NCBI GenBank assembly: GCA_004796425.1
Contig: QZLB01000089.1
Location: 1-37,262, forward strand
Direction: 5' to 3'
Source: Desulfobulbaceae bacterium
GTDB taxonomy: Bacteria > Desulfobacterota > Desulfobulbia > Desulfobulbales > Desulfocapsaceae
DNA length: 37,262 nt
A program made the position numbers and the translations under genes. Under the pieces are notes generated by a model that was given only the letters and a program-made list of their open reading frames with translations, ran no database searches and was not told where the DNA came from. Shown here piece after piece: positions 1 to 37,262 of the stretch; position 1 is the stretch's first letter, and each line of letters starts with the position of its first letter.

Positions 1-161
1 AAGACATGCACCGCTTCGGTCCCAACAAAGCAGTTCTCGTAGAGCTTTGAAGGAAACCCGTATTTCCGGTCGCTGATATCTACTTTGCTTTTAAATGCCT
101 CAACCAGATCAGCAAGGTCTTCTCCGCTCATTACTTTCTGCTCGTCTTTGTTTGATGTCAT
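1..161 (-). CDS. DEP-domain protein, N-terminal part (runs off left edge)
   Basis: The minus strand opens with ATG at 161, preceded by a GGAGAG ribosome binding site, and stays open to the window edge (53 complete codons). The visible residues contain the pattern DISDRKYGF...YENCFVGTEAVHV, which fits the start of a DEP domain (the NCFVGSE-V-WL signature at about residues 29-53). DEP domains are small helical modules used for membrane or protein docking in signalling proteins. In bacteria they often sit at the N-terminus of multi-domain proteins, so the missing part may hold another domain. The domain call is fairly secure from the motif; the overall function cannot be told. About 165 bases of non-coding DNA separate it from the next gene. 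Confidence 0.7.
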   Translation of the reverse strand, partial: MTSNKDEQKVMSGEDLADLVEAFKSKVDISDRKYGFPSKLYENCFVGTEAVHV

Positions 162-327
162 TATCTTCTCTCCACCATGAAATTCGCAACCTCTTATACT
201 GCCTGATGAAATTTTTCCTGACCTGGATTGCAACGTTTCAAGCCAGTCATGAAACAGTCGAGTCGTTTTATATCTTCAGTGATCATTTTATGACCTCTTT
301 CATTTCGATCTGTATTAAAGGGCTTAC

Positions 328-1041
328 TTATTCCGGGACCTGGTTCTCTACGGTCTTTCGTTTCTTCTGGTAGAGTGAGATCAGTTTTTTCAACGTAATG
401 GGTAACAGCCCGAGCAAAACAAACGAGATGATTAGACTGGGGGAGAGGATAGAGCCAAGGGAATCAATCTTACCCAGCTCTTTTCCGGCGTTAACGTAGA
501 CAATTGTTCCGGGAAGCATGCCCAACTGGGACACCCAGAAAAACGTACCTACCCGTAATCTACTAAGCCCCATGGCCAGATTTATAAGAAAAAAGGGCAC
601 TGCCGGGATCAATCGCATGGTAAAGAGATAGAAAGCCCCTTCTCTCTCCAAGCCTTCGTTGATGGTCGCCAGCTTGTCCCCAAAACGTGACTGTACCCAA
701 TCCTGAAGGAGATACCTCGACACAATACAGGCCAACGTGGCACCGATTGTGCTGGCAAATGAGACGATAATCGTGCCCGTGACCAGACCAAAAAGTGCCC
801 CACCCGCCAGGGTCATCACCACTGCTCCGGGCAATGAGAGAGAGGTCACCAGCACGTATATAAAAAAATAACCCGAGATCACTGCCAGACGATTCTCAGC
901 ATAAAGCTGAGCCAAACTCTCGCGGGAGGACTTGAGGTAATCAAGCGACAGATATTGCGCGAGCTCAAAGTACTGAAACAGAGCGATCACTAAAACGATT
1001 GCTCCTACGATACCAATTTTCTTCAGCTTCCCATTTTCCAT
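328..1041 (-). CDS. TVP38/TMEM64 family (VTT domain) inner membrane protein
   Basis: This is an integral membrane protein of about 237 residues with several hydrophobic segments. A short N-terminal helix is followed by a VTT/SNARE-associated core in the middle of the chain, including a glycine-rich stretch (LAGGALFG) and a conserved RLIPAVPFFLIN segment typical of the TVP38/TMEM64 and DedA-like families. These proteins are thought to act in lipid scrambling or membrane homeostasis; no substrate can be inferred here. I chose the ATG at 1041, which has an AGG ribosome binding site 7 bases upstream. A GTG at 1068 would add nine residues and also has an AGGG upstream, so the start is uncertain. 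The gene stands alone on its strand. In many bacteria the family lies beside a flavin disulfide reductase, which is not the case here. Confidence 0.85.
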   Translation of the reverse strand: MENGKLKKIGIVGAIVLVIALFQYFELAQYLSLDYLKSSRESLAQLYAENRLAVISGYFFIYVLVTSLSLPGAVVMTLAGGALFGLVTGTIIVSFASTIGATLACIVSRYLLQDWVQSRFGDKLATINEGLEREGAFYLFTMRLIPAVPFFLINLAMGLSRLRVGTFFWVSQLGMLPGTIVYVNAGKELGKIDSLGSILSPSLIISFVLLGLLPITLKKLISLYQKKRKTVENQVPE

Positions 1042-1514
1042 ATTTCCGCCTGTTTTTACAGTATTCACTCATAGGCCCTTTCAGACAGGCCCCTGCAGGC
1101 CATCATCTCACATGCCCGCCTCCCTCATACGAAATTAATCTGTAGTGGCCAGAAAACAATGGTGTAGAGTGAAAAAGTTGGGGTAAGGAGACACTTCGCC
1201 ATTTATAACGCTCAAAAAAGAGAAAACAGAAGCCTTGGTAAGTTTCAATTACCAGACGAAACCCTGGAAAAAGATGGTCAATTAATATGGTATTCGATGG
1301 ATATCGTTATGACACCATTACCCCACCCCCCCAGATTCACCTCAAAATCACTCACGTACCAATCGTGTGGTATTCCATCTTCGAAAAGCTGTTTTGAGAC
1401 GATTACCACTTGAGATTTTATGAGCAGATGAGATAGGCTTCTAGGTAGGACGTTTATATCGCATGGGTCCGGTGCCATGATACATACAATTAGAAATAAC
1501 AAAGAGGATATGCG
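1042..1514. other. Intergenic region without a supported gene
   Basis: This stretch separates two divergent genes and should hold promoters for both. I see no convincing protein: a 74-codon minus-strand reading frame (1278-1502) has no recognisable motif. A run of cytosines (C4-A-C7, around 1321-1332) stands out. A possible -10 box, TACAAT, lies at 1485-1490 ahead of the plus-strand gene, but no matching -35 is visible. AGAGGA just before 1515 is a good ribosome binding site for that gene. Confidence 0.5.
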
Positions 1515-2402
1515 ATGGGTACGAATCGGTACATTCGATTAAGAAAACTGCTAACATTAACTGTTTTTTTCTTTTTAATTACCACTGAGCAGAGTTTTTC
1601 ACTCGATCACCCTCCCATTGGCGACAAAGACGTGACGATCGAATGGTTGGGCCACGGTAGTTTTCTGTTTGTGGCCACAGACGGTACCCGAATTCTGCTT
1701 GACCCTTGGATCAGCACCAATCCTAAATGCCCTGGTAAATATAGGAAAAAAGGTGGTTTTGGCAAGGTAGACATGATTTTGTGGACTCACGGTCATGTTG
1801 ATCATTTCATGCTCGATGATGCGAAAGATCTGGTTGAGCAATATAACCCAAAGATTATCGCCCCGTGGGAGCTGAATTTTTTTATTAAGTCTGAAATTCC
1901 GGAAGCAAACTGCCAGATTTTTTCTCTCGGAAATAAAGGTTCAACCGCAGATATTGACGGTATCAAAGTGACCATGACCGAGGCTTTTCATTCCGCTGGC
2001 GCCCAGCTTATCGGCTTCGAAGGTAAGAATAAATTTGTGGGTGAAGCGGTTGGTTACATTCTTGAATTTCGCAATGGCTTGAAAATCTATCATGCCGGAG
2101 ATACTGGTTTGATGGGCGACATGAAGACCATCATCGGTGATTTTTATAAGCCGCACGTAGCAATTTTACCAATCGGTGGAGTGTTCACCATGGGCCCAGA
2201 GGAGGCTGCCTTCTCCTGCACCCTGCTCAGATCCCCTATTGTGATCCCTGATCACTATGCAACGTTTCCTGTTTTAGAGCAGAGTGCTGATTTATTCAGC
2301 CAACGAATGAGTGAAATCTGTCCGGAGTCACAGGCGATCGTGCTTGAGCCTGGTGTGCCGTTACAGGTGAATCGCTCTCTGGTTTTTGCTGACAAACCTT
2401 AG
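1515..2402 (+). CDS. Secreted metallo-beta-lactamase-fold hydrolase (UPF0173-like)
   Basis: The 295-residue protein begins with a signal peptide (basic RLRKLL, then a hydrophobic run to about residue 28), so it is probably periplasmic. The mature part has the MBL-fold metal-ligand set: HGHVDH at residues 92-97, His159 (EAFHSAG), Asp196 (HAGDTG) and His247 (PDHY). This matches the UPF0173/YtkL type of small metal-dependent hydrolase, which usually lies in the cytosol; the signal peptide is therefore unusual. The substrate is unknown. The start codon has an AGAGGA ribosome binding site. A hybrid histidine kinase gene begins 15 bases downstream on the same strand, so the two are probably co-transcribed, and the enzyme may act on the signal that the kinase senses. 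That link is inference. Confidence 0.85.
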   Translation: MGTNRYIRLRKLLTLTVFFFLITTEQSFSLDHPPIGDKDVTIEWLGHGSFLFVATDGTRILLDPWISTNPKCPGKYRKKGGFGKVDMILWTHGHVDHFMLDDAKDLVEQYNPKIIAPWELNFFIKSEIPEANCQIFSLGNKGSTADIDGIKVTMTEAFHSAGAQLIGFEGKNKFVGEAVGYILEFRNGLKIYHAGDTGLMGDMKTIIGDFYKPHVAILPIGGVFTMGPEEAAFSCTLLRSPIVIPDHYATFPVLEQSADLFSQRMSEICPESQAIVLEPGVPLQVNRSLVFADKP

Positions 2403-2417
2403 CGTTCTCATGGTCTT

Positions 2418-4703
2418 ATGACCCCGCAACAATCATCACCTTTTGTGCTCAGAATTTCAATCCTGCACAAGATTTTATTCACGGTCATCCTCACCGTGTT
2501 TCTCACCTTGATCGCGAATACCTATATGTCGGTTAAGACGGAGGCAGAGGTTCTGCGCCGCAATCTGGTCATCAAAGGTGAAAATCTCGCCAGAAATATC
2601 GCCTCCAGTACCAAGAGTGCTTTCTGGTCACTGAACTGGGTTTTCGTCGAAAAAATGCTCCAGGAATCCGAGCAGATAAATGGTAAAGAAATCCTGTTTT
2701 CCAAAGTAATCAAACCCAACGGTGAGGTCTACCTGGCCAATGATAAGAAGTATTACGGCACAGAGATAGAACCGCATCTTCTGGTTCAACAGCAAACCCG
2801 TATCGAAGATTATGTATTCGATGAGCGGCAGGAAACGGGCCTACTGCTCATCCACCCGGTACTGATCGGAAAGGATTATTGGTATATCTTTATCGGCATG
2901 TCCCTAAATCCAATCCGCGAAGCGTCCATCACGCTGATCAAACGAAATCTCACCTGGGGTGGGGTGATCCTCTTTTTTGCCATAATCACTGCCTATTTCC
3001 TTGCCCGATCAATTTCAAAACCGATCATCGCCCTGGCCCAGGCAACCAGTGTAATATCAGACGGGGATCGCTCACAGCGGATTGAAGTGAACAGCAAGGA
3101 TGAGATCGGTTTGCTCAGTCATTCTTTCAATAAAATGATCGACAGTATCGATACTGCTGAGAGCGCGCTGATCGCATCAAATGACAGTTTTCTGACGGTA
3201 CTTGACAGTATCGACGCCACTATTTACGTGGCTGACATGGAGACATATGAAATCATCTTCATCAATAAATTTATGAAAGAGAGTTTTGGCGCCGACTTCG
3301 TGGGGCAGAAGTGCTACACCTCATTCAGGGGGCTGGACAGCCCCTGCGCTCATTGCACCAACCATCAACTACTCGATGATCTGGGACAACCCTCTGGTCC
3401 TGTGGTATGGGAGGACAGAAACCCGGTCAATGGTAAATGGTATATGAATCACGATAGGGCCATTAGGTGGATCGACGGTCGTATGGTGCACATTCAGGTT
3501 GCAACCGATATCACCAATCTGAAGGCCATGGAAGATGAGCGAAAACTTGTTGAAGAGAAACTGCGCCAGAAGCATAAGATGGAAGCCGTTGGTACCCTGG
3601 CCGGTGGTATTGCCCATGACTTCAATAACGTTTTAAGCATTCTTATGGGTAACGCTGAAATTGCCCTGGATGAACTCCCGGATAAACATCCGGCCCGCGA
3701 GTCCCTGCAGGATATCTTCCAGGCAACGGCCCGGGCCCGTGATCTGGTCTATCAACTTATGAGCTTCAGCCGTAACACTGAACCGGGTCGCATCATTCTT
3801 GCGCTCAAATCTTCGTTGTTAGAAACGATACGGCTTTTGCGGGCAACTCTGCCGACAACGGTCCAAATTGAAGTCGATATAGAAGATGAGCTTTACTCAA
3901 TCAAAGCGGATCCCACCCAAATCCACCAGATCGTCATTAACCTCTGTACCAATGCCGCTCATGCCATGGAGAAAGATGGCGGGCTGCTCCAGCTAAAACT
4001 CTCTAATTTTCAACTCGATGAGAAGATGGCCGTCGCCTTTCATGATTTACAACCCGGCAAATACGTACAATTATTGGTTTCCGATACGGGTGAGGGGGTT
4101 GCCGAGTCAGTGAAGGATCGAGTGTTCGATCCCTATTTCACCACCAAGGAAACCGGCAAAGGTTCGGGTATGGGACTCTCGGTTGTCCATGGTATCGTTA
4201 AAAGTCATCATGGTGAGATAACACTTGATAGTACACCCGGAAAGGGAACGACCATCACGGTCTACTTCCCTGCCGCACTGGATACGCAGCAGCAGGAAAT
4301 CGAGCCAGCGAACCGCCCCGCACCTCTGCGAGGCAGTGAAAAGATTCTATTGGTGGATGATGAACTGACCATCCTGGCAACAATCAGAAAAATTCTCCAA
4401 CGACTTGGCTACGAAGTCACTTCCTGCTCCGATCCACGTGAAGCGCTGCAGCTGGTAAATGGTGGAGTCGATCACTTTGATCTGGTGATCACTGACATGA
4501 CCATGCCGGGTTTATCGGGAGATAGATTGATTAAAAAAATTCATCAGATTCAGCCTCAGCTGCCAGCTATCATCTGCACTGGTTATAGTGAAAGGATGGA
4601 TGCGGAAAAAGCCCGGTTGATCAATGCTTCGGCATTCCTGGAAAAACCTATTCTGAAAGATGACCTGGCAGCAACCATCAGGGAAATACTTGACGCAGCT
4701 TGA
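2418..4703 (+). CDS. Membrane hybrid histidine kinase (HAMP-PAS-HisKA-HATPase-REC)
   Basis: The 761-residue protein has a transmembrane helix (about 15-38), a periplasmic sensor region (about 40-175), a second helix (about 178-197), a HAMP domain (198-250) and a PAS domain (about 255-370). The HisKA domain carries the phospho-accepting His400 in GGIAHDFNN. The HATPase has Asn512, DTGEG at 556-560 and GSGMG at 582-586. The C-terminal receiver has Asp647/Asp648, phospho-acceptor Asp693, Thr721 and Lys743, so all catalytic residues look intact. The PAS domain contains a cysteine group (C299, C310, C313, in the pattern C-x10-C-x2-C) that could bind a metal or respond to redox. No good ribosome binding site precedes the ATG, which fits coupling to the upstream hydrolase gene 15 bases away. 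Its 3' end faces a single-domain receiver gene 9 bases away. Confidence 0.93.
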   Translation: MTPQQSSPFVLRISILHKILFTVILTVFLTLIANTYMSVKTEAEVLRRNLVIKGENLARNIASSTKSAFWSLNWVFVEKMLQESEQINGKEILFSKVIKPNGEVYLANDKKYYGTEIEPHLLVQQQTRIEDYVFDERQETGLLLIHPVLIGKDYWYIFIGMSLNPIREASITLIKRNLTWGGVILFFAIITAYFLARSISKPIIALAQATSVISDGDRSQRIEVNSKDEIGLLSHSFNKMIDSIDTAESALIASNDSFLTVLDSIDATIYVADMETYEIIFINKFMKESFGADFVGQKCYTSFRGLDSPCAHCTNHQLLDDLGQPSGPVVWEDRNPVNGKWYMNHDRAIRWIDGRMVHIQVATDITNLKAMEDERKLVEEKLRQKHKMEAVGTLAGGIAHDFNNVLSILMGNAEIALDELPDKHPARESLQDIFQATARARDLVYQLMSFSRNTEPGRIILALKSSLLETIRLLRATLPTTVQIEVDIEDELYSIKADPTQIHQIVINLCTNAAHAMEKDGGLLQLKLSNFQLDEKMAVAFHDLQPGKYVQLLVSDTGEGVAESVKDRVFDPYFTTKETGKGSGMGLSVVHGIVKSHHGEITLDSTPGKGTTITVYFPAALDTQQQEIEPANRPAPLRGSEKILLVDDELTILATIRKILQRLGYEVTSCSDPREALQLVNGGVDHFDLVITDMTMPGLSGDRLIKKIHQIQPQLPAIICTGYSERMDAEKARLINASAFLEKPILKDDLAATIREILDAA

Positions 4704-4712
4704 GCCAGAAGG

Positions 4713-5099
4713 CTAGGCTTCACTGGTGAGTTTCTCAACTGCTTCGATCATCTGATCCCACTCGACCGGTTTTGTAAAAACCCGGTTGGCCCCGAGCTTT
4801 TTTGCAATGTTGAGATAGTTTGACGGATCCAATCTCCCACCGCCGGAGATTGCGATGATTTTGATATCTGAATAATCTTTCTTTAACTCAATAATGGTTT
4901 CGATACCTTCTTTTTCCGGCATAACCAGATCGGTAATTACCAGATCATAGCGGTTCTTCTGGCAGGAACTCAAACCCTCATTCCCATCTGAAGCCTCGTC
5001 AACGACATATCCCAGTCTGGACAATTTGACTTGAAAAAGCTTTCTCACCTGCTGGTCATCTTCTATCACCAGTATGCGTTTTGCTTCACTCGTCATCAT
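4713..5099 (-). CDS. Single-domain response regulator (CheY-like receiver)
   Basis: The 128-residue protein is one receiver domain with no output domain. Acidic pocket residues Glu13, Asp14 and Asp15 lie in LVIEDD. The phospho-acceptor is Asp57 (VITDLVMP), and the conserved switch residues appear in IAISGGG and in FTKP near the C-terminus. Proteins of this type relay phosphate or work by protein contact. The gene is convergent with the hybrid histidine kinase gene and separated from it by 9 bases. A partnership in a phosphorelay is therefore plausible, although convergent order does not show co-transcription. Two adjacent ATG codons open the frame; a GGGG stretch lies a few bases upstream. 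Confidence 0.9.
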   Translation of the reverse strand: MMTSEAKRILVIEDDQQVRKLFQVKLSRLGYVVDEASDGNEGLSSCQKNRYDLVITDLVMPEKEGIETIIELKKDYSDIKIIAISGGGRLDPSNYLNIAKKLGANRVFTKPVEWDQMIEAVEKLTSEA

Positions 5100-5451
5100 T
5101 CACACCCCAAGATGCATTGTTCTCGGTCCTTAAAAAACAACCCTGGATGTAACGTGTTCCTACGAACTATTCCAGTTGTCTGAAATTACCCTACGAGTAA
5201 CAAAAAAGATAACCCAGGGAAAGAGTGGTGAATTAGCGCCTGCTTGACACCTGGTTCTGGTGCCTGTTCACTTGGCAGGTTGCCCGACTGCCCCACAACC
5301 CTCTCATCGCCCCCAAATGATCCTAAGTGCTCCCTCCGCTACACTTCACTAAACATACTAACTCGGACGATCACTGCAATAAAAAATACCCAAGCCCTTG
5401 ATTTATTTTAAAGCTTTGCCTTGTTTGGAAGTTCCTGATGTACCTCCGTCC
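5100..5451. other. Intergenic region, no gene seen
   Basis: About 350 bases lie between the 3' end of the PhnD-like gene and the start of the receiver gene, both on the minus strand. The stretch should hold the end of one transcript and the promoter of the next. I found only a short inverted repeat, GGCAG/CTGCC, near 5274-5292, with no T-run, and no clear promoter. No coding sequence is supported. Confidence 0.4.
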
Positions 5452-6348
5452 CTACTTACTTTCCAGAGAAACAATTTCATGAATGATCTGGTAATCCTGA
5501 TCTGAGACTGCTTCTATACCAATAGCCCTCATATCATCCAGGATTTTTGACATTTCGGGTGATGATGAGAGGATTGCATCCTTTATCTGCATTTTTGTAT
5601 ACGTTGGCAACCCGCCGCGAAAAACGAAGGGATCAGAATGAATAGCTTTGGACTTCCACAAGATTGAGACGTCCTTGGGCTCAAGAACACCGTTCTGGAT
5701 GGCTTCATCAAGTCTACTGGACGAGACAAAGGCAGCATCTACCTGCGTATTTATTACCGCCTTGATAGCTCTGTCGTGAGAACCGGTGTACACCATGGTT
5801 GAGAAAAATCCGTCCATCGGGAAACCGGTCTCTTTAGGAAAATAGAGATTCGGAATGACAGAGCCAGAAGTGCTCGCAGGGTCCGTGAAGGCGACCTTTT
5901 TCCCTCGAAGGTCTTCCGCCTGATCAATACCTGAATCATCCACCGCAAACAGCACCGAATGATAATAGGTACCTGCTGGTGTTATATACCCCTTCTCCGA
6001 AGAGAAACAGGCAAAGGGCTCTACCTCAGGATCCCTCAAGCGAGCCTTGGCGTATGATGCCGGACCAAGAATGGCAAAATCTATGGTCCTGGAAAGCACC
6101 CCCTCAATTACCGATTGGTATGATTTTGGCCGGATAATTTTAATTGGCCGATTCATATTCTTCTCAAGCAATTGGAACAATGGCCGTAGTTCTTTGAGCT
6201 GTTGATCAATATCCTTTTTAGGAATTAACGAAAAATAGAGCGGATCGTTACGCTTACTGCTCACCGCCGAAGCGCTCTGTGGATAAGAGATCAAAAGCAT
6301 CGTAATCAGAACGGTCACCCGTATAAAAAAAACACCTGATCCATTCAT
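5452..6348 (-). CDS. PhnD-like periplasmic substrate-binding protein
   Basis: The 298-residue protein begins with a signal peptide (hydrophobic stretch about 8-28, cut near SASA). The rest fits the PhnD/phosphonate-type binding fold: a YFSLIPKKD start strand, the region AILGPASYAKA (about 90-100) that lines the ligand site in this family, and FTDPASTSGSVIPN (about 155-168), a typical phosphonate-binding loop. Relatives bind phosphate, phosphite or phosphonates for ABC importers, but no ABC permease or ATPase gene is near. Instead its ATG overlaps the stop codon of a GGDEF-EAL gene by four bases, with AGGAG just upstream, which implies translational coupling. I infer that it serves as a periplasmic ligand sensor for the c-di-GMP enzyme rather than as a transporter part. 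The ligand is unknown. Confidence 0.85.
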   Translation of the reverse strand: MNGSGVFFIRVTVLITMLLISYPQSASAVSSKRNDPLYFSLIPKKDIDQQLKELRPLFQLLEKNMNRPIKIIRPKSYQSVIEGVLSRTIDFAILGPASYAKARLRDPEVEPFACFSSEKGYITPAGTYYHSVLFAVDDSGIDQAEDLRGKKVAFTDPASTSGSVIPNLYFPKETGFPMDGFFSTMVYTGSHDRAIKAVINTQVDAAFVSSSRLDEAIQNGVLEPKDVSILWKSKAIHSDPFVFRGGLPTYTKMQIKDAILSSSPEMSKILDDMRAIGIEAVSDQDYQIIHEIVSLESK

Positions 6349-8687
6349 TTCACACCACTCCTTATAGGCGAGATTAGAAAACCACGCATCACTTCCTCAG
6401 GTACAGGACGACTGAAGTAATAGCCCTGCACATAGTCACAACCTGCAACTTTCAGACTACGCAATTGCTCATTAGTCTCAACACCTTCTGCAATTACCTG
6501 CATGTTTAGCTTTTGTGATAACGAAATCATCGAATAGACGATGGAATTATCACTGAAGCTGCTTCTAATGTCTTTGATAAAGCTTCGATCTATTTTGACA
6601 TTGTTAATCGGCAGGGACCGGATATTGTCAAGACTCGAGAAACCTTTCCCGAAATCATCTATTGAAATCATCACCCCATTTTCGGAAAGCACCGTGAGAT
6701 TCTTTAAAACCGTTTCGCGCTCCTCGATTACTGCACTCTCAGTAATCTCGATTTCAATCATTTGAGCAGAGAGTTTTACGTACTTAATAAAGGAAAGAAT
6801 TTTTTCGGCAAATCCTTTTTGTCGCAATTGCAGTGGAGACACATTGATCGCAACCGGGACCAGGTCCATACCCATTTTCTGCCACTGGGCGAGTTGACTA
6901 CAGACTTTTTTAACCACCAGGTCACCAAGTGAAATGATTAAGCCAGTTCTTTCTGCAAGATCTATAAAATCACCCGGATAGATCAGCTGATGTGCCGGGT
7001 GATCCCAGCGAACGAGTGCTTCCATTCCTGTCATGCGAAAGTCCGACAACCTGATTTTAGGTTGATAATGGATTACAAATTCATCCTGCTCAATTGCCAT
7101 TGGCAGATGCTGTTCAAGCTCAAATTCCTGAAGTGAAACACTATTGAGGCTCATATCGAAAAAGGAGTAGGTGCCGCGACCCAGTTTCTTCGACTTGTAC
7201 ATCGCAGAATCAGCATTCAGAAGGAGGGTTTCAATATCCGTGCCGTCTCGTGGATATACGGCAATCCCGATACTGGGGCTGGTATTGATTTGATGGCCGT
7301 CCAGGTTTTCACACGGTTGCATGATTGATGAAATGATCTTTTCTACAATGGGTACGATATTTTGCTCATCGGACATTTCTGATAATAAAATAACAAACTC
7401 ATCTCCGCCAAACCGTGCGGCAATATCTGCTTTTCTGATTGACCGCGAGAGCCGTCCCGCCACTTCCTGAAGAAGCAGGTCGCCAACGTGGTGGCCAAGC
7501 GTGTCATTAACCATCTTAAACCGATCCAAATCAATGAACAGTATGGCGTAGGTGGCATTATTTCTCATGGCTGAGGCAAGTTTTTTCTCGGCTTGGAAGA
7601 GAAACAGTCTCCGATTGTGTAATCCAGTCAGGGCATCAACAGTGGCAGCCTTTGTAGATGCCTCGTGCTCTTGTTCTAGCCGGGTGATCAGTTCACTGTT
7701 TCTCTGGTGGGAAACTGATAGTTCACTCAGGTACTCCTGTTTCTTCTCAATTTGTTTCCACAGATAAATAAGCCCGGCGAGACAGAATAAGGTGAGGAGT
7801 GCCAAGGTTATCAACAGCTTTTTCTTGTAATCATAAAACTCGGATAAAAAATCATCGATCTCCTGACTCACTTGAACATAGAATGGATACGATTTGACTT
7901 TTGCGTAAACTACCAATCGATCACCAGAACCATATGGTGAAACCACAACGGTTCCCGACTCATTGGTTAAATAGTTTTGTAGTACACGATTGCCAAATGA
8001 ACTATTGATCACAAACCCGCCACTCTCAAAAGAACCTAAGGTCCTACCATTGTTGTCACTGATTGTTATGTTACCAGTCGCACCGATTATTATGCCTTGG
8101 AGGAGATCGAGCAAATGTCCGACATCAATTTCAAGATGCAATACCCCAACCAAGGTTTCATCATTTTGTATTGGAAACAGAACTGGAATCTGCCAAGGCA
8201 CATGGGAAGATTTAAAATAATTATGAACATACAGCGGTTTTTCGTCTGACAACACCTTCTGCACCGCCTTGCTTAATGTTTCCGGATCCCTCGATTCTAT
8301 CGATCCAGGAGAAGACTGATAGATATTTTCACCGGACTCATCAAAAATCGCTACTCTATTGTATGCACTCTCATTTCTGATCAGTTGTTCGCTCGCCGCG
8401 AAAAAATGGGTATGGTATCCTTCCAGCCAATCGATTGTCATGCCCATAATGATCTGCTTTTTCTCCAGGATTTGATAAAGGTTTTCTGCCAATACACTGG
8501 ATAGATTACTCTGATCTCTCTCCAGACTGTTGAGCAGAGAAGTCTTATTCATGCTCAGTTGATGAAGGGTTACTCCCCATGAAAGGAGGATAATCAAAAG
8601 TCCGCAAGCAAATATCGAACGCTGAAGATAAATTGGATTGTAACCGTGGGAAGTCTGCGATTCCTGCGTGTTCTTCTTACTAAACAA
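6345..8687 (-). CDS. Membrane GGDEF-EAL protein (c-di-GMP synthase/phosphodiesterase) with periplasmic sensor
   Basis: The 780-residue protein has a transmembrane helix (about 22-42), a periplasmic region of about 240 residues resembling a double-Cache sensor, a second helix (about 289-311), a short coiled coil, then GGDEF and EAL domains. The GGDEF motif is intact (residues 427-431), and an RxxD product-inhibition site is present (R418-D421). The EAL domain keeps Glu556 (EAL), Asn615, Glu647, the DDFG pair Asp677/Asp678 and the KID lysine near 698, so both activities are possible. The frame opens with TTG at 8687; a stop codon lies two codons upstream and no ATG occurs before the first helix, so the start is unusual. 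The PhnD-like gene follows with a four-base overlap, suggesting that a binding protein feeds its signal to the periplasmic domain. Confidence 0.92.
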   Translation of the reverse strand: MFSKKNTQESQTSHGYNPIYLQRSIFACGLLIILLSWGVTLHQLSMNKTSLLNSLERDQSNLSSVLAENLYQILEKKQIIMGMTIDWLEGYHTHFFAASEQLIRNESAYNRVAIFDESGENIYQSSPGSIESRDPETLSKAVQKVLSDEKPLYVHNYFKSSHVPWQIPVLFPIQNDETLVGVLHLEIDVGHLLDLLQGIIIGATGNITISDNNGRTLGSFESGGFVINSSFGNRVLQNYLTNESGTVVVSPYGSGDRLVVYAKVKSYPFYVQVSQEIDDFLSEFYDYKKKLLITLALLTLFCLAGLIYLWKQIEKKQEYLSELSVSHQRNSELITRLEQEHEASTKAATVDALTGLHNRRLFLFQAEKKLASAMRNNATYAILFIDLDRFKMVNDTLGHHVGDLLLQEVAGRLSRSIRKADIAARFGGDEFVILLSEMSDEQNIVPIVEKIISSIMQPCENLDGHQINTSPSIGIAVYPRDGTDIETLLLNADSAMYKSKKLGRGTYSFFDMSLNSVSLQEFELEQHLPMAIEQDEFVIHYQPKIRLSDFRMTGMEALVRWDHPAHQLIYPGDFIDLAERTGLIISLGDLVVKKVCSQLAQWQKMGMDLVPVAINVSPLQLRQKGFAEKILSFIKYVKLSAQMIEIEITESAVIEERETVLKNLTVLSENGVMISIDDFGKGFSSLDNIRSLPINNVKIDRSFIKDIRSSFSDNSIVYSMISLSQKLNMQVIAEGVETNEQLRSLKVAGCDYVQGYYFSRPVPEEVMRGFLISPIRSGVK

Positions 8688-9067
8688 AACTCAAATAGTA
8701 CCTGTTGGTAACTTCATTACTGTCTAACTGTACTTGAAGACAAGACTTTCCTGCTCAGGGGAGTAGAAACACTGGTTCAAGTCTGATCATGGCGCCTTTT
8801 ACCTCAATGCATCACGCTGGTCCGTCTGGAGAACGCTTGTGTGCAGTTATAATCCTACTGATATGCACTGAAAAATAATAGCGGCGCGTGGTAATTTTAA
8901 TGAAAATTTAATAAACAGTTCTTATTTCTTGAACAAGTTCCGCAGCCTCTCGCTCAGAAGGAACTGTTTGTGTTATCAAAAAAAAGCGGGATGGTGATTA
9001 TGAAGCACCCACATGTCTGCTCAAGATATTCGGACAAAATAGGCAACAAAGCGAACTCGATAACAAA
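8688..9067. other. Intergenic region between divergent genes
   Basis: About 380 bases lie between the GGDEF-EAL gene (minus) and the ceramidase-like gene (plus). No protein is supported. The stretch from about 8880 to 8970 is AT-rich and holds a nested inverted repeat, listed separately. I see no convincing -35/-10 pair and no clear ribosome binding site before 9068. Confidence 0.4.
8913..8969. repeat. Nested inverted repeat, possible operator or leader hairpin
   Basis: AAACAGTTCTT at 8913-8923 is matched by AAGGAACTGTTT at 8958-8969, with one bulged base. Between them lies a second small palindrome, GAACAAGTTC (8931-8940). The arms share the half-site GTTC/GAAC, so it may be a regulator site in the divergent promoter region. 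No T-run follows, so it is not a standard terminator. Function unknown. Confidence 0.35.
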
Positions 9068-9751
9068 ATGACTCAAACCATCGATATCTATTGCGAAAGA
9101 ATTGGCTCTGGTTTCTGGGCTGAGCCTGTGAACGCTCTGACAAATCTTTCGTTTTTCATTGCTGCCACCATGGTTTTTCTCCTGGCCCGAAAAAGATCTG
9201 TATCCACTTTGGATATTGACCTGCTCATCATCCTGCTCTTGTGTATCGGTATTGGAAGTTCCCTGTTTCATACCTTTGCAACCCCTCTTGCAGCGGCTGC
9301 TGATGTTCTACCCATCATGCTTTTCCAGATCACTTTTTTGCTCAGCTACTCCGTGCGAGTCATGAAGCTCGGTATCATGAAGAGCATGCTACTCTTACTG
9401 TTATTTTTCTTTTTGATCGTACTCTTTGGCCAGTTTCCACAAGTCTGGCTGAATGGGTCATTGGCCTATTTCCCCGCCCTGATTGTACTTCTTTTATTTG
9501 GTATCTCCCATGTTATCAGCCAACGGCCTGAGCGTTGGGTTCTCCTGGGCGCTGCACTGATATTTGGACTCTCACTGGCCTTCAGATCGGTGGATATGTC
9601 GCTTTGTGATCGGTTCGGGATGGGAACTCATTTCATTTGGCACCTGCTAAACGGACTCTGCCTTTACCTGTGCCTACGGGGACTGATTATATCGCTCCAC
9701 TCACTGAACGTTGCCACCATAGAAGTAGAATCCAAGCCCAATCAGAAATAA
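9068..9751 (+). CDS. Ceramidase-family (CREST superfamily) membrane hydrolase
   Basis: The 227-residue protein has about seven hydrophobic segments. Its N-terminus reads YCER...FWAEPVNALTN, the hallmark of the bacterial alkaline-ceramidase-like family. The residues expected to bind zinc and do catalysis in CREST hydrolases are visible: GSSLFHT with His68, Asp79 in ADVLPI, RSVDMSLC (Ser174, Asp176), and GTHFIWH with His188 and His192. Known eukaryotic relatives cleave the amide bond of ceramides; bacterial members have no well-defined substrate, and no sphingolipid genes are visible in this window. The start lacks a strong ribosome binding site. The last 51 bases overlap the 3' end of a convergent CPBP-family gene. 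Confidence 0.85.
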   Translation: MTQTIDIYCERIGSGFWAEPVNALTNLSFFIAATMVFLLARKRSVSTLDIDLLIILLLCIGIGSSLFHTFATPLAAAADVLPIMLFQITFLLSYSVRVMKLGIMKSMLLLLLFFFLIVLFGQFPQVWLNGSLAYFPALIVLLLFGISHVISQRPERWVLLGAALIFGLSLAFRSVDMSLCDRFGMGTHFIWHLLNGLCLYLCLRGLIISLHSLNVATIEVESKPNQK

Positions 9752-10354
9752 AAAGTTGCCATACAAGCCATGCTCAATGGTAACCAGAGCCAACGAATTG
9801 GTCTTTCGGTAGGTGGAGGCGAAGATAAGACCGCCAAAGAAGCTGAGCGTCGGGGCAACCGGATTAATATATAAACAATGGGCATATGCAAACATCACCC
9901 CGCTGGCAATTACCATTTTGGAGCCGGAGCCAAAAAAGTCTTTATAACGCTCGAAGAAGAAGCTGCAGAAAATGAATTCCTGCGGCAGGGCCGACACAAC
10001 CGGGTAGAGCACAAGTAAGAACGGAATGATTTCAGGGCGGTAATGAAACAACCCGAAGAGACGATCAGGATCATAGATCAGGAGAAATAACGTCATCCCG
10101 ACACATGCGATAAGCCAACGAATCAACACCGGCTTAAGATTTTGCCAGCATACCGCCTGCCAGTTCCACAGAGTTCTCAACCGATCCCGGTAAACCAGTC
10201 TCATCACCAGATAACCGTAAATGGTCGCGGCCCAGAGAAATAGAAACATCTGCGGGGCCCATTTGTTCACCATGATGATTCCGGGAACCACAAGGCAGAG
10301 CAGAAAGAACTCAACTCTGAGCACATTTTTATTTCTATAACGCAATGGCAGCAC
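9701..10354 (-). CDS. CPBP-family intramembrane protease-like protein
   Basis: The 217-residue protein has about six hydrophobic segments. The C-terminal half shows the CPBP/Abi motif order: motif 1 at residues 124-130 (PQEFIFC), motif 2 with His159 (FAYAH), and a third motif with His195 (IEHGLYGN). Family members are glutamate-type intramembrane proteases (Rce1 relatives). Here the usual EExxxR is QExxxC, keeping one glutamate (Glu126) but replacing the arginine with Cys130, so activity may be altered. It begins with GTG at 10354. Its 3' end overlaps the convergent ceramidase-like gene by 51 bases, which is unusual for two membrane-protein genes. The family call is good; the substrate is unknown. 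Confidence 0.8.
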   Translation of the reverse strand: MLPLRYRNKNVLRVEFFLLCLVVPGIIMVNKWAPQMFLFLWAATIYGYLVMRLVYRDRLRTLWNWQAVCWQNLKPVLIRWLIACVGMTLFLLIYDPDRLFGLFHYRPEIIPFLLVLYPVVSALPQEFIFCSFFFERYKDFFGSGSKMVIASGVMFAYAHCLYINPVAPTLSFFGGLIFASTYRKTNSLALVTIEHGLYGNFLFLIGLGFYFYGGNVQ

Positions 10355-10407
10355 CTTCTACTGCAGAAGTTGAATTGAGCCAGGGATGCAGCTTTCTCGA
10401 TTATTTA

Positions 10408-10614
10408 CTATTTCGAGCACTCCAGATCAACACTCTGATCGTGTTGATCTGGGAAGAAGCCGTTGAGTTTAAAGTGTTCTGCAAGAAACCTCATCCATCT
10501 TGATCCCTTTTGATTCCCCTGCCAGGTAAGGTATTCGAAGATCAGTTTGCGCTGCTGATCAACGCTGATCTTATTCCATGCTTCCTTTATTGTGTTTAGT
10601 GTTTCCGGGCTCAT
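10408..10614 (-). CDS. Small hypothetical protein
   Basis: This 68-residue product, starting at the ATG at 10614, is preceded by AGGA about 9 bases upstream. An ATG 24 bases further upstream has no ribosome binding site. The sequence is charged and soluble, with a predicted helical first half (SPETLNTIKEAWNKI) and an aromatic, basic centre (LTWQGNQKGSRWMRFL). I do not recognise a family and see no signal peptide or membrane segment. The 3' end carries a perfect 12-base inverted repeat inside the coding frame. The gene lies upstream of the CPBP gene on the same strand with a 53-base gap, so the two could be co-transcribed. Confidence 0.55.
   Translation of the reverse strand: MSPETLNTIKEAWNKISVDQQRKLIFEYLTWQGNQKGSRWMRFLAEHFKLNGFFPDQHDQSVDLECSK
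10422..10452. repeat. Perfect 12-bp inverted repeat with 7-base loop
   Basis: CCAGATCAACAC (10422-10433) and GTGTTGATCTGG (10441-10452) are exact reverse complements around a 7-base loop. The hairpin lies inside the last codons of the small hypothetical gene. No T-run follows on either strand, so it does not look like an ordinary terminator. It could slow the ribosome, protect mRNA or bind a protein. Confidence 0.7.
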
Positions 10615-10841
10615 AATTGTGATCCTGCTGATGTACATTTTTTAAGTTCATGTCTACTCTGGATGATTAGATAACCGCTGATCCCCAATAAATAATTTGA
10701 ATTTCATTAAATTTTTAATAGACCTCACATAAACCAACTTATAAATGGCTACTCATAACATCAGATTCGTTCATTGTTCGATTGGATGAATCAACCCAAA
10801 CAGTGGACAAATGGAGCAGCAATTTATATGGTATCTGCGTC

Positions 10842-11651
10842 ATGTACACTGAACGATTTTTCAAACATGAACACATGCCATTTGCGGAGATCCGCTATTC
10901 ACAGGGCAGCAGAGGCATTTACAAGCCACACTTGCACTCGACTCTGAGTATCGGTGCTGTTGATCAAGGGGTCGTTCGCTACCGAGTCGGCAGTGAGGAG
11001 ACGGACCTGGCCCCTGGAGCATTGGCTATTATCAATCCCGAAATCCTCCACACCTGTAATCCCGTGGGTGGTGAAGAACGAAGTTATTATATGCTTTTCC
11101 TTGATACCTCTTGGTGTTGTCTGGTGCAGGAAACGTTATTTCATAGCCCCGATTTTATTGAACCTTCTGTCATAAAACTGGTCGACACTGCCATTTATGA
11201 TCTTTACTGCCAGACTATGGAACAGTTCATGAATGAGCAGGTTCATTTACAGGAAAAAGAGCAGTTATTATTTGATCTGGTAAGTAAAGTATTCACTCGG
11301 TGCTGTTCTTCTGGTAATCACAAAAATGAGACCCCCCATGACATCAGTTTGCTCAAAGATCTGTTGTCTGAAGACCTGCAAGCGGACTTGACATTGAACA
11401 GTCTAGCCACAAAGCTTGGCACCAACCCCTACACACTGATTCGCCAGTTTAAAAAAATTACCGGCACGACCCCTCACGCTTACCGTATGAATCGCCGTAT
11501 AGAGATGGCGAAGAAACTCTTACGCCAGGGGTGTGAGATTGCTGAGACCGCCCTGGAATGCGGCTTTTTTGACCAGAGCCACCTGCATCGCCACTTCAAA
11601 GCGATGACCACCGTTACCCCCCGAGACTATCAAGTCAATTTTATGCAATAA
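10842..11651 (+). CDS. AraC-family transcriptional regulator
   Basis: The product of about 269 residues has an N-terminal cupin-type AraC ligand domain (start ERFFKHEHMPFAEIRYS, then YKPHLHSTLSIG and a PGALAIINPE turn) and a C-terminal pair of helix-turn-helix motifs (LATKLGTNPYTLIRQFKK, then TALECGFFDQSHLHRHFK). This arrangement is typical of AraC regulators paired with LysE-type exporters, and a LysE gene begins 56 bases downstream on the same strand. It probably activates that exporter in response to an amino acid or related compound. I prefer the ATG at 10842 because homologues begin near this point; a TTG at 10782 would add 20 residues. The ribosome binding site is weak at both. Confidence 0.9.
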   Translation: MYTERFFKHEHMPFAEIRYSQGSRGIYKPHLHSTLSIGAVDQGVVRYRVGSEETDLAPGALAIINPEILHTCNPVGGEERSYYMLFLDTSWCCLVQETLFHSPDFIEPSVIKLVDTAIYDLYCQTMEQFMNEQVHLQEKEQLLFDLVSKVFTRCCSSGNHKNETPHDISLLKDLLSEDLQADLTLNSLATKLGTNPYTLIRQFKKITGTTPHAYRMNRRIEMAKKLLRQGCEIAETALECGFFDQSHLHRHFKAMTTVTPRDYQVNFMQ

Positions 11652-11707
11652 TTAATCAAACAATCCGTCTATGCTCCTGATCAAATTCAGATTAACAGGA
11701 GGACACG

Positions 11708-12316
11708 ATGGAATTTCTTCTCATTGCTTCGGCCCATTTCCTGGCTCTGGTGAGTCCCGGGCCGGACTTTTTTCTGATTGTACAGGCCTCATTACGCATG
11801 CCACTCCGCTATGTTATCGCCTTGTGTGCAGGAATCGCTGTTGCCAACGGAATCTACCTTGGTTTTGCTATCGCCGGACTTGAATTGATACGGGATACTG
11901 GTTGGCTTTTACTGTCATTGAAATATGCAGGTGCTGCTTATCTGCTTTTTCTCGGGTACCTGCTGCTCCGCTCACCAAAACAGCAAATCGAGAATAAGGG
12001 GTCCAAGCGGTTCCTCGACCTGCAACGATTAGACCGGCAGTTCATTGTTGGCTTCATGGCCGCCATCCTCAATCCGAAAAATGCAATCTTCTACCTTTCA
12101 CTCTTTACCGCAATGGTCAGCCCGGAGACCAGTATCACGACCAGATACCTCTATGGGCTGTGGATGATGATGGTGGTCTTTATCTGGGATTGTGGGGTCG
12201 GACTGGTGATTGGCAGGGGTGGTTCCATTGCACTGCGGGGAAATGGAATCTATTACGTTGAGAAACTATCCGGGTGCACCCTGGCAGCATTCGGCATTTT
12301 TCTGCCATTCATCTGA
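11708..12316 (+). CDS. LysE/RhtB-family amino-acid exporter
   Basis: The 202-residue inner membrane protein has about six hydrophobic segments and the family signature near the N-terminus (LVSPGPDFFLIVQAS, about residues 14-28), followed by the glycine-rich second helix (CAGIAVANGIYLG) and the conserved AAILNPKNAIFYLS segment (about 118-131). LysE/RhtB proteins export basic or neutral amino acids or their derivatives. The start is secure: AGGAGGA lies at 11697-11703, four bases before the ATG, the best ribosome binding site in this part of the window. The gene follows an AraC regulator by 56 bases, which supports local control. The exact substrate cannot be read from the sequence. Confidence 0.92.
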   Translation: MEFLLIASAHFLALVSPGPDFFLIVQASLRMPLRYVIALCAGIAVANGIYLGFAIAGLELIRDTGWLLLSLKYAGAAYLLFLGYLLLRSPKQQIENKGSKRFLDLQRLDRQFIVGFMAAILNPKNAIFYLSLFTAMVSPETSITTRYLYGLWMMMVVFIWDCGVGLVIGRGGSIALRGNGIYYVEKLSGCTLAAFGIFLPFI

Positions 12317-12379
12317 GCACAGGATATTAAATTGTTAAAAACTCTGATGAGGATCTGGCTAGCGTAAGGAACCAATCCT

Positions 12380-13396
12380 CTACTCGGCGGTGAGACAATT
12401 CGGATGTAATAGATAACGGGCAAACGCTCCGTATTTCTCCCGCGATTCCCTGCAAGCTGATGGCTCTGCAGGACAGGAGTGTTCCGGATCGATCGCGCTG
12501 ATGCGTCGCATCACCTTATCTTCGATTATTGGGTCCTTATAACTGGAACAGTTATTACCTTCATCCCATGCGGAATCAAGGTAATTTCGCAGATCAAAGG
12601 GGATGCCGATGCGCCATTCTTTAACCCGTTTTTTATACATGAACGAATCTTTGATTCGGGTCGCACACTTCACATACGGTATCGAGAAAAAGCGAGAAAC
12701 AGCATTTTGCAGTGGATCTGGGTGATACTTGCGTACCCGGTTCCAGAAGCGCCATCCATTAAAATTCGCCACCAGATCGCCGTATGAGAAGATCCCTGTA
12801 GTGGCAAGGCCAAACGTACCCTCCTCCTGCGCGATGCCCCATTGCATGGCCGAGAGCAACGGCTGATCCTTGAAACGGGTCAGTTCAAAATACTCCCAGC
12901 CTTCTGCAAAAAAATGGCCAATCTTATCGAGCCCGACCAGCTGTCCGTCCAGATTTACCACGTGGGTAAGTTCCTTTAGGTTCAGGGAAAAACCCTCGAT
13001 ATAATCAATATCCCGATAAATCGAATCGCGTAGCGGCAGATTATAACTCTTGGCTGTCAACAGCTCGCGGAGCTGAACATCAAGGCTATACCCCTTCAAT
13101 CCAAATGAAGCGGTAAGCGACTGGAACAGTGACTTTCTCAACTCGTCGTAGAGAATCTCCTCGTCACAGAACTGATCACTCTCCAGTCGTTTAAAATCGT
13201 TCTGGCGATCGTTCGCATTGACGACCCCTGCCCTGATCCTTTTGTTGATGAGGTAATTTAACTCATTAATGGCATTCTCAAGCTCCACACTCCGAACGGT
13301 TATGGAGTCAACTTCGGCCCCGGAAACCCCAACGACGAAAAACAGCTGCAGGATAAAACCCAGACAAAGCAGTGGTATAAATGAAATGGGTTTCAT
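12380..13396 (-). CDS. Secreted protein of unknown function with DKIGHF motif
   Basis: The 338-residue protein begins with a signal peptide (hydrophobic to about residue 26, cut near VSGA), so it is probably periplasmic or outer-membrane associated. The middle has DKIGHFFAEGWEYF (from Asp157), and further on GIFSYGDLVANFNGWRFW. The DK-x-x-HF pattern resembles that of small periplasmic proteins such as the DUF2279/YfiM group and could hold a metal, but I cannot assign a family. Five cysteines lie in the C-terminal half (for example NNCSSY, HSCPAEPSAC), possibly forming disulfides. It lies 64 bases downstream of a response regulator gene on the same strand, so it may belong to that operon. Confidence 0.75.
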   Translation of the reverse strand: MKPISFIPLLCLGFILQLFFVVGVSGAEVDSITVRSVELENAINELNYLINKRIRAGVVNANDRQNDFKRLESDQFCDEEILYDELRKSLFQSLTASFGLKGYSLDVQLRELLTAKSYNLPLRDSIYRDIDYIEGFSLNLKELTHVVNLDGQLVGLDKIGHFFAEGWEYFELTRFKDQPLLSAMQWGIAQEEGTFGLATTGIFSYGDLVANFNGWRFWNRVRKYHPDPLQNAVSRFFSIPYVKCATRIKDSFMYKKRVKEWRIGIPFDLRNYLDSAWDEGNNCSSYKDPIIEDKVMRRISAIDPEHSCPAEPSACRESREKYGAFARYLLHPNCLTAE

Positions 13397-13460
13397 AAGT
13401 AAAAGGGAAATGAATAGATAATATGAGAGGTGATTTCAGCGTGTCTAAATCTGCTGATAT

Positions 13461-14090
13461 TCAGTAATTTTCTTCATCTTCAAAATCAACCTCGGGGTAG
13501 TACTTATCCAAACATTCTTCACAGACACTGTGACTGAACTTTGCCTCGGAATGTGCCTGGATATAATTCTCCAGACGATTCCAGTAGCCCTGGTCATCAC
13601 GGATCTGTTTACAGTGAGAACAGATCGGTATGATGCCGCTCATCACCTTAATCTGAGCAAGCGCCTGCTCCAGTTCGACAATATAATGGGCACATTTACG
13701 CTCCGCCCTGATCAATCGGGCCATCACCCCAACCCGGGCCCGAAGCTCTCGATTGGAGACAGGGCGTGCTACGTAACCATCGGCACCAACTTCAAGGCCA
13801 TCAGCCTGATCATCGGTTTCGATCTTTCGACCTGAAAGCATCATAATGTAGATTGATTTATATTTATCATCGCTCTTCAACCGATGGCAAACCTCGGTTC
13901 CGAGGATATCGGGTAGTTCCACATCGAGCAGGATAAGGTCCGGCTGTTGGCGCTCAGTCTGTTCAAGACATTCTTGACCGGTTGCCGCTTCCGAGACGTC
14001 GTACCCCTCTTTTTTCATAATCCTGGCCGTCGCAAAAAGTACATCGGGATCGTCGTCTACCACCAATATCCTAATATCTTTATTATTCAT
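13461..14090 (-). CDS. Response regulator with C-terminal Cys4 (PICSHC) module
   Basis: The 209-residue protein has an N-terminal receiver domain (about 5-120) with Asp12/Asp13, phospho-acceptor Asp56 (LLLDVELP) and Ser86. The conserved KP lysine is replaced by Arg109 (VARP). After a coiled-coil linker comes a short module of about 50 residues, PICSHCKQIRDDQGYW ... FSHSVCEEC, with Cys157, Cys160, Cys190 and Cys193 spaced C-x2-C-x29-C-x2-C. This looks like a zinc-binding or redox element. The same module, with identical spacing, ends the PAS protein at 24911-26569. There is no DNA-binding domain, so output is probably by protein contact. The ATG overlaps the end of the upstream histidine kinase gene by 8 bases, which makes the two a cognate pair. 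Confidence 0.9.
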   Translation of the reverse strand: MNNKDIRILVVDDDPDVLFATARIMKKEGYDVSEAATGQECLEQTERQQPDLILLDVELPDILGTEVCHRLKSDDKYKSIYIMMLSGRKIETDDQADGLEVGADGYVARPVSNRELRARVGVMARLIRAERKCAHYIVELEQALAQIKVMSGIIPICSHCKQIRDDQGYWNRLENYIQAHSEAKFSHSVCEECLDKYYPEVDFEDEENY

Positions 14091-15207
14091 TAATCTCTTC
14101 TCGGTTCAGTATTATGGTAAAAATGGTTCCCTGACCAGGGGTACTCTCTACCAGTAATTTCCCCTTATGAGCAGCAATTATTTTATGAGTAATTGCCAAC
14201 CCCAATCCGGTGCTCGCCTCACCAGCCGTTTTCTGACTCCCCCCACGTTTAAAAGGCACAAATAGATCTTTGAGTGTCTGCTCATCAATGCCGGCGCCAC
14301 TGTCAGCAATGATATAGATCAGGTTCGCCTGATCCTGGACAAGCGATACGCTCACCACGGAACCAGATTCTGAATGCTCAACAGCGTTACCTAAAAGATT
14401 ACTCAGCGCCTGTTCGATCTTATCCCCATCCATATCCAGCGGTTCAATAGTCTCATCATGCTTCACGCTGATTATTACCTGTTTCTTTTCAGCCTGTATC
14501 CGAGCCATGGTGAGGCTGTTTTTAAGGGTGTGAATCGGGCAGGTTGCTCGTTTATTGAGTTGAAACTGACCGGCTTCAATCGCACTGACGTCAAGAAAAT
14601 CATCAACCATGTGTTTCATTGATGTCGCAGAGCGGTTAATTGTTTGGAGAAATCCTCGATGTTCCTCATCAAACATTTCATCAACTTCATCAAGTATGAA
14701 CTCCGAATAGGTGAGCACCACCGAAATCGGTTTACGCAAGTCATGGGCGGCCATCCCAAGAAACCTGTTCTTCTCCTCATTGAGCCGGGTCAACTGAATC
14801 GTCTTTTTTGACAGCTCTCTGGTCAAATTATTCAATTCCGTATTCAGCGCCAACACCTCATGCTGCATACGCTCAATCTCCGCCATGTCGAGTCTGCCAT
14901 ACGCCAGGATGTGATCACCAATCTCCCGGAGCGTAAAATAGAGACTTTGCGGCAAACCAGCTCCGCGAGACAGAGTCAGTCGTTGTTCATCATTTGATTT
15001 TAATGCAGTTGCCAAATCAAACTCACCTGAGAAATCAACAATTACCTCTTTGAAGGCAATTCCTTCAAGTTTCCGGTCGAGAAATGCTCTGGTAAACTGA
15101 TTGGTTCTCAGGATCTTGCCATCCGGAGACAGCATAAAAAAGAACAATGGGGCAACCGTGTCGACGTAGTCATATACATCCTTGTAGGTTTGTGTTTCCG
15201 GCTGCAT
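14083..15207 (-). CDS. Soluble histidine kinase, partner of the Cys4 response regulator
   Basis: The 374-residue protein has no membrane segment. The N-terminal 105 residues resemble a PAS-like sensor (LFFFMLSPDGKILRTN), followed by a coiled coil (about 108-148). The HisKA domain has the phospho-acceptor His155 (AAHDLRKP), and the HATPase shows Asn274 (LLGNAVEH), DSGAG at 302-306 and GLGLA at 334-338, so the kinase core is complete. The response regulator gene overlaps its 3' end by 8 bases, which points to a two-component pair made from one transcript. The cytoplasmic sensor suggests an internal signal. The ATG at 15207 has only a weak ribosome binding site. Confidence 0.92.
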   Translation of the reverse strand: MQPETQTYKDVYDYVDTVAPLFFFMLSPDGKILRTNQFTRAFLDRKLEGIAFKEVIVDFSGEFDLATALKSNDEQRLTLSRGAGLPQSLYFTLREIGDHILAYGRLDMAEIERMQHEVLALNTELNNLTRELSKKTIQLTRLNEEKNRFLGMAAHDLRKPISVVLTYSEFILDEVDEMFDEEHRGFLQTINRSATSMKHMVDDFLDVSAIEAGQFQLNKRATCPIHTLKNSLTMARIQAEKKQVIISVKHDETIEPLDMDGDKIEQALSNLLGNAVEHSESGSVVSVSLVQDQANLIYIIADSGAGIDEQTLKDLFVPFKRGGSQKTAGEASTGLGLAITHKIIAAHKGKLLVESTPGQGTIFTIILNREEINE

Positions 15208-15551
15208 ATTTTTAGCTTTGGTTCCCGTTTGTTACCGATGAAATTCTCAGGGAATCTCTCTATCCTCCACAAAAGCCTATCTTTTTTTTGGTCAGTATTC
15301 AAGTTGTTTACGAGATCCACACCACTCTGCTCTGGGGTGTCGTTAAACGATATTTGCTATTCACTTCCTTCAACATCGTTCACACCATATTGCAAATGTG
15401 ACGCGTTATTAACCGAACAATGATCGAAATCAAACAGTTCACTGGTCAAGTAGCCCAATTAAAAACAGTCGTCGATCACAACCAATGGCTGCAAGCCTCC
15501 ACTGTTTCATCAATCATGAAAATACGTTATGTCTTTAACCAATAGTGCCCT
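15208..15551. other. Intergenic region between divergent genes, possible tiny ORF
   Basis: This region separates the histidine kinase (minus) from phnN (plus) and should carry both promoters, but I find no convincing promoter pair. A 41-codon plus-strand frame runs from ATG 15420 to TAG 15545 and stops 6 bases before phnN. It has no ribosome binding site and no recognisable motif. It could be a leader peptide, but support is weak and I do not call it a gene. Confidence 0.35.
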
Positions 15552-16106
15552 ATGAAATTACTGCTGATTGTCGGGCCCAGCGGCGCGGGAAAAGATTCGC
15601 TCTTGCGCGGTGCACGCGAGCATTTTAAAAACCATCCTGCTTTCGCTTTCATCAGGAGATACATTACCAGGCCACCGGACGACAATGAGGATAATTACTA
15701 TATCGATGATCATGGCTTTGCGTTACTTGAGAAATCGAATTTTTTCCTTTCTACCTGGCGGGCCCATGGCAATTGCTATGGAGTCTCTCGTCAGGCGCTT
15801 AATGGGGATTCCAGGGACGTTGCGATTGCGTCTATTTCCCGGACAGCAATTGAAGATTTTCAAAATCAGGATTTTGAGGCAACCACTCTGCTTATCACTG
15901 CTGCTCCTGAAATCCTGCAGCAAAGGCTTGCAGGCCGTGGCCGCGAATCAATTGAGCAAATCAAAGCGCGGTTGCAACGGTCACAACAGCAATTACCGAT
16001 ACACAACTATATCACCTTTGATAACTCTGCCCCACTTCACACGTCCATCTCCAAGTTCAATGCGCTACTGCTGTCTTTCTGCCCTCATTCACACTCAATT
16101 TCTTAA
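15552..16106 (+). CDS. phnN: Ribose 1,5-bisphosphate phosphokinase
   Basis: The 184-residue protein is a guanylate-kinase-like P-loop kinase with Walker A GPSGAGKDS at residues 8-16. The following RRYITRPP segment (about 35-42) is typical of PhnN and distinguishes it from guanylate kinase. The C-terminal half has the LAGRGRE lid region. PhnN phosphorylates ribose 1,5-bisphosphate to PRPP in the C-P lyase pathway of phosphonate use, or more generally salvages this compound. Length fits the family. The next gene (DUF1045) begins 6 bases downstream, the usual pairing in phosphonate clusters. No phnGHIJKLM genes occur in the window, so the core pathway, if present, lies elsewhere. Confidence 0.9.
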   Translation: MKLLLIVGPSGAGKDSLLRGAREHFKNHPAFAFIRRYITRPPDDNEDNYYIDDHGFALLEKSNFFLSTWRAHGNCYGVSRQALNGDSRDVAIASISRTAIEDFQNQDFEATTLLITAAPEILQQRLAGRGRESIEQIKARLQRSQQQLPIHNYITFDNSAPLHTSISKFNALLLSFCPHSHSIS

Positions 16107-16112
16107 TTTATT

Positions 16113-16784
16113 ATGAGAATCGCCCTTTACTGGACACCGAATCTGCTAACTGATCTCTCTCAACAAGCGGCTCAATGGTTCCAGCTTGACCAGAGTCCAA
16201 TTCCAACGCTCAGTGATGAGGCGTTCCGGCAATTACTTTCCGCACCCAATCATTACGGCTTTCATGCAACGATTAAGCCACCGTTTCGTCTCGATAACGG
16301 CTATACACTGGAAGATGTGGAAGAAGCCGTAACACGTTTTACCACAGACCCAGCCAACCATTCGTTTGACCTGCCGCTATTCAAGGTCGCCAGGATCGGG
16401 AATTTTTTCTGTCTGAAACTCCAGGATAACTCACCAACCTTGCAATCATTCGCCCAGAGTGTCGTCCGCCAATTCGATCACTTCAGAAAACCTGCAGAGG
16501 AACATGAAATCGAGCGTCGCCGCTCCGCTGGCTTAACCGAACGACAAGATGAGTTGCTGCTGCAATGGGGATATCCGTATGTGTTTGATGAATTCAGGTT
16601 TCACCTGACACTTACCGGAAAAGTTTCAGACCCCAGCCACTTTACATCGCTTGAAACGGAGATTAATACGCGGTTTGCACCTACGTTAAAGAGTCCTTTT
16701 GCCATCGACTCACTCACACTTTTTCTGCAACACGATAACCAGCCATTCTTCAAATATAAACGGTGGAAGTTACCCACCGTTTGA
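16113..16784 (+). CDS. DUF1045 phosphonate-metabolism protein (2H phosphoesterase fold)
   Basis: The 223-residue protein carries the two H-x-T motifs of the 2H phosphoesterase superfamily: HAT at residues 51-53 (within YGFHATIKPPF) and HLT at 164-166 (within FRFHLTLTGK). Its length and flanking residues fit the DUF1045 proteins found in phosphonate operons. Members of this fold open cyclic phosphates. In C-P lyase clusters lacking PhnP, a DUF1045 protein may replace PhnP in opening the ribose 1,2-cyclic phosphate intermediate; this role is inference here. It starts 6 bases after phnN and is surely co-transcribed with it. Confidence 0.88.
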   Translation: MRIALYWTPNLLTDLSQQAAQWFQLDQSPIPTLSDEAFRQLLSAPNHYGFHATIKPPFRLDNGYTLEDVEEAVTRFTTDPANHSFDLPLFKVARIGNFFCLKLQDNSPTLQSFAQSVVRQFDHFRKPAEEHEIERRRSAGLTERQDELLLQWGYPYVFDEFRFHLTLTGKVSDPSHFTSLETEINTRFAPTLKSPFAIDSLTLFLQHDNQPFFKYKRWKLPTV

Positions 16785-16827
16785 GCATCAAGAGCACTCT
16801 CCTTACATTCTTTTTCCGATTCTTTTT

Positions 16828-16846
16828 CGCAGCTTTTATTGCTGCG
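16828..16846. repeat. Short stem-loop downstream of the phnN pair
   Basis: CGCAGC (16828-16833) pairs with GCTGCG (16841-16846) around a 7-base loop, 44 bases after the DUF1045 stop codon. A T-run precedes rather than follows it on the plus strand, so it is not a classical terminator, but it may mark the transcript end. The rest of 16785-17057 is AT-rich and shows no gene. Confidence 0.35.
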
Positions 16847-17057
16847 CTGAGAAAACTTTGAGCTACTTGTTACAGAGAAAAGTATCCCTTGAAAAAAAAT
16901 CGTTTGCCAATCTTTCTACTTCCGGTTACAAAAAATAACTGAAGCTGTTTAAGATAACCACATAGCTAGCTAAAATAATAAGGTTTTTCACGGATTGCAA
17001 AAATGCTAGACCTGGCCTGCCTCTCCCGTAAATAGACGTACTGGCCACCCTTCGAAT

Positions 17058-18635
17058 ATGAAGATTTTACTCATCAACCCCCGCTCTGAAGATGATTATT
17101 TCAGAAATGCAATCGAGCAGGTAACGCTCATCTCAAAAATGATGAAGAAGGGTAGTCATGCAGCTTTCTCTCCGCTGGCGCTGACAACCATTGCCGCGCT
17201 GACCCCTGCCGAACATGAGGTTGATATTCACGATGAGTTCATGAGTGGTCCTGCCGAGGAGGTTGCAACTGAAAAGGATTACGATATCATCGGGATCACC
17301 AGTCTGGTGAATCAGGTAAACCGGACACTTGAACTGGCCCGCCACTTCTCCACAACTTCCAGCAATTGCTGCCTTGTAGCCGGCGGGGCGGGAACCATGA
17401 AAATGAGTGAGGATGACCTGGGAGTTTTTAATGTGGTTTTTTATGGAGAAGCAGAGGACAGCTGGCCCCAATTTCTGCAGGAGCTGGCGACAGGACATGC
17501 CAAACCGGTTTATCAACAGGATGTCCGACCCGACATGACCAAATCCCCCATTCCACGTTGGGAACCCATCGCCGAAAACATCCCTCGATATGGAGCGGTA
17601 ACGGTGCAGACGACACGTGGCTGCCCGTTTGACTGCGATTTTTGTGATGTAATACATATCTATGGCCGAACCCAGAGATCCAAGGAGATCAGTCAGGTCG
17701 TTGAGGAGGTGCGGGTCGTTCAGCAACTTGGCGGCAAACTGGTTATGCTCGCCGATGACAATTTCGGTAGTAAACGAGCCTATGCCAAAACGCTCCTGCG
17801 AGAGCTCATCGCATTTAATCACACGCTGGAAGTCCCTCTTGGTTATATCACCCAGTCCGATATTACCATTTCAGAAGATGAGGAACTCCTGGAGTTAATG
17901 GCTGACTGTAATTTTATCCAGGTATTGATCGGGATTGAATCGGTCGACCAGAACTCCCTGGAGAACATCAATAAAAAGCAGAACCTGAGAACCGACATGC
18001 TCGCCGCAGTCAAGAAAATTCAGTCATACTGCGTACCGGTTCTCGGCTCCATCATCTTTGGTATGGACAGTGATGATCAGGAAATTTTTCAGAAGACTAT
18101 TACCTTTGTCGAAGAAGCCAGTATCATGGACCACAATTGTCATCCTTTGATGGCCCCGGAGGGCACCAGGCTCTGGCACCGGATGAAAGCGGAAGGGCGG
18201 TTGGTCAACCTGGATAAGAAATCTCAGGACCGAATGGATATCTTGACCAATATTATTCCCAAAAACCTCACGCGATCACAGCTTATGGAGGGGTTGGCGG
18301 ACTATTCTGATGTGGTTTACGACCCTGACCACTTCGCCCGAAGAGTGATCGGTTTTATTCACAATGTGAAACGCAAACCCAATGTGGGAAAGATTAAAGT
18401 CTCATCATTCTGGCGCTTTCGCAAAATGATGACCCGAACCTTTTTCTACTACACTACCGGCGTGCCAAAGGGACACCGAAAAGCATTCTTCTCGATCATG
18501 AAGGAGGCAATGCGTCATGCACCGTTTCTCATTCCGAAACTGATGTTCATCTACACATCCTTTCTGATTAATGAAAAGCGTGCTGAAGTCGCCTCGAGGC
18601 TCGCTCGTGAATATATCGAACAAAGCCCCTCCTGA
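17058..18635 (+). CDS. B12-binding radical SAM enzyme with DUF4070-type C-terminus
   Basis: The 525-residue protein has an N-terminal cobalamin-binding-like Rossmann domain (about 1-145, with MKILLINPRS and the YDIIGITSL strand), then a radical SAM core with the 4Fe-4S cysteines Cys189, Cys193 and Cys196 (RGCPFDCDFCD), followed by the CDVIHIYGRTQRSK stretch seen in the DUF4070 group. The C-terminal third is basic and rich in aromatic residues. This architecture includes the hopanoid methylase HpnP and HpnR as well as many uncharacterised enzymes; I cannot assign a substrate. The classical DxHxxG cobalamin motif is not evident, so B12 may bind without the histidine ligand or not at all. The gene stands alone, with 242 bases to the next gene on the same strand. 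Confidence 0.88.
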   Translation: MKILLINPRSEDDYFRNAIEQVTLISKMMKKGSHAAFSPLALTTIAALTPAEHEVDIHDEFMSGPAEEVATEKDYDIIGITSLVNQVNRTLELARHFSTTSSNCCLVAGGAGTMKMSEDDLGVFNVVFYGEAEDSWPQFLQELATGHAKPVYQQDVRPDMTKSPIPRWEPIAENIPRYGAVTVQTTRGCPFDCDFCDVIHIYGRTQRSKEISQVVEEVRVVQQLGGKLVMLADDNFGSKRAYAKTLLRELIAFNHTLEVPLGYITQSDITISEDEELLELMADCNFIQVLIGIESVDQNSLENINKKQNLRTDMLAAVKKIQSYCVPVLGSIIFGMDSDDQEIFQKTITFVEEASIMDHNCHPLMAPEGTRLWHRMKAEGRLVNLDKKSQDRMDILTNIIPKNLTRSQLMEGLADYSDVVYDPDHFARRVIGFIHNVKRKPNVGKIKVSSFWRFRKMMTRTFFYYTTGVPKGHRKAFFSIMKEAMRHAPFLIPKLMFIYTSFLINEKRAEVASRLAREYIEQSPS

Positions 18636-18703
18636 TCATTCCCATTAATCCAGGCCAGGAAATTCTTGTCTCTCTCATCAAACCGTACAGGCTCATCAGA
18701 GAC

Positions 18704-18731
18704 TGATCGATAAACCGGATCATATTTTTTT
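18704..18731 (+). terminator. Weak candidate rho-independent terminator
   Basis: TGATC (18704-18708) can pair with GATCA (18718-18722), and a run of seven T follows (18725-18731), about 70 bases after the radical SAM gene. The stem is only five base pairs, so it is a weak candidate. Confidence 0.3.
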
Positions 18732-18877
18732 GGACATCTTGCCCGCCACTCATTATCATTATCCACTGAATCAGATTAGGCAGCGGTTCAGCTGATTACT
18801 GTTTGACCATACCCGTCTTTCAGGATTAACACTGAACCGGATCACCCCTTACCACCACATCATGAGGAACAACGCAC

Positions 18878-19336
18878 ATGGCTGACACTATTAATTTGTC
18901 TGACATTTTCAGTTATGACCAGAATTTTCAAACGATCATGCTCAACATGCTTCAGACCGCGCTCGACTCATCTTTTCAGGGGGTCATGATTACCGAGGCG
19001 GAGCCCGGCTACCCGATTATCTATGTAAACCAGGCAATCTGCGAGATGACTGGTTATACAACAAAAGAATTCATTGGCCAGTCTCCCTCGATGCTTCAGG
19101 GAAAGAATTCTGATCCGAAAGTCCTCCAGGAACTGGCTGATAAAATTGATGCCGGTGAAATTTTCCATGGGCGAACCTTCAATTACCGCAAAGACGGCTC
19201 CGAATTCATGATGGAATGGAAAATTGTCCCCATCAGGGGGATGGAGGGTGAAATCGCCAATTACCTCGCTATCCAGCGGGAAGTTCGTGACGGAGAACTG
19301 TCCGACGGCTCTCTCGATACCAAACTCTCAATCTAA
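18878..19336 (+). CDS. Single PAS-domain protein
   Basis: The 152-residue protein consists of a short N-terminal helix (about 1-35) and one PAS domain (about 36-140) with the usual order: FQGVMITEAE, IIYVNQAICEMTGYT, GQSP..LQG, then FNYRKDGSEFMMEW and IAIQREV-like strands. The region after GQSP resembles LOV domains, but the flavin-binding cysteine motif NCRFLQ is absent, so it should not be a classical blue-light receptor. There is no output domain. An AGGA lies about 9 bases before the ATG. Such stand-alone PAS proteins may bind a ligand and pass the signal to a separate partner, here unknown. A stem-loop follows the stop codon, before the convergent RND gene. Confidence 0.85.
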   Translation: MADTINLSDIFSYDQNFQTIMLNMLQTALDSSFQGVMITEAEPGYPIIYVNQAICEMTGYTTKEFIGQSPSMLQGKNSDPKVLQELADKIDAGEIFHGRTFNYRKDGSEFMMEWKIVPIRGMEGEIANYLAIQREVRDGELSDGSLDTKLSI

Positions 19337-19350
19337 CCTTTCACGGAATA

Positions 19351-19381
19351 CCCCGGTCACCCTGAACCATGGTGATCGGGG
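19351..19381. repeat. GC-rich stem-loop between convergent genes
   Basis: CCCCGGTCACC (19351-19361) pairs with GGTGATCGGGG (19371-19381) over 11 positions, one of them a G-U wobble, with a 9-base loop. It lies between the convergent stops of the PAS and RND permease genes. No T-run follows on either strand, so it may protect mRNA ends or aid rho-dependent ending rather than act as an intrinsic terminator. Confidence 0.55.
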
Positions 19382-19433
19382 GCACAACACCTCACCTGCA
19401 CCGGATCGCCCAATTAATCGACAGCGGTGAAAG

Positions 19434-22400
19434 TTAAACCTTTTCACCTCTATAGTATTTTTCCCGTAAACCAATTAGCAGGTCCCATTGTACCGGTACC
19501 ACCATGATGGTCAGAATGGTTGCGCTACAGAGCCCGGTGACAAATGTCATGGCCATGCTTCCCCAAACCAACGAGTATTCTGGAATGCCAAGCGCCATTG
19601 GCAGTAAACCAAGGGTTGTGGTAACGGTGGTGAGCAGGATGGGGCGGAGCCTGATGTTGGTTGCCAGCAACAATGCGTCCTTTCTACTGAGTCCCCGCTG
19701 GTAACAATTGTTGAGAAAGGCTACGAGTACCAGCGAATCATTTACGACCACACCGGTAACACCCACTATGGCGACAAAACTGTTGATAGTAAAGAGTGTG
19801 CGGGAAAAGAAGGTGCCGTAGACAACCCCCGTCAGGGCAAAAATCACCGCTGAAATAATGATCAACGGTTGCAGATATGATTTAAACTGGGCTGATAATA
19901 CGAGATAGATCATCAGCAGTGCAAAAACGAAGGCATAGCTCAGCGAAACAAATGATTTTGTAGTCGATTCGTGTTCACCCGAGAAGTTGAGGACCGCACC
20001 GGGATAGTCATCCTGCACGGCTGCATAATAATCTTTAACCTTTTTGACAATCATCTGACTTGAGACCGGCGCTCCCGGTTTGATATCTGCCATCAGGGTA
20101 ATCGCCCGCTGGTTTTTGAACCGGTTGAGATATCCCGGCTCAACCAAATACTCAGCACTGCTGACATCACCGAGCCTGATTGTACCATCAACACCTTCCG
20201 CCACCACCATATCCAAGGCTTCTTTCATGGGTGCGGGATCGGACAACCTGGTCGTCACCTTGATATCAATCGTCTCATCCTCAAGTTTCATCTCACCAAC
20301 GATCTGACCGTTGATGATTGATGCCGCGAATTCGGCTATCCGGGTAACCGGAATTGCCCGCTCTGCCGCCTTGCCATGGTTTACTTTAATACGGAAAACC
20401 CGTCCACTGCTCCCCCGGTCATCCTGCAGATCCAGCAGCCAATCCATGATGTCCGGATCATTGATCAATAGCTGTTTTACCGCTTCAGCCAGTTGTGAAA
20501 TATTCTTCGTATCAGTGCCAAGAATCCGTATATTCAAATCTTTACCTGCGGGGGGGCCATCCTTTTCAGGGCGGACAGACATCACGGTATCGGGCGGAAT
20601 AAGTGGTGTGACCAAATCACGCATCGCATTGAGGTGTGCAATGATATCGTTTTCCGGGTAATCACCAAATTTCCGTTCATTCTTCTTCGGCAGGGTTACG
20701 GCAATATGCCCGAGGTTATTGCCATATTGTGGAGAGAAATCATCATTAATATAGAACCCTGCAAACCCCAAGGCAGATTCATTCATACCTGGTCCCCCCG
20801 CCATTAGTGCCTCGGCAACCGTGCGAACGAGTTCATCGGTCTCTTCGATGGGAGTTCCGGGCGGGCCGGTAAACTCTACATAGTAGAGAGAGTAGTTATC
20901 GGGAAAGAACGTGATCCTGAGTAGGTTGGTGATACCCAACATTGAACTGGCAAAGATGTAAACAGAAAAACCGAAGGCAACCCCAAGAATAAAAAGGGTT
21001 GTGAGCCGGTAGCGCAAGGCAAGTAGAACCAGCCGGTTAAAAATCGATCGTACCGCTCTCATGATACGTCCTTCCCCAACTCCAGCCAGATACTCATCCA
21101 GTGCCAACTCTTCGGCGGATCGGGATGGTTGGTTTTGTGTGTTTCGTGCACCAAAATCGAGATAATGACAGGGGAGCACCAGTAGACACTCAAAAATTGA
21201 GGCAATCAAGGCAAAGACTATGGTTATCGGAATGATGGCAAAAAAGTCGCCGACCATCCCGGTCATGATCAGCATTGGGAGGAAAGCCAGTGCCGTGGTC
21301 AAGGTTGCGGAGACCACCGGCAGGAATACTTCAGCAGTCCCCTGGACCACCGAGTCCACCAAAGATCTGCCTGCCTGGATATGACGATAGATATTTTCAA
21401 CCACAACGATCGCATCATCCACGATAATACCTGAAACAAGAACAAAGGCGAAAAGCGACACTTCATTGATTGAATTGCCCGTCAGGTACATGAAGATCAT
21501 CGTCACCAGAAATGCAAAAGGAATTCCGATGGTGGTAATCGCTGCATTCCTGAATCCCATGAAACGCCAGATAATCAAGCAGATCAGAATCACACCGAGC
21601 AAAAGGTTAACACCGAGGACCCGGAGCGAGTCGGTCACCCGGTTACTTGAATCCTGGGTAACCGTGAGGGTGATTTGCTCGTCTGAGAAAACCGGTGCCA
21701 GTTCACTTACCAGCCGTTTTACCCGCTCTGCGATAAAGAGCGCGTTCCCGTCTGCAGATTTCAGCACCTGCAGGGTTACACAGGGACTGCCATTAACCGA
21801 ACTGATGATAAACGGGTCCTGGTAGGCAAAGGAAGCCGAATCGATTATATCCCCAAGCCTAATAAAGGAGCCGTCACTGTCCTTGCGAATAATAAGCTGG
21901 AGCAGATCATCCCGGTTTGTTACCTGCTCATCGACCTTGACAATGAATTCTCCCGTGCGGGTCGTAATATGCCCGGCAGGATAGGAGATATTTGCGTTTT
22001 TCAGCTGCTCAACCGTCTCGCTAAAGGTCAGTCCATAGCGCTGCAGTTTATCTGGCGAGAGCAGGACATGAAATTCTAGTTGGTGCTCTCCCAGTAACCT
22101 TGTCTCCTTCACCCCGTCTATCTGAGATAAATGGATTTTCACCTCTTCCGCCGCTAAAGAGAGTGTTTTGTTATGATGATCGCCGGAAATGTTGACACTG
22201 ATGGTGGGAAACCAATCGTTTACATCAAGAAAGTTAAAAACGGGTGGTTCTGGGAGCGGTGGTAAATCCTCCAGAATTGAGAGCACCTTGAGCCGCACGT
22301 CGTCGAAACGCTTCTGATAGTTACTATCATCGGTGAATTTGATAACCACATTCGAGCGCTCGCGGTACGAGGTCGAGCGAATGTAATCAAGCTCCTCTAC

Positions 22401-22622
22401 ATCCTCAAGGGCATCTTCTATCTTTCTGGTAACCAGACTCTCCACATCAGCAGGAGAGGCGCCTGGTAAAAAGGTGTTGATATACATCTTGCCGAACTCT
22501 ATGTTCGGATATCGGTCCACCGGCATCCGCAGCACTGCAAATGCTCCAATGAGTATGAGCAGCACGAATGCTAGGTTAAAGACAACCTTCTGGGCGAGTG
22601 TGAACCGGATAAAATTCTGCAT
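19434..22622 (-). CDS. RND efflux permease (AcrB/HAE-type)
   Basis: The 1062-residue protein has the two-fold RND layout: a first helix (about 12-31), a large periplasmic loop, helices 2-6 starting near 335, a second large loop (about 560-860) and helices 8-12. The proton-relay pair Asp402/Asp403 lies in helix 4 (SGIIVDDAIVVVENIYRH), and the matching helix 10 has GVVVNDSLVLVAFLN. The start RMPVDRYPNIEFG and length are typical of hydrophobe/amphiphile efflux pumps. With the adaptor gene 25 bases upstream it should form an inner-membrane pump. No TolC-like outer membrane channel gene is beside it, so a channel encoded elsewhere is expected. The exported compound is unknown. The ribosome binding site is poor. 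Confidence 0.93.
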   Translation of the reverse strand: MQNFIRFTLAQKVVFNLAFVLLILIGAFAVLRMPVDRYPNIEFGKMYINTFLPGASPADVESLVTRKIEDALEDVEELDYIRSTSYRERSNVVIKFTDDSNYQKRFDDVRLKVLSILEDLPPLPEPPVFNFLDVNDWFPTISVNISGDHHNKTLSLAAEEVKIHLSQIDGVKETRLLGEHQLEFHVLLSPDKLQRYGLTFSETVEQLKNANISYPAGHITTRTGEFIVKVDEQVTNRDDLLQLIIRKDSDGSFIRLGDIIDSASFAYQDPFIISSVNGSPCVTLQVLKSADGNALFIAERVKRLVSELAPVFSDEQITLTVTQDSSNRVTDSLRVLGVNLLLGVILICLIIWRFMGFRNAAITTIGIPFAFLVTMIFMYLTGNSINEVSLFAFVLVSGIIVDDAIVVVENIYRHIQAGRSLVDSVVQGTAEVFLPVVSATLTTALAFLPMLIMTGMVGDFFAIIPITIVFALIASIFECLLVLPCHYLDFGARNTQNQPSRSAEELALDEYLAGVGEGRIMRAVRSIFNRLVLLALRYRLTTLFILGVAFGFSVYIFASSMLGITNLLRITFFPDNYSLYYVEFTGPPGTPIEETDELVRTVAEALMAGGPGMNESALGFAGFYINDDFSPQYGNNLGHIAVTLPKKNERKFGDYPENDIIAHLNAMRDLVTPLIPPDTVMSVRPEKDGPPAGKDLNIRILGTDTKNISQLAEAVKQLLINDPDIMDWLLDLQDDRGSSGRVFRIKVNHGKAAERAIPVTRIAEFAASIINGQIVGEMKLEDETIDIKVTTRLSDPAPMKEALDMVVAEGVDGTIRLGDVSSAEYLVEPGYLNRFKNQRAITLMADIKPGAPVSSQMIVKKVKDYYAAVQDDYPGAVLNFSGEHESTTKSFVSLSYAFVFALLMIYLVLSAQFKSYLQPLIIISAVIFALTGVVYGTFFSRTLFTINSFVAIVGVTGVVVNDSLVLVAFLNNCYQRGLSRKDALLLATNIRLRPILLTTVTTTLGLLPMALGIPEYSLVWGSMAMTFVTGLCSATILTIMVVPVQWDLLIGLREKYYRGEKV

Positions 22623-22647
22623 TTTCTATATACTTAAAGCGAGCGAT

Positions 22648-23670
22648 TCATGGCAGCGTTTGAGGGTTAGCAAGAAATTCCATTCCCCCTTGTAACCCTG
22701 TTCCAGCGACAACAGAAAGATACCCATCCTCAAGGACATCGAGGAGAACAACCTGCTGTCGTGTCCCATCTGCTTTTACCAGCCAATGAGCGCCATAACT
22801 GCTGATTAATGCAGTCGAGGGGACCTGGTAACCATCCTGGTCATTACTAATTACAAGCTCCAGGAGTGTCCGCATTCCACCACGAAGCTTTGGATTGGCG
22901 ATAACCTGGTCCTGATGAATGATCAATTCAATCGGTATTTTTCTCGTAACCGGATCAACTGAGGGTGATACCTGGGACAGCGCTACTTCAACTCGTTTGG
23001 CCAGATCAGGGACACTCAAATAGAGTACGTCCTGCCTTTTAAGCTGTTCCAGTTCATTGAAAGTCAGTGCCATTCTGACCAGCAACACATTAAAATTGCC
23101 CAGTGTCGCAATTTTTTGACCGATCGATATAAATTCACCCGGTTCCACAAACCGCTCAATAACCGTCCAACCGGACGGAGCTTTGATCGTATGCCGGGCC
23201 ATTGTTTCAGCAAGTCGGGCCTGCTGGTTCTCCAGTTCCTTCAAGCGAATTTCCGTGAGATCTACTGCCAGTAAAACCTCATCATATTCTGCCTGGGTCG
23301 TAGATTCCTTTTCCCGCAAGGCGGTAAATCGTTGCAGCGTCTTCCTGTCTTGCTGGAGTTTCCGTCTCGTCTGCTGGCGTGCCAGATTATTGCCCTCAAG
23401 CTCCAGTTTTACAAACGTAGGGTCAATCTGGGCAAATTGACTACCGTTCGAAACGTCCTCCCCAACATCGTGATAAATCTGCAGGCACCTGCCGCTCACC
23501 TCACTGGAAATTGTCACTTGCCGGGTGGGGTAGGTCAAACCACTGATTTGAACCGAGCGAAAATGAGGAATCAGCTGAACAGTCCGTTGTCCAAGACCCT
23601 TGGTAGGCACCATGATCAGCGCCCACGTCAATAGCGATATCACCAAACCAAAACGCGATAATATTTCCAT
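22648..23670 (-). CDS. RND periplasmic adaptor (membrane fusion protein)
   Basis: The 340-residue protein begins with an N-terminal signal or anchor sequence (to about residue 27). It then shows the adaptor order: a beta-barrel/lipoyl start (TISSEVSGRCLQIYHDVGEDV, about 53-73, quoted only as a landmark), an alpha-helical hairpin (about 85-160), the second lipoyl half (TIKAPSGWTVIERFVEPGEF) and a C-terminal membrane-proximal domain. It links the RND permease to an outer membrane channel. An AGGAT lies before the ATG. The permease gene follows after 25 bases, so this is a two-gene operon, and its promoter should lie in the 179 bases shared with the divergent gene at 23850. Confidence 0.92.
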   Translation of the reverse strand: MEILSRFGLVISLLTWALIMVPTKGLGQRTVQLIPHFRSVQISGLTYPTRQVTISSEVSGRCLQIYHDVGEDVSNGSQFAQIDPTFVKLELEGNNLARQQTRRKLQQDRKTLQRFTALREKESTTQAEYDEVLLAVDLTEIRLKELENQQARLAETMARHTIKAPSGWTVIERFVEPGEFISIGQKIATLGNFNVLLVRMALTFNELEQLKRQDVLYLSVPDLAKRVEVALSQVSPSVDPVTRKIPIELIIHQDQVIANPKLRGGMRTLLELVISNDQDGYQVPSTALISSYGAHWLVKADGTRQQVVLLDVLEDGYLSVVAGTGLQGGMEFLANPQTLP

Positions 23671-23807
23671 CCGTTATCCTCACGCCAGCCGAAGCATGTT
23701 TCTGGGTAGAACCTGCTCAACCCGATTCATCCGGGCGAACCGTTGTTGTCTCTGAGATATACACTTGTCTCACGCTCACTCATGATAACTATTACCACAG
23801 GACCTTT

Positions 23808-23828
23808 GTAACTAACACGTTACGTAAC
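23808..23828. promoter_or_regulatory. GTAAC/GTTAC repeat cluster, possible operator
   Basis: Within the 179-base divergent region between the RND operon and the ADP-ribosylglycohydrolase gene, the half-site GTAAC occurs at 23808 and 23824, and its complement GTTAC at 23819. The first and second form an inverted repeat with a 6-base spacer. This suits a dimeric repressor site, but no regulator gene lies next to it. Confidence 0.35.
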
Positions 23829-23849
23829 TCATAATTCAATCGATACCTT

Positions 23850-24863
23850 ATGATACTGAATTATTCAAGTTCTCCCCAGATCAGCAACTCGCTCTGGGGA
23901 ATGTTTATCGCAGATGCATTGGCAATGCCGGTTCACTGGTATTACGATACCAAAGCCCTGGCAAGAGACTATGGCAAGGTCACAGGTTTTCTGGAACCGA
24001 AAAATCCCCACCCCGATTCAATCCTCTGGAGATCACATTACACCCCGCTCAACGAATCTGGAAATATCTTGCATGACCAGGACGTGTTCTGGGGTAAAAA
24101 AGGAATTCATTATCATCAGTTCCTCCGCCAGGGAGAGAATAGTCTCAACCTCAAGCTAGCCCGGCAGCTCCTGATACTACTGCAGGAAGATCAAGCCTAC
24201 ACACCCCGTAGTTGGTTGAAGAGAATGATCAGCTATCTGCAAGATCCCACCAGTCATCGGGATACTTATGTTGAGGAATATCTTCGCCATTTTTTTACAG
24301 AATTTGCCAAAGGCAGAAGACCGGAACAGTGCGGCAGACAGGACGAAAATCATATCGGCGGGTTCTCCTTGATGCTACCGATGCTCTTTACTTACAGCGA
24401 TGAGCCAGACCAGGTCGCAGATCGTGCACTTAGCCATCTTGCTTTGACCCACGGGGGTGCAAAGATGCGTTTCTGGGGCACCATTATCAGTAACATTTTT
24501 ATTGCGTTATGGAATGGAAACACTCTCGAACAATCAATCGATTCAGCCTTCGCACGTTCAACTGTTTCTTATCGTATTGATGATTTATCATCCCTCTTTG
24601 CTTTTCCAGATGATGTTGTGATCAGGCAACATTTTTCATCAGCCTGTTACGTCGAGTACGCAGTACCGGCAACGCTTTACCTGGCCCTTAAATATCAGCA
24701 GGAACCGGAAGAGGCACTGATTGTTAACACCATGTGTGGAGGGGACAATTGTGGTCGAGGTGCGCTTTTAGGAGCCATCCTGGGGAGTATAGCCGGAACG
24801 AAATGGCCCAGTCGATGGCTTGATGGGCTTCTGGAACCGCCCCCGGAAATCAGTAGGCATTAA
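23850..24863 (+). CDS. ADP-ribosylglycohydrolase-like protein (J1-crystallin/SelJ type)
   Basis: The 337-residue protein fits the all-helical ADP-ribosylglycohydrolase (DraG/ARH) family. The N-terminal metal motif is GMFIADALAMPVHWYYD (residues 17-33), and the C-terminal one is GGDNCGRGALLG (297-308). Both differ from classical DraG (GDALG and GGDTD) and match the branch that includes jellyfish J1-crystallin and fish selenoprotein J. In this branch some of the magnesium-binding aspartates are lost, so hydrolase activity is uncertain. Cys301 lies inside the second motif. The gene is cytosolic by appearance and stands alone, divergent from the RND operon. A function in removing ADP-ribose from protein or a small molecule is only a family-level guess. 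Confidence 0.85.
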   Translation: MILNYSSSPQISNSLWGMFIADALAMPVHWYYDTKALARDYGKVTGFLEPKNPHPDSILWRSHYTPLNESGNILHDQDVFWGKKGIHYHQFLRQGENSLNLKLARQLLILLQEDQAYTPRSWLKRMISYLQDPTSHRDTYVEEYLRHFFTEFAKGRRPEQCGRQDENHIGGFSLMLPMLFTYSDEPDQVADRALSHLALTHGGAKMRFWGTIISNIFIALWNGNTLEQSIDSAFARSTVSYRIDDLSSLFAFPDDVVIRQHFSSACYVEYAVPATLYLALKYQQEPEEALIVNTMCGGDNCGRGALLGAILGSIAGTKWPSRWLDGLLEPPPEISRH

Positions 24864-24910
24864 TCACAAGATGGTCTTTATGGTTTGTGACTGGCTCCAC
24901 ATGCCTTTCT

Positions 24911-26569
24911 CTACTCTTCATCAAGATTGTATTCGGGAAAGTGTTCATCGAGACAATCCTGGCAGATACTATGGCTGAACTCAGCAGTTGAGCGTTCTTC
25001 GATATAACTCTCAATCTGCTTCCAATAACCCTTGTCATCACGGACCTTTTTGCAATGCGAGCAGATTGGCAACAAGCCACTGAGCTCTGAAATTTCTCTT
25101 GTTGCCCTCCCAAGCTCAGCAATTAACCGATCACGCTCCAGCTCATCCGCTTTTCTATCTGTTATATCAAGCACGGTGGCAATCATTTTTGTAGGAATGC
25201 CGGTGCGATTACGTTCGACCTGACCATATGAGTGGACAAAGCGAATGGTACCGTCCGGTCGGCTCACGCGATATTGAACATCGTAGCTCACATCATCCCT
25301 GAGACTCTTCTCGATTGCAGTAAGAACACCTTGGCTATCTTCAGGATGAATCGTTTCTAAAAACTGTTGTCTGTCGGGCTGAATTTGATCGGGAATATAT
25401 CCTGATATTCTGAATTGTTCATCAGACCACCAGTGCGTATCCTGCTCAAGATCATGAACCCAGACACCCAGATGAATCATCTTCTTGGCAACATTGAAAC
25501 TTCGCTCGTTTCTTTTCAACTCCTCTTCGACCTTTTTCTGGTCCGTAATGTCATGGCAGATCCCGCCAACCGCATAGACTTCCGCTCCTTTTTTGATAGG
25601 ATACAGGGTATCCACATGATAACGAAGCCCTTTCGGCTCCTTGAGCGGATGTTCAAATGAAACGGTTTGAGCGCTCGCAAAGACCTCCGTGATCATACCA
25701 AGGTACAGTTGGGCTGTATCTGGCGGATATACCTCGGAGAGATGTTTGCCAATCAGAGCTTCTGCCCCAACCAGACCAAATTGTGCCACCTGGTTATTAC
25801 TTGTGATATATACGCCTTCACGGTCAAACATAAAAATATGGTCAGTAGATGACTCAACCAGCGATCGATATCTGGTTTCGCTTTTTTCCAATTCTGCCTG
25901 CATCCGCAGCTTCTCGGTAATGTCATAAATGATTGAATAAAGCAGACTATGTTCATCATCCCGCAATGGAGTTGAATGGACCTCCACCCTCCGAACATCC
26001 CCGTTTTTCAAACGGTGGCTAAAAATGAATACGTTTTTATCCCGACGATGGGCCCGATCCATTTCCGCATCAATGATGCTGCCGGGCAGGATGTTTATCT
26101 CACTGATGAGCATGCTCGTGATTTCTTCATATTCATAACCATAAAATTCAAGAGCGGCCTGATTTGCGTCAATGATAGCACCACTTTTCGCCTGGTCAAT
26201 GATCAACATAACGGCCGAATGATAACGAAACATTTCATCCAATCGCTTTTTCTCGCGAATAAGTGCCGCATTCTTTTCCTCCGCATCCTTATTCAGCCTG
26301 GTCATGGTGCGGTTTGCAGCATTTACTGGAAAAACGATGAAGAACAGGACAATGGGAATCAATACTGAGGCAAGCAGAAGATACTCTGATATTTCAGCAT
26401 ATCGTTCAGCAGTAACGGTTGGGTACAATCGATAGAAATACGGTTCAACAAACTCGAAGATGATAAGATCTTTGAGAAACTCTCCCAGAACAATGTAGAC
26501 AATAACTCCAAAAATAATCTTCGTGTGGGAGAGTAACGGGATTTCTTTTTGTGCAGTGGGCTCAGCCAT
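24911..26569 (-). CDS. Membrane multi-PAS sensor ending in a Cys4 (PICSHC) module
   Basis: The 552-residue protein has two transmembrane helices (about 17-38 and 62-82) around a short periplasmic loop. Then come a coiled coil and three PAS domains (about 108-220, 228-345 and 355-475, the last of the PAS_3 type). The C-terminal 50 residues hold the module PICSHCKKVRDDKGYW ... FSHSICQDC with Cys503, Cys506, Cys536 and Cys539, spaced exactly as in the response regulator at 13461-14090. There is no kinase, GGDEF, EAL or methyl-accepting domain, so the Cys4 module is the only candidate output. I infer a zinc or redox element that contacts a partner. The start has no strong ribosome binding site. 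The gene is transcribed alone, with about 204 bases to the upstream MMPL gene. Confidence 0.88.
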   Translation of the reverse strand: MAEPTAQKEIPLLSHTKIIFGVIVYIVLGEFLKDLIIFEFVEPYFYRLYPTVTAERYAEISEYLLLASVLIPIVLFFIVFPVNAANRTMTRLNKDAEEKNAALIREKKRLDEMFRYHSAVMLIIDQAKSGAIIDANQAALEFYGYEYEEITSMLISEINILPGSIIDAEMDRAHRRDKNVFIFSHRLKNGDVRRVEVHSTPLRDDEHSLLYSIIYDITEKLRMQAELEKSETRYRSLVESSTDHIFMFDREGVYITSNNQVAQFGLVGAEALIGKHLSEVYPPDTAQLYLGMITEVFASAQTVSFEHPLKEPKGLRYHVDTLYPIKKGAEVYAVGGICHDITDQKKVEEELKRNERSFNVAKKMIHLGVWVHDLEQDTHWWSDEQFRISGYIPDQIQPDRQQFLETIHPEDSQGVLTAIEKSLRDDVSYDVQYRVSRPDGTIRFVHSYGQVERNRTGIPTKMIATVLDITDRKADELERDRLIAELGRATREISELSGLLPICSHCKKVRDDKGYWKQIESYIEERSTAEFSHSICQDCLDEHFPEYNLDEE

Positions 26570-26773
26570 TACTTTTTTTGAAATGTGGCTTGATTACCTG
26601 ATCGAAGTTAACATGGGAACCACGCACGGTCTGTTCTTAACGCTACAGACAAATTCATCTTCTCTGATTATCTCACCAGCTTCAGCAAAAATCAATTGCT
26701 GCGTTTTCGTTTTGTTTTGTGTTCACAACGCCTGCACCAAAAGCGGGAAGTGAAAAACAACGATTGGGAAACG

Positions 26774-29095
26774 TTAGAACCGAAGTCGGAAGAACCTGAT
26801 CAGAAATGGTAGAACCAGCAAATCCATTACAATAGCCAGGGATATGGCCAATACCATGAGCGCCCCAAAGTGACGAATCGGTGTAAAGTTGGAAAGTATG
26901 AAAAGTCCGCAGCCTGATGCCATGACTGCAGAGGTAAAAAGCAGCGCCCGGCCGGAACTCCAGATAGTCTGCTCTAATGCTGACTCTATGGACTGTTCCC
27001 CGCTGATTTCTCTTCGGTACCGGACCAGGATATGAATGGTGTTATCAACCGCGATACCAATGGCAATCGCACTGATCATTGCCGTGGCAAAATTAAGCGA
27101 AAGCCCGAGATAGCCCATCAGTCCCATGGTCAAAATGACCGGTAGCATATTGGGAACCATCGAAACCGCGGCAGCCTTAAGCGAACGTAGTAACCAGATC
27201 ATCAACACAAAAATAATAACCAGGGTGATAAAGAATGAATCGGTCAAGCTATCAATCACCGAACGGATCTGATCATTCATACGGGTCGAATCCCCGGTGA
27301 TAATCACCTCGATATCTTTGTTAATTTCTGTGTCAAGAAAGTGTTGAAGATCGTCAATAAGTTGGATCTGTTCTCCAGTGCCATCAATCGTTAATCGAGC
27401 ACTCACTCGTGCCGTCATTCTATCTTTTGAAAGCAGTGATGAAAGTCCACTTGAGTCCGGGTTTTGGCCAAGAAAAAAGAGGCTTTCCGCAACAAATCCC
27501 TCCACATACTCAAAATCGAGAAAGAAATCAGAGGTACCCTCGAATTTTGTATACATCCAGTCAAACAGATCAGTTATGGCCAGTACGGTACCAACGTCTT
27601 CTCGGTGCTCCAGAAATTTGTCAATTTTAACAATTTCCACTAACCCCCATTTTTCTTCAAAACAGGCCGGATCGTCCTCCTCATTTTTCTGAGGACACTG
27701 CAATTCCAGTTCAACCGCACTGAAACCAAGCAGCTTTTCCTGAAGTACACTAAGTCCTTCAATGGACGGCGCTTTTTTTGGCAGAAATGAAGTCATTGAG
27801 GTCTCTACCCGAATCTGGGATAGTCCTGCCAGGGCAAGAAAAAAAAGCATCACCATCAGTACCATGACTTTTGACCCGTACCGCTGATTAAGCAGAAGCG
27901 CCGCTTGAATAAATCGGGAGAAAAGCGAGTTCTGATACTTTTCCTGTACCTTGGTTCCGGGGAGTTTCAAAAACGAAAGAACCACCGGCATCAATAGGGA
28001 TATCAGAACATATCCGAGCATAATCCCCACCGCAGACCAAATACCAAGCTGGCGTATATTTGAGAGTTTGGATACCGTTAGCGTAGCAAAAGCAGCTGCG
28101 GTTGTCATTGAGGTCAGGAGACAAGCGGTCAGCATATTCCCCATGGTAGAGAGAATAACCTCCCGACGGTTAGCACTGGCTCGTGCATGTTCGTAATAGT
28201 GAGTCAGTACATGAACGGCATCTGAGAAGCAGACAATGGCAATCATTGAAGGTAGCATCGCGCCCACCGAACTGATTTTCTCTCCTGATAGTGCCATGAA
28301 ACCCAGCGTCCATCCTACCGCAAGCATGGTGATGCCGAGCGGCAGCATCACACCACGAATGGTCCGGAAAGCGAAATAGAGCAAGATTGTCATGATCAGC
28401 CAGGTCAACCAGAAGAATGTCTTAAAATCTCGCTCAACCGCCGTTGCACTATCAGTCAACACAGGAGAAATTCCTGTAATATGCGTGGTGATACCAGCGT
28501 GCGCAAGGGTTTCGACCAGCTTTTCGATCTCCGAGATTACTGAAATAGCCAGTGATGAGCCTCTGGTCAGCGGTGGCAGGGTGATCGTGATGACAGTCAT
28601 GGTTCGATCGGCCGAGATCAAGATATCAGCCCAGAGCGGATTTGCTCGAATAACTTGGAATTTTTCCTGAAGGACAGCAGGATCGCGAGGGATAGTTTCA
28701 AACAGTTTGGCCATACTCACCTGGCCATATTCATCAAATACCGCATCCTCGACTGTGGTTATTGACTCAACTTTTCGAACGCCCTCAAAAGTGCTAATTC
28801 CCTCTGTCAGACGCTGAATCAGTTCTAGATTATCATGAGTGAGAATATCGTTTGCTTGAATTACCAGCAGGAGCAACTCTCCCTGACCGAATTTATCGGC
28901 CATTTCAAGTAAGTCCAACCCTGCCTGATCCTCGGTTCTCTTACCACCCTCACTGGTCTGGTCAATCAGTATGGTTGGGTTCTTGATAAAAGGAGAAAGT
29001 GCGATGAGGGTAATAATGCCGACAAGACAGATCACCCCAAACCGAAAGCGAAGCAGTAATTGCGTCAGCTTATATGGAAACGCTTTTTCCACCAT
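26774..29095 (-). CDS. MMPL/HpnN-like RND-superfamily transporter
   Basis: The 773-residue protein has about 12 membrane helices in two halves: helix 1 (about 20-35), a periplasmic domain, helices 2-6 (about 227-378), then helix 7 (about 410-427), a second domain and helices 8-12 from about 620. Conserved charged residues lie in each half: Asp292 in CFSDAVHVLTHY and Asp684 in GIAVDNTIHIL. Its size and pattern match the 'predicted exporters of the RND superfamily', including the hopanoid transporter HpnN and MMPL lipid transporters, and not AcrB. It is the last gene of a five-gene operon and starts 9 bases after the DctP-like gene. With TRAP-like periplasmic partners it may move a lipid or hydrophobic product between membranes. 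Confidence 0.9.
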   Translation of the reverse strand: MVEKAFPYKLTQLLLRFRFGVICLVGIITLIALSPFIKNPTILIDQTSEGGKRTEDQAGLDLLEMADKFGQGELLLLVIQANDILTHDNLELIQRLTEGISTFEGVRKVESITTVEDAVFDEYGQVSMAKLFETIPRDPAVLQEKFQVIRANPLWADILISADRTMTVITITLPPLTRGSSLAISVISEIEKLVETLAHAGITTHITGISPVLTDSATAVERDFKTFFWLTWLIMTILLYFAFRTIRGVMLPLGITMLAVGWTLGFMALSGEKISSVGAMLPSMIAIVCFSDAVHVLTHYYEHARASANRREVILSTMGNMLTACLLTSMTTAAAFATLTVSKLSNIRQLGIWSAVGIMLGYVLISLLMPVVLSFLKLPGTKVQEKYQNSLFSRFIQAALLLNQRYGSKVMVLMVMLFFLALAGLSQIRVETSMTSFLPKKAPSIEGLSVLQEKLLGFSAVELELQCPQKNEEDDPACFEEKWGLVEIVKIDKFLEHREDVGTVLAITDLFDWMYTKFEGTSDFFLDFEYVEGFVAESLFFLGQNPDSSGLSSLLSKDRMTARVSARLTIDGTGEQIQLIDDLQHFLDTEINKDIEVIITGDSTRMNDQIRSVIDSLTDSFFITLVIIFVLMIWLLRSLKAAAVSMVPNMLPVILTMGLMGYLGLSLNFATAMISAIAIGIAVDNTIHILVRYRREISGEQSIESALEQTIWSSGRALLFTSAVMASGCGLFILSNFTPIRHFGALMVLAISLAIVMDLLVLPFLIRFFRLRF

Positions 29096-29104
29096 AACCG
29101 TGTA

Positions 29105-30100
29105 CTACTCTGCACGTTGCAAAAGTTGGGCCCTGAGCTTTTCCAGCGCCTTGGCACTCGGTCTGACCCCCACATCAAGGTTTTCCAGTGATTGTTGGAA
29201 AAAAGACGGCCACTGCTCTGCAAAACTGTTCTCTGGCTCGGCAAAGACAATTCGATATCGCTGCAAAACTTTTACCGCCCCGGTGGAACGATCGGAGAGC
29301 GCATTGCTCATCAATAGAGAGAGCTTCTTGATACTTTCGGTCAATTCTCTGCGCTGTCCATAACTCAGTTCATTGAAACGACCATCTTCGATCAACCAGA
29401 TTCCATATGAGTAAGCAATGGGATAGGGAAAGATATGTTTCATCCTGGTATGCCATCGTTTCAGCACCAATAAAGGCAACGGAGAGATCAAGCCATCGAT
29501 CTCCTTACTTTTTAACCCCATCAGTACTTCTTTGGGATCATTCATTGATACGGTCATCCCAATCCCACTGATTCCGGACGTGGAGACGGAGTCTACCGGG
29601 GGCACCCAGATGGTCTGACTTTGCCAATCTGAAATGGTTGTCAGTGGCTTTGCTGAGACGAGATGCATGAAACCGAAACCGACGATCTTCAGTGCGGTGA
29701 AAGAACCGTCACTCAAACGTTGTAAAACAAAGGGGTCGAGTGCTGATCTAACCGAAGCAACCTGGTTCTCAGAGATGAAAGTAAAAGGTAACCCGTATAA
29801 TAACCCATCGGGATCAAGCCCGAGTGTTCTAAAGTCATGTTCTACAGCTAAAAGGCCGGCCAATTCTCCTGAAACAGCCATGTCGGCAAGTGAGTCATTC
29901 TGGTCTTTGACAAAACGCAATGAAATGGTCAGACCCTCTTCAGAGTCTTGATTAATTCGTTGGATTTCCTCGAACAGGAGCGTATGCTCCCTGGTATTTT
30001 CTGGAAAGGGTACTCCCAAGGTGAGATCACCATCAGATGAAACTGCAGGCTGAACATCCAAACTGAACAAGAGCAGGAGTATGATCCAAAGCGTTCTCAT
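29105..30100 (-). CDS. DctP/TatP-like TRAP-type periplasmic binding protein
   Basis: The 331-residue protein begins with a signal peptide (hydrophobic to about residue 20, cut near PAVSS). The rest fits a divergent DctP fold: GVPFPENTREHTLLFEE at the start, a central FTALKIVGFGFMHLVSAKPL segment and an ISDWQSQTIWVPP hinge, with an ISPLPLLVLKRW region later. Such proteins bind organic acids or, in the TatP variant, hydrophobic ligands. The ATG at 30100 is preceded by GGAGGG 8 bases upstream, inside the end of the TatT-like gene, so the gap between the two genes is only 2 bases; an in-frame TTG two codons earlier is less likely. No DctQ or DctM genes occur nearby; instead the RND gene follows. 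Confidence 0.8.
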   Translation of the reverse strand: MRTLWIILLLLFSLDVQPAVSSDGDLTLGVPFPENTREHTLLFEEIQRINQDSEEGLTISLRFVKDQNDSLADMAVSGELAGLLAVEHDFRTLGLDPDGLLYGLPFTFISENQVASVRSALDPFVLQRLSDGSFTALKIVGFGFMHLVSAKPLTTISDWQSQTIWVPPVDSVSTSGISGIGMTVSMNDPKEVLMGLKSKEIDGLISPLPLLVLKRWHTRMKHIFPYPIAYSYGIWLIEDGRFNELSYGQRRELTESIKKLSLLMSNALSDRSTGAVKVLQRYRIVFAEPENSFAEQWPSFFQQSLENLDVGVRPSAKALEKLRAQLLQRAE

Positions 30101-30102
30101 CT

Positions 30103-30972
30103 TCAATTCCCTCCTACCTTACAGCTCTCATCTTCGACCAGCTCTTTCTTTATCCTTACCGCTTCTTTCATTGCATATTCGTTAAACAAGGAAAACGCCG
30201 GATCGTCAGGAACACCCTTATTGATAACATCAGAAAGGGTTGCACAGCTTTGGGCATGCTTACCATCATTTTTCAGCCAGAGTGCAAAAAAGACGCTCGG
30301 CATGATGTTCTGCTCACCGGCAGCTTCTATCGCCCTACTAAAATGACGGTTGATTGTTTCACGCTCAGCCATTTCCATTGCGGCGAGCACTGCCAGGTAC
30401 ATGGAAGCCATACCCTTACGATAACCCGGCTCTAATGCAACCACCCGCTCCATAATGAGTTGGATGATCGGCAGATCTGCAATGGCATCCATGTCATCTT
30501 TTCGAACCCGTATCCACTCAAGCCATACCTCACCGATTATATACAGTGGCTCAAGATCAGCAACGGTGGCATTCTGAATTACTTCCTCAAACAGTGGATA
30601 ATCAATCATCCTGCCATTCTCGAAGACCGGAATCGTTGTGGCAGCCGCTTTCATTGCATATTCCAGTGCCGTGTCTGTAATCAACAAAGCTCGTTCAGGC
30701 TGCTCAACTAATTGAATGCCATAGAATCTGTAGAGTTGAGCCGCCGCCTGTAGAAGTGTCGGATCATCAGGCGTCTTGGCAAGCATTGATTCGATCATGA
30801 TGATATAAGTGGGCAGTGCGTCCTGTACTATTTTCGAATCCGGCACCCTGCTCATGCCCTTGAGGATATCATCCACGGAAGAAGAGAGTGGAAACGAGCA
30901 ACCTGATAGCAACAAAAACAACATCAGGCTAGTTACTCCTTGCTTATAGATGTGGTTTTTTAATTTCTTCAT
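30103..30972 (-). CDS. TatT-like lipoprotein (TRAP transporter T-component)
   Basis: The protein of about 289 residues starts at an ATG at 30972 and has a lipoprotein signal with lipobox LSGC (lipid-modified Cys25, Ser at +2, so probably outer membrane). The rest is all helical, with repeated TPR-like stretches (for example PTLLQAAAQLYRFYG and YRKGMASMYLAVLAAM), as in the TatT family first described for Treponema pallidum, where it pairs with a DctP-like protein. TatT trimers have pores and may guide a hydrophobic ligand. An in-frame start 75 bases upstream would overlap the previous gene and lack the clean lipobox position, so I reject it. The gene is followed by the DctP-like gene after 2 bases, the expected partner. 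Confidence 0.82.
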   Translation of the reverse strand: MKKLKNHIYKQGVTSLMLFLLLSGCSFPLSSSVDDILKGMSRVPDSKIVQDALPTYIIMIESMLAKTPDDPTLLQAAAQLYRFYGIQLVEQPERALLITDTALEYAMKAAATTIPVFENGRMIDYPLFEEVIQNATVADLEPLYIIGEVWLEWIRVRKDDMDAIADLPIIQLIMERVVALEPGYRKGMASMYLAVLAAMEMAERETINRHFSRAIEAAGEQNIMPSVFFALWLKNDGKHAQSCATLSDVINKGVPDDPAFSLFNEYAMKEAVRIKKELVEDESCKVGGN

Positions 30973-30997
30973 GGTAATCAGAGAAAATATTGAGCGT

Positions 30998-31909
30998 TCA
31001 TGCACTGCCTTTTTTCTCGAGATAGCCGGCACCCAGGTAGAATACAACCCCCGGCAATCGTACGATTAGCAGGCCCAAGCGTACTATAAACATCAGCTCT
31101 GCGCCATGTATATATCCACTTCTTGTAAAGGCCAACATCGAGATGGATTCGCCAAGACCAAGTCCTCCCGGGGTAATCGGAATACCATTGGCGATCATCA
31201 CAAACGGAATGTGAACGGCCGCAACAGAGAAATCGAGCGGGTGAGTAATCACCATACCGGTAATTTGAAAACTCAGGGCCATAAACACAGCGGCAATGCA
31301 GGAGAAGAAAAACGCCAGGCAAATCCAGAACGTCATCTCTTTTGCCGAAAGTTGAGGGGAATCATCAGAACCTGATGCGGACTGTTTCTTCTGAGCTGTT
31401 TTATAGATAATCCCTGCCGTTACAAACATGGTAACAACACAGGATATGACCAAAAACCACAGATGACTCGATGAGAGTATTGTGGGATCCCAGAAAAATA
31501 CACTGAAAAGTGCCAGCATGAAAAACGCACTTAAGGCAATAAGTCGGTCGAGCAATACCGAACTGATGGTTTTGACCTTCGCATTAGCCACATCTTTAGT
31601 GATGTAATAGAAGCGCGCTGCTTCGGCCCCAAGTGTACCTGGAGTCACCATCTGGAAGAAGTGGCCGATCCAGGAATAGACCAGAATTCGCCCCGGGGAT
31701 AGAGTAATGCCATTGAGACGAAGCAGGCACCACCAGCGCAACCCCTGGAAAGCTAAAGAGACGACCAGGGCGGCCAGAAGCGCCATGAGCCATCGCGAGG
31801 GCTCAAGGTACAGAAGTGTATCTAAGGAAAGTTTATTCTGAGAGAAAAGCCAGCCAAGAGCGGCACACGCAATGCCGCTCTTTACAAGGAAAATTCCAGT
31901 TTTACTCAA
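30998..31909 (-). CDS. UPF0104/HpnL-like (LPG-synthase TM region) membrane protein
   Basis: The 303-residue protein has about eight hydrophobic segments and the motifs of the lysylphosphatidylglycerol-synthase transmembrane (AglD/HpnL, UPF0104) family: FQGLRWWCLLR (about 54-64), VTPGTLGAEAARFYY (about 88-102), LLDRLIAL (about 119-126) and ITPGGLGLGESI near residue 255. Relatives help move lipid-linked intermediates or link to hopanoid making (HpnL). It has no catalytic cytoplasmic domain. The start is a TTG at 31909 without a clear ribosome binding site, 23 bases after mfnB, so translation may be coupled. The TatT-like gene follows after 25 bases. Position between a furan-phosphate synthase and a transport set suggests a flippase-like role for the product. 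Confidence 0.87.
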   Translation of the reverse strand: MSKTGIFLVKSGIACAALGWLFSQNKLSLDTLLYLEPSRWLMALLAALVVSLAFQGLRWWCLLRLNGITLSPGRILVYSWIGHFFQMVTPGTLGAEAARFYYITKDVANAKVKTISSVLLDRLIALSAFFMLALFSVFFWDPTILSSSHLWFLVISCVVTMFVTAGIIYKTAQKKQSASGSDDSPQLSAKEMTFWICLAFFFSCIAAVFMALSFQITGMVITHPLDFSVAAVHIPFVMIANGIPITPGGLGLGESISMLAFTRSGYIHGAELMFIVRLGLLIVRLPGVVFYLGAGYLEKKGSA

Positions 31910-31932
31910 TGGCTGGTATAGAAGCGGGATGG

Positions 31933-32646
31933 TTAGTTTTCGCGGACACTGGCCACAAAATCACTGACACCTTTCTCAGTAATTTTACAGGTTCGGTCAT
32001 TGCCATCGCACACTGCACCGCGAACACCAATAATGTCACAACCTATATCGTATACCATTCCCATATGCTCTTGCCTTACCGAGCCGGCAAGTGCGGTCTT
32101 CAGACCGTATTCATGGGACAGGTTGACAAAATCTTTCAGTTCCTGAACAGAAAGATTATCAAACAGCGTAGAACCATCTTTTATTTTGGTATCCAGCATT
32201 GCGACATCAGAACCTGAATCCTTGGCTACTTTGACGATATCCATGGCGGAAACACCACCAAATTTTTTGAAATCGGCATAGCCACACGCCACTTTGATGA
32301 TATCCTCAGAGACCATATTAATGGCTTTCACAGAGGCACTCATCATTGCCAGGGCTTCTTCGTAATTTGTCGCACCATAGAGACCAGCTTTCAGGTAATC
32401 GGCTCCGCAATGGGCCGCTCCATAAGAGGCGAGTGCAATGGTTCCGGGGATATTCGGCAGATCGCCTAGTGCCGCACTGCAGAGTACCGGCTCATCCTTA
32501 AACTCTTCGCAAATCGCTTTGGTAACCCATGGACCCTGTGCACCAAGTGACCCTTCTTTGACATTTTTAATGTCAACAATGTCACAACCACCTTTTACTA
32601 CGATCCGTGCTTCCTCAAGGGAAATCGGACTGATAAGAACTTTCAT
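31933..32646 (-). CDS. mfnB: (5-formylfuran-3-yl)methyl phosphate synthase (MfnB-like, DUF556)
   Basis: The 237-residue TIM-barrel protein matches MfnB along its length. Asp25 and Lys27 in DIVDIKNVKEGSLGA fit the Schiff-base site of the archaeal enzyme (Lys27), and Lys86 in ADYLKAG and the later MLDTKIKDGS segment (Asp152, Lys154/Lys156) fit other active-site residues. MfnB joins two glyceraldehyde 3-phosphates to form the furan 4-HFC-P, the first ring precursor of methanofuran in methanogens and methylotrophs. No other methanofuran gene (tyrosine decarboxylase, aminotransferase or ligase) is visible here. AGGAAGG lies 7 bases before the ATG, and a near-consensus promoter lies just upstream. 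It is the first gene of a five-gene operon. Enzyme class is secure; the final product in this bacterium is unknown. Confidence 0.93.
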   Translation of the reverse strand: MKVLISPISLEEARIVVKGGCDIVDIKNVKEGSLGAQGPWVTKAICEEFKDEPVLCSAALGDLPNIPGTIALASYGAAHCGADYLKAGLYGATNYEEALAMMSASVKAINMVSEDIIKVACGYADFKKFGGVSAMDIVKVAKDSGSDVAMLDTKIKDGSTLFDNLSVQELKDFVNLSHEYGLKTALAGSVRQEHMGMVYDIGCDIIGVRGAVCDGNDRTCKITEKGVSDFVASVREN

Positions 32647-32688
32647 ACAGGCACCTTCCTCATAAATATCGGTTTAAAAAACTTGCAA

Positions 32689-32717
32689 AATATATGCGGT
32701 TTCATTTTTCATGTCAA
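32689..32717 (-). promoter_or_regulatory. Strong sigma70-type promoter for the mfnB operon
   Basis: On the minus strand, TTGACA (32712-32717) is a perfect -35 box, followed by exactly 17 bases and the -10 box TATATT (32689-32694). Transcription would start near 32682, giving a leader of about 36 bases that includes the AGGAAGG ribosome binding site of mfnB. It is the best promoter match I found in the window. Confidence 0.8.
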
Positions 32718-33053
32718 GGCTTTATCAAGGGTGACTTAGACCCTGCAAAATCGCTGGTTTTATGCCGGTTTAACCAGTGATCGAAAGTACTATTATTACT
32801 GCGCTACCTCCTTCTCATTGTAACTATTATTTCTTTTTTGTCATTATGCTATCAGCCGAAGTCAATGCGATCTGGCTGTCTATATCAAGCTGGCGACCCG
32901 TTCAGTTTTATGCTACGTTCTCTGGTCTGAATCACCGTTTACCAGATCCCAAACTCAATGTAACTGTCGAGTTATGCAAATTGGAACACTGGTTTTTCTC
33001 TGGTTCAATATTTGTAATACTATACATCGGCAGAATATCAAACGGATAAAAGC
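32718..33053. other. Divergent intergenic region between mfnB and the UbiA gene
   Basis: Apart from the mfnB promoter at its left edge, I see no gene here. The stretch is AT-rich and should hold the promoter for the plus-strand UbiA operon. TACTAT and TATACA near 33018-33024 could be -10 boxes, but no good -35 is present. Its length leaves room for a regulator site. Confidence 0.4.
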
Positions 33054-34067
33054 ATGAAATCCATACTGAGTGAGAAAATCCGCAACTTTCTAATAATGGC
33101 AAGAATTGAACTTGCCGGATTTTCCTTCGTTGCTGTTCTTGGTGCGATGACCATAACAGGCCGGTCAATCGCACTGTTTGATGTAATTGCCCTGTTTATC
33201 TTTAACTGTCTCCTGGTAATTTTCGGTTTTGTACACAACGATTATGAAGATTATGAAATTGACAAAAGACTTCCCGAGCTGCAACACAGACCCCTGGTCA
33301 ATGGTTCGATATCTTTACAAAGCGCATTTACAAGCTCGATTCTACTTCTGCTCATCGCCATTGGTGGTGCTTTTCTACTCTACAGTCCGAAGGCAGCACT
33401 CCTGCTCAGCGGTGCCCTTTTTCTAGCCGGGGCCTATAACAAATATTCCAAAAGTCTGCTGGGTGCTGATCTTTTTTATGGCATTTCAGCCGGTGCACTT
33501 TTCTTGTTTGGTGCAGCTGCGGTGCAGGAATCGAGCGACTCATTCACGTTATTCACTCTGGCAATGGCTCTTGTCATGGTTCTGGAGCATCTTTTCTTTA
33601 ACATTGCTTCCGGACAGCTCAAGGATGTCCACTTTGACCGTACCGCCGGGGTAAAAACGCTGGCGGTTGCCTTGAGTCATGTAGAGGATGACATAACCGT
33701 CATCCATACTTCGTTCAAAGTGATTTGTCTGAGTATAAAAATAATTACCTATGGAACGATCTTTTCCCTGTTTTTCTTTTCAATCCTGCCCATGATCACC
33801 TGGCAGTTCGTGCTTCTGCTCTTTTTTTCCGCAGGTTCTTTTGGTCTCACCCTCAAATTGCTCAAAACACCAGTGGAGGAGCGGGAAAAGATCCTGGAAT
33901 ACTCACGCAAGCAGGAGATGTTTTCAAAATCCCTGATCCCGATGGTTTTACTCCCTGAAATTGGCATAACCTGGCTGTTGCTTTTCACTGTTGGCCCTAT
34001 CATCTGGTTTTCATTTTTCAATTATCTGCTCAACCGTGAATTTCTTGGCAATCCCAAAACCTTCTAA
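33054..34067 (+). CDS. UbiA-family prenyltransferase
   Basis: The 337-residue integral membrane protein has about eight or nine helices and both aspartate-rich motifs of the UbiA superfamily: NDYEDYEIDK (Asn62, Asp63, Asp66, Asp70; the NDxxDxxxD type) and GQLKDVHFDRTAGVKT near residue 190. These bind the prenyl diphosphate through magnesium. The NDYxDxEID form resembles archaeal-lipid (DGGGP synthase) and related UbiA members more than UbiA itself, but the acceptor cannot be told. It is divergent from the mfnB operon and is the first of three plus-strand genes, 11 bases before a methyltransferase. I infer that it could prenylate a furan or glycerol-type acceptor. Confidence 0.88.
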   Translation: MKSILSEKIRNFLIMARIELAGFSFVAVLGAMTITGRSIALFDVIALFIFNCLLVIFGFVHNDYEDYEIDKRLPELQHRPLVNGSISLQSAFTSSILLLLIAIGGAFLLYSPKAALLLSGALFLAGAYNKYSKSLLGADLFYGISAGALFLFGAAAVQESSDSFTLFTLAMALVMVLEHLFFNIASGQLKDVHFDRTAGVKTLAVALSHVEDDITVIHTSFKVICLSIKIITYGTIFSLFFFSILPMITWQFVLLLFFSAGSFGLTLKLLKTPVEEREKILEYSRKQEMFSKSLIPMVLLPEIGITWLLLFTVGPIIWFSFFNYLLNREFLGNPKTF

Positions 34068-34078
34068 GCAAATAGAAA

Positions 34079-34807
34079 ATGGATAAAGCAGCAACCCCAG
34101 CGGCACGGTTCGCCAAAAAAATCAAATCATACCTGGCTTTTGGCATCATACAACTGCTCCATGTCCTGCCAGGTTCTGTATTGAGAAACAGTGCCCAATT
34201 TGGTCAGTCGATGGAGTTTCACTGGTGGCTCAAGCGACATTTCGGATCCCATCACGCCTCCTTTGCCACCCGGGAGAGATTATGGGAATCCATCTTGGCT
34301 GATCTTGCGCCCCAGCAGCCTTTGTGTTGTTTTGAGTTTGGCGTTGCCTATGGTTATACAACCCGTTGGTGGTTGAGCAGATGCTCCACCATCAGCCGCT
34401 GGTATGGCTTTGACACCTTCACCGGGCTCCCTGATCCGTGGCTTGAGTTTGAGCAGGGTTCCTTTGATGCAGGGGGGCGCCCACCTGATATAAACGATAA
34501 ACGGCTTGAGTGGGTCATTGGCAGACTTGAAGAAACCCTGGATGAGGATCGATTTCAGGCGATGACCAGCAGTTGTCCTGCAGAGGGCCAACTGATCTTT
34601 TTCTTTGATCTTGATCTGTATGGCCCGACCCGTCATGCCATTGATATCATCCTTCCCCATCTGCGCAACGGTGATATCCTCTACTTTGATGAAGCCGCCG
34701 ACCTAGATGAACGACGTGTACTCATAGAGACAGAAGAGCTGCACAGTGAAGGGTTCAGCCTGATTGGCTCAACCCCGCTGGCATTAGCATTACGGAGAAA
34801 CGAATGA
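34079..34807 (+). CDS. Class I SAM-dependent methyltransferase (TylF/macrocin-like)
   Basis: The 242-residue protein has a SAM-binding Rossmann pattern: motif I FEFGVAYGYTTRWW (about 82-95), then WYGFDTFTGLPDPW (about 105-118), a GSFDAGG segment and FFFDLDLYGPTRHAID (about 178-193). These are typical of TylF/macrocin O-methyltransferase-type proteins, which methylate sugar hydroxyls and need a divalent metal, often bound by acidic residues such as the DLD here. A short hydrophobic stretch near the N-terminus (YLAFGIIQLLHVLPG) may tether it to the membrane. It starts 11 bases after the UbiA gene and overlaps the next gene by four bases, so they are co-translated. Confidence 0.82.
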   Translation: MDKAATPAARFAKKIKSYLAFGIIQLLHVLPGSVLRNSAQFGQSMEFHWWLKRHFGSHHASFATRERLWESILADLAPQQPLCCFEFGVAYGYTTRWWLSRCSTISRWYGFDTFTGLPDPWLEFEQGSFDAGGRPPDINDKRLEWVIGRLEETLDEDRFQAMTSSCPAEGQLIFFFDLDLYGPTRHAIDIILPHLRNGDILYFDEAADLDERRVLIETEELHSEGFSLIGSTPLALALRRNE

Positions 34808-35895
34808 ACAAGAAGGTTGTCCAGATTATCGCTCCCTGCTGGGTTAATAAAGGTGATAGATTAATGATCGATTCCCTCTATCAGGAACTTGGCCAGGACT
34901 ATTATTTACCGATACCACTATGGAATATGGTTCCGGCTTCACAGTTCTGGAGCCCGGTTAACTTCTTCAAAATGGGGATGCAGGGAGGTAAACGTTTTTT
35001 TCAAACAATGAAAAACGGTAAACCTTCGGTATTTCTTGATGCCTCGGGATACCAGCTCGGAGACCCGTGGGAAAAAATGAGCACCGCGTTAAGTATGCGG
35101 CTCACTTTTTACCAGTACTACAAGAAAAAAGGCGTAAAGCTAATCATGCTGCCCCAGTCCATGGGTCCGTTCACCAATCCACTGGTGGCTTCAAATGCGG
35201 CGGGCATCCTGCAATTGGCAGATCTGATTTTTGTCCGCTGTGAGGAATCAAGAAAACATGCACTTTCGGTCGGTTGTCCGGAAAAAAAGATCATGCTTGC
35301 TCCGGATTACTCGAACCTGGTTTCCCCAGAACCGGCAGATCTTGAAAAATGGCACGACGTGGTCTGCTTGGTGCCCAGTATGCGAATGATGGATAAAACC
35401 CCCGGTGACTTAAAGGATAAGTACTTTGAGTCGATGATCCGCTTCACGCAACTGATCAAAGCCAAAGGACTGAAACCCTGTCTTTTAGTCCATCAACAGG
35501 AAGATCTCACCCTGGCCCGGCAAATCAACGACGCGCTCGATACACCGGTGATGCTTGTTGATCCCGAACCGCAGGAGGCAAAATCCATAATTGCCTCCTC
35601 GCGAGCAATTATCGGTTCACGATATCACTCGATTGTCAGTGCACTCTCACAGGCTACCCCGATAATCGGCACCGGCTGGACTCACAAGTATCAATCATTA
35701 TTCAATGATTACGACAGTGTCGATTATCTGCTGGCAGACTACACTTCTGCCCGGGCCATAGAAGAAAGTCTGGATAAAGTGCTTGATGAGAATACACGGC
35801 CCGCGCTGATTTCCACACTCACCGAAAGAAGTGAAGCGCTGAAAGGACGTACCCGGTTGATGTATCAGCGGTTGAGAGAGGAGATTGAATCGTAA
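34804..35895 (+). CDS. Polysaccharide pyruvyl transferase-family protein
   Basis: The 363-residue protein fits the polysaccharide pyruvyl transferase family: a start with NKGDRLMIDSLYQEL in place of the usual NxGD motif, a central IMLPQSMGPF, and the C-terminal signature IGSRYHSIVSALSQATPIIG (about 271-290), with the conserved R-x-H-S-x-x-x-A. Members transfer pyruvate from PEP to glycans as ketals or, in some cases, act as glycosyltransferase-like enzymes (CsaB, WcaK). No glycosyltransferase gene is present in the window, so the acceptor is uncertain. The four-base overlap with the methyltransferase gene (ATGA) implies coupling. An inverted repeat follows the stop codon. Confidence 0.87.
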   Translation: MNKKVVQIIAPCWVNKGDRLMIDSLYQELGQDYYLPIPLWNMVPASQFWSPVNFFKMGMQGGKRFFQTMKNGKPSVFLDASGYQLGDPWEKMSTALSMRLTFYQYYKKKGVKLIMLPQSMGPFTNPLVASNAAGILQLADLIFVRCEESRKHALSVGCPEKKIMLAPDYSNLVSPEPADLEKWHDVVCLVPSMRMMDKTPGDLKDKYFESMIRFTQLIKAKGLKPCLLVHQQEDLTLARQINDALDTPVMLVDPEPQEAKSIIASSRAIIGSRYHSIVSALSQATPIIGTGWTHKYQSLFNDYDSVDYLLADYTSARAIEESLDKVLDENTRPALISTLTERSEALKGRTRLMYQRLREEIES

Positions 35896-35896
35896 T

Positions 35897-35927
35897 CCAT
35901 AAGCGCTGCCCGTAATGAACCTTATGG
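35897..35927. repeat. Inverted repeat between convergent genes
   Basis: CCATAAG (35897-35903) and CTTATGG (35921-35927) are exact complements with a 17-base loop, just after the pyruvyl transferase stop codon and 15 bases before the end of the convergent radical SAM gene. There is no T-run, so a role in ending transcription is possible but not proven. Confidence 0.35.
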
Positions 35928-35942
35928 TGACTGGCTATACCA

Positions 35943-36959
35943 TTACCCCGTTTGTCCTTTGCTACCCGTGCGGTTTTTTCCAAACCACATACCGCGCATG
36001 CTGTAACTCACCTCCAACTCGTTGCGGCAATTATACCAACAATCCCGGCAGCGGTTCTCTTTGTGCTCCTGACGAAGACGGGCAAGCAGTGTACGGTTAT
36101 CATCTTCCAGTATATGTCCAATGTGATCTTTCTGGAATTCAGGACACTTGGAGACAAATCCCCGCGGGTCAATATTAATCATATATTTTCCAGCGATACA
36201 CCCGGGGACGCCTTCAGTAATAGCCTGATCAAACTTCTCGAGAATCACCCGATTGGTAACAAAATGCGGATATTTCTTCTGCAGCGCAATGAGCTTGTCG
36301 GAAACCGGTTCCGGGTATTGCAGCGATTGGTCGTGGGTCTTCAGCGCAGAGTAAGCCTGAACCCGAAAGGTGCAGCCAATATCTCTGGTGATCAGGGCGA
36401 GCTCCTCCAGGTCAGGGAAGTTATCATGCATCAGGGTGAACATCAAATTCACCTGTGGTCGCCCCTTTACCTGTTCACTCTGAAAAATCTCAAGGGCTTG
36501 CAACGCCCGCTGGTAGGCTCCCGGAAACCCTCGCGCTTCGTCATGTTTCGCCGCATCTGCATAATCAAGACTGATCCCGACACCCCATAAACCGGCCTGG
36601 ATAAGTTCCCGGGCCCGCTCCCGGGTAACCAGAGAGCCATTGGTGGAGATGAATGCAAAATGATGCTGATCAACCGTTGCAATAATTTCGGTAAGATCGC
36701 TTCTCATCAGCGGCTCACCACCCGTCATACTGACCATCATCGGGCCGATCCGCGCAATTTTTGCGGCAGCCTCTTGAACCTGAGAGAGGGAGAGCTGATC
36801 ATGATTGATCTCCTTTCTCCAGACCGAGCAGAATTTACAGCGAAAATTACATTTATCCGTCAATTGCCACGAACACCATACCGGTTTTCGCAGCATGAAG
36901 GATTTAAAAAATCCCGAATTTTTCCTGAATTCGCTGAGATATTCTGGGAATGATTTCAT
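35943..36959 (-). CDS. Radical SAM protein with SPASM-like C-terminus
   Basis: The 338-residue protein has the radical SAM cluster motif at Cys37, Cys41 and Cys44 (DKCNFRCKFC), then the glycine-rich MTGGEPL SAM-binding segment (about 78-84) and ISTNGSL strand. The C-terminal 100 residues contain several cysteines (PGCIAGKYMINIDPRG, KCPEF, NRCRDCWYNC) in the order seen in SPASM or twitch domains, which hold auxiliary iron-sulfur clusters. Related enzymes modify peptides or small molecules or act as anaerobic maturases; the substrate is unknown. It is convergent with the pyruvyl transferase gene and lies 28 bases downstream of a MipA/OmpV-like gene on the same strand, so it could share that transcript. 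Confidence 0.88.
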   Translation of the reverse strand: MKSFPEYLSEFRKNSGFFKSFMLRKPVWCSWQLTDKCNFRCKFCSVWRKEINHDQLSLSQVQEAAAKIARIGPMMVSMTGGEPLMRSDLTEIIATVDQHHFAFISTNGSLVTRERARELIQAGLWGVGISLDYADAAKHDEARGFPGAYQRALQALEIFQSEQVKGRPQVNLMFTLMHDNFPDLEELALITRDIGCTFRVQAYSALKTHDQSLQYPEPVSDKLIALQKKYPHFVTNRVILEKFDQAITEGVPGCIAGKYMINIDPRGFVSKCPEFQKDHIGHILEDDNRTLLARLRQEHKENRCRDCWYNCRNELEVSYSMRGMWFGKNRTGSKGQTG

Positions 36960-36987
36960 GATACCTGCAGAATCAAAAAGCTCAACG

Positions 36988-37262
36988 CTACTCCCGAATT
37001 ACCCGATCATCTGATTGAATAAAGGAATAAATCAAGGCAAGGCCCAGGGTATAATTGATAGTTTCATCAACCAGGGGACTATCTTCAAAGGCAGCGCCAT
37101 GGAGAAAATCAACATTTGAATACCCCCTGACAGAAAAACGATCTGAAACGTGATATTTCAGGTCAAGAGAGATTGAGGCTCCGGCATAGCCGCCATCGGC
37201 ATCAAATGCGGGGCGATCAGCGGTGGCGAAACGGGGTGCCACATCATAAAAGTAGCCGGCAA
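36988..37262 (-). CDS. MipA/OmpV-family outer membrane protein, C-terminal part (runs off right edge)
   Basis: The minus-strand frame is open from the window edge to the stop codon at 36988, giving about 90 C-terminal residues. The pattern YFYDVAPRFA, then YAGASISLDLKYHVSDRFS, FLHGAAFEDSPLVD and a closing hydrophobic strand LGLALIYSF fits the last beta strands of MipA/OmpV scaffolding proteins, where the segment AxFxDSPLV is well conserved. These proteins sit in the outer membrane and link it to murein enzymes. A GTG at 37242 is probably internal, because the frame continues with family-like residues up to the edge. The SPASM radical SAM gene follows after 28 bases. Confidence 0.8.
   Translation of the reverse strand, partial: AGYFYDVAPRFATADRPAFDADGGYAGASISLDLKYHVSDRFSVRGYSNVDFLHGAAFEDSPLVDETINYTLGLALIYSFIQSDDRVIRE

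Follow-up and report, generated by a model that had tools for sequence, protein, structure and literature searches.

The five genes at positions 26774 to 32717 of the window (the whole stretch of DNA analysed here, 37,262 nucleotides long and an entire contig) belong, as one arm, to a conserved block of about 14 genes that would produce an isoprenoid lipid containing a furan and deliver it to the outer envelope, a reading to which we give slightly better than even odds (roughly 55%). The host is a marine sulfur-cycle bacterium. An earlier, sequence-only reading had proposed that the operon makes a furan-based compound and moves it across the envelope. Part of this proposal stands, as a furan enzyme does share an operon with envelope proteins of lipid-handling type; key partners were however missed. 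A UbiA-family prenyltransferase on the other strand, together with a kinase, a prenyl diphosphate synthase and a degenerate prenyl synthase on a second contig of the same genome (C305), narrows the predicted product to a furan-isoprenoid lipid rather than any furan-based compound. The furan ring is otherwise known chiefly from a coenzyme of the methane cycle.

The predicted five-gene operon is confirmed in its gene order, strand, gaps and promoter-like site. Coordinates and family matches place mfnB and the UPF0104, tatT-like, dctP-like and MMPL genes on one strand exactly as had been described (Table 1), with intergenic gaps of 23, 25, 2 and 9 bases for the starts listed there, and this is the longest tight same-strand run of the whole window. 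The UPF0104 protein also scores above the cut-off of TIGR00374 (47.2 bits), and the MMPL protein reaches 200 bits with TIGR00921, under the cut-off of that model. The near-consensus promoter of the earlier reading was recovered as well, as a predicted element: when the whole window is scanned it is the sole site with at least 11 of 12 consensus matches, and by chance about 2% of random 407-base spacers with matched dinucleotide content would contain a site this good. Promoter-like sites were not in excess in a looser scan of the window and the promoter thus stays a prediction.

Table 1. Features of the five-gene operon and of the divergent arm, in window positions
Feature	Position	Strand	Match or remark
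promoter-like site TTGACA-17-TATATT	32689..32717 (read 32717..32689)	-	11/12 consensus match
mfnB, 4-HFC-P ((5-formylfuran-3-yl)methyl phosphate) synthase	31933..32646	-	PF04476 242.9 bits; ATG start 32646
UPF0104 / LPG_synthase_TM flippase-like membrane protein	30998..31909	-	PF03706 82.6 bits; TTG start 31909
tatT-like lipoprotein, lipobox LSGC	30103..30972	-	PF16811 118.7 bits; ATG start 30972
dctP-like periplasmic binding protein	29105..30100	-	PF03480 47 bits, NF037995 96.7 bits; ATG start 30100
MMPL/HAE3-type RND transporter	26774..29095	-	PF03176 142.8 bits; ATG start 29095
UbiA-family prenyltransferase, divergent from mfnB	33054..34067	+	PF01040 101.6 bits
SAM-dependent methyltransferase-like protein	34079..34807	+	weak PF13578 match under cut-off
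polysaccharide pyruvyl transferase	34804..35895	+	PF04230 90.9 bits
radical SAM enzyme	35943..36959	-	PF04055 85.8 bits
MipA/OmpV-family outer-membrane protein, cut by contig end	36988..37260	-	64% identity to SZUA-575 protein (PF06629 120 bits)

Judged from sequence conservation, a larger block includes the five genes as one of its arms. All five families co-occur, with the same order and direction, in SZUA-575, a metagenome-assembled genome (MAG) from a second genus of the family, which bears out the co-occurrence expected from the sequence-only reading; identities between the two genomes are 89% for MfnB, 57% for UPF0104, 51% for TatT, 39% for DctP and 57% for MMPL. The full five-gene arm was seen in these two genomes only. 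MfnB (PF04476) is itself rare: 2 of 58 near relatives have it, as do 3 of 395 phylum genomes (an even sample) and 3 of 93 family genomes, counts that take in the window's own genome. A five-gene order kept across genera despite a distribution of 3 in 93 points to more than chance. The functional unit reaches far past 26774-32717, to the window end at least and onto C305. The divergent arm is conserved in SZUA-575 (UbiA 69%, methyltransferase-like protein 56%, pyruvyl transferase 68%), as is the radical SAM enzyme that follows it (75%). The right end of the window and C305 overlap by exactly 127 bases, and C305 carries, in order, a glycosyltransferase, an IPK-like kinase, the prenyl diphosphate synthase and the degenerate prenyl synthase. 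The same four genes continue the block in the same order in SZUA-575, where the glycosyltransferase is of the MJ1255 type (kinase 59%, prenyl synthase 82%, degenerate prenyl synthase 55%). Outside the block on the MMPL side, the neighbours of the two genomes are not alike.

The window MfnB is related to the solved MJ1099 (4rc1, E 6e-70), and its residues K27 and K156 are conserved and align with K27 and K155 of that protein, Lys27 being presumably a catalytic lysine of MfnB. Lys155 has been named as catalytic (PMC11365854). A gene tree groups the window protein with archaeal MJ1099 and with Chromobacteriaceae sequences, set off from 26 further MfnBs of Burkholderiales. Function cannot be read from the tree, however, as methylofuran-type loci (L050, L052 and L054) fall inside this same group; the cluster-type MfnBs form no clade of their own. 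MfnB was not found in viral contigs.

MfnB is a methanofuran enzyme, and the third MfnB-bearing genome of the family (G850) holds its copy in a methylofuran setting. One may thus suppose that the window gene serves methanofuran-linked C1 metabolism and adjoins unrelated lipid transport genes by chance. This view is already contradicted and we regard it as highly improbable: the gene order is kept across genera, the window MfnB shares only 40% identity with that of G850, and both Mch (PF02289) and MfnF (TIGR03123) are absent from the window genome. The two are also absent from SZUA-575; both are present in the control genomes G261 and G304, phylum relatives whose MfnB lies in a methylofuran context and shares about 40% identity with the window protein, and MfnF was found in four control genomes. 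Their absence from the host rules out a canonical methanofuran role and indicates that methanofuran is not the product. The methanofuran/methylofuran pathway (MfnB, MfnE, MfnF) does resemble the block in its MfnB family and in a clustered kinase of the amino-acid-kinase fold, but the kinase here is of the IPK type rather than MfnE, and prenyl synthases and UbiA replace the tyramine and glutamate enzymes. When canonical methylofuran MfnB loci were searched with the prenyl synthases, UbiA and kinase of the present block and of the parallel cluster described below, none gave a match.

That MfnB keeps company with isoprenoid enzymes is seen a second time. The MfnB pair, scanned against 84,980 species genomes, turned up six relatives. 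The genes after MfnB in Chromobacterium vaccinii, C. piscinae, a Paludibacterium MAG and Massilia sp. H-1 are, in this order, those of an IPK-like kinase, an asparagine synthetase, a prenyl synthase, a HAD hydrolase, a UbiA protein, a degenerate prenyl synthase and a further prenyl synthase (in C. vaccinii the degenerate synthase is cut by the contig end, and the Massilia genes have frame breaks). A thioester reductase comes next in C. piscinae and Paludibacterium, followed in C. piscinae by reading frames that we named by eye as methyltransferase-like and ketosynthase-like. Mch and MfnF are absent also from these Chromobacteriaceae and Massilia genomes, and the control genomes have both. This parallel cluster, joining MfnB to a kinase, prenyl synthases and UbiA, is independent. 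It shares with the window block MfnB, a Lys-type IPK-like kinase (see below), a prenyl synthase, a degenerate synthase and UbiA, and differs from it by the added asparagine synthetase, HAD hydrolase, second prenyl synthase and thioester reductase, and probably by enzymes of fatty-acid or polyketide type; it yielded no homologue of the transport genes. As it showed no transport genes and has an extra asparagine synthetase, ketosynthase-like protein and thioester reductase, the Betaproteobacterial cluster may make a different compound.

The C305 kinase passes the IPK model NF040647 (156.5 bits for a cut-off of 120), its nearest solved relatives are IPKs (8u0k and 7lnt were aligned) and its gene adjoins that of the prenyl synthase. 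It could therefore be a true isopentenyl phosphate kinase giving the prenyl synthase extra IPP, with UbiA prenylating the furan made by MfnB, in which case the product class would be unchanged. We find this unlikely. The phosphate-binding His of the IPK motif HGxGSFGH is replaced by Lys in the C305 kinase (HGTGYVGK), and this Lys is invariant in four kinases from both lineages (HGTGYVGK and HGTGAYGK, against HGGGSFGH and HGAGSFGH), whereas the His is retained in two IPK-type genes from elsewhere in the phylum, taken as controls; the Chromobacterium kinase moreover falls just below the IPK cut-off (116.8 bits). His60 is described as shared by all IPKs and as stabilising the terminal phosphate (PMC9654404). 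The change to Lys thus suggests that the kinase may act on another phosphate, and furan-methyl phosphate, by analogy with MfnE, may be a substrate that fits the setting.

As for the isoprenoid enzymes, the window UbiA keeps both Asp-rich motifs (NDYED..D and DVHFD) and the prenyl diphosphate synthase keeps its DDxxD motif. The UbiA proteins of the two lineages show family-level similarity only (25%). The degenerate prenyl synthase, a protein of 376 residues in SZUA-575, matches no Pfam family there, and among 297 phylum genomes the version of this lineage turned up in one, the window's own. The degenerate synthases of the two lineages are 22% identical and joined by a weak profile link (85% probability, E 6e-6), and the link to true prenyl synthases is weaker still, so that "degenerate prenyl synthase" is a tentative name. 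Predicted structures of this protein and of the DctP-like protein reached a mean pLDDT of only 36 each and were set aside.

The transport genes had been described as a TRAP-like set, a view that does not hold for the mechanism. In neither the window nor SZUA-575 do the genes flanking the operon include a DctQ or DctM membrane subunit, and the DctP-like protein of both genomes has a Trp at the position of the TRAP ligand-binding Arg; TRAP uptake is thus ruled out for the cluster. A broader version of the same idea would have the transport arm import or retrieve a lipid or another ligand from outside instead of exporting the product, as the names of the DctP and TatT families come from uptake systems and solute-binding proteins usually serve uptake. 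This is improbable in our view, considering that the furan synthase is encoded in the same operon as the transport proteins, that the cluster has no TRAP subunits and the binding protein no Arg at the ligand position, and that MMPL-type pumps usually export lipids or move them outward, as in the Bst and HpnN precedents.

We therefore retain outward transport as the preferred reading, and the closest plan is that of BstA/B/C. In Methylococcus, BstA (MMPL-type), BstB (a binding protein) and BstC (PF16811) were each shown to bind sterols (PMC10942540), and both systems place an MMPL-type RND protein, a periplasmic binding protein and a PF16811 lipoprotein beside a lipid pathway. The binding protein here is however DctP-like (PF03480), when that of Bst belongs to PF12974, and the neighbouring pathway is a proposed furan-isoprenoid route rather than a sterol one; no sterol genes were seen in the window. 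The likeness is thus one of plan, not of membership. The window MMPL protein matches the BstA model with 17 bits only and fails the HpnN models (TIGR03480, 103.8 bits against 751.85; NF052374, 56.7 against 1100). The TatT-like protein, which has a lipobox, is distant from the other TatTs of relatives, and PDB sequence matches of the TatT-like and DctP-like proteins are weak. As a second gene set on the plan of an RND protein, a binding protein and TatT, the operon makes the idea that TatT handles lipids testable.

It may be asked whether the cluster is one system at all. The furan/isoprenoid pathway and an independent lipid transporter could be two arms kept together for other reasons, the more so since the Betaproteobacterial mfnB sits with biosynthetic genes in a cluster where transport genes were not found. 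Yet in both genomes the transport operon begins with mfnB, and the nearest MMPL relatives elsewhere have no adjoining TatT or DctP, which makes such a separation very unlikely. Among the sampled phylum genomes the nearest other MMPL proteins are at most 31% identical, and TatT or DctP genes lie beside none of the 20 relatives (25-31% identity) for which flanks were fetched, a few of these stretches being short and one lacking a call for MMPL itself.

We thus propose a single pathway in which synthesis leads to transport. The MfnB family converts two glyceraldehyde 3-phosphates to (5-formylfuran-3-yl)methyl phosphate, and we assume this reaction for the window protein. The IPK-like kinase would most likely convert a furan-methyl phosphate to the diphosphate, the counterpart of the MfnE step in methanofuran synthesis, after which an isoprenoid chain would be attached to the furan by UbiA and by the prenyl diphosphate synthase acting with its degenerate partner. 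The product may then be decorated by the radical SAM enzyme and by transfer of methyl, pyruvyl and glycosyl groups, the UPF0104 protein may flip it across the inner membrane, and the MMPL, DctP-like and TatT-like proteins may relay it outward in the manner proposed for sterols in BstA/B/C, a comparison drawn from the plan and not from close homology. It is tempting to speculate, as a tentative and still rather doubtful extension, that bacteria employ methanofuran's furan ring as a building block of isoprenoids, with the furan-methyl diphosphate made by the kinase taken up as an allylic-like substrate by a heteromeric prenyl synthase or by UbiA, yielding furan-capped isoprenoid lipids of the outer membrane, and that the relay of RND, solute-binding and TatT proteins is a general scheme by which polycyclic or isoprenoid lipids are moved.

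The earlier statement that no described system has this gene set agrees with the literature searched, which took in few subscription journals: a cluster of MfnB with isoprenoid genes was not found described there, and MfnB was found characterised in methanofuran synthesis only. That MfnB is linked in two phyla to prenyl synthases and UbiA, in genomes where the methanofuran route is absent, suggests that its furan has a second use and that an uncharacterised class of lipids exists. Two known gene sets come near. A Streptomyces plasmid set (MfnB, ALDH, ADH and a methyltransferase) differs in that prenyl or transport genes are not annotated nearby at three loci, and is similar in its MfnB (45-47% identity), which stands in an apparently non-methanofuran setting. 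Archaeal-type ether lipid synthesis (IPK, GGPP synthase and DGGGP synthase) differs by the furan synthase of the present cluster, in which GGGP synthase was not seen, but the two have in common an IPK-like kinase and an IdsA-like prenyl synthase, and the best named relatives of the UbiA protein include GGGP geranylgeranyltransferase.

Homologues of MfnB, the 4-HFC-P synthase, encoded on Streptomyces plasmids (45-47% identity) belong to a four-gene set that constitutes an apparent further non-methanofuran use of the enzyme. The conserved MfnB cluster of Chromobacterium and Paludibacterium looks like a furan-terpenoid pathway, as yet uncharacterised. An MfnB of the same group is also encoded in a small alphaproteobacterial MAG (1.4 Mb), from which the H4MPT cyclohydrolase Mch is absent.

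Coordinates of MfnB loci in other genomes and of further window features
Location	Positions	Strand	Content
L141, L142, L143 (Streptomyces plasmids)	~11974-16431		MfnB, aldehyde dehydrogenase, alcohol dehydrogenase, methyltransferase
L045 (with L043, from Chromobacterium and Paludibacterium)	9980-19683		MfnB, kinase, asparagine synthetase, prenyl synthase, UbiA, thioester reductase
L043 (see L045)	9989-19649		as L045
L046 (alphaproteobacterial MAG)	10001-10789		MfnB, adjoining ParA-like gene
Window	5452-8687	-	phosphonate-type periplasmic binding protein (PF12974), GGDEF/EAL-like signalling protein
Window	15552-16784	+	PhnN-like kinase, then DUF1045 (PF06299)
Window	19434-23670	-	HlyD-type adaptor, AcrB-type RND pump

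Within the window, the RND pump and its adaptor are not part of the MfnB cluster. The PhnN-like and DUF1045 genes form a phosphonate-metabolism pair, accompanied by no C-P lyase genes in the window. The PF12974 gene shares four bases with the GGDEF/EAL-like gene, and this overlap suggests that cyclic di-GMP is coupled to ligand sensing.
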